Shown: piece by piece, positions 1-64,000 of the stretch | Layout of the letters: every line of letters begins with the position of its first letter | How positions within the stretch are numbered: position 1 is the first letter of the stretch | From: Chaetoceros tenuissimus | Taxonomy: Eukaryota; Bacillariophyta; Thalassiosirophyceae; Chaetocerotales; Chaetocerotaceae | Assembly: GCA_021927905.1 (NCBI GenBank) | Contig: BLLK01000049.1 | Coordinates: forward strand, 239,073 to 303,072 | DNA: 64,000 nt | Direction of reading: 5' to 3' | Notes under the pieces: model-generated | Seen by the model: the letters and a program-made list of their open reading frames with translations, nothing else | The model's database searches: none | Told to the model about the DNA's origin: nothing | Program-made: the position numbers and the translations under genes

Positions 1-1815
1 GAAATATTTGAGTCCATCTATTGTTCGACATATTTCAAACACTTCTTCGATGGACTGGAAGTTTTGAATATTTTTTCCATTGTCCAATACAAAAGTAAAA
101 CCTTCAAGCCAAGGCGGTGTAGAGTAAACTCGTCCATCACATTCGACCATACTTTTGAAGAGTGCATTGTCAAAAGTAGAGTTCTTCCCTACAAAGATTT
201 CAAGTAAATCTAGATCATTCTTTCCACGAAGACTATCTACAACAGAGCGATCATATTCGATTTTGCAACCAATTTCCATAAGGTAACTGAATTTTTCATG
301 ACTAAAATCATTTCTGCAGAGTAGGGCATAGATCACTCCAGAGCTTGACCAAGGGCAGCCATTTTCATGAGCAAATTGAACCATTTCCAAGGTACCATAT
401 TGCACAAAATCTCTTATCACTTGTTCCTCCCATGGGATTGACACACTTCTGAGAAACTTTATGATTTCAAAAGCATCTTTAGGACGACTTGCATCATACC
501 AATTTGACATTTTTTTAAAAACATAGCCTAGTTCGTGCACAGTGCGATATACATCAAGATTCTTTGTCCCTTGAATTGCTTCCTCAACTCCACCTGCCTC
601 AAAGTTATATCCTAGATCAAAACAGAATTGAATCATTCCTACAGACTTGCTGCGAATCGCATCTTTCATGACAGGACTATCAAACTCAAACTCAAACTCA
701 AAATCTTTATCTAGCAGCCATTCTAGTGCTTCAACGCTACCACACTTGACCGCGAACGAGCAAAAATTGAGAGGTCTATAGTCACCCAAAGATCTACAAT
801 CACTTTTGTCCAAATAAAATTTGTGCATTGCGTCGTTTGGATTCAAACAACCAATACTATCTAACAACTCCATTATTTCAACATTTCCATACTGGATAGC
901 TGGTCTGCAATATCTTTGTAGCCCCACACTAAAGTTGAGTTCTTCATAAAGATACTTGAGAATGTGTAAATGACCTCGTGGTACAAGCTGAGAAAGCTTC
1001 ACTTTCTTTTTTACGCACCAAGAGTCTTCCCTATCCTCATCAGTAAAGTAAACTTCCTTAGAAATCTCTTCAAGCCTCCATTCAGAGTACCGTCCATGCC
1101 ATTCGTCATCATATACTCCAAATGTTCCATCTTCATGTTCGTACACAGTATCACTTTTCATTTCAACTAAAGGAAACAAATCGTAACCTTGCGAGACTGC
1201 ATGACGTAAAATATCAAGATTCCCATTCACTGCTGCTGCTTTGAATATCTCATCTTTCTCTTCGGCAGTCGTATATAGATTTTTGAGACAGTAGTTTACG
1301 AGTTTGATAGATGTCGCTATCTCAAGATACTTTGTCTCTTTTCCGAATACTGCAATGTAGGCTTTGCGTAGCTTTTTCGATGCTAGAGCTACTAAACCGT
1401 AGTGGCCTTTACCTACATATGATAAGCAATTCTGTAGCACTTCATCAGGAAGAGAATACAGAGGCACTGAAGCTTGAGCTCTGTTCTTCTTCTCTTCTTC
1501 CATTCGCTTCTTAGCTTCTTCTGCCTTTGAGAGCTCGATCATGTCGTCTTTGTATTTCTTGACAGCGTCATCTACACCTGCGTGCAACTTTTGTGAATCA
1601 ATAATGTACTTCATCTCTGGAAATTCGCTATAGAAAGAAGATATCTTATTTGATAAAGCCATTGCTCTTTTATTGGCATCAAAAGGTGCAAGATCTTGCA
1701 AAGCACTTGTCTCGCCTCCCTTCATAGAGTTCATACCACTGCTGCTACTAGCGGAGAAGATCATGTCCTCTGTTCTTGCTCTTTTCTTTCCCGACATGTC
1801 ACTGTTCGAGCTCAT
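1..1815 (-). CDS. F-box-like/ankyrin repeat protein, 3' end cut by window edge
   Basis: The minus-strand frame is open from an ATG at 1815 to the window edge: 605 codons, no stop. It aligns along its whole length with the complete paralogs further right. The N-terminus has a basic patch (GKKRARTE), followed by a conserved FPEMKYIIDS segment and an F-box-like motif (SLPDEVLQNCLSYVGKGHYG, about residue 125). Degenerate ankyrin-type units follow (GHLHILKYLYEELN, PAIQYGNVEIMELLDSIGC). By comparison with paralogs, about 120-150 C-terminal codons lie beyond the edge. In this family the F-box region would recruit a SCF-type ubiquitin ligase and the ankyrin units would bind a target; that role is inferred. 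I could not find the shared upstream block of the other paralogs before this gene. An acidic spacer of about 60 residues replaces the shorter one in its neighbours. Confidence 0.85.
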   Translation of the reverse strand, partial: MSSNSDMSGKKRARTEDMIFSASSSSGMNSMKGGETSALQDLAPFDANKRAMALSNKISSFYSEFPEMKYIIDSQKLHAGVDDAVKKYKDDMIELSKAEEAKKRMEEEKKNRAQASVPLYSLPDEVLQNCLSYVGKGHYGLVALASKKLRKAYIAVFGKETKYLEIATSIKLVNYCLKNLYTTAEEKDEIFKAAAVNGNLDILRHAVSQGYDLFPLVEMKSDTVYEHEDGTFGVYDDEWHGRYSEWRLEEISKEVYFTDEDREDSWCVKKKVKLSQLVPRGHLHILKYLYEELNFSVGLQRYCRPAIQYGNVEIMELLDSIGCLNPNDAMHKFYLDKSDCRSLGDYRPLNFCSFAVKCGSVEALEWLLDKDFEFEFEFDSPVMKDAIRSKSVGMIQFCFDLGYNFEAGGVEEAIQGTKNLDVYRTVHELGYVFKKMSNWYDASRPKDAFEIIKFLRSVSIPWEEQVIRDFVQYGTLEMVQFAHENGCPWSSSGVIYALLCRNDFSHEKFSYLMEIGCKIEYDRSVVDSLRGKNDLDLLEIFVGKNSTFDNALFKSMVECDGRVYSTPPWLEGFTFVLDNGKNIQNFQSIEEVFEICRTIDGLKYF

Positions 1816-2089
1816 TAGATCTGCTTCCACTATGCACTAGATATTCCTTGAAAAAGAAAGATAGAAAAAATTACTGATATGGTATAAACTAATGATTAAA
1901 TGACAGGAATAGTTGAGAAGTCTCGTGTGCATTTTTGCTGTGGCGGGGAGAGCAGATGAGATGTGTGCAAACTGGCCTCATTCCAATGTCGTGCTTTCAG
2001 ATTTAGAAATGTCAAGATTGGCTAAATTATTATTGATCATGAATTTCAAGTTCAATTTGGTCAGATTCATACAATAAAAGAATCGACCA

Positions 2090-3794
2090 TTCTCTTCAAG
2101 AGTGCATTATCTAAGGAAGAATTCTTTCCAACGAATACTTCAAGCACTTCTAGATCCTTCCTTCTACAAAGATTGTATATGTCACTAACTGATAGGAAAA
2201 GCTTCAAAGCGATCCCAGAATAGACATGCCGCACCGGTAATTTAGAAATAAATTAAATCATTGAGTTGAGTTGAGTGTTTATGACATTGCTATTATAATC
2301 CATTTCACATCCAATTTCAGACATGAGGTAATTGAATTTCTCATAACTAAATGTTTGATGTCTGAGAATAGCCGCTAGTAATCCTGAGCTCGACCAAGGA
2401 GCAAACCGAATCATTTCCAAAGTACCATATTCTACCAAATCCAGCATAACTTTCTCACTCCATGGGGTAGACACACTGTTCAGATACTTGATAAACTTGA
2501 AAGAATCACTAATTTCCCAAGATTGATCATACCATTCACCTATGTTGTTGAAGCTGTAGCCTAGCTCATGTACCTTACGATAAACATTTTTGTTTGTAGA
2601 ATTGCCTCCTTTATGCCAACAGCCTCGAAGTTATATCCAATATCATAACAATACTGAATCATCTCTACAGACTTGCTTCGAATAGCTCCTCTCATTTAAG
2701 GATTACCCTCCCCAGGTTCAAAAACTTCGTTTACGAACCACTCTAGTACTTCAACATTACCACTCTGGACCGCAAAGTAACAAAAGGAAAAAGGTCTATA
2801 CCTCCTGATATTTGGATCCCAACAGAAATTATGCATTTCATCATCTGTATTCATACAACCAATACTATCTAGCCATTTCAATATTTCAAGCTCCCCATAC
2901 TGAATAGCAGGTCTACAATATCTCTGCAGCCCTTTATGATAATTGAGTTTCTCGTAAAGATATTTGAGAACATTTAAGTGGCCTCTTACTACAAGCTGAG
3001 AAAGCCTCACTTCTCTTGATGACTTTTCCATCTTATCCTCGGTTGTATAGTACATATATTCTGACATCTCCGAATCTCTATGTACATCTCTACATTGACC
3101 ACGATAGTCTTCATTAAAATCTCCATAAGTGCCATCAATAGTATTCGTATGTATCTTCCTTCTTTATTTCGACCAACGGGAACAAATCATAACCTCTTGA
3201 GATAGCATTTCGCAAGATATCTAAATTGCCATTTACTGCAGCTGCTTTGAGTATCTCATCTTTCTCACTCAAATTTTTGCAGAGATCTTCGAAACAGTGG
3301 TTTACTAGTTTGACAGATGTTGCCATTTCAAGATATGCAGTTTCTTGTCCGAAGGCTTCTACATATGCTTTACAGAGCTTCTTGGATGCTAGACCAACTA
3401 ATCCGTAATGGCCTTTACCGACATAAGATAAGCAATTCTGTAGAACTTCATCTGGTAAAGAATTATATGGTACTGTTTCTTCTTCGTGATAACACTTCTT
3501 GGCCTCTCGAGTCACTTCCGCCTCCGCTTCTTCCACGGCGGTTACTACGTGTGCTAGTAACGTTTTTGAGTCCATAATGAGATTCATTTCTGGAAACTTA
3601 TTATACAACACGGATATTTCTGATGATAGTTCATCTGCTCTTTTGTTGAGATCGTAGGTGGCATTTCTCTTCTGCGTAGCATTCATACTACCGCCACCCT
3701 CACTAGAAGGTGAGAAGCAGGTCGTACTACTACTAGCCTCTTCTTCTCGTGGTCTTTTCCTTCCAGACTCGAGAAGTTTTCCGATGACACTCAT
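2090..3794 (-). pseudogene. Decayed F-box-like/ankyrin paralog
   Basis: A copy of the array gene starts with an intact ATG at 3794 (MSVIGKLLESGRKRPREEE) and keeps the F-box-like motif (LPDEVLQNCLSYVGKGHYG). The frame is lost near 3147 in the acidic spacer and resumes one base over. An in-frame TAA then falls near 2696 where paralogs read on without a break. A further frame change lies near 2610, and a five-codon gap removes the HENGC part of a unit near 2405. Below 2253 only scraps can be recognised, such as a FVGKNSSLDNALL stretch at about 2110-2170. At least four breaks make a working protein unlikely. The upstream shared block (3912-3970) is still present, so it may be transcribed. Its divergent partner at 4099 is truncated as well. 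Confidence 0.85.
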
Positions 3795-3911
3795 TATTAC
3801 TCCCTTTTATAATATGCTGCTCTTGAGAAATAACTGACTTTAGTTTCAGAGGCAAGATAAAACAAATACATTTATTTTTTGTGGTACCGTAGTAGACGTA
3901 GTTCAGAACAC

Positions 3912-3970
3912 GTCGGATCATGAGGTCGAGCTTGCAGCTTGTCCGCGTCGATGGATAGCTAATTTGGTAC
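3912..3970 (-). promoter_or_regulatory. Shared upstream block of the ankyrin array (copy 1)
   Basis: This block lies 118-176 nt upstream of the ATG at 3794. In plus-strand text it contains GTCGGAT, GGTCG, then CAGCTTGTCCGCGTC and AATTTGGTAC in that order. The same order recurs before five other array genes at nearly the same distance. It also lies between the divergent ankyrin and membrane genes, so it could serve both. The promoter role is inferred from conservation and spacing. Confidence 0.6.
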
Positions 3971-4098
3971 AATTCTAACGGCTATTCCAACTCTCACAAA
4001 TTTGAAATAAGAAGGTGTTCTCTCTCACCATGTGATGAAGTTCTATGAAGAATCGTATTAATAGAACAAGCACTTACTTTATAATCTGGAAAAACATC

Positions 4099-4335
4099 AT
4101 GTCTTCAAATCAAGCATCAACTCTCTTCACAGCAACACCAACTAAATTCTTTGCGTTTTCAATCTTGTTTGGACCAGCGAGGAAATTATATCTACAAGAA
4201 CTTCTTGTTGTGCTCCATCTAGCAATCGCACCTTTTTTCATCATTCAAACTATGATTCAAGTTGATCTACGAAAAAATCCAGGAGGTGGAGAAGGTGCTA
4301 TGGTTGATATGAGGGTGCGACATTCAGCAGCGTAG
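4099..4335 (+). pseudogene. Truncated copy of multi-pass membrane protein gene
   Basis: From ATG 4099 the text MSSNQASTLFTATPTKFFAF and the following RKLYLQELLVVLHLAIAPFF match the start of the gene at 8874. After about residue 55 the similarity stops, and the frame ends at 4335 with a short unrelated tail (PGGGEGAMVDMRVRHSAA). An in-frame upstream ATG at 4045 exists, but the homologous start is 4099. The paralogs at 53408 and 60458 are 373 residues long, so most of the gene is missing. It lies divergent to the broken ankyrin copy at 3794, exactly as 8874 lies divergent to 8538. This is the left copy of a duplicated gene pair. Confidence 0.7.
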
Positions 4336-4382
4336 AAAGTAATTTACTCAGGAAAACATGGATAAGTTATATAGGTTTGAAG

Positions 4383-5933
4383 TTAATCAATATAGATCAA
4401 GCAGTTGTCAGGTATTTTCAATGTCATCAAATTTTTGAAGTCTCCTTTCACTGTTTTTCCTTCTTCGTAACCAGCATCAAAAAGATCCAATTCTTCTTCC
4501 ACATGACAATGCCAAGTCATACCTTCATAATTTCTTCTCACACTGAGCTTTTTGAGGTTTGGGCATTTGATTCCAGTAAAAGTTAGTATTGTACTATGAT
4601 AAGTTGCATCAATTTTTTCAATTGAATTGGATTCAAGATGAAGTTTCACTTTTGGAAGGTGTGATTCAATTTTATTCTCAGAGCAAAAGTCCAAATTCTT
4701 CAAATTGGGTCTGGTCGTAATGAATTTTGAAAGAACCATACACTCCGTCTTACTTCCGTGCCTTTTCGACCACTCTTCCAAAACTAAGATCAAATTTTCT
4801 AGTTTCGGTGTTGATGAGTTTGATAGAAAAGCTTCGTCAAAACCTTGATTCTTCATATTCAAGTTTGTCAAGTTGGGGCAATTGATATGCTTCATATTAA
4901 TTTTCGGCATAGATATTCTAAGCTCGTCCAAAGAGGAAGAAGTAAGTGAAAGCAATTTCCGATCAAAACCATCAGATTCAATATGTAAAAAAGTAAGATA
5001 AGCTAGTTTCGAAATGTTTCTTGTCAATCTTTCTAGGAAGTCTTGGTTTGTATCCAAATTGGCTGCAAATCCCAACCCAAACTTCAAAGTCGCATGCTGA
5101 AGATTGGGACAAGCTTCAATCGCCTTTAAAATATGCTCATTGCTTTTGTTGACTTGAAGCCAAATTTCGTCAATCATGTTTACATTGCGAATGCTCTGGC
5201 AAATTCCTTCAAGAAGAAGTTCTTCCAATAAGATATGAAACTGTTCTTCACCGTTAGAACCTTGATATGTGTTTCGAAGAGTTCTTTCTTGATCAAATAC
5301 GGACCTTGGAATACCAGCATCTAATGCATACCAAAGATTGTAGTTATGTTGTTCATAAAGACACTTGAAGTTGTATGAAGAGTATGGACCATTCCTCTGC
5401 AACTGTGCTGGGTTGCTCATAGATAACGACTTGAGTTCAGACAGATCACATTCCCGAAGCAAGTAGAGAAACAAGCTAGCTCTTAATGGATTATCTACAA
5501 GGTCGGTGACTCCCAAGCTTGATATTTTCATCTTCATTTTGCACAAAAATTTAATTACTTTGTATTTAGACGGCCATTCCTCGTCAATCCAGATAGGAGT
5601 ACTTTGACAGAATGACTTGCAACAGTCATGTAGCCTTTTGCTAACTAAGCTAAAAGTTTTGAATATTGAAGATACATCTTTTAGAGTAAAATCTCCTTCT
5701 GGGCAACCCTCACATAAAATTGCATATTGCCATGCGTATTGTTTGCTTGGTCTATAAGTGCAATAAGACATGACATGGTATATGATGGCGTCTGGTAGAT
5801 CCTCGAAATTATCAAACTCCCGTAGTTGTAATGATGGTCGCTTTCCATTTAAAGTCCTGTGAATAGGTTGCTGTCGTTTCATGGTGTGGAATATTTCTTT
5901 TCGAAGAGAGTAGATCGCCTTGGAATTTATCAT
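4383..5933 (-). CDS. F-box/leucine-rich repeat protein
   Basis: An uninterrupted 516-codon frame starts at ATG 5933. An F-box-like stretch lies near residues 36-85 (FEDLPDAIIYHVMSYCTY, then FSLVSKRLHDCC). The rest is a series of irregular leucine-rich repeats of the FBXL/RNI style (CPNLQHATLKFGLGF, LTFLHIESDGFD, CPNLTNLNMKN, RPNLKNLDFCSE, CPNLKKLSVRRN), spaced about 25-50 residues apart. Such proteins usually act as substrate receptors of SCF ubiquitin ligases. A second in-frame ATG at codon 18 is a possible start. It sits inside the ankyrin array but is not related to it in sequence beyond the F-box idea. No intron is evident. Confidence 0.8.
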   Translation of the reverse strand: MINSKAIYSLRKEIFHTMKRQQPIHRTLNGKRPSLQLREFDNFEDLPDAIIYHVMSYCTYRPSKQYAWQYAILCEGCPEGDFTLKDVSSIFKTFSLVSKRLHDCCKSFCQSTPIWIDEEWPSKYKVIKFLCKMKMKISSLGVTDLVDNPLRASLFLYLLRECDLSELKSLSMSNPAQLQRNGPYSSYNFKCLYEQHNYNLWYALDAGIPRSVFDQERTLRNTYQGSNGEEQFHILLEELLLEGICQSIRNVNMIDEIWLQVNKSNEHILKAIEACPNLQHATLKFGLGFAANLDTNQDFLERLTRNISKLAYLTFLHIESDGFDRKLLSLTSSSLDELRISMPKINMKHINCPNLTNLNMKNQGFDEAFLSNSSTPKLENLILVLEEWSKRHGSKTECMVLSKFITTRPNLKNLDFCSENKIESHLPKVKLHLESNSIEKIDATYHSTILTFTGIKCPNLKKLSVRRNYEGMTWHCHVEEELDLFDAGYEEGKTVKGDFKNLMTLKIPDNCLIYID

Positions 5934-6270
5934 ATGTAAGGTGTGGTGCTCCCTGTGTTTTCGATGGTTGTCAACAATGACGAACCCAATATTGACTTAT
6001 TGCTACGTCAAATAAGCCTTTTCTTCAAGACCGTCATTGTTTTATAGAATTTTTAATAAGAAGACTTCTGAGTAGCTCCTTCTTTCCTTCTCATTGAAGC
6101 AGCAAGAATTTCTATGCCATCACTACTAATTATTTTCTACTTTCATGTTGTGAACATTGAATGCTAGCAACTTGCACTTCCAATCAGATTCTTCGAAATA
6201 ATTTTTATGAAGTAAAGATGTGACTTCAGATTTACATATTTTTGAAGAAAACGCAAGGGTTTTTGAAAGC
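5934..6270. other. Intergenic, no gene seen
   Basis: AT-rich spacer of 337 bases between the F-box/LRR gene start and the 3' end of the next ankyrin gene. It must hold the promoter of the LRR gene, but I see no recognisable motif. The array's upstream block is not present. Confidence 0.5.
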
Positions 6271-8538
6271 TCAATGTTGAACTAAAGACCCATGTCCCTC
6301 AAGCTCCTGGTAGACTTCCCGGGCCCCCATTCCCACAAACAGCGCAAGCCTCTTTCGGTAGCCGTATTCATTTTCAGAATCTTCACAACATTTCTTGTAT
6401 GCTTCTTTGCAAACATTTTCCTTTTCTGATCCAGAACTAAACGTATAACCATGATCGACTAGATTTTTCAACACACAAAAGTCTACTTGAAAAAAAGAAC
6501 TCTCTCGTTGCACAAATGAACCAAGCTCAGCATCTCCGATCTCATGAACATTCTTTGGATCAAGCTTTTTCATCCCACTCTTTTCAAGAAATATTTCATC
6601 CAGCAATCCATTCTCCGCAAAGAAGGCCCGATTTTCTTTCCATTTGCAGTAATCTCTGATTCCGAACTCTTCCCATTCCTCTTTCACGTAAGGAACTAAG
6701 CTGCCTCCTTTGCAGCCGTTCTCGTATGCCCATTTGACGTCATCCAAGTCATTGTAACATGCGATTTGTGATAGCAATATAGTATTGCTTGAGCTGTCTA
6801 AACACCACGGCAAACCTTGACTATGAAAAAATTTGATCCCAGCTATTTTGTGGTGCTTTTGAAATATTTCTTCGATTGATTTGAAGTTTTGAACATCTAT
6901 GCCCTTTTCTAGTAGATAAGCCATGCCTTCAAACCATGGACGGTAACATTCCAACATCTTTTTGTAAAGTTCATTATCAAAGCTGGAGTTCTTTCCCACA
7001 AAATAGCCAAATACAACAAGGTCGTTTCTATTTCTTAGACCACATATCAAACTAGATGAATCTTCATAGTCAATTGTGCAGCCACTTTCGACAAGATAAT
7101 TGAATTTATCTATACTCCAATAATAGTAGCTCAACCCCAAAAGACGACTGTATTCTCTACCGGTCCAAGAACAACCATCTTTATGAACGAATTGAATCAT
7201 CTCTAGAGTACCGAATTCTAAAATGTCTTTCATAATTTCATCGCCCCATGGGACAGAGATACTACGAAGGAATTTGATGATTTCAAAGTAATCTTCCATA
7301 CTATATGTACTATACCAATTTTTCACCTCACCGAATTCCATGCCCATCTCATGCATTTTCCTCACCACTTCTACACTTTTTGTCACTTTGATTGCATCAC
7401 GGACACAATCCGTTGTCAAGTAATCGTATCCAAGGTCGAAGCAGTGTTGAATCATGTCTATAGATTTTGTTCTAATGGCTTCACACAAAGCATCAAAATA
7501 GTCATTTTGAATCTCATAGCCAATCTCTTCTAGCCAATGGAGTACTTTGACTTGGCCACTTTGAATCGCAGATTCACAATAACCTTTTCCATATTTACCA
7601 CCACTGTTCATACGACCACAACACATGGTTAAAGTGTTAGTGCCCATTATATTAATGCGATCTAGCCATTTCAATATTTCGAGCTGACCATATTCGATAG
7701 CAGGATAACAGTACCTTTGAAGTCCCAAAAAGTAATTGAGTTCTTCATGGAGGTATTTGAGAACATGCAAATGACCTCTCTCAACAAGCTTTGAGTGTTT
7801 TACCTTACATGGTTCCCCAGGGAGCTGTATTTCATTGTCATCTGAATAGTATAAATCACTGTCATCTTCATAGCGAGTTGTCTTCTGTAAAGCAACTAAA
7901 GGAAACAAATCATAGCCATTTGAGACAGCATGACGAAGGATATCTAGATTTCCATTCACTGCTGCTGCTTTGAGTATCTCATCTTTCTCTTCCAAAGACT
8001 TGCAAAGTGAGTTGAGACAGTAAGTTGATAGATTTACAGATGTCGCCATTTCAAGATATGCCGTCTCTTGTCCGAACTCTCTTTTATAGGCTTTGTTGAG
8101 CTTCTTTGATACTAGACCAACTGATCCGAAATGGCCTTTACCTACAAACGATAAGCAAAGGCTAAATACTTCATCTGGCAAAGAATAAAGAGAAACTAAT
8201 GCTTCTTGTCTGTAGTTCATATGAAGTTGAGCATCTTTTTCCTTAGTATCTTCCGCCTCTGCGTACTTTACTACCGCGGTTTCTGTAATCGCCTGCAAAT
8301 TTTCAAAATCAAAAATGAATTTCATCTCTGGGAATTCTTTCAACAATTCAGAAAGTCTAGTGGATATCTTGTTTGCTCTGAGAATATCAGAAGCTGTAGC
8401 TTTTGGAGGAGTCCTATCCTTCTTGTTACTCCTAACGAAGACAGCAAGAGAACCACTAGTACTAGTAGAAGAGTAAGCCTCTTCCTCTGTTCGTGCCCTC
8501 TTTCTCCCCGATTCGTAAACTTCTCCGTTTGCAGTCAT
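6271..8538 (-). CDS. F-box-like/ankyrin repeat protein (complete)
   Basis: Complete 755-residue member starting at ATG 8538. Order: basic nuclear-signal-like patch ESGRKRARTEE (9-19), Ser-rich spacer, conserved LLKEFPEMKFIFDFENLQ (65-82), F-box-like LPDEVFSLCLSFVGKGHFG (120-138), SKKLNKAYKREFGQETAYLE (145-164). Ankyrin-type units follow from about residue 187 to 690, several ending in a conserved aromatic/GC pattern (FVHKDGCSWT, WAYENGCKGG). An acidic low-complexity insert (218-245) sits between the first units. The C-terminal tail has VDHGYTFSSGSEKE and YRKRLALFVGMGAREV. Likely a ubiquitin-ligase adaptor by family analogy; the target is unknown. It is divergently paired with the membrane gene at 8874, sharing a 335-bp spacer that contains the conserved upstream block. 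Confidence 0.88.
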   Translation of the reverse strand: MTANGEVYESGRKRARTEEEAYSSTSTSGSLAVFVRSNKKDRTPPKATASDILRANKISTRLSELLKEFPEMKFIFDFENLQAITETAVVKYAEAEDTKEKDAQLHMNYRQEALVSLYSLPDEVFSLCLSFVGKGHFGSVGLVSKKLNKAYKREFGQETAYLEMATSVNLSTYCLNSLCKSLEEKDEILKAAAVNGNLDILRHAVSNGYDLFPLVALQKTTRYEDDSDLYYSDDNEIQLPGEPCKVKHSKLVERGHLHVLKYLHEELNYFLGLQRYCYPAIEYGQLEILKWLDRINIMGTNTLTMCCGRMNSGGKYGKGYCESAIQSGQVKVLHWLEEIGYEIQNDYFDALCEAIRTKSIDMIQHCFDLGYDYLTTDCVRDAIKVTKSVEVVRKMHEMGMEFGEVKNWYSTYSMEDYFEIIKFLRSISVPWGDEIMKDILEFGTLEMIQFVHKDGCSWTGREYSRLLGLSYYYWSIDKFNYLVESGCTIDYEDSSSLICGLRNRNDLVVFGYFVGKNSSFDNELYKKMLECYRPWFEGMAYLLEKGIDVQNFKSIEEIFQKHHKIAGIKFFHSQGLPWCLDSSSNTILLSQIACYNDLDDVKWAYENGCKGGSLVPYVKEEWEEFGIRDYCKWKENRAFFAENGLLDEIFLEKSGMKKLDPKNVHEIGDAELGSFVQRESSFFQVDFCVLKNLVDHGYTFSSGSEKENVCKEAYKKCCEDSENEYGYRKRLALFVGMGAREVYQELEGHGSLVQH

Positions 8539-8667
8539 TGTCTTCGTTTTAGTATTTAATAAAGTTTGATGTTTTAGAATGATCGCCTACTTTAGAGTTC
8601 ACTAGTTAGAGCATTTATTTCTGCTTGAGTGTGTGCTTTTTGATTTTCAACAGCAAACTCTCTGTGT

Positions 8668-8725
8668 GTCGGATCTGGGTTCGTCGGACCAGCTTGTCCG
8701 CGTCAAAAGAAGGCGAATTTAGTAC
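8668..8725 (-). promoter_or_regulatory. Shared upstream block of the ankyrin array (copy 2)
   Basis: Located 130-187 nt upstream of ATG 8538, with GTCGGAT, GTCGGACC, AGCTTGTCCGCGTC and AATTTAGTAC in order. The flanking sequence toward the membrane gene (TATAACGGCTATTTCAAC and onward) also matches the spacer of the left pair at 3970-4020. The whole bidirectional spacer was therefore duplicated. Confidence 0.6.
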
Positions 8726-8873
8726 AATTATAACGGCTATTTCAACCGTCACAAGTTTGAAATAATTGAAGGTGTTCTTTTTCAAGCTTCTCACTTCGTT
8801 CAGAGAACAACAAGATGATCTCTAAATCGTATAAAAACAAACAAAGAGCTTAGTTTAACTATTTCACACAATC

Positions 8874-9950
8874 ATGTCGTCGAATCAAGTATCAACTCTT
8901 TTCACAGCACCACCCACTACATTCTTTGCAGTGCTTTGCACTACGTTTTCGATCCTGTTTGGACGAGGAAATTATATCTACAACTCCTTGTTGTGCTCCA
9001 TCTTGCAATTGCACCTTTTTACATCATTGATACTTTGAGCAAAGCTGATTTTTTTCTAAGGATGCTTCTTTGGTTATTTTTTGCCTTACTTGTTGCACCA
9101 CTCCTTTTCCCATATCTATTGGGAGATTTGATTTATGGAGTCGGAAAAGTGTACGCAGGCGACGATCAACCAACTCGTGATTCGAGATGGATGTCAAAGA
9201 AATCATGGTCTCAAGTTGGGATTGTTTTCTTATATGCATATACTGTCATTGGTATATGTATTGGGGCAACTTATTGCATTGGATATAAATTCGAGGTTGT
9301 GAAAGAAATCTCTCGTTTTTGGGACGATTGGAACCCTCATTATCATCAGGGGTACACTAGATCACAAATGATTTTGAGAATGATTTTGAACACTTTGGGA
9401 TTCATGCTGATTATTCCATTTGCTGGAATTTTACTAGTTGCATTCATGGCAGTTCTTTTTGAGCATGACGCTTGGAGTAAAAGATTGTATAATCTTTGCA
9501 AAGAAAACTTTTGCTTCTTGTATACAAAAATCCTTGGATACATCTTCTGTGTGGTTTTACTTCTAGTACTGACTATTCCAATGAATTTTACATTTAATCA
9601 TGCTGATCCATTGTTGCCAGATTCAGTAGTTATCGCATATTGGTGGAACTTTATTTTAATGCTTCCAGCAATAACAACAATGTAAGTTTTACATTGAACT
9701 AAACCATTTGAATGCTTTGTTTTACTGACAAGAGAAAACTTTCACTATCTTTAGACTACCAATTGTTCTTTATATGTCCATTCGAGTACGAAATGAAGAA
9801 CTTACACAGGAAATTTTCGCTGATGAAATTGGCTTATCAAGATCAGGTGATCGTACTTCTCCTTTAATCCCACAAGGTGATGGAGGTACCGAAGTGACAG
9901 ATACTAATGAGGTTGGGATGACTCCTAACCATGATGATGCATCTCAATAA
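8874..9950 (+). CDS. Multi-pass membrane protein with 5' frame break
   Basis: Member of the membrane family also found at 53408 and 60458. The homologous start is ATG 8874 (MSSNQVSTLFTAPPTTFFAV). The frame shifts near 8963: relative to the copy at 4099, four bases (CCAG) are missing. From there a frame is open with helices RKLYLQLLVVLHLAIAPFYI, MLLWLFFALLVAPLLFPYLL, VGIVFLYAYTVIGICIGATY, FMLIIPFAGILLVAFMAVLF and others. An 82-HDAWSKRLYNLCKENFCFLY type stretch matches the family's KRSxxLCKGxFCF motif. A phase-2 intron at 9682-9754 (GTAAGT...TTAG) is followed by LYMSIRVRNEELTQEIF and a tail to TAA 9950. Without the upstream frame, the first usable ATG removes the N-terminus, so this may be a recent pseudogene. 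Confidence 0.65.
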
Positions 9951-9970
9951 CAACATTCTTTTCATTAAAT

Positions 9971-11345
9971 TTAATTTATGCCACAAACTGGAATCTTTCG
10001 CAATGAAACAAGGGAGCTTCTTTTCTCTTCGCTTGGATGTTTACAGCATTCCATAAAAGCTTTCTCAATAACCTCACGTTTCTCTAATCTTGAAGGGAAG
10101 ATGAAGCCTCTTTCTATGATTAGTTTGCAAACATCATTTGTATCGTCAGACTTTTGATTTAAACATTTCAGAGATGGATTATCGTAACCAAGACCGTTAT
10201 CAAAAGCCCATTGCACCCCTTCTATCCCATGATGGCATGCTATCTTTGAGAGAAGAATATACTTATTCAGGTCATTGGAAGTCCATGGCAGCTTCAAACG
10301 TTCTCGTAGATGTTTGACAAGTTCTATGTTGGGCAAAACGTCAAAGACATCGTCGATAGTATCGAAGCAATAGATTTCTTTGCCTTTCTCGAAAACTAAT
10401 TTGATACCTTCAAGCCATGGTTTGTCTTTAAGTGGTCCATATGTGTGATGAGATTTGTAGTTCGAAAGTAGTTCTTTCAACAAAGCGTTATCGAATCTTG
10501 AATACTTTCCAACTAGACATTCGAGGGCCGATAACTCCCTTAGTTCCCAACAAGCTTTCAATGTCAAAGAGGCACGTTTTGATCCGTCGTCGTCGAATGG
10601 ACAACCATTATCAACGAGGTATTTCAATTTCTGCGAACAATACTTCTCTTTTCCCGACGATAGTAAATAATAAATTTCACTATAGTTGAGGACACACCAT
10701 GGGCAACCATCCTCGTGGGCAAATTGAATCATTTCGAGAGAACCTCTAGAAACAATATCCGTCATGATGTAACGATTCCATTCCACTCCTACACTCCGAA
10801 GAAATTTGATTATTTCAAAGTCCTCAGCTGTGGTTAATATTTCTTTGTCTGTATATGTAAGATCATTGATAGCGTCCATAGTCAAACGATGGCCTAGACC
10901 GTGGAAGAAACGATATAATTCGATACTTTTTGCCTTAGCCAACGCCTTGTTAGTCTCATCGTTATTGAGATCGAAATGTCCCAGCATATCGAGGCAGAAC
11001 TCTATCATCTCCATAGATTTACTCTCAATGGCATAATGTATGTACTTTTCGCATTCTTCAAATCCCAAGCCATGAAGCCAATTTAGTACATCAAGTTGGC
11101 CACTAGAAATAGCACATAAACAAAAGTCATTGTTGGTACCAAAAATATCTATTTCGTGTAGACATCCGATGCTATGTAACCATTTTAATATCTCTAGTTG
11201 TCCATGTTCAATTGCTGATTGACAGTATTTCTGAAGCCATGTATAGGATTCAAACTGATCTTTGAGATAATGCAGCACGTGTAGATTGTCTCTGCTCGTA
11301 ATCTTGCCAGTATCCACTATTTCATCCTCCTCGTCATCGTCATTG
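9971..11345 (-). pseudogene. Headless ankyrin paralog behind a deletion junction
   Basis: Open frame of about 458 codons covering only the ankyrin half of a diverged family member (LHVLHYLKDQFESYTWLQKY, IEHGQLEILKWLHSIGC, FAHEDGCPWCVLNYS). The left boundary in coding sense lies inside an acidic stretch (DDDEEDEIVD) like the variable spacer of paralogs. There is no F-box-like region, no N-terminal basic patch and no proper ATG: the frame could begin only at a GTG. It overlaps the end of the upstream gene in a different frame, so it is not translated as a continuation. The tail (IFPSRLEKREVIEKAFMECC) matches the family. I read it as the back half of a second gene whose front was deleted. Confidence 0.7.
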
Positions 11346-13446
11346 TACCCGTCCCAACTTCTGTTGCTACTCCGAAAAAAGCACCCTCTCGTGAGTAATA
11401 CAAAGAAAGCTGAGCATCCCCAATCTCTTGAACATTCTCTGGATCAAGCTTTTTTACCCAGTTTTTCTCAAGAAAGCACTCATCTAACAATCCATTTTCC
11501 TCAAAGAATGCTTGATTTTCTTTCCATTTCTTTTCATGTCGAAGTCCACGCTCTTTCCATTCTTCTTCTACGTATGGAACTAATTTCCCTCCCTTGCAAC
11601 CATTCTCGTATGCCCACTTGACATGGTCAAGATCATTGAAGCATGCAATTCTCGACAGAAGATGAGTGTTTCTTGAGCTGTCTAGACACCATGGTAATCC
11701 TAGATCATAAAAGAATCTGATTCTCTCCATACTAAACTCACGATGACGAAAGACCTCTTCGATTGACTTAATGATCTGAATATCTTTGCCTCTTTTCAAC
11801 AGATGAGACAAGCCTTCGGACCAAAGCTCACCATATTCAACTATTTCCTTGCAAAGCATATTATCAAAGATTGAGTTCTTCCCAACGAAATACTTCAGTA
11901 CCTCAATGTCTCTCTTTGCTTTGATTTCATATATCAAATTCGACGACTTTTCGTGGGTTATTGTGCATCCACTGTTTATGAGATACTTGAATTTGTCCAC
12001 ATTCCAACTTTGACTCATCCTGCTCCTCCTTAAAAGTATACCTAATTCTTTTCCAGTCCAAGGGCAACCATGTTCATGAGCATATTGAATTATTTCTAAA
12101 GAGCAATGATTTTCTAGAATGTTATTCATGAAGCCATCATCCCAAGGAACAGAAATACTGCGAAGAAACTTAATGACTTCAAAGTACTCTTCAATTCTGT
12201 TTCGTTCAATCCACATCCACATCACACTGAATTCATAGCCTAGCTCATGCATTTTACGAAACACTTTTACACTTTTTGTCTTTTTCATCGCGTATTCTAC
12301 CCAACCATTGTTAAGGTTGTCGTATCCAAGATTAAAGCAATACTGAATCATTTCTATAGATTTGCTTTCAATCGCATCCGCTAAAACATACTTGTCACTG
12401 GTTCTGTTATTAATGCAGTAGCTCCCGGTTTTTAGAAGCCAATCGAGTATTTCAACACGTCCACTTTTGATTGCACACTCGCAATAATCAATATCATTGT
12501 GAAAATTACGATTATCCCTCTGTCCAATACGTAGACCACCATTTTCCAGACAGTCAATATCGTCTAACCATTGTAATATCTCGAGTTTTCCATGTTCAAT
12601 TGCTGGTTTGCAGTACCTCTGTAGTCCTAAGAAATAATGAAGTTCTTCATGTAGGTATTTGAGAACATGCAAATGACCTCTCTCGACGAGCTTTGCAAGA
12701 TTCACTGTTAGTGGTCTCTCGTTGCTTTTTCTTTCATCGATATCTGTATGGTAAATATGGTAATGAGAGTCATTTTCAGTATAAATAGTTTGTATGTTCA
12801 TCGCAACTAAAGGAAACAAGTCGTAGCCATCTTTCACAGGAGCTCTCAAGATATCAAGATTGCCATTCACTGCCGCTGCTTTGAGAATCTCATCTTTCTC
12901 GTTTGAAGATTTGCAAAGGTTACCGAGACAATGATTTGCTAGTTTGACAGATGTCGCCATTTCAAGATATGCTGTCTCGTTTCCGAACATTTTCTTGTAG
13001 GCTTGATTTAGTTTCTTCGATACTAGAGCAACTGAACCATAGTGACCTTTACCAACATACGACAAACACTTATTCAATACTTCATCTGGTAAATAATAGA
13101 GCGATGATATTTCCTGTCCGTAGTTCATGAGAACTTGAGCTTCATGAATCATGTTCTTAGCCTCTCTCTCCTCTACGTACTTTACTACCGCGGTCTCTGC
13201 AATCACTTGTAAATTTTCAAAACCAAAAATGAAGTTCATCTCTGGGAATTCTTTCAACAAAGCAGATAGTTTGTCTGATATCAAACTTGCTCTAAGAGTA
13301 GTAGAAGAAAAAGCTTTAGGAGTCAATCCAATTGTCTTGTTACAAGCGAGGACAGCAAGAGCACTGCTACTACTACTAGAGCAAGAAGCTTCTTCTGTTC
13401 GCGCTCTTTTCCGTCCCGATTCGAGTACTTCTCTATTTGTAGTCAT
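11317..13446 (-). CDS. F-box-like/ankyrin repeat protein with substituted C-terminus
   Basis: A 709-codon frame from ATG 13446 carries the full family order: ESGRKRARTEEA, KEFPEMNFIFGFENLQ, LPDEVLNKCLSYVGKGHYG (about 121-139), then ankyrin units to KKLDPENVQEIGDAQLSLYY. After SREGAFF it leaves the family consensus. The final 15-20 residues (VATEVGTGTMTMTRRMK) come from reading the acidic-spacer DNA of the following truncated copy in another frame. The normal tail with VDHGYTFRS and KRLALFVGMG is missing (about 50-60 codons). The protein is otherwise intact and may function. The shared upstream block is present 136-189 nt before the ATG. Confidence 0.82.
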   Translation of the reverse strand: MTTNREVLESGRKRARTEEASCSSSSSSALAVLACNKTIGLTPKAFSSTTLRASLISDKLSALLKEFPEMNFIFGFENLQVIAETAVVKYVEEREAKNMIHEAQVLMNYGQEISSLYYLPDEVLNKCLSYVGKGHYGSVALVSKKLNQAYKKMFGNETAYLEMATSVKLANHCLGNLCKSSNEKDEILKAAAVNGNLDILRAPVKDGYDLFPLVAMNIQTIYTENDSHYHIYHTDIDERKSNERPLTVNLAKLVERGHLHVLKYLHEELHYFLGLQRYCKPAIEHGKLEILQWLDDIDCLENGGLRIGQRDNRNFHNDIDYCECAIKSGRVEILDWLLKTGSYCINNRTSDKYVLADAIESKSIEMIQYCFNLGYDNLNNGWVEYAMKKTKSVKVFRKMHELGYEFSVMWMWIERNRIEEYFEVIKFLRSISVPWDDGFMNNILENHCSLEIIQYAHEHGCPWTGKELGILLRRSRMSQSWNVDKFKYLINSGCTITHEKSSNLIYEIKAKRDIEVLKYFVGKNSIFDNMLCKEIVEYGELWSEGLSHLLKRGKDIQIIKSIEEVFRHREFSMERIRFFYDLGLPWCLDSSRNTHLLSRIACFNDLDHVKWAYENGCKGGKLVPYVEEEWKERGLRHEKKWKENQAFFEENGLLDECFLEKNWVKKLDPENVQEIGDAQLSLYYSREGAFFGVATEVGTGTMTMTRRMK

Positions 13447-13581
13447 CGTAGTGATTCTCTTCGTATTAGTAGTTGATACAGTATGATGTTGCCTCCTTCA
13501 GTTCAGTTTCAGAGAACTAGTTAGAGCATGATGAGAGTACTGTTTGATTTTTCAATTTTGGAACAAGGGTTCCGAACTGAT

Positions 13582-13635
13582 GTCGGATCAGGCGTCGGAC
13601 CAGATTGTGCGCGTCAATGGATAGCTAAATTGGTC
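13582..13635 (-). promoter_or_regulatory. Shared upstream block of the ankyrin array (copy 3)
   Basis: Has GTCGGATCA, CGTCGGACCAG, TTGTGCGCGTC and CTAAATTGGT in the same order as other copies, 136-189 nt upstream of ATG 13446. GTCCGCGTC is changed to GTGCGCGTC here. Confidence 0.55.
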
Positions 13636-14017
13636 GTAATCACAAATCTATTTTTGATTTCATGCCTCTTATAAATTATTTGTCAACGCTGTAGTTTATT
13701 GATCATAATAACTGTTCCACCAGCACGTATTCTTGTTTGCATTGCGGTGTGGAATGTTGGAGGATGCAACAGTATCGCTCATTACACGGAATGAGTCTAG
13801 TACCTACAAAGTATCGATTAGCAAAATAAATTCATTATTTATGGATATTTATCAAAGGAGTTCTTACACGATTGAGTAAACAGGCTTTGAGCGGCTGCAA
13901 GCAATGACAATAATTATAACAATGGCTCAAACTTCGATGCATGATCGAATCTCTCATGAAAATGATCTTCTGCATCTAGTCACAACATTCTTTCTATTTT
14001 CGTGCATAACTTGCTAG
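13636..14017. other. Intergenic, no gene seen
   Basis: AT-rich spacer of about 380 bases with no frame or RNA that I recognise. The last 40 bases before 14018 (CTATTTTCGTGCATAACTTG) resemble 19197-19220, so they look like a conserved 3' flank of array genes. Confidence 0.4.
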
Positions 14018-16156
14018 CTATCGAAGTCCAATTTGTTGAATGATTTCAAGTCTCTTCCTATGTTCTTTGTTTTCAGAATTTTCACAACATGCTTTGAAAG
14101 CTTCTACTGTAACATAGTCTCTTTCTGACCTAGAGCGGAAAGTGTATCCATGGTCGACAAGAGACTTCAAGGAAGAGAGATCAATTTTGAAAAAAGTAGA
14201 TCTGGATTCCAGTTGAGCATCGCCGACATCTTGAACAAACGTTGGGGCCAATATCTTCTCTTCTAACATTCCAATTTGTTCAAAGAAGGCCTGATTTGCT
14301 TTCCATGAGGCTTGATGCCTGATACCACCCTCTTTCCACTCTTCTTTTACAAACGGAACTAAATTACCTCCTTTACAGCCATGTTCATATACCCACTTGA
14401 CATCATCCAGATTATTGTAGCATGCAATTTTCGAAAGTAAATGATTGTTTTGTGATTCATCTAAACACCATGGTAAACCTAGACTATGAAAATATTTGAT
14501 TCCATCTATCAGGTGGAGATGATGAAAAACTTCTTCGATTGACTTGAAGCTATGAGTAACACCGCTACCCTTTTGCAAAAGATAAGAGATACCCTCAAAC
14601 CAAGGTTCACCATCACGACGATTCAAAATCCTTTTAAAGAGATCCTTGTCGAAGCTTGAGTTCTTCCCAACAAAATATTCAAGCAATTTTAGATTTTTGT
14701 GTGCAGCTAGAGAGGATTGGATCCTGAAAGTAAGTTTCTTATAATCCAATAAACAGCCATGCTCTATGAGGTAATCTAATTTTTCAAAACTCCATCTGTT
14801 CCTCCACAAAATAACATCATATTCACCTCCATTCTTCGACCAAGGGTAACCATTTTCATGAGCAAATCTCACCATTTCTAGAGTACCAAATTCGACAAAA
14901 TCTAGCATGATTACACTATCCCAAGGAATTGAGATACTGTGAAGGAACTTTACAATTTCAAAATAATGACCGATATCATAGGCACTGCACCACTTCTGAA
15001 TTTCTTCAAATTGATAGCCGAGCTCGTAAATTAAATGATACACTTCAACACTTTTTGCACATTTGATTGCCTCTTGGACTCTGTTATTTTGCAAGTCGTT
15101 GTGTCCACGATCAAAGCAAAATTTGATCATTTGTAATGACTTGCTACTAATGGCGTCAGCCAGAATATCACCTCTGCTACCTTTCATCCAAAAGCCATTC
15201 TGTAAATGCCATTTGAGCACTTCGAGCTTACCGCTTTTCACCGCATGTTTACAGACATCTAAACCACTATCTAAACGAGCAATGCTTTTAAGAAACTGTA
15301 GTATATCAAGTTGCCCATGCTCAATAGCAGGTTTACGATATCTTTCCAGTCCCAGGCAGTAATGTGCTTCTTCATAAAGGTATTTGAGCACATGTAAATG
15401 ACCTCTTTCAACAAGTTTATCAAGATTCACTTTATGGCTCACTGGAATTTTCGAACGTTTTAATTCATCTTCCTCAGCGGAGTACTTACGATGATACGAT
15501 ATGTAATACATTTTGGCTAAGGGGAACAAGTCGTAGCCATCTTTTACAGCAGCTCTCAAGATATCAATATTGCCGTTCACTGCAGCTGCTTTGAGTATCT
15601 CATCTTTCTCTTCCAAAGACTTACAAAGCTTACCAAGGCAATGATTTGCTAGATTTACAGATGTTGCCATTTCAAGATTTGCAGTTTCTTGACCAAATCC
15701 TGCTTTATAGGTTTTGTAGAGCTTCTCAGATGCCAGAGCTACTGATCCATAGTGGCCTTTACCGACAAAAGACAAGCAATTCTTTAACACTTCGTCGGGA
15801 AGAGAAAAGAGGGTTATAATTTCGTCTTTCTTATTTAGAAGAAGTGGAGCTTTACTCTTCTTTTTCGTTTTGCTGTTAGCCTCCTCCTCCGACGACGACT
15901 CTGTGCGCTTCTTTACTACTGCAGCCTCTATGATCTCTTGCAAATTATCATAATTAATAATGTACTTCATCTCTGGAAATTCATCATACAAATCATAAAG
16001 TCTGCTTGATATTTTTGAGGCTCTTTGGACGACGTTGGAAAAAGAATTACTTTGTTCTTCTGTAGCAGTAGATGTAGTAGAAGCAGAAGCAACCTCCATT
16101 CGTGTCCTTTTCCTTCTCATTCCAGATTCGAGATCTTTTTCAAGTTCATTACTCAT
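14018..16156 (-). CDS. F-box-like/ankyrin repeat protein (complete)
   Basis: The frame extends upstream to 16375, but homology places the start at ATG 16156 (MSNELEKDLESGMRRKRTRM), giving 712 residues. The preceding 73 codons are hydrophobic and unlike any paralog. Family features: basic N-terminus, YDEFPEMKYIINYDNLQ, F-box-like LPDEVLKNCLSFVGKGHYG, KAAAVNGNIDILRAAVKDGY, and units such as VERGHLHVLKYLYEEAHY and FAHENGYPWS. The tail has VDHGYTFRSRSER and HRKRLEIIQQIG. The segment between the coiled start and the F-box contains an unusual Lys/Ser-rich insert (SSSEEEANSKTKKKSKAPL). The full shared upstream block is absent; only a CTAAATTGGTATG stretch at about 16310 recalls it. Confidence 0.87.
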   Translation of the reverse strand: MSNELEKDLESGMRRKRTRMEVASASTTSTATEEQSNSFSNVVQRASKISSRLYDLYDEFPEMKYIINYDNLQEIIEAAVVKKRTESSSEEEANSKTKKKSKAPLLLNKKDEIITLFSLPDEVLKNCLSFVGKGHYGSVALASEKLYKTYKAGFGQETANLEMATSVNLANHCLGKLCKSLEEKDEILKAAAVNGNIDILRAAVKDGYDLFPLAKMYYISYHRKYSAEEDELKRSKIPVSHKVNLDKLVERGHLHVLKYLYEEAHYCLGLERYRKPAIEHGQLDILQFLKSIARLDSGLDVCKHAVKSGKLEVLKWHLQNGFWMKGSRGDILADAISSKSLQMIKFCFDRGHNDLQNNRVQEAIKCAKSVEVYHLIYELGYQFEEIQKWCSAYDIGHYFEIVKFLHSISIPWDSVIMLDFVEFGTLEMVRFAHENGYPWSKNGGEYDVILWRNRWSFEKLDYLIEHGCLLDYKKLTFRIQSSLAAHKNLKLLEYFVGKNSSFDKDLFKRILNRRDGEPWFEGISYLLQKGSGVTHSFKSIEEVFHHLHLIDGIKYFHSLGLPWCLDESQNNHLLSKIACYNNLDDVKWVYEHGCKGGNLVPFVKEEWKEGGIRHQASWKANQAFFEQIGMLEEKILAPTFVQDVGDAQLESRSTFFKIDLSSLKSLVDHGYTFRSRSERDYVTVEAFKACCENSENKEHRKRLEIIQQIGLR

Positions 16157-16427
16157 TGCAGCTTCTTTATATAATTGATACACTAAGAATAGAAACAAAA
16201 ATATGATGTGGGGTGTGTGAATATATATGTTCAATGGTTGTGTGCTGTGTGCTGCACGGAGAAGAACACTAAACATGTATTTTCCAATGACGGGCAAAAA
16301 CAAAATTACTAAATTGGTATGATAAGGCAAAGTCATTGTTTTATAGTAAAGAACAATCAATTTAGACATACTCATGATACCTCAGAACAGAAAAACGCAC
16401 AATTTTTCCAATTAGTCCAGCTAGACT

Positions 16428-18539
16428 TTATAGACCACGAACACCCATTCCAACAAATAGCGCGAACCTCTTTCGATAGTCTTCATTTTGAGAATGTTCA
16501 CAACAATACCTGTATGCTTCTTTTGTAACGGATTTCTGCTCTGAAATAGAACGAAAAGTATATCCATGATCGATAAGAATTTTCAATATGGCGAAATCAA
16601 TATGGAACCAAGAATACAATGACTTCAGGTGAGACGCTCCAATCTCTTGAGCATTCTTTGCATCAATTTCTTCAGCATTCACAAAAATTTCCATTCTACT
16701 TTCAGTTTCACTGAGAGAGGGATTATGCAGCATTCCATTCCTTTCAAAGAATATCTTATTTACTCTCCAATTGGGATTACATAGGCATCTCATTCCACTC
16801 GATCCACATTCTACTTCTACGTAAGGAATTGAGTTTCCTCCTTTACATCCGTTTTCATATGCCCATTTCACACCATCTAAATCATTGAAGCATGCTATTT
16901 TCGAAAGCAGTTGAGTGTTTCTTGATGGGTCTAGACACCATGGCAAGCCTTGACTATGGAAATATTTGATTCCGTCAATTGAGTGTCGTCTTTGAAAAAC
17001 TTCCTCGATTGATCTGAATTTCTCTAGATGTTTGCCCTTTTCTAATAGATAAGAGATGCCTACAAACCAAGGTTCACTACCATTATGATTAAACATCTTC
17101 TTCAAAAGCTCATTGTCAAAGATTGAGTCTATCCCGATGAAATAGTCAAGTAGCGCAAGTTCTCTTCTTTCCAGTAAAGAATAGTTCAAAGGGTTGTCAT
17201 GGTCAAATTTGCAGCCGGTTTCCATAAGAAACTCCAATTTTGCAAAACTGAACTCATCACTTCCAAAGAGAACACTATATTCTTCTCCATGGGTCGTCCA
17301 AGAGCAACCTTCTTCATAAGCGTACTGAAGCATCTCGAGAGTACCATGTTCTACAATCTCTCTCAGGATATCGTCATCCCACGGAATAGAGATACTGCGA
17401 AGGAACTTGATAATTTCAAAATATTCCGCAGAAGCAGTATGATACCATCCGTCAATTCCCCTGTAGTCGTAGCCTAAATCGTACATTAAACGAAATACTT
17501 TTACATTTTTGATTTCTTTCAGTGCCTCTTGAACAAGGGTATTTTGCACACGATTGAATCCTTCATCAAAGCAGTATTGAATCATTTCCAAAGACTCGCT
17601 TCTTACGGCATCAGCAATAATTTTATATCCACACCCTACTATCCTAAAGCCTCTCTGTAAAAGCCATTTGAGCACTTTGAGCTTACCACTCTTTATTGCA
17701 TATCTACAGAAATCAACAAAGTCAAAATCCAAATCATCGTCGCCCAAACAACCAATACTCAGTAGCCACTCCAGTATCTCAAGTTGTCCATGTTGAATGG
17801 CAGGTTCGCAATACCTTTGAAGGCCCAGGAAGTGATTAAGTTCCTCGTGAAGATATTTGAGTACATGTAAATGACCTCTTTCGATAAGCTTGGATGAGTA
17901 TTTTTTCTCATTCTCTAATGCGTAATGCAAACCCTCAACACCATAATTTCTTTTGTAGTTCATTTTGACTAATTGAAACAAATCATGACCATTTGAAACT
18001 GCATAACGTAAAAAATCTACATTCCCATTAACTGCAGCTGCTTTGATTATTTCATCTTTCTCCTTCAACGTTGTACAAAGTTCATTGAAACAGTGACTTG
18101 CTAGATCCACAGATGTTGCCATTTCAAGATACCCAGTTTCTCGACCAAATTCTTCCTTGTACGTTTTCCAGAGTTTCTTGGAAGTAAGAGCTATAGAGCC
18201 GTAATGGCCTTTACCTAAGAACGCTAAACATTTACGCACTAGTTCATCTGGAAGCGTTATACTGTTCTTCGACTCTTCCACTTCTTCTGCATACTTTTCG
18301 ACTGCGGCCTCAACATTCAATTTCAAATTTTCAAAATCAATCAAGAACTTCATCTCTGGAAACTCATTATACAAAGAATGTATTTTGCTGGATAATTTCT
18401 TTGCTCTAGAAAGAGCCCGATCATTCTCATTACTGACTTCTAGAGAACAAGAACGAGTAGAGGAGCAAGGAGGAGCCTCCTCTCTTCGTGCTCTTTTCCG
18501 CCCAGTTTCGGTAACTTCTCCGATTACACTTAAACTCAT
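16428..18539 (-). CDS. F-box-like/ankyrin repeat protein (complete)
   Basis: The start is set at ATG 18539 (MSLSVIGEVTETGRKRARRE) by homology, giving 703 residues; upstream in-frame codons are unlike the family. It has YNEFPEMKFLIDFENLK, F-box-like LPDELVRKCLAFLGKGHYG and ATSVDLASHCFNELCTTL. Ankyrin-type units (ERGHLHVLKYLHEELNHFLG, AIQHGQLEILEWLLSIGC, YAYEEGCSWT, WAYENGCKGG) follow. The tail IDHGYTFRSISEQ and YRKRFALFVGMGVRGL is complete. It is distinguished by a longer segment after NGMLHNPSLSE in the C-terminal third. The shared upstream block lies 112-171 nt before the ATG. Confidence 0.88.
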   Translation of the reverse strand: MSLSVIGEVTETGRKRARREEAPPCSSTRSCSLEVSNENDRALSRAKKLSSKIHSLYNEFPEMKFLIDFENLKLNVEAAVEKYAEEVEESKNSITLPDELVRKCLAFLGKGHYGSIALTSKKLWKTYKEEFGRETGYLEMATSVDLASHCFNELCTTLKEKDEIIKAAAVNGNVDFLRYAVSNGHDLFQLVKMNYKRNYGVEGLHYALENEKKYSSKLIERGHLHVLKYLHEELNHFLGLQRYCEPAIQHGQLEILEWLLSIGCLGDDDLDFDFVDFCRYAIKSGKLKVLKWLLQRGFRIVGCGYKIIADAVRSESLEMIQYCFDEGFNRVQNTLVQEALKEIKNVKVFRLMYDLGYDYRGIDGWYHTASAEYFEIIKFLRSISIPWDDDILREIVEHGTLEMLQYAYEEGCSWTTHGEEYSVLFGSDEFSFAKLEFLMETGCKFDHDNPLNYSLLERRELALLDYFIGIDSIFDNELLKKMFNHNGSEPWFVGISYLLEKGKHLEKFRSIEEVFQRRHSIDGIKYFHSQGLPWCLDPSRNTQLLSKIACFNDLDGVKWAYENGCKGGNSIPYVEVECGSSGMRCLCNPNWRVNKIFFERNGMLHNPSLSETESRMEIFVNAEEIDAKNAQEIGASHLKSLYSWFHIDFAILKILIDHGYTFRSISEQKSVTKEAYRYCCEHSQNEDYRKRFALFVGMGVRGL

Positions 18540-18650
18540 TGTATATTCTTTTTCCTTTTTCTTTCGATTTGCTATGCTGCGGTAATTCAGTAATACACAC
18601 AGCAAATTCAAATTAATTTTTGTTGCGTGAAAAGATGTCTTTAGACGAGC

Positions 18651-18710
18651 GTCGGATCTGAGGTCGACCTTGCAGCTTGTCCGCGTGTCAAGGAACGTCT
18701 AATTTGGTCA
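18651..18710 (-). promoter_or_regulatory. Shared upstream block of the ankyrin array (copy 4)
   Basis: The most complete copy together with 3912-3970: GTCGGATCTGAGGTCGACCT, CAGCTTGTCCGCGTGTC and CTAATTTGGTCA, in order, 112-171 nt upstream of ATG 18539. Confidence 0.62.
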
Positions 18711-18779
18711 GAAAAGAATTCTTTTTTTATTTTTTTTCTATTTTCAATTTTCGAGTAGAACTTTGTTAAGGTACTGACC

Positions 18780-19010
18780 TCCAATTTTCTGAATAAATGC
18801 TAGCCTTTTCACAACATTTCGAATATGCTTCTTTAGTGACAGAATCTTTCTCTGACTAGAACGAAAAGTGTATCCATGGTCGAGAAGAGATTTCAAAGAA
18901 GTACAGAAAATTAGAAAGTAAAAGCATATTCCAATCCGAGTTCAGCATCTTTAAACTCTTGAGATAGCATTACATTCTCCTCGAAGAAAACCTTATTTGC
19001 TTTCCATTGC
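18780..19010 (-). pseudogene. 3' remnant of another ankyrin paralog
   Basis: The stretch matches the last ~75 codons of array genes on the minus strand. It covers the text equivalent to SEKESVTKEAY (TATGCTTCTTTAGTGACAGA at 18822), DHGYTFRS (GAAAAGTGTATCCATGGTCG at 18862) and the EENxxxLS region near 18970-19000. Small indels break every frame, and the rest of the gene is gone. It shows that at least one more copy once stood between the genes at 16428 and 19274. Confidence 0.65.
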
Positions 19011-19231
19011 CCTGGTGTACACAATGTCAGTGTGGTGGGGTAGGATGCCAGGCCTACCGCCAAAAACAATGCTTACTCCCGCCCAAAGCTCAGTTATCTG
19101 AATATGCTCATGTACAAAGAAAAACAATGATGATCCATATTTATTATGTTCACTAGAACCTTGATAGTAGAATCTCTAAGAATGCTAATCCCCTAAATCT
19201 ATTTTCGTGCAAAACTTGGCAAGATACTGCT

Positions 19232-19300
19232 AAAAAGGATCGTAGCGCTTGAACGCCAATTTGTTGAAAAGGATCATAGCTCTCGAATTCCGATTTGTTG
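19232..19300. repeat. Tandem 34-bp duplication at a gene end
   Basis: Two adjacent imperfect copies (19232-19266 and 19267-19300) share AAAAGGATC, a variable middle and ATTTGTTG. The right copy contains the stop codon of the gene at 19274; the left copy lies just past it. A simple local duplication of the stop-codon region. Confidence 0.6.
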
Positions 19301-21340
19301 AATAATTGCAAATCTCTTACGAGATTCTTCCATTGAAGAGGAACGACGACAGCATTCCTTGAACGCTTCTTTTGTAATAGATTCTTTCTCTGATAGAGAA
19401 CGAAAAGTGTATCCATGATCGAAAAGAGATTTCAATGTAGAAAAGTCAATTTTAATAAATCCAGGTTTTGGTTTGAACTGAGCATCTCCAATCTCTATAA
19501 CATTCATCCGAGATAATATTTTTTTCTCCTCAAAAAGCGTCTGAGCTAGCATTCGATTCTCTGCAAAGAAAGTCTGATTTTCTTTCCATTTACGATTCTG
19601 TCTGATTCCTCCCCATTCCCATTCTTCTGCTACGTAAGGAACTAAATACCCACCTCGGCAGCCATTCTCGTATGCCCATTTCACATCATCCAAGTCATTG
19701 TAGCATGCTATTTTCGAAAGCAGATGAGTATTTCTGGAGCTGTCAAAGCACCACGGCAAGCCTTGACTTTGGAAATATTTGATTCCATCTATATTATTTC
19801 TAATATGAAAAACGTCTTCGATTGATTTGAAGTTCTGAACATCTTTGCCCTTTTCCAATAGATAAGTGATACCTTCAAACCAAGGATGATAACCGCAATA
19901 TTTCAACATATCTTGCAAAAGCGTGTTGTCGAATTTTGTGTTCTTTCCAACAAAATAATCAAGAAGTGCAAAATCTTTCTTTTCCAATAGAGAATATGTG
20001 TAAAGCATGTCATAGTCAAATGTGCAGCCATTTCCTATGAGGTACTCAAATTTCGCAAAGCTGAACTTATCACTTCCGAAGAGAACATTAAATTCCTGAG
20101 TATCCCATGGGCAACCGTCTTCGTGAGCAAACTTAATCATCTCGAGAGTACCATCTGCTACAAACTCTAGCATAATTCCGTCATCCCATGGAACAGAGAT
20201 GCTGCGAAGAAACTTGATGATTTCAAAATAGTCCGTAATTCTATATCCACAACACCACTTTCGAATTTCGGTAAATTGATAGCCTAACTCGTACATTAAA
20301 CGAAAGACTTCGACGCTTCTTGTCACTTTGATTGCATCCTCCAGAGAAACATCTTGTAAGTCAATGTGCCCAAGATCATAGCAGTATTGAATCATTTCTA
20401 ATGACTCGCTTCGAATGGCATCAGCCAATATATATTCATTGCTTTCTTTGATTCCAAATCCATTACTTAAAAGCCATTTGAGCACTTCTAGTTTACCACT
20501 CTTGATTGCATATCCACAGAAATCTAAACTAGTATTTAAACGAGCATTGTCCATGCAACCAATGCTTTGCAGCCACTGAATTATCTCAAGTTTTCCATGC
20601 TTTATTGCAGGCTTACAATATCTTTGTAGCCCAAAGTAGTAATTTAGCTCCTCATGCAGGTACTTGAGAACATGCAAATGATCTCTTTCGACAATTTTGA
20701 AAGTCCTTACTTTTTTGTGTGACGAGAATTTTATTTCATGATCCTCATCTTCATAGTATATATCACCATCACTCGCAAAATATGTAGTGTGTTCCATCTC
20801 AACTAATGGAAAAAAATCATATCCATTTAAATCTGCGTATCGTAGAATATCAATGTCGCCATTCACTGCAGCAGCTTTGAGTATCTCATCTTTCTCTTTC
20901 CATGATTTACATAGTTCATTAATGCAGTAATCTGTAAGTTGTACAGACGTTGCCATTTCAAGATATGCAGTTTCTCTTCCGAATTCTTCTTTGTAGACTT
21001 CGTTCAGCTTCTTTGATGTAAGAGACACTGATCCATAATGGCCTTTACCTACGTATGACAAGCACTTGAGAAGTATTTCATTGGGTAAAGAATAAAGCGC
21101 AGATTCCTCGTTGCAGTTCATAGCGTACTTTTCTACTGCAACCGCTACACTCTCTTGCAAATTTTCAAAATCAATGAGAAACTTCATCTCTGGAAATTCT
21201 TTCAATAAATCAGATAGTTTCCTTGACAGGTTTTTGGCTCTTTGTTCTTCGTCGGTCGTGCTACTTTCTGCAGCAAGAGTAGAATCCTCTGTTCTTGCCC
21301 TCTTTCTTCCCGATTCGAGAGCATTTCCGATGTCAAACAT
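19274..21340 (-). CDS. F-box-like/ankyrin repeat protein (complete)
   Basis: A 688-codon frame from ATG 21340 (MFDIGNALESGRKRARTED). Features: LLKEFPEMKFLIDFENLQ, F-box-like LPNEILLKCLSYVGKGHYG (about 97-115), KAAAVNGDIDILRYADLNGY, acidic insert DGDIYYEDEDHEIKF, then ankyrin-type units (ERDHLHVLKYLHEELNYYFG, AIKHGKLEIIQWLQSIGC, FAHEDGCPWD, WAYENGCRGG). The tail FDHGYTFRSLSEKE and SRKRFAIIQQIGIREL is complete. It is the shortest complete copy because its N-terminal linker is short. The stop codon lies in a local 34-bp duplication. The shared upstream block is 143-188 nt before the ATG but is the most decayed of the six. Confidence 0.88.
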   Translation of the reverse strand: MFDIGNALESGRKRARTEDSTLAAESSTTDEEQRAKNLSRKLSDLLKEFPEMKFLIDFENLQESVAVAVEKYAMNCNEESALYSLPNEILLKCLSYVGKGHYGSVSLTSKKLNEVYKEEFGRETAYLEMATSVQLTDYCINELCKSWKEKDEILKAAAVNGDIDILRYADLNGYDFFPLVEMEHTTYFASDGDIYYEDEDHEIKFSSHKKVRTFKIVERDHLHVLKYLHEELNYYFGLQRYCKPAIKHGKLEIIQWLQSIGCMDNARLNTSLDFCGYAIKSGKLEVLKWLLSNGFGIKESNEYILADAIRSESLEMIQYCYDLGHIDLQDVSLEDAIKVTRSVEVFRLMYELGYQFTEIRKWCCGYRITDYFEIIKFLRSISVPWDDGIMLEFVADGTLEMIKFAHEDGCPWDTQEFNVLFGSDKFSFAKFEYLIGNGCTFDYDMLYTYSLLEKKDFALLDYFVGKNTKFDNTLLQDMLKYCGYHPWFEGITYLLEKGKDVQNFKSIEDVFHIRNNIDGIKYFQSQGLPWCFDSSRNTHLLSKIACYNDLDDVKWAYENGCRGGYLVPYVAEEWEWGGIRQNRKWKENQTFFAENRMLAQTLFEEKKILSRMNVIEIGDAQFKPKPGFIKIDFSTLKSLFDHGYTFRSLSEKESITKEAFKECCRRSSSMEESRKRFAIIQQIGIREL

Positions 21341-21482
21341 TGTAGCTATACTTGCTTGCTATGTGAATAGGTATGTATTGTTGATAAACAATGTAAAATG
21401 TTAGAATGATGCATCAAAAGATATTCGCAGTTTCTGTGTGATGCTTCTCTGTCATCTTGAATCTGTCAAAAGAGCGTTGGTG

Positions 21483-21528
21483 GTCGGATCAGAAGGTCGG
21501 TCCATCTTTTCAGGGCTAAATTGGTATA
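21483..21528 (-). promoter_or_regulatory. Shared upstream block of the ankyrin array (copy 5, degraded)
   Basis: GTCGGATCAGAAGGTCGGTC and GCTAAATTGGTATAC are kept in order, but the CAGCTTGTCCGCGTC middle part is not recognisable. It lies 143-188 nt upstream of ATG 21340. Confidence 0.45.
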
Positions 21529-21934
21529 CGTCAAAATTCAATTTTAATTTCGAGATCTAAAATAAAGTAATCGCATTAATTTCAGGATTGACTTTATAAC
21601 CTTTTTAAATTAGCGAGGAAGAAACTCGAAAAACAACATGAACAAATGTTGAACGGTGCAAGTATAGTCTTGATGACCGTTTTCTTTTTTCCTTGCTTCT
21701 ATTTCCTACAAGTCCAAGTCCTACATATCCGACTCCATTTTTTCTCACTGAAGGATGCTCGTTGAAGAATAAATAAAACTAATAGCCTTCTTCCCAAGAA
21801 GAGATTCAATAACTGCAAGATGTTGATCGTTACTTGGTATACAAGATCAAATCCTATACATACAAAAGTAAGTTTTCAAACGTTTATTTTACAATATACA
21901 AAGCAACAAAATAGACTTTATCTTATTGAAGTGG
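21529..21934. other. Intergenic, no gene seen
   Basis: About 400 bases of AT-rich spacer. A short stretch near 21740-21820 (TTCTTCCCAAGAAGAGATTCAATAACTGCAAGATGTTGATCGTTACT) resembles part of the RavA-like exon at 24618-24660 (CTTCTTCCCAAAGAGCTTCAAGAACTGAAACGCGTTGATCGTTACT). It is a possible small duplicated fragment of that gene. Confidence 0.4.
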
Positions 21935-24214
21935 TTAAAGCTCTCTAACCCCCATGTTCACAAATAGCGCAAGTCTCTTCCGACAGTCTTCAAAAGTTTG
22001 ATCATTGTACCAATCATTGCAACATTCGATGTATGCTTTTTTGGTAACAGATTCTTTCTCTAGCTTTGAGCGAAAAGTGTATCCATGATCGACTAAAGTT
22101 CTTAATAGAGAATAGTGAAGAATAAACCAAGCTGAATGAGGCCGTAAAATCTGACTCGAACTTAGCATCTGAACCTTTGCATCTCCAATCTCCTGAGCAT
22201 TTTTTGAATTCAGATAACTGAACTCATTCTTCTTTAAAATGGTCTTATCTAGCATTCCATTCTCCTCGAAGAAGGCCTGGTTCTCTCTCCATTTAGCTTC
22301 ATGTCTAATTCCATACTCTTCCCATTCCTCTTTTACGAAAGGAACTAAATCCCCTCCTTTGCAACCATTCTTGTATGCCCACTTCACATCATCCAATTTA
22401 TTATAACATGCAATTTTCGAAAGTAGATGAGTGTTTCTTGAGCTGTCTACGCACCAAGGCAATCCTAAACCGTGAAAGTATTTGATTCTGTCAAAACCAG
22501 TATGTTTATGAAAGAATTCTTCGATTGATTGAAAGTTTTCGACATTTTTGCCTTTTTCTAATAGATAAGAGATACCTTCAGTCCACATATTACAATACCA
22601 ATCATTCAAAATCTTCCTGAAAAGCTTATTATCAAAACTTGCGTTCTTTCCAACAAAATAGTGCAGCAATACTAGTTCTTTCTTTTTTGTAAGAGTGTTT
22701 ATCAAATCAGATGAATGCTCATAGTCAAGAATGCAGCCATTGTCTATGAGATAATCTAATTTGTCTAAACTCCATCTATGATTCTTGAAAAGAAAGTTAT
22801 ATTCAGCTCCTCTATTAGTCCAAGGGCAACCGTCCTGACGAGCATACTGAATCATCTCTAAAGTACCATCTGCCACAATATCTTTCATAATACCATCATT
22901 CCATGGAATTGAGATACTACGAAGAAACTTGATGATTTCAAAGTGTTCTGGAGATGCTCTACAATACCATTCTTTAATTCCCCTGAATTCATAGCCTAAT
23001 TCGTACATTTTACGAAACACTTCTACACTTTTTGTCTCTTTTATTGCATCTTGGACACTATCCCCTCTCAAGTCGTCGAATCCAATATCGAAGCAGTATT
23101 GGATCATATCAATAGAGTTGGTTCTTATTGCTTTAGGTAAAACATCCAAACTTGATATTTCATAACCATTCTGTAAAAGCCATTTGAGAACTTCGACATT
23201 CCCACTTTTAATCGCATAGTCACAATAACCTTTGTTACTTAAAGTACCATTGTCCATATAACCGAGATGCAAAGCGCTAGTTTTCATTACAGTTATAGAA
23301 TCTAGCCATTCCAATATTTTGAGCTGGCCATGTTGGATAGCAGGATAACAGTATCGCTGTAGTCCCAAAAAGTAATTGAGTTCTTGATAGAGGTACTTTA
23401 GAACATGTAAATGACCTCTCTCCACGAGCTTAGAGAGGTTTACTTTTTTTGATGGTAACAAGTTCTTCTTCTCCCTTTCACCTATATAGTATACATCAAA
23501 AGTGGTAACTCTAGCCTTTCTATCAGAATTAATGTCATCTTCATCAACACTGTCATTATCGTATTCATGCTGAGTTTTCTTCTTCATTGCAATTAATGGG
23601 AACAAGTCGTAGCCGTTTTTTACAGCAGCTCGCAAAATATCTACATTACCATTGACTGCAGCTGCCTTGAGAATTTCATCTTTCTCCTCCAATGTCTTAC
23701 AAAGCTCGCTGAGACAATGATTTGTTAGTTTGACAGATGTCGCCATTTCAAGATATGCTGTCTCACTTCCGAACTCTCCTTTATAAGCTTCATATAGCTT
23801 TTTGGACACTAGCCCGACTACTCCATAATGGCCTTTACCAATATAAGCCAAGCAATTACTCAATGCTTCATCTGGTAAAGAATACAAAGGAACTGTTTTC
23901 TGTCCGTAGTTCATGTGTAGTTGATTTTTACGCTTCTTCGCTTCTTTCTCCTCTACATACTTTACTACCGCTGTCTCTGTGATAGCTTGCAAATTTTCAA
24001 AATCAATAACAAACTTGAGCTCTGGAAATTCTTTCAATAATACAGATAGTCTTGTAGATATTTTCTTTGCTCTGTAAGCATCAGAAGCACTAAGAACTTT
24101 AAGCAGAGTCCCATCATGATCGTCCTTGTTACTGACAGAAGAAGTAAAGAAAGTTGCCTCTCCTGTTCGTGCTCTTTTTCTTACTGATTCAGAATCTTCA
24201 ACATCAGTAGCCAT
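21935..24214 (-). CDS. F-box-like/ankyrin repeat protein (complete)
   Basis: Complete 759-residue copy from ATG 24214 (MATDVEDSESVRKRARTGE). It has LLKEFPELKFVIDFENLQ, F-box-like LPDEALSNCLAYIGKGHYG, KAAAVNGNVDILRAAVKNGY and the longest variable insert of the family: about 55 charged residues between LFPLIAMKKK and KVNLSKLVERGHLHVL. Ankyrin-type units continue (AIQHGQLKILEWLDSI, YARQDGCPWTNRG, WAYKNGCKGG), and the tail VDHGYTFRSKLEKE and CRKRLALFVNMGVREL is intact. It is the right-most member of the array, head next to a plastid AAA+ gene that points the same way. Confidence 0.88.
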   Translation of the reverse strand: MATDVEDSESVRKRARTGEATFFTSSVSNKDDHDGTLLKVLSASDAYRAKKISTRLSVLLKEFPELKFVIDFENLQAITETAVVKYVEEKEAKKRKNQLHMNYGQKTVPLYSLPDEALSNCLAYIGKGHYGVVGLVSKKLYEAYKGEFGSETAYLEMATSVKLTNHCLSELCKTLEEKDEILKAAAVNGNVDILRAAVKNGYDLFPLIAMKKKTQHEYDNDSVDEDDINSDRKARVTTFDVYYIGEREKKNLLPSKKVNLSKLVERGHLHVLKYLYQELNYFLGLQRYCYPAIQHGQLKILEWLDSITVMKTSALHLGYMDNGTLSNKGYCDYAIKSGNVEVLKWLLQNGYEISSLDVLPKAIRTNSIDMIQYCFDIGFDDLRGDSVQDAIKETKSVEVFRKMYELGYEFRGIKEWYCRASPEHFEIIKFLRSISIPWNDGIMKDIVADGTLEMIQYARQDGCPWTNRGAEYNFLFKNHRWSLDKLDYLIDNGCILDYEHSSDLINTLTKKKELVLLHYFVGKNASFDNKLFRKILNDWYCNMWTEGISYLLEKGKNVENFQSIEEFFHKHTGFDRIKYFHGLGLPWCVDSSRNTHLLSKIACYNKLDDVKWAYKNGCKGGDLVPFVKEEWEEYGIRHEAKWRENQAFFEENGMLDKTILKKNEFSYLNSKNAQEIGDAKVQMLSSSQILRPHSAWFILHYSLLRTLVDHGYTFRSKLEKESVTKKAYIECCNDWYNDQTFEDCRKRLALFVNMGVREL

Positions 24215-24329
24215 TGTAGTCTTCAGTAATTTCGTACTCTTTTCATAGAGTGATCTATTAGGAAGAATAATAGTTCTGAGTATTTACGTATTCATGTGTA
24301 TGGAAATTCGTTATTGAAACAAGTAAGGA

Positions 24330-24398
24330 GTCGGATAAATGGTCGACCTTTGAGTTTGTCCGCCTCAAGTGTGGCCAATAATTTAAATAATTTGGTAT
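24330..24398 (-). promoter_or_regulatory. Shared upstream block of the ankyrin array (copy 6)
   Basis: GTCGGATAAATGGTCGACCT, GTTTGTCCGCCTC and AATTTGGTA in order, 116-184 nt upstream of ATG 24214. Spacing between the second and third part is slightly wider than in other copies. Confidence 0.55.
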
Positions 24399-24490
24399 TT
24401 TCTTCAAATACGGAGAGAAAATGGTTTCGGTCGGTGGAAACACTTTCAACAGAAGAAACCATTTTAAAGTACTTTGCCTTTATGCTAGAG

Positions 24491-27400
24491 TTACCCGTCT
24501 AATTTCTTCTTTGCTCGCTTCCATTTTCGAAAAGTGTCGATGTCATATCTCTTCTTAGCCTCACGCATGTCCAATGCCATTTCTTCCTCACTGAAAACAG
24601 CATTGGGTGAGTAGCCTTCTTCCCAAAGAGCTTCAAGAACTGAAACGCGTTGATCGTTACTAGGTTCATCATTTTCTCCCTCTAAACAATAAAGAAACGA
24701 TTGACAATCTAGTAGACCAATAACTACTTCATCTAGTGCTTTTCTTGCTTTTGGTAAAAGAGATTGACAAATACTTTTGACCTCATTGGAATCACACCAA
24801 AGATAGGACTCCGACTCATCAAGTAGCTCGATATGACGAAGTAAATCTGACTGTTGACCTTTCCACACTTCTGAAATTTGATCTAGTTCCGTTTTGAGAG
24901 AAGCAATCGAAGCAAGGTCATCATCTCTTGCTCCAGCTTCTCCGTTTATATCGCCAGAGGTTCTTCGCAATACATCTATTGCTTCGCTTCTTAGAGTATC
25001 TAGTAAGAGTCGAAGCTGAGCAACCTCTTGCCCAGGGGTCAAATGACTCAAAAGCCAATCTTTTACAATACTCTTTTGTTCTGGCAGATGCCACATGCAA
25101 TGTTGTAACAAAAGACAATCGATAGGATCAACACTTTGCCTTCCGTGAGAAGCAGCACTAATCTTTAACAATCTTGCTGCCTTTACTAGTCGACGATCGC
25201 TAATGTCTACACTGTGCTCTTCACGCATATAAGTTCTCAAATCTTTCATAATCAGCGCTATTGATCGTGACAAATGGACTTGCTCAGATGCTTTGGATAG
25301 ATTGCTAATTATCTCATCAATGCTTCCTATTTCATATTGAGATACCTCGCAACTTTCGTCGGAAGCAACGTTACAATGTGGATTAGACATGGTCAAGAGT
25401 TCCAATACAGCTTCATCGGATACTCTTGAGACTTCCTTACGTATTAGAAATCGGTCATAAAGAGCTACAAGCTCATCACTCTCAGGTAACTCATTTGAGG
25501 CACCCACGACACACCGTATAGGGCATTCGCAATCTTCATCACCATTAGTAAATTTTCTTTCATTCAATATTGTGAGTAGTGTGTTGAGAATAGCGGAGTT
25601 AGCTTTGAAGATTTCATCTAAGAATGCAATGTCAGCTGTGGGGAGGTATCCCTTTGTGATTCTCTTGTATTCATCGTTTTCGAGGCTTTTGAGAGACAAT
25701 GGACCAAACAGTTCTTCTGGAGTACTAAACTTTGTTAATAATCTATTGAAGAATTCACCATCACAAAGATTTGAAAGCCTTCTACCAAGAACAGATTTAC
25801 CAGTACCCTAGAAACGAAAGTCATCTATTAGACCATTTATTTATATCTTGATAATCAAGAATTTCTTCAAGGAAAATATGAACTTACCGGAACTCCCAAA
25901 AGTAAAATATGCTCTTCTGCAAGCATTGCTAGTAGAACAAGAGATGCCTCTTCTTGCCTCTCAACCAAACCTTCGCTAACGGACTCAATTGCCGCTATGA
26001 GATTATGCCTATAGGTCCAACATGAACCTTTTGCCTCTCTTTCTGCCTCGAGAGCAGCACTGGTCCATTTACTATTGCGGATTTCGTTCTCAATTCGTCT
26101 ATGAATTTCGTTGATTGAATTTTCCACCTCCGCACCAAAGTCGTCTGTAAGGTCATTAGGTGTTCCGCTATAAATACTATCAACATTTACAAAGTCATCG
26201 TAGTCATCTTTTTCATCATCCCATTTACTTGATCTTTTCTTCTTTCCTTTCTTCTTTCCTTTTCTACCTGTACCTTCATCATAGTCAGAAAACTTTGCCC
26301 TAAGTGTAAATGTCGCTTTCTTTCTCTGAGAATAATTTCTTGACCCAAATCCAAGACGACTTGAAGATTTACTGGAATATAGTGCACTGTTTGATCTTAG
26401 ATTCATGGGAAGTCCACGACTTTCTAGTAGAGATGTTTCAATATCGTAGTTCAATAGGAAATCATGAACCTCAGTACATAGTTTGGAAAGTGGCTTGCTT
26501 TCTTTCTTACCCACAATCAATCCATGTATTTCAACACCTTTGCTAAGTTTCAGCCTTTCGAGCTTTTCCATAACTTTTTCCGATACTGGTGGATCAGGAA
26601 TTTCTCCATCGGAAATCAATAAAATGTCTGCTGCAGCCATAATCTCCGAGTTCAGACTATCCATTGCAAATTTCAAAGCTCCAGTAACATCCGTACCTCC
26701 CCCAAATGAATTTGAAAGAAAAGAAAGTAAACGTCGAACTCCTTCTGCATCTTTGGTAATGATCCCCGCTTCAATTACTCCTCGTTCTGTTGAGAACGCA
26801 ACTACTTGGCAATCTCTTTGCTGTTTATGAGCCATTGTAACGCATGCAAGTACAACAGCCTTTGATAGTGTTTCTCTACTACCAGTCATTGAGTACGAAG
26901 TATCAAGACAAATAATGATTGGACCTCCTGTAGCAGAAGGCATCCGCTTTTGATACAATGGTCTCGTTTGAGGTACACTAGGGACATCTTCCCATCCAGA
27001 ACGTTCATAACTCAATAATTTCGACTCTGCCATTTTGGCGAGGAATAGTCGTCTCAAAGCTTTGGATGAATTGGAACCATCGACTTTGACCCTCAAACCC
27101 ACAGCTTCGGAAGGCAACATTTCTGCTAAATTGGAAGACCTAGTGATTCCACTAATGGATTCTTTACTACTCGGATCAAATTGTGCACCCATACTTCCAT
27201 CTTTTTGCAACTTGCGAGGTGCAAATTTCCGAATCTCATTACTATTCTCAGCAGTAGGCCTTCTTCCAATATTATTCATCAAATCTTTCAGTTCATGCAT
27301 TGAACTAATCTGTTTTTGTAGTGCTGGTATTTCCTTCCAACCTGAATTCTTCCAAATACCATCTTCAATTCCGAAACCCAATGTAGAACCTCCTAATCCG

Positions 27401-28191
27401 TCTCCATCATCTTGTGCAAATACATCCAATAGGCCGTGATCATAACCAAACATTTCATCTAGCAATGTAACTCCAGTCACAACGTCTTTCCACTTGTTTT
27501 GAAGCTCGTTGGCAACATCTTGTGCAATAGATTCCAATTGAGCATCTGAAAGTGTAATTTCATTCTCATTTTCATCTTGTACAGGCTCTTCCTCTTCGTA
27601 CTCGGTATAATCTTGAAACAAATCATACTCGTCAAAGTAATCATCTTGTTCCTCTTCCATCTGTTCTTCCAAGTATTCATTGACAGTAGCCATATATTGA
27701 AATGTCAACTTGATCACCGTCAATAAAACACTTGATAAAGTCTCTGGATGCTTGGATACAAAACGAGGTAACTCTAATTCACTCATGACATGAATAAACT
27801 TTTCATAAAGTGGAGGAGTCGGCCATGTGTCATGTTCAAAATCTAAGACTGTAGGATATCTTCCTTTGGACAAACATGATCTCCATATTTGAATGCCAAG
27901 TGATGTTGATGCAATGTTGACTCCGTTTTGAAATACATTAGTTTCTTGCTGACTCTCGATGGCGTTAATGAGGAGTGGATCAATTGACATTACTGGTTCC
28001 TCTAGTGTCGGAGAAGAGAGAATATTTAGTCGGGAACTTCTTGTCAATCTCTCAAGTAGTCTATGAGATGATGTCTTGTAGTAGTTTGAAGATTGAAATG
28101 CATTTACCTGACCGATAAAAAGGCCAATCGAAATCAGCAGCACTTCAAATGCTACGAAAACATGACTTTTGGCAATCCACCTCAAGCTCAT
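24491..28191 (-). CDS. Plastid-targeted ViaA-RavA fusion (VWA + MoxR-type AAA+ ATPase)
   Basis: Two exons (28191-25888 and 25807-24491) joined by a phase-0, 80-nt intron (GTAAGT...CTAG) encode about 1206 residues. The ATG at 28191 is used because the frame before it offers only TTG. Residues 1-35 form a signal peptide ending QVNAF-QSS, a diatom plastid-type cleavage motif. A ViaA-like VWA domain lies at about 420-600 with MIDAS residues in CLDTSYSMTG and the ViaA-typical FGGGTDVTGAL and ADILLISDGEI. A Lys-rich linker (KGKKKGKKKRSSK) follows. The C-terminal RavA/MoxR AAA+ has Walker A GVPGTGKS split by the intron, LFGPLSLKSL, GYLPTADIAFLDEIFKAN (Walker B, about 828), ILNTLLTILNERKF and GASNELPESDELVALYDRF. 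The lid has DRRLVKAARLLKISA and LLLQHCMW. In enterobacteria RavA and ViaA are separate partners; here they are one chain. Confidence 0.9.
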
Positions 28192-28952
28192 TTTCAAGGA
28201 TCTAAACTGAGTTACTAGGCAATAATTATAGAAAGGTATATGTTACTATGCAGACCTTTATCGATGTTCATCGCATTACTAGGTTGTTCAACACTCATAA
28301 GATCTTCATCTATCTCTCAGCCATTGAGAAAAACACATCCCGTAGAAAACTGAGAGAAAAGGCCTTTTTAGTCTCATCTCGATGCCAATGACGTATGCGC
28401 CAAAATTGCTACTGAAGTTGTAAGATTATTCTCACACTAGAATATTTCCATGAAAAATTTCAGTCTCACTTTCTGCTACAGACCGTTGATACCACAGCCA
28501 TTGCATAGTTCGATAGATTATTTAACTTAATTCCTTCTTATATACATTTTTCTAATTGGGATGAAGAATCCACTCACTTGTAAAGAACTTTCACACTTTT
28601 TGGTACTTACGTAGAATTCAACGAGAGAAGAAGCGAGAATGCAAAATAGGTAAGTACGTACGTAGTTAACAGTTCTATCAAGTGACGTCTTGGCAATCCT
28701 GAGAAGCCTAGACGTCTAGCTATAGGCTTCTCAGGAGAAGGGTCTTCCTCGGGTACGACCATTCCCACTTTTGCTAAAGTTTCTCGCCTTAGGTAAAAAA
28801 TCAGGAAGCGAGCAGCGACGACGCAGCCAGACAGATGGGCAGTAGGGAAAAGGGGAAGACATCCTCAACATTTTCATGTTTTCATCATAAAATATAGAAA
28901 CGGTACTAGTAGTATTATCCAACAGCTTGCCTGCATCCTCAACCAAAGAAAG
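28192..28952. other. Intergenic between two divergent genes
   Basis: About 760 bases between the ViaA-RavA start and the 7TM receptor gene; both promoters should lie here. It contains the perfect inverted repeat at 28698-28735 and a TACGTACGTAG stretch at about 28655. No reading frame or RNA gene is recognised. Confidence 0.5.
28698..28735. repeat. Perfect 13-bp inverted repeat with palindromic loop
   Basis: CCTGAGAAGCCTA at 28698-28710 is the exact reverse complement of TAGGCTTCTCAGG at 28723-28735. The loop, with the inner arm ends, forms CTAGACGTCTAG, itself a perfect palindrome with an ACGT core. It lies about 220 nt upstream of the receptor gene. A dimer binding site, a hairpin or an element footprint are all possible. 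Confidence 0.6.
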
Positions 28953-30721
28953 ATGGTTGCTTCCTCGAAATTATTGACACTCTTTATTATTCCTATGGTG
29001 ACAGGAACAATATCGATTGTTTCTTCGTCGTCTCTCATGTTCTGCATTCTAGTTTACTCACAGATCAAGTTAAAGAGGGTGGTACGAAGGATACTGTTCA
29101 TGTTTTGTATCTATGATTGCATATATTCCTTGGGATCTGCGCTGTCCATATTCTTGACTCCAGAATGGACAAGTAAATATGCACTTGGAAATCTCATTAC
29201 TTGTGACATTCAAGGGTAAGGAAGAAGTACTAGGATCATGATACACTGCTGTCGAAATAACAAACAAGTAGCTCTTTAGAAATGACTTTCTAACAATTTC
29301 CTTTACATAGGGCCATGGTTCAAATTGGATTTGCAGGATCAGCTTTCTATACCCTTTCTCTCGCAATCTATTATGTTGCAATCATTAAGTTCAATAGAAA
29401 GGAAAAAGATATTTCTAACAAACTGTTTGAATATATCCTCCATTCGATTCCAAACAGTTTTGCAATTATTTCGGGCATTTTCTTAGCTGTCAAACGCCAA
29501 TATGGGCCATTAGCTGAAAACCATGCATGTTGGCTTGGAATCCATCCGAGAAATTGTCTAACCGACCCTGATGTAGAATGTGAACGAGGTAGCCACATGA
29601 CTATCATAGAATATGCTAAGTGGGTTTTTGTCATTCCATTCATGTTAATTTATTTCCTTGTATTCTGTACAATGATGATTGCATGTCATCATGTAATAAT
29701 TCAAAAACGGAAGGCTGACAAATGGAGAATGCAAACAGCAGGACGAGACTTGTCAAAATCTTCTTTCTGTTGCTTTGTTCAACGAAAGAAGTCAGGAACT
29801 TTACAAGAATTCATTCAAGAGCCGGTGTCATCACTTTCTCCAGCACAAACGAAGTTCATGAGAATGCAGCAAGCATTATCTAAAAAGTCAATCGCCTCAG
29901 GCGAAGAAAATACATGTATCCTATTTGGTGCAAGTACCAGTAGATCCGGAACAAAGCAGGACCCACTTGCATTCAATGTACATCAAGTCAAGAAGAAGAT
30001 TCGAAGGGAGTCTATGTTAGATCATGATGCGCCTATTGTTCTTAGCAGTTTTAATTCTGATGATAGGCCGCTAAGAAGCTCTCGTAAAAGCAGTAGACGA
30101 CGCGAAATGGCTTCTCGGGATGAAAAGATTGCAATTACCCAATGTATTCTATATATTTCTAGCTTTCTGCTTTGTTGGATATTCGCTCTAATTGCTAGAA
30201 TCTATGGAATCACAGGTAATCCTGCACCATTTGAAGTAGTACTGTTGTCACGTATCTTTAATCCTCTGCAGGGTTTCTTCTTTATTCTAGTTTACTCAAG
30301 ACCTCATGTCAAGGCAATTCAGAAGAGTGATCCTGAGTTGAAGTGGTTTCAAGCTTTTGTTATTGCTTTCAAGGCTGGTGGAGACAATGATTTTGGTGGC
30401 AACCAACTGGAAGTAGTTGATGAAAATGGTATCGATGTTCCTCGTCTTCGAGACTCGGAACGTGAGCGGAGACAAGAGATTGTTAGGCAACAGTACAAAA
30501 GAAGGAGCGTTTCTTATAGATCTACTTATAACTCAAGATCATACTCGAATATAGAGGGAAAAGAATCTGACATGTCTGAAATCGATTTTGCAGTAGTGGA
30601 TGGAACAACCATAAAGGAATTTGAATTGGAATTAGCTCATGTAGCAAAAAATGATACAGATGTCGAAGCAATTATGTTGCCAAAGAAAGATAAAGACAAG
30701 ATTGATGATATTGTAGTATAA
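28953..30721 (+). CDS. Seven-helix receptor-like protein (GPCR-like, copy 1)
   Basis: Exons 28953-29215 and 29311-30721, with a 95-nt phase-2 intron (GTAAGG...ATAG), encode 557 residues. Seven hydrophobic segments are visible: TM1 LLTLFIIPMVTGTISIV (7-30), TM2 ILFMFCIYDCIYSLGSAL (47-66), then FAGSAFYTLSLAIYYVAI, SFAIISGIFLAV, VFVIPFMLIYFLVFCTMMIA. A long cytoplasmic loop of about 130 residues precedes TM6 CILYISSFLLCWIFALIA and TM7 FNPLQGFFFILVYSRP. The TM7 text and the overall plan recall cAMP-receptor-like/class E GPCRs. The extracellular loop CWLGIHPRNCLTDPDVEC has four cysteines. The cytoplasmic tail is acidic. Ligand and G protein are unknown. The paralog at 37028 has the intron at the identical site. 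Confidence 0.78.
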
Positions 30722-30824
30722 CTAGTCGTGAAGAGTTCAAATTCCTTGAAACTATAATTCATTATCATTTATATTACTCTTCTTTATAAGCTGTATTTCT
30801 TTCACCTTTGGTCAACATGCAAAA

Positions 30825-31058
30825 ATGATAATCAAACATGTTAACCGTAGGCAGCTTGAACCCGTAGGTGATGATTCCGTTTGGAAAGTTCAAAAGCTTA
30901 CTAATGACTCTGAAAAACAAGAAGAAGTTCCTATTCTAAAAGGAGATGAGGTTCATGGAAAGCAAAGGGATGGAATTGAAAAGAAAAGTGGAAATAATAA
31001 CAAGGATTTTCCTCGTTTTGTAATGAAGACGCCACTTATTGAAAACATAGATCTCTAG
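30825..31058 (+). pseudogene. Remnant of a small secreted/membrane protein gene next to receptor 1
   Basis: A 77-codon frame (MIIKHVNRRQLEPVGDDSVW ...) ends at 31058. The LEPVGDD and the later KGDEVHGKQRDGIEKKSG and FVMKTPL stretches match the segment after receptor copy 2 (39129-39700). There a signal peptide, LEPVADD, KGDTIPKGGGVHDGDRNK and VVMKAPL are spread over several frames. Upstream of the ATG, CTGTATTTCTTTCACCTTTG recalls the signal-peptide DNA of the other copy, but no continuous frame leads into it. Relative to that copy the helix segment is missing. I treat it as decayed, though a short peptide could still be made. Confidence 0.45.
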
Positions 31059-31191
31059 AGCATGCAAAAACTCACCAAGTTAAAAAGAAATGATATCAAA
31101 TGTATCAGTGAGAATAATCCCATAAAGAATCCTCATTTGCAGCTTGTTCTCCATCAAGTGATGTAAAATAGACCGTTCATACCATTCCTTC

Positions 31192-33024
31192 TTATAAATT
31201 AATACCTTTTTTATTAGGATGAGTCCATTTTTGCAATGAATCTTCACTCTTCAAGATGCAATTTAATATTCTATACTCTGTCTCCTCAATACTTTCAATC
31301 ATTGTGTCAGATAGCTTTACTTTTGTTTTTCCGTAGCGACATAGCTTCATCTTGGACTTATTTTCATACCTTGTGATAGCTGGCTCAATCATGTTTATGC
31401 AATCTTGAGGAAAATCGTCAATCTCATAGCATCCTTGCAAAGGAGTAACTTTTAAGCTTTTATCTTTTAAAGCAGCTAGGAATGTTTCTTCATTGATATC
31501 TGAACGAGTAAATGCTAGAAGTAAACCAACTAATCTTTGAACCTCCCCCTTTCCATTTTGACGAAATGATACAGTTATTTTGCAGTAGTGATGAAGAGGT
31601 TCTTCCATGGCACACGTCCTTACTTTCAAAGTCTTGATAGAATCATCTTTCTCATCTGATAAATCACAATTGCCAAAATCTTTCATGAGTCTTGCTCCAT
31701 CTTTTAGTCTTTGCGTAATATCATAATTTACAAATTCAATAGCAGCCGTTTCTTCTATTGGTATTCGCCACTTATCACATATTTCTCTAGGTTGCTCCCG
31801 ATTTCGAAGTTTATATACAACTCGAGATTTTTCAGATGTACGTTTAGGATCAAAGTATTTCCAAGGAATGTATGCTGCATAAGTTTCATATTCTCTTCGT
31901 TCAGGAGCACAAGGCCTCTTCACAATGGATGCATTGTGGACAACTACAAAGTTATCAATTTCTTCGTGTTGGCTCATCGCTGTATTTAATTCCTTTGGTA
32001 AACATTCAATCCCAAGCTCCTCAACATGTACTCGCAAAACTTTCATCGTAACGACATTGACGGTTGCTGAATTAGAACATTCCAATGGAACAGCCCAAGT
32101 CATGGGTGGATCGATATCATTATTATCGAAACCTAGTTTTTTATTGATAGATATAGCAATATTCTTCCAAGCAGCCAATAATTGTTCATTTGGACCTTCG
32201 CAAGAATATCCAACGCTTAGACATACCAATACATAATCACTTCTCATCTTTTCTTTTGCCTTTTCATTTGGAACGCATTTCACAGTACCATCTTCTAGCT
32301 GCACAGCATCATTATATTCAAGATGTGCATGTAATTTTGTCCGTGATGCAAACAATACCCCACATTCATCACAGGGAACTGGAGGTGGTGGCTTTGGAGG
32401 TTCAAATCTAATCCCATCCCAAAGTTCTTCTGCAGAAGCATCAATACCAGGCCATCGAAAGCTTTTACCAGTGACTCCCTGAGCATATTCTTCCAAATAT
32501 GAAATCTTTGTTATGGTCTTTGTTTCACCATCTTCTTTTTTAATTTCAATTTCTTCAAAAATGAGTTTGGCTATTTGACAAAACCTTACTCTTTTATGAG
32601 CTTTATCATCACCACGATTCTCACGGCGATTATCAAATTCCGCAAGCCATTTCACGACAGCAATGGGTGCATCTGCATCTCTCACCATTTCAGAATCTAC
32701 ATGTCGGAATGAAATATTACTCTGTTTTCCGCAAATTTGATATTTCCAATACTTTTCAATGGCGGCTCGACCTCGAAATGTTGCTTTTCTGTCAAAACTT
32801 CGTTCGACGTACACTGCATCTTTTGTAAAGAGTTTCCCGATCCTTCTTGGATCTTGTGACGTCCAAGCTACTCCATACTCATTTACACAGTTGATGACTG
32901 TCTCTCTGCTGACTGGTCCCATTGATAGTTTATCTAATAGGAGAAATTCAAGTGTGGTGATTACTCTATTGCTGGTATATGAATTGAATGGTTGCCTGTG
33001 TTGTGTCTTGTGTTTGTCGTTCAT
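31192..33024 (-). CDS. NTF2-like (SnoaL) + degenerate zinc finger + TruA-like protein
   Basis: One exon from ATG 33024 (MNDKHKTQHRQ), 610 residues; ATG 32925 (MGPVSRETV) is an alternative start. Residues about 40-160 look like a SnoaL/NTF2-like fold (LFTKDAVYVERSF, TFRGRAAIEKYWKYQI, APIAVVKWLAEF). At about 220-245 lies CDECGVLFASRTKLHAHLEY, a C2H2 finger whose second histidine is not at the usual place. The C-terminal half resembles eukaryotic TruA/Pus1 pseudouridine synthases: YVLVCLSVGYSCEGPNEQ, then RREYETYAAYIPWKYFDP (family: SRxYxYxLP), then YCKITVSFRQNGKGEVQRLV (family: GQSFxxxQIRxMVG). The RTDKG catalytic aspartate of TruA has no counterpart in the corresponding ECSNSATVNVVTMKV. The TruA match is tentative; if right, a catalytically dead RNA-binding use is likely. 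Confidence 0.6.
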   Translation of the reverse strand: MNDKHKTQHRQPFNSYTSNRVITTLEFLLLDKLSMGPVSRETVINCVNEYGVAWTSQDPRRIGKLFTKDAVYVERSFDRKATFRGRAAIEKYWKYQICGKQSNISFRHVDSEMVRDADAPIAVVKWLAEFDNRRENRGDDKAHKRVRFCQIAKLIFEEIEIKKEDGETKTITKISYLEEYAQGVTGKSFRWPGIDASAEELWDGIRFEPPKPPPPVPCDECGVLFASRTKLHAHLEYNDAVQLEDGTVKCVPNEKAKEKMRSDYVLVCLSVGYSCEGPNEQLLAAWKNIAISINKKLGFDNNDIDPPMTWAVPLECSNSATVNVVTMKVLRVHVEELGIECLPKELNTAMSQHEEIDNFVVVHNASIVKRPCAPERREYETYAAYIPWKYFDPKRTSEKSRVVYKLRNREQPREICDKWRIPIEETAAIEFVNYDITQRLKDGARLMKDFGNCDLSDEKDDSIKTLKVRTCAMEEPLHHYCKITVSFRQNGKGEVQRLVGLLLAFTRSDINEETFLAALKDKSLKVTPLQGCYEIDDFPQDCINMIEPAITRYENKSKMKLCRYGKTKVKLSDTMIESIEETEYRILNCILKSEDSLQKWTHPNKKGINL

Positions 33025-33123
33025 TTTACGCAAGGATAGACAGACGGTTACGGTCTCACAATTCTAAATTTGTACATTTCACAAGGCGGATCAAAAGATG
33101 AAACAGACAAGGAACAAAATAAA

Positions 33124-34562
33124 ATGAGACATGGACTGAATGTGAGAGTTCCTTTAGTTTTACCATTAGAGCATTCTCAACAGAATATAAAGCGAAACAA
33201 TAAAGTTGCAAACACATTTTACATTCCAAACAAGCCTTCTCGAAGAGAAGGTCCTGTCAAAGAAAGTCAAAGCAATTGGGCGAAGAAACGCCAAAAAGAT
33301 ACAAGTACACAAACTTGTTTGTATTGTGAATCTAAAGAGAGTCAAACAAGTCCAGTTGTCTCGAAAGCCCAAGAAGATAAAGATAACGTCCCTTGCTTAT
33401 CGGAGCTTGCTGGAGCACAACATATTCTTCAAGACATTCAAGAACTATTCAATCATGACAATGATGAAAGCGATAACATTGATGATACTGATCTCCAATT
33501 ATACGATATTGTAAGTGAAGACTTCTTCTATTGATTTAAAGAGGTTCACCCTGGTCTAATACCCGTGAATCGTAGAATGCTCGTCTTGCATTAGAAGATA
33601 TTCGACAGAGACACAATCATCAGATTCAGTATTCTATATTCAAAGCATGGCGAGAATCATGTATACATTATAAACGAGAACGAGTTGAACAAGAAATGAA
33701 GGACGTACAGCATTTCAAAATAAAACGAAAAAGTATAGTTACTGCCCTTGCAGGAGTGACGATTGGATCCAATCAAGAAAAGAAGATTTTGAATCGATGT
33801 ACAAATGCTCTCAAACAAGCTCGAGAGACTTTGGTCAAGAAATTAGAGAAGAAGAATCAAGCAGGAGGCATCATTACAGAAGCAATGTTGCAAGTCGAGT
33901 TGCAAAAGATATTTCATGATGAAATTCAAGCTTGGGATCGGAAACGATACCTTCGACCTCCTTTTCAATGGATGAAACGGAATGCAAGGAAGATGCACCT
34001 TTTGAAAAGGAAAGCTGATAATTATAGAGGTTTTAGGGCACTGTATAAAAGTTTTCAAGATTGGAGATCAAGTGTTGCAAAATCTCGACAAGTACCTCTT
34101 CGCTATTCTCAAATAGTTGTAGATGCCTTTATCGATAAAAGAAGAATGAAACTATCATTCAAAGTATGGCATAAATGGAGTATGGTAATGACATTGGCAA
34201 AGAAACTTGAAAGAAAGATACTTTCACGACAAGCATGGCTTTTATTTCAAAGTTGGTCCGATGAGGCAAGAAAGAGAGTGCGACTGAGAAGAAAGGTTTT
34301 GGACAAGTGGATGGCTTATCGCTATAGATACACAAAAATAGCATTTCAAAGATGGGATGCATTCTCTAGATATGCAGCTTGCCTTGAAGCAGGTAAATTA
34401 CAACTTGTAAAAGTATTCTTATCCAGCAAGAAAAAGAGAAAGAAACGCAAGCTGTTTCGACATTGGCTTCATGTTGTCATGTACGGACGAGTCTCTAGTT
34501 TATATACAAGAAAGCAGCTATTGGATCAACTAGAAGTGGAAAGGCGAAAACATGAAATGTAG
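33124..34562 (+). CDS. Sfi1-like centrin-binding repeat protein
   Basis: Exons 33124-33510 and 33576-34562, with a 65-nt phase-0 intron (GTAAGT...GTAG), give 515 residues. ATG 33124 is the first usable start. The N-terminal third is Ser/Thr/Lys-rich and acidic near NHDNDESDNIDDTD. The C-terminal two-thirds is basic and helical, with repeated aromatic-x-x-W motifs about 25-35 residues apart: IFKAWRESC, FQDWRSSVA, FKVWHKWSM, FQSWSDEAR, FQRWDAFSR, FRHWLHVVM. This spacing and the hydrophobic-x-x-W core are typical of Sfi1/centrin-binding repeats, so a role at a centriole-like or spindle-pole structure is likely. The next gene starts 185 nt downstream on the same strand. Confidence 0.68.
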
Positions 34563-34746
34563 AGTAGTAAATACTATAATACGAAGGTATACCCTTGTAC
34601 GTCATTGGTTAGGGTTCTCATATCAGAAACCCGGAGAGAAAGATACGCAAACAGATCTTCTCCTCATCACTCATAACAAAAATAAGAGACAACACTCTCG
34701 TCACCATCTTCTTGAACACAATAGAGTCATCTTCAATAAATGCAAG

Positions 34747-35949
34747 ATGAAGATGCAAAGAAAATCATCATTGACATTACTATCGGTCCTGTTGCTGATT
34801 TCGATTACAAATGCTTTTATTTTAGGGTCAGCAGCATCCATCAGCAAAGCCAGTAGTGGTACACATAGCAGCAGCTCTAAAGTCAGGAGTAGTACACATA
34901 GCAAGACCACCATCTGCTCTAGAACAAGCAGCAAATTGTATGAAAGTAAAGCAGACAAGAAACAAGAATTTCGTTCCTTGAAACAACCAACTCTCATCAG
35001 AGGATCGAATTACAACTCTACAAACTCAACTCTTCCATCTCCCAAAGAAATAGCCGCCAAATTAAATGTCCAGCCGACGAAAGAAGCCTCTGCAAAACAA
35101 TGGCAACTAGCCTGGAAATTCCACAAGAAAATGATTCCTATTTTACATAGCACAGATTATTGTAAACCACCTGATAGTTCTTTGAATTTGGCTTGTATGT
35201 GGTGGAAAGCACTTAGTGGCAATGATATCTCTTCACCTGTCTATGATGATCAGTTGGCGTATGATTTGTTGCCTAGTGGATGGCGAAAGTTTGTCTCGAG
35301 GAGAGTAAGGAAATTGTATCCTAGATTACATCATGGAAATGTCGAATTGCGTACAGCTTATCTAGATGATGCTGTTGAGAAAGAAGTGGAATATGCTCAT
35401 TCCTTGAAACAAGATTATAAGATACGTTTATTATGTATGGGTGCTGGATATGATACTCGAGGTATCAAAATGTTGGAACGTAAACTTGTAGATGAAGTTA
35501 TGGAATTAGATTTGGAACAAGTGGTACAGGCCAAAGAGAGACTTTTCACGAGATTGCTCAAAAGACGGCCCTGGTTGAAAGATTTGAAGATGCCTATTTT
35601 GGTTCCTTCCGATTTTAATAGAGTAGAAGAAGTGAAGCAAGTTTTGAATCAAGTCATTGACGATAGTATGCAAGGAAAAGAAGAGGAATGGTACACGATA
35701 TTCGTTTTTGAAGGAGTCATGATTTATTTGAATGATGGGGCTCCAAGTTCATTACTAAACATCACAAGTTCAGCGTTATCTGAAAAGAAATTATTTGGAT
35801 CGTTATGTCTTGCTGATAGATTGGAGAATGTTCCAGGAGGTGACGAGGTATTGGGTATTGTAGAATTAGAAAAGAATGGATGGAATATCATGGATTGGTC
35901 ACCTAAACCTGGACTAGCAAGGCATATGCTACGTGCAAGATTAATGTAA
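34747..35949 (+). CDS. Plastid-targeted LCMT-type SAM methyltransferase
   Basis: The frame is open from 34552, but the likely start is ATG 34747 (or 34753), which begins a signal peptide KSSLTLLSVLLLISITNAF-ILG with an '-AF' plastid cleavage motif, giving 400 residues. A Ser/Thr-rich transit region follows. The catalytic part has LLCMGAGYDTRGIKML (SAM-binding motif I with the family's AGxDTR), VMELDLEQVVQAKERL (acidic residue after strand 2) and FVFEGVMIYLND, as in the leucine carboxyl methyltransferase / PPM family. Some family members act on proteins, others on small molecules; the substrate here is unknown. It ends in a short SPKPGLARHMLRARLM tail. Confidence 0.8.
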   Translation: MKMQRKSSLTLLSVLLLISITNAFILGSAASISKASSGTHSSSSKVRSSTHSKTTICSRTSSKLYESKADKKQEFRSLKQPTLIRGSNYNSTNSTLPSPKEIAAKLNVQPTKEASAKQWQLAWKFHKKMIPILHSTDYCKPPDSSLNLACMWWKALSGNDISSPVYDDQLAYDLLPSGWRKFVSRRVRKLYPRLHHGNVELRTAYLDDAVEKEVEYAHSLKQDYKIRLLCMGAGYDTRGIKMLERKLVDEVMELDLEQVVQAKERLFTRLLKRRPWLKDLKMPILVPSDFNRVEEVKQVLNQVIDDSMQGKEEEWYTIFVFEGVMIYLNDGAPSSLLNITSSALSEKKLFGSLCLADRLENVPGGDEVLGIVELEKNGWNIMDWSPKPGLARHMLRARLM

Positions 35950-36077
35950 ATCGTTGGTTTATTAATTACATTTCGATGACTTGAGGCACTGCCATTGGTC
36001 ATAAGTTCAAAGAAGAAAACCTCTATTGTTTGAATTATGGTCATTCTTGCTCACCCATCATCAACGTTATTTTGGAA

Positions 36078-36610
36078 CAGGTACCAGTAGATCCGGAATC
36101 AAGCAGAACCTTCGTTGTGATTGCAAGAATCTTTCAAATAACCCGAAATCCTGTACCATTTGAAGTGAAATTGCTTTCCCGTATCTTTAATCCATTGCAA
36201 GGATTTTTCTTCATTGTAGTATACTCAAGACCTCATGTAAAGGCAATTCAGAAAAGCAATCCTGAATTGTACTGGTTTCAAGCTTTTGTTATTGCCTTCA
36301 AGGCTGGCGGAGACAATGATTTTGGCAACAACCAAATGGAAATAGTTGACGAAGAAGGTGTCGATGTCCCTCGTCTTCCAGACTCAGAACGGGAGCGTAG
36401 AAAAGAGATTGTTTGGCAGCAATAAAAACGAAAGTCGGTCGCTTATAAAACAAGGTGTGTTAGGACATGATCCCTACACAGTAGAGAATGGAGAAATCCT
36501 GAAATTTCTGATATCCAGCTTTTGAATATTCATCGAATGAAATAACAGATGTCGAGGGAATCATATTGTCTAAGAAAGGTGAAGAAAGGCAGATGACATT
36601 GAATTATTTT
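36078..36610 (+). pseudogene. Fragment of a third 7TM receptor copy
   Basis: GTACCAGTAGATCCGGAA at 36081 matches the cytoplasmic-loop DNA of both receptor genes. It then jumps directly to the TM6-TM7 part (ARIFQITRNPVPFEVKLLSR, FNPLQGFFFIVVYSRPHVKA) and the juxtamembrane tail (FKAGGDNDFGNNQMEIVDEE), ending with a stop at 36425. Scraps of the acidic tail continue to about 36610. TM1-TM5 and part of the loop are missing. The remaining frame is long because the protein part is conserved, but it cannot make a receptor. Confidence 0.72.
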
Positions 36611-37027
36611 TTGAAAGAGTTCAAACCCTACAAATTTAAACTATTATCGTTTTTTATATTTCTAGTAGGCCTTTTATGACATGAGAACATCGAGAACATT
36701 GTAGGCTTCCCAGGGCTTCCCGCAATATGTTTGCCTTCCCGAAGATATAGATTGCGTAGGTGGTTACGGTAGCTCCCGTTTTACCATTCAATCTTCATTT
36801 TTTTGTACGATGTTCCGTACCCCTTTCGGTCAGGCGTCGTCAGGCTTCCTTCAAGGGGAAGCATGCAGAATGCAGACCACAACCATTAAAAGAAAAAGAG
36901 AATACACTCCAAGCTCTCATCTAGTCATCTCGGAGTAATTAGATCAAATCAAAAGCAACAGTTTCCAGTCAATCATAACATATCCCAACCAAAACAATAA
37001 GGCCTGTTCCAAACTAAAGAAAGCAAA
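36611..37027. other. Intergenic upstream of receptor copy 2
   Basis: About 415 bases with several short TTCCCG/GGCTTCC motifs (36706-36745, 36846-36856) and a GTTACGGTAGCTCC stretch (36772). No frame or RNA is recognised. The promoter of the receptor gene should lie here. Confidence 0.4.
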
Positions 37028-38778
37028 ATGGTCGCTTCCTCGAAATTATTGACACTCTTTATTATTCCTATGGTGACAGGAACAATTTCGTTTGTGTCTT
37101 CCTCGTCTCTAATGTCCTGTATTCTAGTTTATTCACAGATCAAATTAAAGAGGGTGGTGCGAAGGATACTGTTCATGTTTTGTATCTATGATTGCATATA
37201 TTCCTTGGGATCTGCTCTTGGTATATTCTTGACTCCAAAATGGACGAGTAAATATGCACTTGGAAATCTCATCACTTGTGACATTCAAGGGTAAGTAAGA
37301 AGTACTAGTAGCTAACATGATACGACATAGGAAATATGTGACCGACGAAAACAACGATCTTCTAACAATATCTCAAACATAGAGCCATGATTCATTGTGG
37401 ATTTGCAGGATCCGTGTTCTATACTCTTTCTCTAGCCATCTATTACGTTGCCGTCATTAAGTTCAATAAAAAAGACAAAGATATATCAAACAAACCTTTT
37501 GAATATATCCTCCATTTGGTTCCAAACTGTTTCGCAATCATCTCGTGCATTTTCCTAGCTGTGAAGCATGAATATGGTCCTTTAGCTAGTGGACATGCAT
37601 GTTGGCTTGGAGTCCATCCGAAAAATTGCCTTACTGATCCTGATGTAGAATGCGAACGGGGTAGTCTGATGACTTTGCAATATGCCAAGTGGCTCGCTGT
37701 TATTCCGTTCTTGTTGATTTATATGCTTGTATTTTGCACAATGATGATTGTATGTCATCACATAATCAAGCAGAAGAGAAAGGCTGATAGATGGAGAATG
37801 CAAACAAGAGAACGAGAGAAGTCAAAACTTTGCTGTTGCTTTACCAAACGAGAGAAGCCAAGAACCATTCAAAAATCCACAGAAAATGAAGTTACGACAC
37901 CATTGTCGTCACTTCCACCAGCTCAAAAGAAGCTCATGAAGATGCAGAAAGCATTATCAAAGAAGTCAAACACATCAGGTGAAAATGCAAGTACTCCCTT
38001 TGTTGCAAGTGCCAGTAGATCCGGAACAAAGCAGGACCCATTAGCCTTCAACGTACAACAAGTCAAGAACAAGATTCGAAGGGAGTCTATGCTAAATCAT
38101 GATGAGCCTATTATTCTCAGTAGTAATATACCTCATGAAAGACAGTTGCGCAGCTCTCGTAAAAGCAGTAGAAGACGTGAATTGAATACTCAAGTTGAAC
38201 AAAATGCAATTCTTCAATGCATCTTATATGTTTTAAGTTTTTTGCTTTGTTGGATATTCCCTTTGATTACTAGAATCTATGGAATCACTGGTAATCCTGC
38301 ACCATTTCCAGTGGTGTTGCTTTCCAGGATCTTCAATCCCTTGCAGGGGTTCTTTTTTATCCTTGTTTACTCAAGACCTCATGTCAAGTCAATCAAAAAG
38401 AGTAATCCTGAGTTGAACTGGTTTCAAGCTTTTACTGTAGCTTTCAAGGCTGGAGGAGACAATGATTTTGGCGATAACCAAATGGAAGTAGTTGATGAAG
38501 AAGGTATTGATGTTCCTCGTCTTCGAGATTCGGAACGCGAGCGCAGGCAAGAGATTGTTAGGCAACAATACAAAAGAAGTATGTCTTATAGATCAAGTGG
38601 AGTACACACGGAGGGAAATAATCCTGATGTCTCCAATATCAATGACAAAGTAGCGGATGGGTCTATACAGGAATTTGAATTTGAAAGATCCAATGCATTA
38701 AATGATAGTACAGTCGTGGAAGGAAGAATCATTTTGTCAAAGAAAGATGAAGATAAGGTAGATGACATTAAAGTATAA
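37028..38778 (+). CDS. Seven-helix receptor-like protein (GPCR-like, copy 2)
   Basis: Exons 37028-37290 and 37383-38778 (92-nt phase-2 intron, GTAAGT...ACATAG) give 552 residues. Exon 1 differs from copy 1 by only a few residues. Exon 2 keeps the seven-helix plan: FAGSVFYTLSLAIYYVAV, CFAIISCIFLAV, WLAVIPFLLIYMLVFCTMMI, long basic loop with SSRKSSRRRE, then LYVLSFLLCWIFPLITRIYG and FNPLQGFFFILVYSRPHVK. The four-cysteine extracellular loop (CWLGVHPKNCLTDPDVEC) is kept. The loop and acidic tail have diverged most, as expected where signalling partners dock. A duplicated tail fragment and a decayed small secreted gene follow immediately. Confidence 0.78.
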
Positions 38779-38818
38779 ATACTATGGTTTAAATGAGGAA
38801 AGTGGATTCATATGCAAT

Positions 38819-39018
38819 AGAAAACAGGAAGATCTGTTTCTTATAGATCTAGTCACTACTCGAGATCCTGCTCAAACATGGAGGGCAAAGAATCTGAAAT
38901 ATCTGAAATCGATGGCATAGTAGCGGATGAAAAAAAAACTTAAGAAATCCGAATTGGAAACAAGCTTCCTTGCATCAAATGATGAAGATGTCGAAGCAAA
39001 AATTTTGTCAAAAGTATA
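38819..39018 (+). pseudogene. Duplicated tail fragment of a 7TM receptor gene
   Basis: About 200 bases that match the last coding part of receptor copy 1 (GTTTCTTATAGATCTA, GAATCTGAAATATCTGAAATCGA, AGATGTCGAAGCAA). They lie directly behind the complete tail of copy 2, with frame breaks such as a run of nine A. A second tail in the same orientation points to unequal exchange between receptor copies. Confidence 0.65.
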
Positions 39019-39128
39019 GATACCTTTGCTTATATGCGGAATGTGTCGTATCAAATTCTTTTGTTTTGTTTCAATATTGCATCATATCATATCGTATGTT
39101 TGCCCATTAAAAGAAAACAAAAACAATA

Positions 39129-39700
39129 TGAAGCTTCTTCACTTGATCCTAGTACTTACAAGCTCTATTTCTTTCATCTTCGGCAAGGATGCAGAAAAAG
39201 AACAAGCGAAAACAAATATCAAGGAGATCAATGACAGTGAGCTTGAGCCTGTAGCTGATGATGAAATCATTACTTTGATTCCGTGTGGAAAGTTTAAAAG
39301 CGTACGTGATGACTCTGATGTCACTTAGAAGTGGTATAAAGAAAGCAACTGCAAAAGACCATATCTGTTCTGTCATCATGTTCTTGTCTGGAGTTGGAAT
39401 CATCTTGGCGATTATCACTCTTGCAAAGATGAGAAACAAAAAGGAGACACTATTCCAAAAGGTGGTGGAGTTCATGATGGTGATAGAAACAAGCTAAGGG
39501 GTGCTATTGAAAAGAGAGCTGGAGCCGGAGAGAATGACAATTGTCCTCTTGTGGTAATGAAGGCGCCACTAACAAAAAAAGATCTAGTTGGTTTTGACCC
39601 AGAGCATGCTAAAATGCTACTTGAATTGCATGGTCAAATTCTAGCCAAAGATAAAAATCTGCATAATAAAAATATAAGTAAGAATATTTCCATTTTTTAG
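39129..39700 (+). pseudogene. Small secreted/membrane protein gene, frame broken
   Basis: It starts with ATG 39129 and a clear signal peptide (MKLLHLILVLTSSISFIFG-KD), then a charged region with LEPVADDEIITL, and stops at 39328. A second frame supplies a helix (ICSVIMFLSGVGIILAIITL). A third frame, to the TAG near 39700, supplies KGDTIPKGGGVHDGDRNKLR, VVMKAPLTKKDLVGFDPE and LLELHGQILAKDKN. The order suggests an ancestral single-pass secretory protein now split over three frames; unrecognised introns are the alternative. A related remnant lies behind receptor copy 1 (30825), so receptor and small gene were duplicated together. Confidence 0.5.
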
Positions 39701-40153
39701 TCTCATTCCTCTTGGCTTGTTGTTCTTCAAAAGTTTTTACCACGCCCATTCATGTTGAATATGATAGATTTCCAAAATTATCTTTCCTTTGAGATCAATA
39801 TAAGAAACCATATTCAATAATATTTTATTGTGAATAAATCTCCGTAGATTTGTTTCTTAAATGTTCGAGTGAGGGTAGATTACGTCATTACTTTGAAACT
39901 TTCCAAAACTGTGTGTAAACGATGAATTTCTTCTTGATGAAAATATCACTGCAAGTAGAGTCTACACGGATGGCCTTCTGCGCTTAAGAAATGAATTTAA
40001 TTTCAAAAAATCATCGTTGCATTTTGCGTCATCCAAATTAGCCTTTTCAGTGAGTTATTCTTGCCACTTGAGAATTTTGAAAAATCGCATATTTATCCAC
40101 CACACATCGAGAAAGCTTTACAATTTACAAAACATGCATAGGACATCTCCAGT
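39701..40153. other. Intergenic, no gene seen
   Basis: About 450 AT-rich bases between the broken small gene and the fucosyltransferase-like gene. It should contain the promoter of the latter. No motif stands out. Confidence 0.45.
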
Positions 40154-41596
40154 ATGTTCAAATTGATCATGGCAGATGTTACACACATATGTTCCAATTC
40201 CATGACTCTTGGTAGACGAAAAATATGGGTATCTACTTGCTTTTGTTTTGCCGTCATCGGATATTTCCTTCCAAACATATTTTACAGCTTCGATGGAAAG
40301 AACTTGTATCAACCACTAGATGCCCCTATTTACCAAAGATTGACACTCAAGGTGAATAATACTCTGGACCGGTTGCCTAGAAATTCATTACCCTTGAAGT
40401 TAACTGAAAAACAACATGACAGATTACAAGTTAGAGTGACCACAGAAGAGAAGAACGAGGATGAGAAGTTTCTACTTTATTGGCCACATGGTGGATTCTC
40501 GAATCAAATCATTTCACTTCAGCGAGCAGCACATATTGCATATGCTTCCAATAGAACATTAGTCCTTCCACCAGTGTTGCCGCATCATACATTCAAAGGC
40601 AAACTCAAATATCCATCCTATGGCGCGACATCTCCCAAGCAATGTGAAAAGGAGAAACAATTACATCAACTTACAAAAGCTGCAAAAGAAGTAGATGACT
40701 TTCCATCCTACGACGCGCTCTTTAACTTTGATTCCATTTCAAAAAAGACACGTGGGTTGAAGGTGATAGATATGCAAAAGTTTTCGCGTTTAGATTACAT
40801 AAATGCTACAGATTTCTCCACTTGGTGTGTCGACATTTACAAGGAGAGAAGCTATTGTCTCTATGGTTCGAAGGAAAACTTACATACCAAAATCGTTCAG
40901 TCAATAGAAGCAAAATGTAGCGAGAAGCAAATAGCAGCCATTGGTTCGACATTTGTAGTTCCTACACCAGCGAATGCAAAAGAAGTGAGAAATTGGAACG
41001 AAATTGAATCTTACTTTAACCAAATGGAGTTAAGTCGAGATATGTTGATATTATTGCAAACCATATATAAAAAGCTCCCACAGAATTACACTGGTGCTCA
41101 TGTACGAATAACGGATAATAGGAGTTGCAACCCAAAGAAAACATGCGAAGTAACGTGCACCAGAGATGAACATAGAATTGCTTTTACTGAATTGATCAAG
41201 GATATTGATGCAATACCGAATACGTCGCATGTGCTATTGGGCAGTGGTAATGAAGTTTCTCTCAAATGCTTCAAATACTATTCGAAGGAAAAGTATGTAG
41301 TCACAACTACCCAAGACATTGTCGAGAATGATCCAGAGCTTTTGCAGATGGTCGACAACATAGGTTCGGAGAAGGAAACTGTATTTCTTCTGTTAGATCA
41401 GATATTAATTGGAATTGCTGATAATGTGAGAATGAAGTTTGCCTATCCATTCGATCATCCTTTGAAGGGAAGTACATATCAATCAAGAATTCAACAATGG
41501 CATAATGGTCGAAAGCGTATACTTGATGCAATGGATCAGATTTCGTTGAGTTATGATAAACTTGTCACAAAGAAGGATGCAGTTGCAACGTTTTGA
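40154..41596 (+). CDS. O-fucosyltransferase-like type II membrane protein
   Basis: Single exon, 480 residues from ATG 40154. A short cytoplasmic N-terminus is followed by a signal anchor (IWVSTCFCFAVIGYFLPNIF, about 24-44), the plan of a Golgi glycosyltransferase. The catalytic part starts with FLLYWPHGGFSNQIISLQRA and YASNRTLVLPPVLPHH, which match the GGxxNQxxxxxxAxxxAxxxNRTLVLP signature of GDP-fucose O-fucosyltransferases. The later YTGAHVRITDNRSC carries the H-x-R motif of the nucleotide-sugar site. Several cysteines and N-glycosylation sites fit a lumenal domain. The acceptor protein or glycan is unknown. Length is normal for the family. Confidence 0.78.
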   Translation: MFKLIMADVTHICSNSMTLGRRKIWVSTCFCFAVIGYFLPNIFYSFDGKNLYQPLDAPIYQRLTLKVNNTLDRLPRNSLPLKLTEKQHDRLQVRVTTEEKNEDEKFLLYWPHGGFSNQIISLQRAAHIAYASNRTLVLPPVLPHHTFKGKLKYPSYGATSPKQCEKEKQLHQLTKAAKEVDDFPSYDALFNFDSISKKTRGLKVIDMQKFSRLDYINATDFSTWCVDIYKERSYCLYGSKENLHTKIVQSIEAKCSEKQIAAIGSTFVVPTPANAKEVRNWNEIESYFNQMELSRDMLILLQTIYKKLPQNYTGAHVRITDNRSCNPKKTCEVTCTRDEHRIAFTELIKDIDAIPNTSHVLLGSGNEVSLKCFKYYSKEKYVVTTTQDIVENDPELLQMVDNIGSEKETVFLLLDQILIGIADNVRMKFAYPFDHPLKGSTYQSRIQQWHNGRKRILDAMDQISLSYDKLVTKKDAVATF

Positions 41597-42117
41597 AGGA
41601 GATATTTAGGAATATAATACAAGAAACTCATACACTTCCCCAGTTTGTTTGTCATTTTTCAGCTTGTAATAGACGAGGTGCATCGATACCATCTATGTCA
41701 TTGCAATAAGACGATTTGAGTTCCCATCGCGGAATGCTTGATATTTGTGTGGACTATTATTTTTTCGCATTTTTAAAAATTCCTTTACATTTCTCGTTTC
41801 TTAGATAGTTTCCTTGAATGACTTAGCTTTCTTTTCATTTCGTCTTTTCTTTCTTTGTTTCTAGCAGTGAAAGCTAATACTTGTAGCTGTTTTGGTTCAC
41901 AAGTAGAGAGATCGGTTTTATTTGTTGAAACCAGAAGAGATTCGATATGCGAGCATAGGCTTAACATTTTATTTTATCTACCCAGCAATGATGTTCTTAT
42001 TCATAAACAGAAGGAGCATTGGAGAAGTGATAATTAACCTCACAATTCACGATCTTCCTTTTTCGACTTCATAGATAATCCAGAAGATGAAGGTTGGCCA
42101 TCCATTAACTATAATTA
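41597..42117. other. Convergent 3' flanks, no gene seen
   Basis: About 520 bases between two genes that face each other, holding their 3' UTRs. Short frames here show no similarity to anything I recognise. Confidence 0.45.
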
Positions 42118-43743
42118 TTAAAACTCGCCCATCATCTTCAAAATGTAACGATTAATAATATCCATTCCAGTAAAATCTGCATGAGGGTTTTCATTCAAGC
42201 ATTCATAAGAAGTAATACCGGCACTGTTCGTTCCATTGAAAGCTGCCAGTCCTTCTTCCTCAATCATCTCAAATATGATTTCCTCGACAGGCTGAATAGA
42301 GGAACATGCTCTGTGCAAAAGGGTAGGACATTCCTTCATAGCTGTCGTGTCTGCTTGAATCAAATTATTTTCATATTCCCAAGAGATTCCCTCGAATGTC
42401 GACATTTCTACTTTGTCAATCCTTTTATGCTCACTTTCGTCACCAATTACTGTGGCAAGATTATTGTTGACAAACTCAAGAAGATTTCGCTTAATGCCAT
42501 TGCATACTTTTCCTAAATAGTAATTGTAATACACCTTAGTCACTGCTGAGACCCATTTTAAAAGATTTTGCTCCCACACTTGTCCATTCTCATGTTCCCA
42601 AAATGCGAAATCTTGCTTTGTTGGAGACAACGGAAGGGCTCCACACTTATCATCAACAATGATAGTGAGAGCTTGACAATATTGTGTACCACCAGCTGAG
42701 AGGCAAAGAGTGCCTCTACTATCAGGTAGAGACTTGACGAGTCTCCCAAACTTGCGACTGTAGAAGTAAAGACTTGCAGTGTTATGACCACCCTCGGCAA
42801 GCCTTACAGCATCGAAACCAAGATATAAGCTCAATACGTGATCATCTTCAGTTCCATTCGAGTTGTCACTACTAAGCAACGCCGTCTTTGGGATCCGTAC
42901 ATTAAACTTGGTAAGTCTTGTCAATCTACTTGGCCAGTGATTGAAATGGACAGGATCTGATCGAACCAACACTTGAAAGCAATGTGGGACATGAAGGTAA
43001 TGCTTAGGCAACTCATCTTTTACACTCAAGAGGAACGCATCATTTTCGCTATGCTTCAAATCATGCAGACAGATACAAAAGACATACTTTTCTTCCGACC
43101 ATTCTCTATCGTTTAGCCTCATCATGTTGTTTACTAGGCGATATATTCCCGTTTGCACATCGCCATACCCGTACTCTTCAACAACAGCTGCAATGTTATT
43201 GGATGATGCTACAATATCTGCAATTTCATTTTTCATGAGAAACTTATGTAGATCCGTGTCGATTGTTGGATCAAATTGAAATTCGAAACTAGGCAAACAT
43301 ACACCAGTTGGAGTTTGTAAATTCCTTGCGAGGATACCAAGAGAATATACATTTTCATTCCTGCTCATTACAAAACTGATATCGGAGAGAGAAGCACATC
43401 CTTGCTTTAGACCAATTCCATATTCTCCAATCTGACTATTGTCACGTTCGACGTTGTTGAAGCAAGTCAATACTTCCCTCATGGGTTTCACTGGATGCTG
43501 ACAATTGTTCAGAATATAAATTCCATTTGTATTTTCGAGTTGTAGTTCTTGGTTCCTCGAGTCTTCTTCTTCGTGTTCATCAACGTTTATAGTCAATTTT
43601 CCATTTGATAATGGTGCAGCATCGAATACGTTATCAATTAGATCAAAACAAGCCCTTACAGGTGACTGAAAGGATCGAGCGAACGAATTCCAAAGCTGAA
43701 CTCCATCAATGACGAGAGCAGGATTATTTTCAATATTATCCAT
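42118..43743 (-). CDS. MORC-like GHKL ATPase with diatom LRR-type C-terminal module
   Basis: Single exon, 541 residues from ATG 43743. The N-terminal ATPase has the GHKL N-box ACFDLIDNVFDAAPLS (about 31-46; E/D-x-x-D-N), a degenerate NNCQHPVKPMREVLTCF stretch, and the glycine lid IGEYGIGLKQGCASLSD (about 107-123) that matches the IGxYGxGxKxG of MORC proteins. The next part carries FNVRIPKTALL and LYLGFDAVRLAEGG. The last ~75 residues (LLHRACSSIQPVEEIIFEMI, ITSYECLNENPHADFTG) are the same module that ends the BspA-like LRR gene at 45557. MORC ATPases act in chromatin compaction. No CW zinc finger is seen here, so this could also be a cytoplasmic sensor. Confidence 0.7.
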   Translation of the reverse strand: MDNIENNPALVIDGVQLWNSFARSFQSPVRACFDLIDNVFDAAPLSNGKLTINVDEHEEEDSRNQELQLENTNGIYILNNCQHPVKPMREVLTCFNNVERDNSQIGEYGIGLKQGCASLSDISFVMSRNENVYSLGILARNLQTPTGVCLPSFEFQFDPTIDTDLHKFLMKNEIADIVASSNNIAAVVEEYGYGDVQTGIYRLVNNMMRLNDREWSEEKYVFCICLHDLKHSENDAFLLSVKDELPKHYLHVPHCFQVLVRSDPVHFNHWPSRLTRLTKFNVRIPKTALLSSDNSNGTEDDHVLSLYLGFDAVRLAEGGHNTASLYFYSRKFGRLVKSLPDSRGTLCLSAGGTQYCQALTIIVDDKCGALPLSPTKQDFAFWEHENGQVWEQNLLKWVSAVTKVYYNYYLGKVCNGIKRNLLEFVNNNLATVIGDESEHKRIDKVEMSTFEGISWEYENNLIQADTTAMKECPTLLHRACSSIQPVEEIIFEMIEEEGLAAFNGTNSAGITSYECLNENPHADFTGMDIINRYILKMMGEF

Positions 43744-44419
43744 TTGTCTATAGATTCTTTAATTCCTTCCTTTTGGAAATTATGAATGAAAGAGATGAAA
43801 AACGATTGATTTTTACCGTTTCTATTCCTATTTTGTGACTGATTTGTAGGAATAGATTTTGGCAGCGAAAAAGAGATTGATGTTGACACCTCTCATTGTC
43901 AACTTTGTTGGGATTGTGGTAGATGATACACCGGCTTCTTTACCCTGTTGGAAATTTTCTATTTAAATAGCATATTCATAGTAATACAAATTCAAACAAT
44001 ACAAAGTTTTGCAAATTGAATGCAATGAATATTTAGAGATGAGTAAGTTGACTTGAGAGCAGCTGTCAGTCAATCATGAACGCAAGAAGGAGAGTACATA
44101 GTCGTTCTAGTATTTCGTGCTGCAGCCAGAGGTTCTTGGCAAAACAGCTTTGGCCAAAAGAAAGATACGAATGATGATGCAAAGTATACTAGTGAGAATA
44201 GAAACGCTACTAAACGATTCATCATTGGAAAGATGCCAAAGTTCATTTATCTTATAAGAAGAGTTTGTTCCTATTTTAATTAGACGGAAACAAAGAAGCA
44301 ATTCGGCATGCAGGCACCTAGTAAATATACAGCTATCATTTTCATTTACAAAGAAACGTCACTGTAAAAGTAAAGGACATTCCACTTGTTCTTTCATACC
44401 AACGTGTTTCTATTATACC
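43744..44419. other. Intergenic, no gene seen
   Basis: About 675 AT-rich bases upstream of the MORC-like gene. No frame with family similarity; the promoter of that gene is expected near 43750-43950. Confidence 0.4.
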
Positions 44420-45060
44420 TGTTGGTTCTTGAGAGATGGATTACTTGTTCGAAGAGAAGAGGGCTTGTTAGATGGTTGCTGAGTTTTTGTAATAGAAGGT
44501 TGAAATGATGAGCTATTGGATGGATTATATGAATGGACTATTGATGGAACATTCGAAAAGATATTTGTTGGACTAAACGATGGAGAAATCGAAGGTGACT
44601 AGATGAGATGAGAGATGGTGATAGCGGGAATTATCGAAAAGTGTGAAAAATCTTTACATAAACGATTTCTCCGCAGCCCACTATTTACAATAACGGTCCC
44701 TTTGCCTGATATCCTGTTGATTGAGGATGATAGCCCAACAAATCGCCATTTGCATAGCCATAGATTGATTGTCAAATTTTGCGATATATTGACAGAGTTC
44801 CATTCCAAAATCTGTTGGAGAAGACTTGAACCTTGTCATTAGTCCTACGACTACCTGATGATATCACAATATCTGATCCAGTAGACGATATATCCAAAGA
44901 CCAACCAAACCATTCATCCTGGCTGCCTTTTTTTATTTCTAGAAGAGTAATTTGTCTTAAATCGTCATCAATACGATAAACCTTTATGCGACCGCATTTG
45001 TTACAGCTAAAGTCGAACCATCACGGGCTATCAACTGAGTTTCCAACTCGTGCGTTGTTA
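44420..45060 (-). pseudogene. Decayed FG-GAP-like/PS-rich secreted protein
   Basis: On the minus strand, pieces in different frames resemble the beta-propeller repeats of diatom cell-surface proteins (KVYRIDDDLRQITLLEIKKG, then WFGWSLDISSTGSDIVISSG, then KVQVFSNRFW). Downstream at 44420-44600 comes a Pro/Ser-rich stalk (PSISPSFSPTNIF, NVPSIVHSYNPSNSSS). Stops and frame changes separate the parts, and no start is visible. The assignment rests on the repeat style and the PSxxPS stalk and is tentative. Confidence 0.4.
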
Positions 45061-45556
45061 TTCGTTCGTACCAACAATCGAATCAATAAGCTTCATCGTC
45101 GCTATTACCTTCTTGTTGAAGATACTATGAAACCTTTTTTGATCTAGTCATGAAAACAAAAGTTGATCCTTTTCCGCATATACATCTGTTTTCTTTCATT
45201 ACATATTGAATAGAGTAAAAGAATTCAATTCTAAAAATAGCTAACGGCATTTGTTGCATCGGATGAACTTCTTCATCAGTCTCTTGCCTTTTCTGTCTCT
45301 CCATATTTGGTCAGAAAGCTGGTCAGATACAGAATTTCGTTTTCATTGCTGTCGAACAAACTGTACATCAATATCAGCGCCTGCCTTGGATGAAACTAAG
45401 AACAAAAGCTGGAAATATTAATACGTTCAAGTCTATATTTCTAAATTGAAGATACTGAATATGAGGTCGAGAGTAGAAAGAATATGTTGAAAATTGAATG
45501 AATATAGAATGACAGTTAAACACATCGAATAACGTAGTTTAGATAGAAAAGTTCAT
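45061..45556. other. Intergenic, no gene seen
   Basis: About 495 AT-rich bases. They may contain further unrecognisable remnants of the decayed propeller gene. Nothing else is supported. Confidence 0.35.
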
Positions 45557-46378
45557 TTACATGCCAATCAGTGTCTTTGTGTACAGCTGAATTATTTCAT
45601 ATTCTGTAATATCAGTGTAAGGATTCTCATTCAGGTACTGAAGAGGTGTGATTCCAATCCCATTCTTTTCTTTCAAAGTGCCAAGTCCTTTCTCTTGAAG
45701 TATCGCAACGATATCAATTACAGAAGGTTCAAAGGAGCAACAAGCTCTATGGAGTACATATTTCTCGCGTCCATTTACATTCATGACAAAGTCGGTGATT
45801 GGGAGATTCTGAGAACTTCTAAATGGGACCAATTTCGTATGTAAAAGAACAGATCTTTGAATTTCAATACGATGTAGAACATTGAAGATAAGCAACTTCT
45901 TATTGTCTGCAAATGCCTGGTTTCCAATTTCTCTGCATCTCGGCGGAATAAAGACACTCGACAAATCACATTCTTCAAAAGCAAATTCTCCAATGTATAG
46001 CAAACTTATAGAGAGCTTGATGTAAATAAGATCTTTGCATTTGTAGAAAGCATCCTCTTCAATTCTAACAACTGTATTGGCAAAGATGACTCTTTTGATA
46101 TTCTTGCATCTTTCAAATGTAGCGTACGGAATCACAGTGACACCCTCTTCAATGATTACCTGCTGCCATGTCTGTCGTTCATCCCAATATGCATCACATT
46201 CTTCTGATCTTTCAAAATCAAGCGGTATGAAACCGATTTCTTCTTGTACAGATAAAGCATCTACATCCAAATGTGGTCCAGCGCCATGTGTACCCTGTGG
46301 CTGCATTTTCATGTCAACAGCGCCATATTTTTGTCTTCTCGGAGCATTGACACGTGTCAATAGGTATAAAAAAAACAT
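45557..46378 (-). pseudogene. BspA-like leucine-rich repeat protein, main body (5' part displaced)
   Basis: A 273-codon frame holds the typical diatom BspA/LRR_5 plan: LDFERSEECDAYWDERQTWQ, IIEEGVTVIPYATFERC, IKRVIFANTVVRIEEDAF, FIPPRCREIGNQAFADNKKL. The C-terminal module LHRACCSFEPSVIDIVAIL and GITPLQYLNENPYTDIT follows. The expected N-terminus MRVATVDGLVTLFYDGS is missing. It is found 3.5 kb away at 49823-49912 on the same strand, beyond an element with inverted terminal repeats. The first codons of the present frame (up to about HGAGPH) are element DNA read through. It may still be translated from an ATG inside the element, but the original protein is split. Confidence 0.65.
46264..46297 (+). 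repeat. Left terminal inverted repeat
   Basis: Reads CATCCAAATGTGGTCCAGCG and on to CCCTG. It pairs with 49789-49822 in inverted orientation; only positions 9, 10 and 24 differ. Confidence 0.65.
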
Positions 46379-48781
46379 CTACCTGCGCGTATCCTACATG
46401 GTCCTGGAGGATCATAAAAATGGCGCTGGAGGAATATAATCTCTAACCTCCTCCCTTCTTTCCTCTTTCTATCTTCTTTCTAACCCAAATTCACAAGACT
46501 CAAGTATAAATTACATATATTTTGGGGATCTCATCCGTTGAATGTCTTATTTCACTTTTCTATTTTTTCTCAGCACACCACATCGCTTTAAGTGAAAATC
46601 ACCTATCTTCTTCTGTTTGACGACTCCATTTCAGCAAATTGAAATAATAAATTCGAATATGTACCATAAACATCAATGATATATATTTCTACTTGAGCCT
46701 TGAGCGAGTGGCGATTTTGGAGTTTGACCTTTATGAAGGAGCTAGACGATATAATTCTAATTTGATGTCGACTTTTTGTATGTCACCAGAAATTGCAGTG
46801 TTTTCGTGATGAATGAGTTTTGGAGAGTGGTGAAAGATACAACAGGGCAGAATTTTCGATAAGATATGTATAGGCAACTCACTGTGGCTTCGGATTACAG
46901 AATTCTGCATTTTAAAGCGAGGTTGAGAGTCGTAAGCATCATCAAATTTCATTGACTGAGGTCGACAGTGGAATATAAATTGCCAAAGCGATGAATTGAG
47001 GCGTGAGAAACTTCACCAAATGGTCGGATCTTCAAGTTCAGATATATGGAAAGGCGTCACAACCCTCATATATTGGAATACATAACAATCAACTCCCGAG
47101 GGTCCAACGTACATGACATAACCTCGAGGAAAACCTTCTTCTTGCTCGCTAAGAAATGGTACGATTGCATATGCAATATGTTCACTATACCTACTGTCTG
47201 GTAGCAAAGCCTTTCACATATAACACAAACAAGACGTGCCATTACTTCTCCTACAAGCTCGGGACTCATGGATCATAAAAAATCTCATTTTAGGTAAAAA
47301 TTGACTGCAAATTTCAAGCTTCCATTACTTCTCTCCTCACTATCTCAACTTCTACTCAACCGAATTCGATGCTGAATAGCTAGAAACTTCAGTCTAGGTA
47401 ATGAAAATGGTTGGTGCATATAGCAAGCGGACTTTACTATACAAGAAGAAGGTCTAGTCACCTGGTGAAAAAATTGCTTGGAAAAAAGAACAACCTAAAT
47501 TTTAATCGATATGCAATCCGTTGAGACCTTTTGCATTGTAATTAGAGTTCACGAGTGCAAACCACCTTCGCAACGTAGTTTAAATTAAAGCATTCCAGCT
47601 TTACTTCTTTTCTAGAATCAATATTACTTGAGCAATCTCAAATAAGGTAGTCAATTTCCTTCCCCCAAAAATACAATTGTGTGCAATTGAAGTATAATCT
47701 AAATAGACAGCTGAACATGGCTGATCAGCAATCGCTTTTTCTATATAAATAATGAGTATCTTGAGTTTTAGGAACAAATTGAAGCTTATCTTCACATAGC
47801 ATAGCTGTAAAACGCTATGTCAAGTCTATTTTTGCGATATTCCAAAATGTTTTTTTCGTATGATTTGATCTGTAGTGCCCTCAGAGGATCCAAAACTGTG
47901 TCGAAGTATGTATTCGTGATGGTGGTTTGGAATTGTTATGTTTTATGGCTTCATCGATTCGACTAATGAAGATTCGAATGCCGATAGCCAATGTTGCCTC
48001 AATTTCAAACTTAATTCGAAAGATAAACTAACTTCGAAAAAGTATGTAAAGGTTCTCCAAACAACATAGCTCGGATATAAAAAGGCTTAGCATATATACA
48101 CTTTCGAAATGTGCATGGTAAATGAAGTTAAACAAGCCAACATCCACTGCTTTGGCATATAAATACCTTGAGAAATGGTCGAGGTACGTTATCTTTAACT
48201 TAGCGAATCTTAAAGTTATGAATGACCCTCCTCTACTTTACTTCTCTCGTTAAAAATCAACTTTAATGATTCCCAGGTAGATGTTACGTTGTCCTATAAT
48301 CGATTTTTGGCTCTATACAAATGTGGAGGAGCCAAAGAAACGATAAAGGTATTAATTACCAATGACAGTTGAGTCAATTTTGCCTTATATGATAAATGCG
48401 TGGTATACCTATGAATTCGACTTGCAATAAGTTTTCATATATATATATTTACAAGATCGACTTATCTGTATCTCATCATAGAATGTATCTAGGGTGTATT
48501 AAGCTTCTAAACTAAAAATATTTTTATAAAATGTATAAAATGTGAAGATAAAATGGGCAGGTAGATTGACGTTATAATGATAATGTCAATATTCTTACTT
48601 ACCACTGTAAGTACGTACACTAAAGTTTGAACGAGTGTCAATGCATAAAACGGCTCAAATTTTGAAAATTTGAGAAGAGGAAGGAGAACAACGAACAACC
48701 AACACGAAATCATAAAATACAACACACTATTGCAATTCATTCCATTCTCATCTTGAACAAATATGAATATTTCATGAGTGG

Positions 48782-49360
48782 GTAAGTATCAGCTATTACA
48801 GATGCATCCGATCCTCAAAAGTGGCGATAGGGGGAGAATTACACAGTAAGGAAGCAGCGCTGTAAAAAGGTAAGAACATGTTGTTTGTTTTTGTGTTATG
48901 TTTCCAGAATCTTCCCTCTTTTTACACATACAATACACCTTTTCTATTTTAATTTATAGGAACCGTTTCTATTTCACTCAATTCTAAGGAGGCCGATTGA
49001 AGGAGAATTACTCGGTAAAGAAGCAGACTCGTCAAAAGTAAGAACACATTTCTTTTTCGTTGCGTGTCAAGTTTCAATCTTCCTTCTTCTTACATATCTT
49101 CTGTCTTTAAACTTCATAGAAATAAATTCGATGAGCGAAAGGGAACTAGATTGAATGATTGTGCTTTCCTATTGTTTCCAACCAAGAAGAAGTCTTCCTA
49201 GATGTAAGTTGCACATCTTTTCCCCTTTTCTTTTCGTTGTCAATCTATAAAATGATCTATCATAGAACTTATACACATTTCCTCTTTTACAGGTCATATT
49301 ATAGAGTAATGGAAGTCAAAGAGACTGTGCAGCTAGGAGCAATATTCAGTTGATGTTGAG
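48782..49360 (+). ncRNA. Candidate spliced transcript with duplicated exon inside the element
   Basis: Three consecutive intron-like segments carry strong donors and pyrimidine-rich acceptors: 48870-48959 (GTAAGAAC...TTATAG), 49038-49119 (GTAAGAAC...CATAG) and 49204-49292 (GTAAGTTG...TTTTACAG). Their lengths (90, 82, 89) match verified introns of nearby genes. The exon-like pieces ending at 48869 and 49037 resemble each other (GGAGAATTAC, then AAGCAG), which suggests exon duplication. Joined exons give only short frames, such as MHPILKSGDRGRITQ, with stops soon after. An untranslated or decayed transcript fits. No RNA evidence is available here. Confidence 0.35.
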
Positions 49361-49788
49361 ACTTCAAAATCTAGAATTACTTCGTACGGTTAACGCGTTG
49401 ATCGATAAAGTACACTTATACAAAGAGATGAGGGAACTGAAAATCTATTTTGAAATGATTAACTTTAGATTATATCAAGCATAATATATAAAATGTAGCG
49501 AAAAATAAATCTAAAATAAAAAATAGGATTTGATTGATATTTGAACTTTTTTACTCGTCCGTTCAGCCTTCATTCGTGTTTAAACAACGAATTTGAGATT
49601 AGCTAATTTGGTCGAATCGTGTGAAATATGTCAGATCCAGCGCCATTATGTGCAAAAGCTCAGCGCCATGAAAATGGAGCTGGTTATTTTGATGGCGCTG
49701 CTGGTACAAAAGTCCTACCTAGGGATATTAACCAACTAAGCTAAAAACACTAGAATGGCGCTGGAACGTTAAGTAAATAATGGCGCTC

Positions 49789-49822
49789 CAGGGTACACTT
49801 GGCGCTGGACCCACTTTGGATG
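49789..49822 (-). repeat. Right terminal inverted repeat
   Basis: Inverted partner of 46264-46297. The inner side carries more copies of the ATGGCGCTG-type motif (49692, 49754, 49780). Confidence 0.65.
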
Positions 49823-49912
49823 TAACCATTCTTGATGCAGTTCTTCATTGTATGGTTCTCTTGAACCGTCGTAAAAGAGAGTCACGAGACCGTCGACAGT
49901 AGCAACCCTCAT
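49823..49912 (-). pseudogene. Displaced 5' end of the BspA-like LRR gene
   Basis: From ATG 49912 the minus strand reads MRVATVDGLVTLFYDGSREP and on to EELHQEWL, the usual opening of diatom BspA-like LRR proteins as I remember them. After 30 codons it meets the terminal repeat of the inserted element. The main body of the gene resumes at the other end of the element, near 46262. The original promoter presumably still lies upstream (49913 onward). Confidence 0.65.
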
Positions 49913-50294
49913 CACTGCAGCACTAGATCAAGAATGGCTGTCTGTGTTCAAGTATGTAATGTATCTATCCAGATCTGGAAAGTAAAATGGACAGGAGACT
50001 GTCGATCGTTTATGTTTTACGAGTAATGTGATGTGCTTGTGCTGCTATGTGCCCCCCGGCAGATGCAAAGCGTCTTTGCGTAACGGTTTTCCATGACGTC
50101 ATTTGTAATCAATTAGCTTACAACAATGACTTCTCTTCTTTCTTTTTGCCTTTTCTTTCTCTTTTGTTTCTGACACAGCCTCATGTTTCATCACAAAAAA
50201 CGCATCAAGCGACCTTCACAAAGAAGATCTGAATCTTTTGATTCTTCTATTCATATATATCTTTCCTTATCATATCCTACAACATTTATATATC
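49913..50294. other. Intergenic between divergent gene starts
   Basis: About 380 bases between the LRR gene start and the plastid protein gene. A palindrome GCAAAG-CGT-CTTTGC lies at 50065-50079, and a pyrimidine-rich stretch at 50130-50175 precedes the plastid gene. Promoters for both directions are expected here. Confidence 0.45.
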
Positions 50295-51000
50295 ATGAAG
50301 ATCATACAACTCCTCTTAGCACTTCCATTAGTCTCTGCCTTCTCAATAGATGCTTCAGGACGACGAGGTTTCTTGACTCAATCTACAGCAGCAATTGCAT
50401 CTCTTGTAGCAGCACCTATCGTAGCTCATGCAGAAGATGTCGATGATTTAGCCATGCCCTCAGAAGAAGATGAAAAGGCTCGTATTGTAAGTTCACTTCC
50501 TAAAAACACAAATGCGTATCTTTATGTTATTAAATCAACCCCGAAAATCTCGACAACACCAAGGGAACAAACCACCTTCACGGTAGCCATTCGATGAAAG
50601 TTTGCAATCTTGGAACCTTTCAAAGGTGTAGGGGGAAAGTAACAAGCCTGGGACTGAAAAGTTCCTTGGGCCGCGAGGCTTGATCCTTTTGGAGGGCTTG
50701 AGATCGGCAGCTGAGTTTTATTGCTTCCATGTGATTCAAACTCTATCCCATCCGTATCTACATTTTATATATGACTATTTTCTTGAGTGAAATGTGATGC
50801 TCACTTTTTGCTTGCTTATTTCAAAGGCTGCGGAAATGGAAGAACGTATTCGACGCAAAAGGGAATTGCAAAAGAAGGCGGCACAACCTGCTACATTCAA
50901 AGATTCACTTGTGAAGGAAAAGGATAAACAAAAGGATTTGCAAAAGTCCAAGGAAGAGAGACGAGCTGCTCTTTGTGAAGAACTTGGAAGGGGTTGTTAG
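50295..51000 (+). CDS. Small thylakoid-lumen protein with three-part targeting sequence
   Basis: Exons 50295-50486 and 50827-51000, with a 340-nt phase-0 intron (GTAAGT...CAAAG), give 121 residues. Residues 1-18 are a signal peptide ending VSAF-S, the plastid import motif of diatoms. A second targeting region GRRGFLTQSTAAIASLVAAP followed by IVAHA-ED has a twin arginine, a hydrophobic core and an AHA cleavage site, as in Tat-dependent lumen proteins. The mature part is about 75 residues: an acidic start, then a highly charged helix (EERIRRKRELQKKAAQ, KEKDKQKDLQKSKEERR) and the end CEELGRGC with two cysteines. I do not recognise the family. A small extrinsic photosystem subunit is a reasonable but unproven guess. 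Confidence 0.72.
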
Positions 51001-51370
51001 GTTTATACTAATATGTTAAAGCTAGAAGAATACTTATTCATGAATAAAAATATGTTTATTCATAACTCATGAGAAAGAACCTCAATTTGAAGTTAAGGCA
51101 CGCTTGAGTAATAGAAAGATTCTTCTGAAATAGATGTGATACCTTCATAGTCATCTTAAAACCAATGTCGTTGATGTGGTGAAGAGCAACCTGAAAGTAG
51201 CCTGATGGGAAACATCATTGAGACCCATGTACATGCATATGAAACCTAATAAAGAAAAAAAGCATTTCCCAACAGATATTACTTCTATTCACGCAGGAAA
51301 AGCTTCACTAATCGTCATTACTCTGTCTTTCCTTCTTCTCAAAAAGCTGCGGTTTGATCTGCTTTACGGT
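51001..51370. other. Convergent 3' flanks, no gene seen
   Basis: About 370 bases between two convergent genes. A short frame on the plus strand at 51218-51403 overlaps the end of the JmjC gene and shows no family similarity. Confidence 0.4.
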
Positions 51371-52392
51371 TCAGTAAAAGAAAGATGGATTATTTCGAAA
51401 TAAATGGGCCAACTCCAAAGTCACTTGTCCACGAATGCCATAATGCAAATTGAAACCAATATTCTTGGCTGTCTTTTTCACCATTGTCTCATGTAGCCAC
51501 CAGGGTGGTATAAAGAGAATATCTCCTTTTTCTTGCTTCACAATCAAGTGTGGTACATTTGGCTCCTTTTCTCGTAGCTGAATCTGCGCATTACCACTCC
51601 AAACGCTATCAAAGGAGTCTGAATACATTGGATCTATGAGATGCCAAGTCTTTTCCTCCGCAAGACAAAAGCTGAGAAAATGATCCATATGTGAGTGGAG
51701 ATAGTACACAGCTGACCGACCTGCATGAAGGAATACAGTCATGGTCACCCCGAGCATTTTTTGAGTAAGGCTATTTTCTGGTGGTGCTTTCATCAGGCTC
51801 TTGATATTGAGCTCCATCTTGCTCTTCTCTTGGTCGTTCATCATGTATGTATGAACTTCAAAATATGACTGGTCCTCTTCAGTATTATTTTCACTCGTCG
51901 CACCATCATATTTATTTGATAGTTTGTGCCTATAGAAGGCATCCATCTTTTCACGAAGTGTTGATGTGTCGCATGGCACATCTTCAATAATAGGTTTGGT
52001 CTCACCATTATAATTTACAAATTGAAAATACCGCAATAGTTTCTGGCCCTTGCAAGCAGGGAATAGGTTTTGTGGATTATTTTCAAATAGAATAAAGTCC
52101 TCTACAGTAGCGTTTTGGGATAGACAATTCTTGAATAGAACTGGGTGATGTACCGTAAAGGGTAATGTGGTAAGACCTGTACAATTCTGTCTTATTTCAA
52201 CAGTACGATTTGGTAGTTGTCCATTGTTGAAGTATCGGAGTCCACTATAATAGAGTTGGAACGGCAAATTATAATTCCGAAAAAGAATTTGAGGTCCAGC
52301 ACATTCTCAATGAAACTGAGTTGAGAGAGCACTGCTAACAAGACAGCGAGGAGAAGAAAACAGGCAGTTGAGATTGACAGATAGGACCGCAT
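51371..52392 (-). CDS. Membrane-anchored JmjC/cupin hydroxylase; 5' frame unresolved
   Basis: The 298-codon main frame (52267-51371) carries a JmjC/cupin-8 fold: VTMTVFLHAGRSAVYYLHSH, then MDHFLSFCLAEEKTWHLIDP with a likely iron-binding H-x-D in HMD, and GDILFIPPWWLHETM with the distal histidine. Members hydroxylate or demethylate proteins using 2-oxoglutarate and Fe(II). This frame has no ATG near its start. The upstream ATG at 52392, in another frame, opens a signal anchor (ISTACFLLLAVLLAVLSQLS). A one-base shift or an unrecognised small intron between about 52300 and 52340 would join them. Several N-glycosylation sites and paired cysteines suggest a lumenal domain. The exact 5' structure is open. 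Confidence 0.62.
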
Positions 52393-52702
52393 AATATAAG
52401 AATAATAAATGCACCAATGAATATATCAAGTGCAAGTACAATAAATTGGAAAGTACTTCTAAAACAACAGAACTTGCTTGGGGGTTACGGTAATTATCGT
52501 TTTTTCTATTTTTCCATTGGAAATACCACACACAAAATGGAACTGTCACAAAGTTCATATAAACGTACGTAGTTCTAGGGTTAGTAGACAAAAAATACGT
52601 ACGTATAAAGAATCTTGTTTGAAATGTCCACTTTCAAAAATATCATATGTCGGCTCCTACGTTTTCTTATCATGACAGAGTTTGATGATCAAATTCGTAG
52701 CT

Positions 52703-52785
52703 TCGCGTCGTATAGCATCGCATCGCATCGCATAGCGTAGCATCGCGTCGTATAGCATCGCATGGCATCATAAAGCGTTGCAAGA
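52703..52785. repeat. Degenerate GCATC-type 5-mer satellite, block 1
   Basis: Runs of TCGCA/TAGCA units (GCATCGCATCGCATAGCGTA and similar), mostly five bases apart, with point changes. Part of the MITE-like element. Confidence 0.7.
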
Positions 52786-52833
52786 AATGTCCTCACTCCA
52801 TACAAAATACTAAGAAAAATCATGACATGCAAC

Positions 52834-52920
52834 CGTAGCATCACATAGCATCGTATCGTATCGCATCACATCGCATCGCATCTCATCGCATCGTATAGCG
52901 TCGTATAACATGACATGACC
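52834..52920. repeat. Degenerate GCATC-type 5-mer satellite, block 2
   Basis: Same unit as block 1 (ATCGCATCACATCGCATCGC and similar), running into ACATGACATGAC at the right. Separated from block 1 by about 50 bases of unique sequence. Confidence 0.7.
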
Positions 52921-53407
52921 ATTTTCACTATGTACGTACAATGTAGGATCCGATTTCTTTATGCAGTCTTGTGAAGTTTTACTGAAAAAAAAAAACAAAA
53001 AAAGAAAAAGAAGCACTATTCGAAATGTATGGTAAGGCACCTACAAACCTACGGAAAAAGTCTACCAAAATTCTATATTTTTTTTGGAGAACCAGAAATT
53101 TCCATCAAAAAACATGAATTACCGTAACTCCTTGGACGCAAAATTGTCGCTTTGAATTGACATCTTTTTTAGCGATTTCGATTGTGCCGATTGCTTCAAC
53201 TTCAACTTAAGCATCAGAAAAGAGTGACGGTAATATGAATTTCTAAATTTTACTAATTTAAGGAGTCGTGGATGACATTCAGTCTTATAGACGAATTTTT
53301 GGTTCTGCAGGCGTTTTGAGAAAAAATGAATTTGTTTCAACATGAATAAATGAGAGTTATCTACTTGTTCACTATTACACAAACATTTTATATATACATA
53401 AACCAAC

Positions 53408-54607
53408 ATGACCTCTATGGAAAGCTCTCAACTCTTTCTAGAAGGAGTACCGACTACATTCGGTCAAGTGATATCGACAGTCGTTGGAATCTTTGCATCA
53501 GAATGGAAAACATTTATTATTTTTAGTGCAATCTCCCTCTTGACATATTCACTTATGGCTATCATCTTCTCAATAGCAACCTTTATATTCTTTGCGAGAG
53601 AAATTGAGTATCTGACAATTCTATTAGCAGGTGCTGCTGCCAATGGTGGAAGTTATGATGTGTACTACGATGGAGGTAGAAGACTCTTGGAACATGTCTA
53701 TGGAATCACTGGACTTTCTCGTTTGCTCGAACAAGGGTACTACTATGGAAATGATTACTATGGAAATAACGGAGATGAAGACTTTACTCCATATTATACA
53801 GACATGAATGGCTTCAACATTGGCTTTACTCCATTAGCTCTACTCATTATGATTCTTTTATTTGCTTTGGCGGGAAGTATCTTCAATGGAGCCATGACAC
53901 ATGCTGCTGCTGACTATTATGCTGGTGCTCAATCAATGGTGAAAAAGAGTTTGCAATATGGATGGACTAAGAAACTTTCCATCTTTTTCTATCAGGCAAT
54001 TGTGGGATTTGCTGGGTTCATCATCTTCTTTCTTTCCTTTTCAATTTCACTTGGTTTGTCGCGTACAGATTTCTTTTTGACTCTAGTCATTACTGGTTTA
54101 TTTGATACAGCCATTATTGGAATCGTAACCACATTGCTAGTAGCTTCGGTACCAGCTATTGTCGTTGAAAAGAAATCATCCATTCAGGCAATCAAGAGAT
54201 CGATTGAGTTGTGCAAGGGTCACTTTTGTTTCATTTTCATGGCCATGATTGGATTCAACGCAATCATTTTTGGAGTTCAGCAACTTGCAAGTTTATTTCT
54301 TGGATTGTTGCCAGATTCAATGGCATTCTTTGGCCTTATCTTGATGAATACTGTCATTCTTGCTTTTAATCCAATGTGAGTATACATTTTTTCCATGGAA
54401 TTTTTGAGGATTTTTGGACGAATCTCATTCATTCATTCGTTTTTTTTTTCAAGTTTGTCATTTGTACTCTACATGTCTATCCGTGTAAGAAGCGAAGCGC
54501 TAACACAAGAAGCTTATTCTGATGAAATTGGAAATCCATTGAGTACTTCAATGATTCATCAAGATAATGACTACGAAGCACCTACAGATAAACCAGCTAT
54601 AGTATAG
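53408..54607 (+). CDS. Multi-pass membrane protein (GPDPase-memb/YciC-like style)
   Basis: Exons 53408-54375 and 54454-54607, with a 78-nt phase-2 intron (GTGAGT...CAAG), give 373 residues. The N-terminus QLFLEGVPTTFGQVISTVVG is followed by about six hydrophobic helices: TFIIFSAISLLTYSLMAIIF, LALLIMILLFALAGSIF, GFAGFIIFFLSFSISLGL, TALIG-type region before TTLLVASVPAIVVE, FIFMAMIGFNAIIFGVQ, and a last helix crossing the intron (LSFVLYMSIRVR). The AIVVEKKSSIQAIKRSIELC and KGHFCF segment is the hallmark of bacterial YciC/GPDPase-memb domains. A Tyr/Gly/Asn-rich loop (QGYYYGNDYYGNNGDED) faces the outside. The function is unknown. It is a close paralog of 60458 and a distant one of 8874. Confidence 0.75.
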
Positions 54608-54756
54608 ACGAGAAAGGAGCTGCCTTTTCGATGTCTATAAAGTTTACGTTCCTCTCTTCCAATCACTCCTACATAGTAAAATACATATCAGAAATGAAAT
54701 AAACTTTAAATAAAGTTCTCAATACCTATGTATCAAAATTGCGTTCAAATTATTAG

Positions 54757-56274
54757 TTAGCTGAGATCAAATTGATTGTGTTGCTTTTGTCTCTTCATAT
54801 TTGACTGCATTGCATGTTTCATTCCATCAAAAGCAAGGGTCTCTGCTTCTCTTAATGAACCCCCCAACGTTGAAAACCTTCTTCTCATATTTACTTGTCT
54901 ATCGAAAGTGATTGGCGTCTCTCTTTTCGACAATTCCATACCCAATTGACGGATACCTTTTCCTACGAGATGGTGGGGAATATCAATGTCTCTTGGTCCA
55001 AACGGATTGTACAATATTGTACAAATGTCAAAGAAAAGACCCAACAACACTGAGTATAGTAGAAACATGAACAGCTCCAAATAGATATGGTAAGGGTGAC
55101 CTTTAGCCTCATGAAAGATCTTTCCCCATGTCAAACCAACTGACAATGAGTCCATGAAAAGTGTCAGATTGACCAAAAGGGCACATAGTAGAATAAAAGG
55201 TGGCGGTTGGTTTCGATCCAGTTTTGACATCAAGTCATTTGCCTTATCTCGAGACAGAGTAACTGCATTACAAATCGTTTGCAACTGTAAATCAGTCATG
55301 CAACCATCATCAAAAATATGAGTCGCTTTTAATTGAATCCAAAACCAAACCGTAGTATGACGATCTCCATCTACAAGCACATCCCACTCATCTTCGTCAA
55401 TGAGATTCATACTTTCAAGAAAATTTTCAGCAACTTCAGTATCGACCAAGTCCCTCCCTTTTAGAACTGAAAGTTCATACCCCAAGACGCTCCAGCGGAC
55501 CATTGTTTCTCTATCATCTTTATTTCTCACAAGTGAACATATGTTAATTAGAAGGTTTCTTGTAGCTCCACATAATGCACAATAAGCAGTGCGTTTTGTC
55601 AACCATAACTCTCTCGAAGCAAACGCCGAAAGAATGAAAGCTGTAAGGATATTGATGCGAGCAGATGCAGTATTGGCACTTTCAATCATATCGCAAAGCA
55701 CTATATTCAGTTTCACACCGGCATCATTTGTTGAACATGTTGACCCTGTTCCTCTTGGCGTATCTGGAAAGAATACACCCAATTGACTTATGAAGGCAAC
55801 AAATAAAGCGAAGATAGTCCAGCTTATTTTGAACATCCAATCTTTCCGACTTATTGACGCAAAGACAGCCTTTGCCATTTTCACAATCATGGATGAGTCT
55901 CTTTTGATATCAGTCTTTTCGGTTTTATCTTTCCAGGAAGATACCATATCTTGTTCTTGGACTTCGGAAGATAGACGATAAAATGTTCTTCTACATGCGA
56001 GTTGTTCAATGTCTTTCTTGTGGTTTTCAATATCGCCTTCATCTAAAGACAGGGAAATTGTTTCAAGCTTTGTGATACTATCTAGTTCTTTTCTCTCCTT
56101 TCCCCCTGCGTTTTGAGAATATTTTTCGGATGTCCCTTCTGTAAAAGAATATGGCAGTGATCTAGCTTTCAATGATATATCGTATACTTCTTTCTCACTT
56201 CTCTTCTCCCGAATGTTGTTATAGTTCTCCTTGGAACATGATGTTTCCTTCCAACTTTTTGTCAAAGAGAGCAT
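54757..56274 (-). CDS. Bestrophin-like anion channel
   Basis: Single exon, 505 residues from ATG 56274. A charged N-terminal region of about 130 residues precedes the first helix (WMFKISWTIFALFVAFISQL). The membrane region has NTASARINILTAFILSAFAS, RTAYCALCGATRNLLINICS, FILLCALLVNLTLFMDSLSV and LELFMFLLYSVLLGLFFDIC. Then comes LYNPFGPRDIDIPHHLVGKG, which matches the NPFG-acidic motif at the end of the bestrophin membrane domain. Bestrophins are calcium- or pH-regulated chloride/bicarbonate channels; in algae some serve plastid carbon supply. No plastid presequence is seen here. The family call rests on the NPFG segment and helix pattern. Confidence 0.62.
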   Translation of the reverse strand: MLSLTKSWKETSCSKENYNNIREKRSEKEVYDISLKARSLPYSFTEGTSEKYSQNAGGKERKELDSITKLETISLSLDEGDIENHKKDIEQLACRRTFYRLSSEVQEQDMVSSWKDKTEKTDIKRDSSMIVKMAKAVFASISRKDWMFKISWTIFALFVAFISQLGVFFPDTPRGTGSTCSTNDAGVKLNIVLCDMIESANTASARINILTAFILSAFASRELWLTKRTAYCALCGATRNLLINICSLVRNKDDRETMVRWSVLGYELSVLKGRDLVDTEVAENFLESMNLIDEDEWDVLVDGDRHTTVWFWIQLKATHIFDDGCMTDLQLQTICNAVTLSRDKANDLMSKLDRNQPPPFILLCALLVNLTLFMDSLSVGLTWGKIFHEAKGHPYHIYLELFMFLLYSVLLGLFFDICTILYNPFGPRDIDIPHHLVGKGIRQLGMELSKRETPITFDRQVNMRRRFSTLGGSLREAETLAFDGMKHAMQSNMKRQKQHNQFDLS

Positions 56275-56622
56275 TTCTTGGATGTAGGGCTATGTTTACA
56301 ACTTGATTATGATTATTTGCATTATTACTATTCTTTTTCTTTCTCAAATGCCCAAGCAGCTGTTCAAAAAGAGAAAGAAAAGCAAGTGTGAAGTGGAGGA
56401 GCGTGAGTGCTGATTGGGCCCACCTATTTAACGTATGTAGTAGTGACGTACAGACCAAACAGAATCTATTTTTTATTTTTTGGTCTACGTACGTACTTAG
56501 GTACCGGCACGTAGTTTCACCATCTCAGGTGGAGACCTCCAACCTCCAACTACTAACTACTACTAGCTGGAGATAGTAAATTGCTATCGCTAGAGGAATA
56601 ATCTGCTTCTTTTACTGCCGTC
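56275..56622. other. Bidirectional intergenic region
   Basis: 348 bases between divergent genes at 56274 and 56623. It contains ACGTACGTACTTAGGTACCGG at about 56486-56506 and several ACGTA motifs, plus CT-rich repeats near 56530-56570. Promoters for both genes are expected here. Confidence 0.45.
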
Positions 56623-57399
56623 ATGAATACTATGTCAGCAGCTGGTAGTAGTAGTATACAGTCAATAGGATCTAGTGCTTCCAATAGATCAAAAATTGAA
56701 GAACTGCGAAAAAAGAGATTGGAAATAACCAAGAAAAAAAACAGGCTCCCATCTTATCAGAAATCATATTCGATGGAAAGTGAAGATATGTCTGTTGGAA
56801 GCTTACAATCAATGGTGAGCAGTGCATCTAGTCGTTCGAGGATAGAAGAATTACGAAAAAAACGGATGGAAATTACAAAAAGAAAGAATAGACTCCAATC
56901 TAGTATTCACTCAAGTCCTCGACTTTATAAATCTTACTCGATGGAAAGTGACGATGACTCCTTTGTGAGTCGACAATCTTTAGGATCGCCTACGAATTAT
57001 GGAATACCTATTTCAATCAGTTTACAAACACAAAGTTCGGGAGTAACTGCGTTATCTGATCATTTGCTTTGTGATTCAAATGCTGCATCTGATACTAGTA
57101 ATAGCTCTGTTTATAAGAATGGCAATAAGCATGAAACAATGTCCGAGGAAGTAAAAGGAAAATGTAAACAGTCATCCGATACCAGTGTTTGCGGTAGTCT
57201 CAGCGGCAAAGAAGTATTACGGTTTGGAAAGTACAAGGGCAAGACTTATTGGCATGTATTGCAAAATGATTCAACGTACTCCTACATCACAATGGTAGAT
57301 TCGGAACAATCAGATAATCCAGACATTATTCATTTTGGAAAATGGGTAAAAGATCATTTGGCTTTTTATTGTGGTTGTAAGTACAAAGATGTATCCTAG
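56623..57399 (+). CDS. Basic-repeat protein with ExoX-C-like C-terminus
   Basis: Single exon, 258 residues from ATG 56623. Two direct repeats of about 45 residues open the protein, each with SSASxRSxIEELRKKRxEIT, a KNRL stretch and then YSMES. They look like short basic coiled helices. A Ser/Thr-rich linker follows. The C-terminal 60 residues start with VLRFGKYKGKTYWHVLQNDS and TYSYITMV. This resembles the small FGKYKGKxxxEVxxxDPxY domain found at the end of exonuclease X-like proteins and elsewhere, thought to bind nucleic acid. No nuclease domain is present. A DNA- or RNA-bound accessory protein is my inference. Confidence 0.65.
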   Translation: MNTMSAAGSSSIQSIGSSASNRSKIEELRKKRLEITKKKNRLPSYQKSYSMESEDMSVGSLQSMVSSASSRSRIEELRKKRMEITKRKNRLQSSIHSSPRLYKSYSMESDDDSFVSRQSLGSPTNYGIPISISLQTQSSGVTALSDHLLCDSNAASDTSNSSVYKNGNKHETMSEEVKGKCKQSSDTSVCGSLSGKEVLRFGKYKGKTYWHVLQNDSTYSYITMVDSEQSDNPDIIHFGKWVKDHLAFYCGCKYKDVS

Positions 57400-57473
57400 T
57401 TGAATCATGATAAAGTGTAATGTTATAAAATGAACATGTATTTTATGAATTTACGTTGACATCAAGCATTCAT

Positions 57474-58499
57474 TTATCTCTTTTCGGTTTTTTCATCGTC
57501 AGGACATTGCAAAATATTAGGGTCTGGAACTATGCCATCGGCCCAGTGATATGAGCACTCAAGTTTATCACACATTCGAAATCCATCTGTGTGTTGATAG
57601 TTCGATTTCGCATATTGAACTTTCTCCTGCGGAGCCCAGTCTTTGACATCATCTGTTATAACCACATCACCAGACTCAATAAACTCATCATCAGGCATTG
57701 ATTCTACTTCACGATCCATGTGATAGCCGAGGAAACGTCCATCATACGCCATCTTCACGTCTGGGCATTCCTGTGGCATACAAAGATCATAACACCATCC
57801 CTTGGACCCTTCATAATCCAGCATTTTGTAGTAGCACTCCCATGCCTCACGAGAAAAGAATTGAGCATATAATTCAAGCATTTTGGCTTCGAAAATGCAG
57901 TCAATGGCTTTGAACCAACGAGCCGACTGAGGTATATTATATGTATCACCTTTGATCAATGGCTGCATACTGCCAAGGTTCAACTCTTTCATTTTCTCAA
58001 TGACCTTGTCAGGTTGAAGTGCCATCTTTCCTTCACTTGGAAAGTAGATGTCATCCAAAAGAATCGTGACATATTCATAATTCGATACAAAAGAAGGCAA
58101 CACAAACATGAGAAAGTCTCCCCAATGTGATCCTGGTTTTCGTATGATGGAACATTCAAGTTCATTCTGCAGTTTCTGAATGTAGTCATTAGATTCTGGA
58201 ATCAGCTCATCGGTAGCAACGCTAAAGATGACACAGTCCCAAGAATCTTTCTTAAAGATGTGTCTTCTATTGTGTTCAACAAGAGGTAAGTTGTTGATTT
58301 TCGCGACAGCATTGATAACTACCAGGTAATCGTTTGTCGATTTCTTTGTATGCGAGAGAAATCTAGTGGACGTATTACGTAAAAGAGAAAAAGGACTGAA
58401 ACTACTTTCATCTTGTTCGTTTGATGAGAATAGTACGAAAGCAACTACGCACAGAGCTAGTGCAGCTAGACTCCTTTTTCTTCTTTTTTCTTGAATCAT
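57474..58499 (-). CDS. Type II membrane protein, inverted paralog A
   Basis: 341 residues from ATG 58499; the open frame before it has only TTG. A short basic N-terminus (MIQEKRRKRS) and one signal-anchor helix (LAALALCVVAFVLFSS) are followed by a lumenal domain. That has FLSHTKKSTNDYLVVINAVA, WDCVIFSVATDELI, TILLDDIYFPSEGK and a Cys-rich end (KGWCYDLCMPQECPDVKMAY). The LDDIYF motif resembles the DxD motif of Golgi glycosyltransferases, and the domain recalls uncharacterised algal proteins. The family is not named with certainty. It is paired head-to-head with the paralog at 58946. Confidence 0.72.
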   Translation of the reverse strand: MIQEKRRKRSLAALALCVVAFVLFSSNEQDESSFSPFSLLRNTSTRFLSHTKKSTNDYLVVINAVAKINNLPLVEHNRRHIFKKDSWDCVIFSVATDELIPESNDYIQKLQNELECSIIRKPGSHWGDFLMFVLPSFVSNYEYVTILLDDIYFPSEGKMALQPDKVIEKMKELNLGSMQPLIKGDTYNIPQSARWFKAIDCIFEAKMLELYAQFFSREAWECYYKMLDYEGSKGWCYDLCMPQECPDVKMAYDGRFLGYHMDREVESMPDDEFIESGDVVITDDVKDWAPQEKVQYAKSNYQHTDGFRMCDKLECSYHWADGIVPDPNILQCPDDEKTEKR

Positions 58500-58945
58500 T
58501 CTATATGTCTGAAATAAATATGCAATTATCTTGCTGTTACTAGGTTTATCAATGCATGTAATTTTCTTGTGTCTCAAACTGAAACGTGAACGAATTTGTC
58601 ATACAATGTGAACGGAGTTTCATACCTTTCAAAAAATCATTAATGACAAATCTTTCATGAAGTCATCATTTACAATGACCTTTTCAGAAGAAAGTAAAGG
58701 ATTGTCACAATTCTAAAGTAGTCACTATTGGTATAAAAATTGGTAGATATTACCTAATGCTTTCAAATGTATGTTAGATGGTGAACTTGGATTGGGCGGA
58801 ATAGTCTACAGTTTCTAAACTCAGAAGTTTTCTAAAACCTATTCTTTTGCGACATTTTTGAAAGATGTTGTAAAACTCCGCTCACATTTTCTGACAAATT
58901 AAACTGAAATTCAAATTATATAATGCACATCTCAATCAACATAAC
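58500..58945. other. Spacer of an inverted gene pair with matching promoter flanks
   Basis: 446 bases between the two divergent paralogs. The stretch at 58588-58632 (minus strand, AAACTCCGTTCACATT, TGACAAATT) matches 58870-58905 (plus strand, AAACTCCGCTCACATTTT, TGACAAATT). The inverted duplication therefore includes part of the upstream region, about 40-130 nt before each ATG. The centre is unique. Confidence 0.55.
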
Positions 58946-60004
58946 ATGAAAGAAGATTCAAGAAAACTTCCCCTTAACATAAATATGCCATCATCTACAA
59001 TGTTGACTCGCAGAGGAAGAAAGAATCTAGCTACACTAGCTCTGTGCGTAGTTGCTTTCGTACTCTTTTCATTCAACGATGCCAGAGTCAGTCCTATTTC
59101 TCTTCTTCTCCGTAACCCATCTACTAGATTTCTCTCGCATACAAAGAAATCGACAAACGATTACTTGGTAGTTATCAATGCTGTCGCGAAAATCAACAAC
59201 TTACCTCTTGTTGAACACAACAGAAGACACATCTTTAAGAAAGATTCTTGGGACTGTGTCATTTTTAGCGTTGCTACCGATGAGTTGATTCCAGAATCTA
59301 ATGACTATATACAGAAACTGCAGAATGAACTTGAATGTTCCATTATACGAAAACCAGGATCGCATTGGGGAGACTTTCTCATGTTTGTGATGCCTTCTTT
59401 TGTATCGAATTATGAATATGTTACGATTCTTTTGGATGACATCTACTTTCCAAGTGAAGGAAAGATGGCACTTCAGCCCGACAAGGTCATTGAAAAGATG
59501 AAGGAACTAAATATTGGAAGTATGCAACCTGTTATCAAAGGTGACACTTGGGGCGTGGTTACACAATTTGGTCAAATTAAAGCCAAAGATTGCATTTTCG
59601 AATCCAAAATGATTGAATTATATGCTCAATTCTTTTCTCGTGATGCATGGGAGTGCTTCTACAAAATGCTGGATTACGAAGGATCAAAGGGATGGTGTTA
59701 TGATTTATGCATGCCAAAACAATGCCCAGATGTGAAGATGGCGTATGATGGACGTTTCCTTGGCTATCACATGGATCGTGAAGTAAAATCAATGCCAAAC
59801 GATAGTTTTACCGCATCAGGTGATGTTATTATAACAGACGATGTAATGGACTGGGCTCCGCAGGAGAAAGTTGAGTTGGAAAACTCGAATTACCAAACTT
59901 TGAATGGATTTCGAATGTGTCAGAAACTTGATTGTGATTTTCCATGGGACCCTCAATATAATATTTTGCAGTGCCCAGACGAGGTCAAAGCTGAGGAGAG
60001 ATAA
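58946..60004 (+). CDS. Type II membrane protein, inverted paralog B
   Basis: 352 residues from ATG 58946, with a slightly longer N-terminus than paralog A. The signal anchor (LATLALCVVAFVLFSFN) and lumenal domain share the LDDIYF motif, EGSKGWCYDLCMPKQCPDV and FLGYHMDRE segments. From FLSHTKK to about MKELN the two proteins are almost identical, and so is the DNA. Before and after that the similarity is visibly lower (for example GDTWGVVTQFGQIK against GDTYNIPQSARWF). Function as for paralog A: probably a Golgi glycosyltransferase-like enzyme, unproven. Confidence 0.72.
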   Translation: MKEDSRKLPLNINMPSSTMLTRRGRKNLATLALCVVAFVLFSFNDARVSPISLLLRNPSTRFLSHTKKSTNDYLVVINAVAKINNLPLVEHNRRHIFKKDSWDCVIFSVATDELIPESNDYIQKLQNELECSIIRKPGSHWGDFLMFVMPSFVSNYEYVTILLDDIYFPSEGKMALQPDKVIEKMKELNIGSMQPVIKGDTWGVVTQFGQIKAKDCIFESKMIELYAQFFSRDAWECFYKMLDYEGSKGWCYDLCMPKQCPDVKMAYDGRFLGYHMDREVKSMPNDSFTASGDVIITDDVMDWAPQEKVELENSNYQTLNGFRMCQKLDCDFPWDPQYNILQCPDEVKAEER

Positions 60005-60457
60005 ATAAGAAACATGCAACATTTGAATCTTATTGGTTTTCTTATAAATCACAACAACCTATTAGTCACTTTGAATCATCTTTCAATTCCTCAAGCTATA
60101 AAAAGCCAAATGGTCTCTATAGTATCTCTTTTCGGGTCTCATGCTTTTGATATACATCCTCAATGTATAGTTGCATAGATATATATATTTTCCTTTATAA
60201 TTGTCTTCGAAATTGGAATGACCATAGCCATTAACTGAGAAAGGAATACAATGACATAGGCTATTTACTCTAAATCAGAGATATCTAATTTTTGACAGCT
60301 TTCAAAGCACATCGTGGAAGCACGACCTAGTGAATTCACAATTGTTCTTTGAACATCACCACAAACACAACAGTGTGCCGTGAACACATTTTCCGACTAG
60401 AATCCTCATTCAAAGAACATAAATATATACTTATAAACTACCATATCAACAACCATC
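60005..60457. other. Intergenic, no gene seen
   Basis: About 450 AT-rich bases between two plus-strand genes, with no recognised frame or RNA. The promoter of the gene at 60458 should lie at the right end; TATATAC at about 60424 is a weak TATA-like candidate. Confidence 0.4.
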
Positions 60458-61711
60458 ATGCTTGACGCATCTCTACTATTCAGTTCCCCTCCATCTTCTA
60501 TTGGAGATGTAATCTCGACAGTCTTGGAAATTTTCGGTCAAGAATGGAAAACACTTATGGGCCTCAGCGCCCTGTATCTTCTTTCAGCCATTACACTTGG
60601 ATTCACGATTGGTATCTTCTTTGCAATCTTTTTTGCAAAAGAAGTTGCAGCTATTATGCAGATGGCTTCAGCTAATGCTGGAGGTTTGCACAGACACTTG
60701 TTGGATTACACTTCAGGAATCAGTGGAGCTTCCAGACTTCTTGAAGAGTCCTATTCCTATGGTCAAACTTACTACAATCCAGCAGATAATTTCGATTTCA
60801 ACCCTAACAAACTTGCTGTGTTTCCAGTAGTATTTGTGCTGGCAGTGATTACTTTGGCTTTTTTTGCAAGTGTATTCGTCGGGTCTCTCACTCATGCAGG
60901 TAAGTAATTACTTTGATTTACACTTTTTGAGACAGAAATAGATGGCTAATGTTGTGTACAACTTCTGTAGCTGGTGAAGTCTATGCTGGAAGTACTCCAG
61001 TCTTGAAAAATTCACTTCAGAGAGGTTGGCTTCGTAAATGGACTGTCTTTGCATATCAGTTTCTAGTGAGCTCCATCTCGTTCTTCATTATTTTAATTAC
61101 CTTTATTCTCCCTGTTGCTTCGGATATTAAACATCAGATGGATGCTGCTGGAGGGGATATGAAAAAAGTAAATGCTCAGCAAATCATTGGAACTGAGTTT
61201 GTATATGCTCTCATTATGATTGTGGTATTTGTCATCTTTACTTCGCTTCTTGTTGCCTCAATCCCAGCCATGATTATCGAAAACAAGTCAGCCATTGAGG
61301 CCTTCAAAAGATCTATCTCACTTTGCAAAGGGTATTTATGCTTCATTGTATGCACAGTATTCTGCTGGAACTTTTTGCAATTGGCTGCAGTGGCGATTGT
61401 GAATATGATCCTTGCAAAACTCCCAGCGTTTATTTCGTTGATTGGACATCTCATAATCAATGTCTTCACCGTAAGCATTGCACCTGTGTAAGTATAGACT
61501 TATTCCATTTGAACCTTTTCCGTAAACTTACATCTTTGTGTGAAACAGTTTGTCTTTCGTTTTGTACATGTCCATGAGAGTAAGAGATGAAGGTTTGGAT
61601 CAAAATCAGTTTGCAAATGAAATTGGAAGTTCAGTACCAATTGCGGAGGCAGTGGAGTTGAATGGAGGAAAGTACGAAGCCGCAAAGATTTCCGAGGATG
61701 GCTTTGTTTAA
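60458..61711 (+). CDS. Multi-pass membrane protein (paralog of 53408)
   Basis: Three exons, 60458-60899, 60971-61487 and 61549-61711, with introns of 71 nt (GTAAGT...TGTAG) and 61 nt (GTAAGT...AACAG), give 373 residues, the same length as the paralog at 53408. The N-terminus SLLFSSPPSSIGDVISTVLE and the helices TLMGLSALYLLSAITLGFTI, FPVVFVLAVITLAFFASVFV, FLVSSISFFIILITFILPVA, FVYALIMIVVFVIFTSLLVA align well. So do AMIIENKSAIEAFKRSISLC and KGYLCF. The last helix crosses the second intron and leads to LYMSMRVRDEGLDQNQFANE. The first intron is absent from 53408, so it was gained or lost after duplication. The function is unknown. Confidence 0.75.
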
Positions 61712-61860
61712 TGAGAGTTCATAATTATTTGAACAGAAGAGTTACTTTTTGCATAGAATTTACATTTGAAACAAGATACCACCTGATTGTACATAAAAAT
61801 TAGTTACACCAAAATTATCAAATAAATCCGCTCAAAAACATTTTCAAATGTATTTGCTGC

Positions 61861-64000
61861 TTATGGAGTACATTCGCCACAGGTAACTGGGCAAACCTCC
61901 TTTGCTGGTGCAACACTTCCGCTAGAATCTACTGTCACTGCACAAATAGTCGCTTTGTCGGCATCTGATTGGTTACCAATATTATTACAGGATCTTGTGA
62001 CATCGTTTCCAATGTGTGCAGTATCTGATCCATTTTCATTACATGGAGTGACGGAAGGTGCATTCGACCACTCGATATCACAATTAGGATTACCGCAGGT
62101 AACTGGACAGTTCTCGTAAACATCTTGCTTCACGCAATACTTGTCCTGTCTGCTCTGATTAGTGTCTGGATTTGAGTTTTGCGTAAGCCATGAACACTTT
62201 AGAAGGGTTACACCATCGCTTTCTTGGATGAACTCGAAAGTGGTGCTATCATTACATGCTTCAGTTGGTGCGCTAGACACATCAAGTCCACAAGAATTAC
62301 AAGTTATCGGGCATACTTCTATTGCTGGTGGTACACCTCCGCTCGAATCTACTGTCACTGCACAAAAATTGGCAATATCAGCATCGTTTCCAATATTATT
62401 ACAGGTTCTGAGTCTATCACCACCTACATGAGCAGAATCACCTCCATTTTCATTACATGGAGTGACGGAAGGTGCATTCGACCACTCAATGTCACAATTA
62501 GGATTGCCACAGGTAACTGGACAGTTCTCGTAAACATCTTGTTTCACGCAATACTTGTCCTGTCTGTCTTGGTTAGTTTGTGGATCTGCATTTTTGGTCA
62601 TCCATGAACAACCTTGCAAAGAGCCATTGCTCTCGAGGGTAAACTGGAAAGTACTACTATCAGCACAAACTTCTGGGCATGAGCCACATGTTTCTGCGCA
62701 AACATCGGAAGCGGGTGGATTCCCTGCGACTGGGGCAGATGCAGTGCTTTTGCATGCTCTTTCTCTTTTTGCATCACTTGCATTATCACGCAACCATGCG
62801 CAATTCTTCAATACTTCTTTGCCAGTGTTGTTGGTCTTGAAATAAAACTTGTCAGTTGGACTATCTTGACAAGTATATACAGAAGGTGCAGGAGAGACTG
62901 TCGGAGATTTGGTTCCACAGACTTGACAAGTCAATTGGCAAGCATTGCGAAGTTCATCTTTCTTGTTGCAAAGCTTTGTAATTCTGTCATCATTCTTTTT
63001 ATTCAAAAGCGCAATTTTTATACACGTCTGTGCCATCACTTTTGGTTTTGAAATAGAAGTCAGCACTCGAGTCTTCGCATACAACCGGTGAGGAAGAAGG
63101 AGCTTTTGATACTGTCGGAGCAAGAGTAATACTCGAACTACATTCATCAAATGAATTCTCTAGATTGAAAATAGTATTATCCAAATGGCACTGTAAAGCT
63201 GTCTCCAAAGCATTTGACTATATAGATTTGCCGTTAGTTCAAAGATCCATGCGATTGTATAGTTTCGATATCAATCAATTGACTTACCAAATCAGGAGAA
63301 GAATTCCAGAGATTGACAGTATCTTCCTCGGGGCTATCAGAATCGCCAGTTACATAGTCTCTTGTTCCACCACACAAGTCAAATACGTTATCGCCTTCTG
63401 AAGCATAAGAAGTTCCATCTCCTTTCTTAAAAGTAGAGGAAATAGATTTATCTGTAATGGATAGGTATTTGTTGCAACCACATCGAACGGCACGATCTTT
63501 ATCCATCTCGAAGAAAATGCAACGGTCGTTCTTCCAATAGACTGCTTCATTTGCATCAATAATAGCAGTTTTCCAGGATTTTCCATCAATAACATAATCA
63601 GGAGTGATACCAGCAAAATCATACATGGTTGCTGCGATATCAAGATTTGTAACGGGAGCGTTGAATTGTAATCCAGCTGCAATCTGTGCTGGGTACGAAA
63701 TAAACTGCGGGATACGGATTCCTCCCTCATACAAAGTACTAAATTCACGGTTAGAGAACGAGTCGAACAATCTAAGAAACAAAGTCAAACGTAAAACTGA
63801 CCTTTTTGCAGCCATGCCATGATCTGTTTGGAAAAGAAAGATTGTATTATCGAGCTTTCCTGCTGTTTCCAAAGCTTTCAGCAGAGCGCCTACACTATCG
63901 TCAAGCCAGAGGCTTCCCCAATCATCTTCATCGGTACCTGCTCTATCCTTAATAGACTGTCTGTAGTCTGCACAGGTAATGACAGTGTATGTTGTTGAAT
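61861..64000 (-). CDS. Sulfatase fused to ShKT-like cysteine repeats, 5' end cut by window edge
   Basis: Exons 64000-63802, 63738-63288 and 63217-61861 are joined by introns of 63 nt (GTCAGT...TTTAG) and 70 nt (GTAAGT...ATATAG). The visible sulfatase part has TAGKLDNTIFLFQTDHGMAA, STLYEGGIRIPQFISYPAQI, DIAATMYDFAGITPDYVIDG and FDLCGGTRDY, typical of the C-terminal half of arylsulfatases; the catalytic Cys/Ser motif lies beyond the edge. Downstream, PS-rich linkers alternate with Cys repeats (CxxxxxFxFxxxxxxxxxxC, then CxxTCGxC), ending at CPVTCGECTP. The frame breaks once at an A4 run (63005-63008); one base fewer would restore it, so a sequencing error or recent mutation is likely. A secreted or cell-surface enzyme acting on sulfated polysaccharides is expected. 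Confidence 0.75.
62030..62152. repeat. Internal repeat of the ShKT region, copy 1
   Basis: 123 bases nearly identical to 62443-62565, encoding DKYCVKQDVYENCPVTCGNP and CDIEWSNAPSVTPCNENG. The two copies are 413 bp apart, so a whole two-domain unit was duplicated in tandem. Confidence 0.75.
62443..62565. repeat. Internal repeat of the ShKT region, copy 2
   Basis: Partner of 62030-62152; only a handful of base differences are seen by eye. Confidence 0.75.

What the first reader, a model, noticed from the sequence alone, without database searches (positions are those of the whole stretch)
24491..28191. ViaA and RavA fused in one plastid-targeted protein
Seen: ViaA-type VWA domain with DxSxS MIDAS, then a complete RavA/MoxR AAA+ domain with RavA-specific text, behind a plastid-type presequence. 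Known: in enterobacteria RavA hexamers and ViaA are separate operon partners linked to respiratory complexes and metal/aminoglycoside phenotypes. Inference: a 1:1 built-in chaperone machine for a plastid metalloenzyme or complex.
Basis: partly seen in the sequence, partly recalled or inferred. Interest (0 to 1): 0.7.

Follow-up and report, generated by a model that had tools for sequence, protein, structure and literature searches.

The report
Plastid-bound fused ViaA–RavA-like chaperone
A diatom-like alga carries a single gene in which two bacterial proteins that normally work as separate partners, a metal-binding adaptor and a ring-shaped ATP-driven motor, are joined end to end and given what looks like an address label for the chloroplast; it looks like a captured bacterial gene pair turned into a one-piece enzyme-maturing machine.

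Summary
On the minus strand, exon 1 (28191–25888), an 80-nt GT–AG intron and exon 2 (25807–24491) give one 1206-aa protein. The intron cuts Walker A, so neither exon is a complete ATPase gene. NCBIfam finds ViaA (112 bits) then RavA (243 bits), both far below equivalog cut-offs. Layout: plastid-type presequence; ViaA-type N-terminal domain; VWA with full MIDAS; long linker; RavA-type AAA+; helical tail without LARA. Both halves group with one proteobacterial clade beside the E. coli/Vibrio pair (concatenated tree 100/97; AU p 0.008). Of 80 bacterial and archaeal loci, 77 have a VWA ORF: 76 separate and downstream, one fused as RavA→ViaA. Host light-harvesting precursors carry AFAP signals (11 of 14 read). 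Best reading: a laterally acquired, fused AAA+/VWA chaperone imported into the plastid to mature a redox metalloenzyme. In one gammaproteobacterial branch the pair ends a predicted nitrate/nitrite reductase operon, a weak hint at a siroheme/Fe–S client. Localisation, client and activity are untested; other algae could not be searched and cyanobacteria barely.

The parts
25888..28191 (-). Exon 1: presequence, ViaA-type N-terminal domain, VWA domain, linker and first part of the AAA+ domain (residues 1-768)
   Evidence: gene model; ViaA 295-558; VWA; bpMoxR from residue 731
28099..28191 (-). Signal peptide MSLRWIAKSHVFVAFEVLLISIGLFIGQVNA (residues 1-31), predicted by eye
   Evidence: hydrophobic core and V-x-A^F site read from the sequence; pattern cuts after residue 31; no SignalP or ASAFind run
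28039..28098 (-). First 20 residues of the transit-peptide-like stretch, FQSSNYYKTSSHRLLERLTR: 6 Ser/Thr, 4 Lys/Arg, 1 acidic
   Evidence: criteria from PMC4329603 (passages)
26464..27897 (-). ViaA-like region (residues 99-576): N-terminal domain plus VWA with MIDAS D430, S432, S434, T500, D528
   Evidence: (clade HMM 303 bits, residues 99-615), alignment
26047..26463 (-). Linker, about residues 577-715, pLDDT under 50 at 596-685, with GRKGKKKGKKKR
   Evidence: model; sequence; borders approximate
25808..25887 (-). 80-nt GT-AG intron inside the Walker A motif
24491..25807 (-). Exon 2: rest of the AAA+ domain (GTGKS, AFLDEI, sensor N, DRFLIR, SDRR), lid, and helical C-terminal tail about 1035-1206 without LARA or RavA_C

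Best explanation
It is a nucleus-encoded, plastid-imported AAA+/VWA chaperone made by fusing a ViaA-type adaptor to the front of a RavA-type MoxR ATPase. Shown here: the gene model, conserved ATPase and MIDAS residues, the grouping of both halves with one proteobacterial clade beside E. coli-type RavA-ViaA, and no second bpMoxR match in this genome search. Inferred: the ATPase assembles as a hexamer; the N-terminal ViaA domain, which in E. coli binds RavA, docks on its own ring; the VWA domain, on a long flexible linker, holds a client through its metal site; ATP hydrolysis remodels the client, as proposed for NorQD, CbbQO and RavA-ViaA. The likeliest client class is a plastid redox metalloenzyme (Fe-S, siroheme or flavin); a ferredoxin-dependent nitrite or sulfite reductase is the first candidate to test.
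For: Splice inside Walker A. RavA and ViaA models hit; RavA chains hit by sequence at 1e-47 and top the fold search. HMMs from 48 sister-clade loci score 398 bits on the AAA+ half and 303 on the ViaA half (residues 99-615), against 270 and 124 bits (295-551 only) for E. coli/Vibrio-type models. Concatenated tree: window beside 28 sister-clade pairs, 100/97; holding it with 7 E. coli-type pairs is rejected, p-AU 0.008. Separate AAA+ and VWA trees put it with the same clade. Host alga has 63 LHC matches, and 11 of 14 LHC loci read show AFAP. One bpMoxR match in the genome (6 candidates scored). RavA binding by the ViaA N-terminal part: PMC9489729; VWA finger in the MoxR pore: PMC9976466 (passages). 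Operon context: in one 11-row gammaproteobacterial subclade, 10 of 11 have the 4Fe-4S/DmsC gene and 8 of 11 the molybdenum oxidoreductase upstream; in L016 the run is NirB-NirD-PhzF-Mo oxidoreductase-DmsBC-like-RavA-ViaA.
Against: No transcript, proteomic or localisation data. The presequence reads AFQS where the host's LHC precursors read AFAP; the host's CbbX-like ORF, the one non-LHC control, showed no such motif in the frame read. The window branch is long (1.38, 2.41 and 1.96 changes per column), and the VWA tree nests it inside the clade while the other two put it beside. The reductase linkage is local: of the other 41 clade rows none has the 4Fe-4S/DmsC gene and one a Mo enzyme, scoring as formate dehydrogenase. 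Twenty other window ORFs scanned give no hint of function. Six tethered VWA domains per ring do not match the 6:1 reported for CbbQO and NorQD.
Confidence: 0.55

Rival explanations
1. It is translated as one chain but cut in the lysine-rich linker after import, so that the plastid holds separate ViaA-like and RavA-like proteins and can form the usual 6:1 complex. Fusion then serves import, not mechanism.
For: Long linker, disordered at 596-685, with GRKGKKKGKKKR between VWA and AAA+; 6:1 complexes of CbbQO and NorQD.
Against: No processing site was tested for; nothing direct.
Confidence: 0.2
2. It acts on plastid membranes or lipids rather than on an enzyme, as E. coli RavA and ViaA bind anionic phospholipids at the inner membrane.
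For: Lipid binding of both E. coli proteins (PMC9489729 abstract and passages); thylakoids hold anionic lipids (recalled).
Against: The E. coli lipid-binding residues were not compared here; the LARA-containing part of RavA is absent.
Confidence: 0.12
3. It is a Rubisco activase of the CbbQO type or a chelatase D-like protein in the plastid.
For: CbbQO is also a MoxR plus VWA pair; ChlD joins AAA+ and VWA (recalled); a weak cobaltochelatase match of the VWA part, 26.8 bits.
Against: No CbbX, ChlI or ChlD model hit at E<=0.1; best structures are RavA, with CbbQ and NorQ at 1e-6 against 1e-14; the genome has a separate CbbX-like gene, 405 bits; order VWA then AAA+, opposite to ChlD (recalled).
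Confidence: 0.03
4. The protein enters the secretory pathway and stays in the ER, vacuole or periplastid space, not the stroma.
For: A signal peptide alone is also used by secreted proteins; +2 and +3 differ from ASAFAP.
Against: F at +1 and a basic, Ser/Thr-rich, acid-poor stretch fit the published plastid criteria.
Confidence: 0.1

Closest known systems
E. coli RavA-ViaA (MoxR AAA+ plus VWA)
   Same: Same domain kinds; E. coli-derived models hit the two halves; MIDAS and ATPase residues conserved
   Different: One chain instead of two; ViaA part first; no LARA or RavA_C; plastid-type presequence; falls with a different clade
Proteobacterial RavA-ViaA sister clade (my label; e.g. L016, L019, L005)
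   Same: Best HMM scores of the sets tried for both halves, with the N-terminal ViaA domain; grouped in the concatenated tree
   Different: Two genes with RavA first; the window protein is fused in the opposite order, with a linker and presequence
L026 gammaproteobacterial single-ORF fusion
   Same: RavA and ViaA domains in one ORF
   Different: RavA then ViaA; a MAG contig, so an assembly effect is not excluded
NorQ-NorD and CbbQ-CbbO
   Same: MoxR AAA+ ring with a VWA adaptor; enzyme maturation or repair (passages)
   Different: Fold matches far weaker than RavA (1e-6 against 1e-14); two chains, 6:1
Eukaryotic AAA+/VWA proteins: midasin (Rea1), VWA8, ChlD
   Same: AAA+ with VWA; named together in PMC9976466 (passage)
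   Different: VWA follows the AAA+ part there (recalled); other AAA+ families; no tree made here

Membership tests
RavA (E. coli equivalog) | RavA-type MoxR AAA+ core | tested here: met
   NF010054 243 bits over 737-1036; RavA chains 1e-47; top fold match
RavA (E. coli equivalog) | NCBIfam equivalog cut-off (681 bits) | tested here: not met
   243 of 681 bits
RavA (E. coli equivalog) | LARA and RavA_C domains | tested here: not met
   absent at E<=0.1; present in E. coli RavA
RavA (E. coli equivalog) | Groups with E. coli/Vibrio RavA-ViaA | tested here: not met
   sister-clade placement 100/97; AU p 0.008 against (group named after the trees were seen)
ViaA (E. coli equivalog) | NCBIfam equivalog cut-off (500 bits) | tested here: not met
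   112 of 500 bits
ViaA | VWA with complete MIDAS | tested here: met
   D430, S432, S434, T500, D528
ViaA | N-terminal domain upstream of the VWA, as in the sister clade | tested here: met
   clade HMM aligns from residue 99; the E. coli/Vibrio-type model aligns only 295-551; RavA binding not testable
RavA-ViaA sister clade | AAA+ half groups with the clade | tested here: met
   SH-aLRT 96, 53 rows with window
RavA-ViaA sister clade | ViaA half groups with the clade | tested here: met
   50-row group with window, SH-aLRT 100
RavA-ViaA sister clade | Two genes, RavA then ViaA | tested here: not met
   single chain, ViaA first; 76 of 77 loci with a VWA ORF have two genes, RavA first
CbbX / Mg-chelatase | Match to CbbX, ChlI or ChlD models | tested here: not met
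   no such NCBIfam hit at E<=0.1; cobaltochelatase TIGR02442 26.8 of 779 bits on the VWA part; Pfam Mg_chelatase 17.6 bits, below its 20.3; CbbX search hits elsewhere
Diatom plastid proteins | Signal peptide, F at +1, basic Ser/Thr-rich transit stretch | tested here: met
   by sequence rule only; ASAFind and SignalP not run
Diatom plastid proteins | Experimental plastid location | not testable with these tools
   needs GFP or proteomics
Active AAA+ chaperone | ATP hydrolysis and hexamer | not testable with these tools
   needs purified protein

The most novel reading that the evidence does not exclude
A laterally acquired proteobacterial nitrate/nitrite-reductase maturation pair was fused, reordered and moved to the plastid of a diatom lineage, where it is a single-chain chaperone with six built-in VWA clamps that loads or repairs a siroheme/Fe-S reductase: a maturation step for plastid nitrogen or sulfur assimilation that I found no description of in the paper searches made.
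Probability: 0.12. Interest if true: 0.75.

Novelty: new variant of a known kind. Interest (0 to 1): 0.5.

Why it matters
RavA-ViaA has several proposed roles in bacteria (respiratory enzymes, lipids, antibiotic sensitivity). A one-piece version in a eukaryotic plastid, without the LARA domain that ties RavA to LdcI, would isolate the core function and make it testable by knock-out in a transformable diatom. If the placement holds, it also adds a component of proteobacterial rather than cyanobacterial affinity to the plastid proteome.

Tried and rejected
Two genes or an assembly artefact: rejected, because the intron lies in Walker A and the frame is open on both sides. CbbX or Mg-chelatase: rejected, without a tree. 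Membership in RavA/ViaA proper: rejected. Cyanobacterial origin: not supported, but thinly tested. In the plasmid collection the cyanobacterial hits listed were 30-35% identical, or 48% over 28% of the query in Acaryochloris, against 45% for the best hit, Lysinibacillus; the ViaA half finds Pseudanabaena at 28-29% over 35% of the query. The two cyanobacterial rows used (Acaryochloris L006, Chroococcidiopsis L008) fall outside the RavA clades. The control Synechococcus elongatus does not ring for ViaA, though it rings for bpMoxR.

Neighbours of the other subclades (ten proteins, one of them the ViaA ORF of L016) gave no shared theme. DUF364 lies beside the pair in 7 loci; I could not interpret it. 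The solved-structure sequence search with exon 1 gave nothing below E 0.28; the fold search finds VWA domains, NorD among them. Papers: RavA with ViaA and chloroplast (5 papers), MoxR with von Willebrand and diatom (5), 'ATPase RavA' with diatom (1), RavA with chloroplastic and alga (20 of 87 listed), MoxR with algal terms (10 of 10,053 listed): no report of a diatom or plastid RavA-ViaA fusion among the listings, of which I saw titles and abstract starts. The Marchantia plastid preprint has no 'RavA', and the ochrophyte plastid-proteome paper none of my five terms in its main text; supplements were not seen.
Full report
What is there. The stated interval holds one gene on the minus strand. 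ATG is at 28191; exon 1 runs to 25888; an 80-nt intron (GTAAGT...CTAG) occupies 25887-25808; exon 2 runs from 25807 to the stop at 24491. The spliced frame is 3621 nt and encodes 1206 aa with no internal stop. The intron splits the Walker A motif as GVP|GTGKS, so exon 1 holds the first part of the AAA+ domain and exon 2 the remainder; unspliced, the exon 1 frame ends six codons into the intron (ORF ending VSSYFP). This is the strongest internal evidence that the two domains are one gene. I have no transcript data.

Domains. NCBIfam matches ViaA (NF008230, E 3.8e-32, residues 295-558) and RavA (NF010054, E 7.1e-72, residues 737-1036); both score far below the equivalog cut-offs, 112 of 500 and 243 of 681 bits. 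The only other matches with E under 1e-3 are a weak cobaltochelatase match on the VWA part (26.8 bits) and LonB on the ATPase (18.5 bits). Pfam gives VWA_2 and VWA_CoxE at 424-546, bpMoxR at 731-924 (201 bits) and the AAA lid at 951-1020. E. coli RavA scores 191 bits with bpMoxR but also has LARA_dom and ATPase_RavA_C, which the window protein lacks. The MIDAS and ATPase residues are conserved. AlphaFold models, made for each exon apart, have mean pLDDT 75 (exon 2) and 64 (exon 1); the AAA+ and VWA cores are mostly above 80, and residues 596-685 are under 50. Foldseek places exon 2 first with E. coli RavA (1.4e-14), then a Cytophaga ATPase (5.1e-7), NorQ (1.4e-6) and, among MCM helicases, CbbQ (5.9e-6); TM-scores are low (0.28 for RavA), so this rests on local similarity. 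Exon 1 finds VWA domains of many kinds, NorD of NorQD at rank 25.

Presequence. The N-terminus is MSLRWIAKSHVFVAFEVLLISIGLFIGQVNA^FQSSNYYKTSSHRLLERLTR: a hydrophobic core, a V-x-A site, F at +1, and in the next 20 residues 6 Ser/Thr, 4 Lys/Arg and 1 acidic residue. PMC4329603 (passages) gives phenylalanine at +1, many hydroxylated residues, few negative charges and net positive charge as marks of diatom plastid transit peptides. As a control I read 14 light-harvesting loci of the same genome: 11 of 14 show AFAP after a short hydrophobic N-terminus (counted by eye in the output, whose pattern chose a later site in two and missed one); L185, L186 and L196 do not, and I did not resolve their 5' ends. 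The CbbX-like ORF read in the same call shows no such motif; whether its first exon is missing was not resolved. The fusion has AFQS where the LHC proteins have AFAP. SignalP and ASAFind were not run.

The host. The assembly has 41.0 Mb in 68 contigs, 63 LHC matches and a CbbX-like gene (405 bits) elsewhere. With ASAFAP-type presequences this is an alga with a red-lineage complex plastid, most likely a diatom; I did not identify the species. The genome search gives one bpMoxR match (6 candidates scored), one VWA_CoxE match (2 scored) and one ViaA match (1 scored), each at this gene; such searches work exon by exon and score only the best candidates.

Relatives. A scripted scan of the 80 loci finds a VWA ORF in 77: 76 downstream on the same strand, 0 upstream, 1 fused in the order RavA then ViaA (L026). 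Of 80 viral-contig loci kept of 130, 75 have one: 73 downstream, 2 upstream, 0 fused. In 200 genomes drawn from the phylum of G001, 135 have some match; 14 matches of the AAA+ part, in 13 genomes, reach E below 1e-45, in open frames of 390-569 aa, so none of these is fused. Among the weak AAA+ matches two lie in longer frames (918 and 1106 aa, E 9e-6 and 3e-5), which I did not examine, and the match list is cut. The order ViaA then RavA in one chain was thus not seen in what these calls examined.

Phylogeny. AAA+ tree of 97 rows: the window falls in a starred group (96) with 52 rows of Gamma- and Betaproteobacteria, Myxococcota and relatives; the E. coli/Vibrio RavA group lies outside, as do the cyanobacterial rows L006 and L008. 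VWA tree of 88 rows: a group of 50 rows at 100 holds the window with the same clade, and nests it beside L018, L023, L035 and L041 (87, unstarred). Concatenated tree of 51 rows, chosen by me from the available pairs: window beside 28 sister-clade pairs at 100/97, then 7 E. coli-type pairs. Forcing the window with those 7 is rejected (p-AU 0.008); I named that group after seeing the trees. The window branch is long in each tree, so its exact place, within or beside the clade, is open. Clade HMMs agree: 398 and 303 bits for the sister clade against 270 and 124 for the E. coli type; the gammaproteobacterial/myxobacterial and the combined sister-clade models align through the N-terminal ViaA domain, the betaproteobacterial one only in part.

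Context in bacteria. In an 11-row gammaproteobacterial subclade (SH-aLRT 90), 10 rows have a 4Fe-4S/DmsC gene, 8 a molybdenum oxidoreductase and 5 a NirD-like gene upstream on the same strand (by blastp clustering; some contigs end there). In L016 the genes are NirB (cut by the locus end, just above the nitri_red_nirB cut-off), NirD (above the TIGR02378 cut-off), PhzF, a Mo oxidoreductase nearest formate dehydrogenase and NasA/NasC models but below their cut-offs, DmsB/DmsC-like, RavA and ViaA. I read this as a nitrate/nitrite reductase operon. Of the other 41 rows of the clade none has the 4Fe-4S/DmsC gene; one (L034) has a Mo enzyme above the formate dehydrogenase cut-off. The association is real but local. 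The window's genome has five NIR_SIR matches at three places, so candidate siroheme clients exist.

How it probably works. In E. [quoted passage not shown] For NorQD a VWA finger in the MoxR pore is suggested as general, with one NorD per hexamer (PMC9976466, passages), and CbbQO is Q6O1 (PMC5437159, passages). I infer that the fused protein forms a ring with up to six tethered VWA domains, of which one may dock in the pore at a time, and that ATP turnover remodels a metalloenzyme client. Post-import cleavage in the linker would restore a bacterial-like complex and is the main rival.

Novelty. Paper searches (listings; passages seen in five papers; two more checked by term without hits) showed no description of such a fusion in an alga. 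The library is partial and algal protein databases were not available, so automated annotations may exist. I class it as a new variant of a known kind: known domains, new chain order, apparent new compartment, in a clade whose function I did not find described.

Noticed in passing
window 6271-24214, minus strand: Seven ORFs (6271, 9971, 11317, 14018, 16428, 19274, 21935) on one strand are paralogues at 35-59% identity, a tandem array; of the six tested in Pfam the last three match ankyrin repeats.
   Followed up: partly
L026 725-3157: A gammaproteobacterial MAG contig has RavA and ViaA domains in one 811-codon frame, in the opposite order to the window gene.
   Followed up: partly
L005, L057, L061, L064, L066, L080, L088: A DUF364-type gene ('putative heavy-metal chelation'; Pfam run on L061 only; L005 so annotated) lies beside the RavA-ViaA pair in seven loci, mainly betaproteobacterial.
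   Followed up: no
L089-L168: IMG/VR contigs hold 130 relatives of the RavA-type ATPase; 75 of the 80 kept have a VWA ORF nearby.
   Followed up: no
L006 3866-8369: An Acaryochloris plasmid pairs a MoxR ATPase and a VWA gene beside a NACHT-domain gene, reminiscent of the conflict systems of PMC7159879 (passages).
   Followed up: no
window 29315-30721, plus strand: An ORF with several apparent transmembrane stretches (by eye) and no Pfam match at 1e-5.
   Followed up: no
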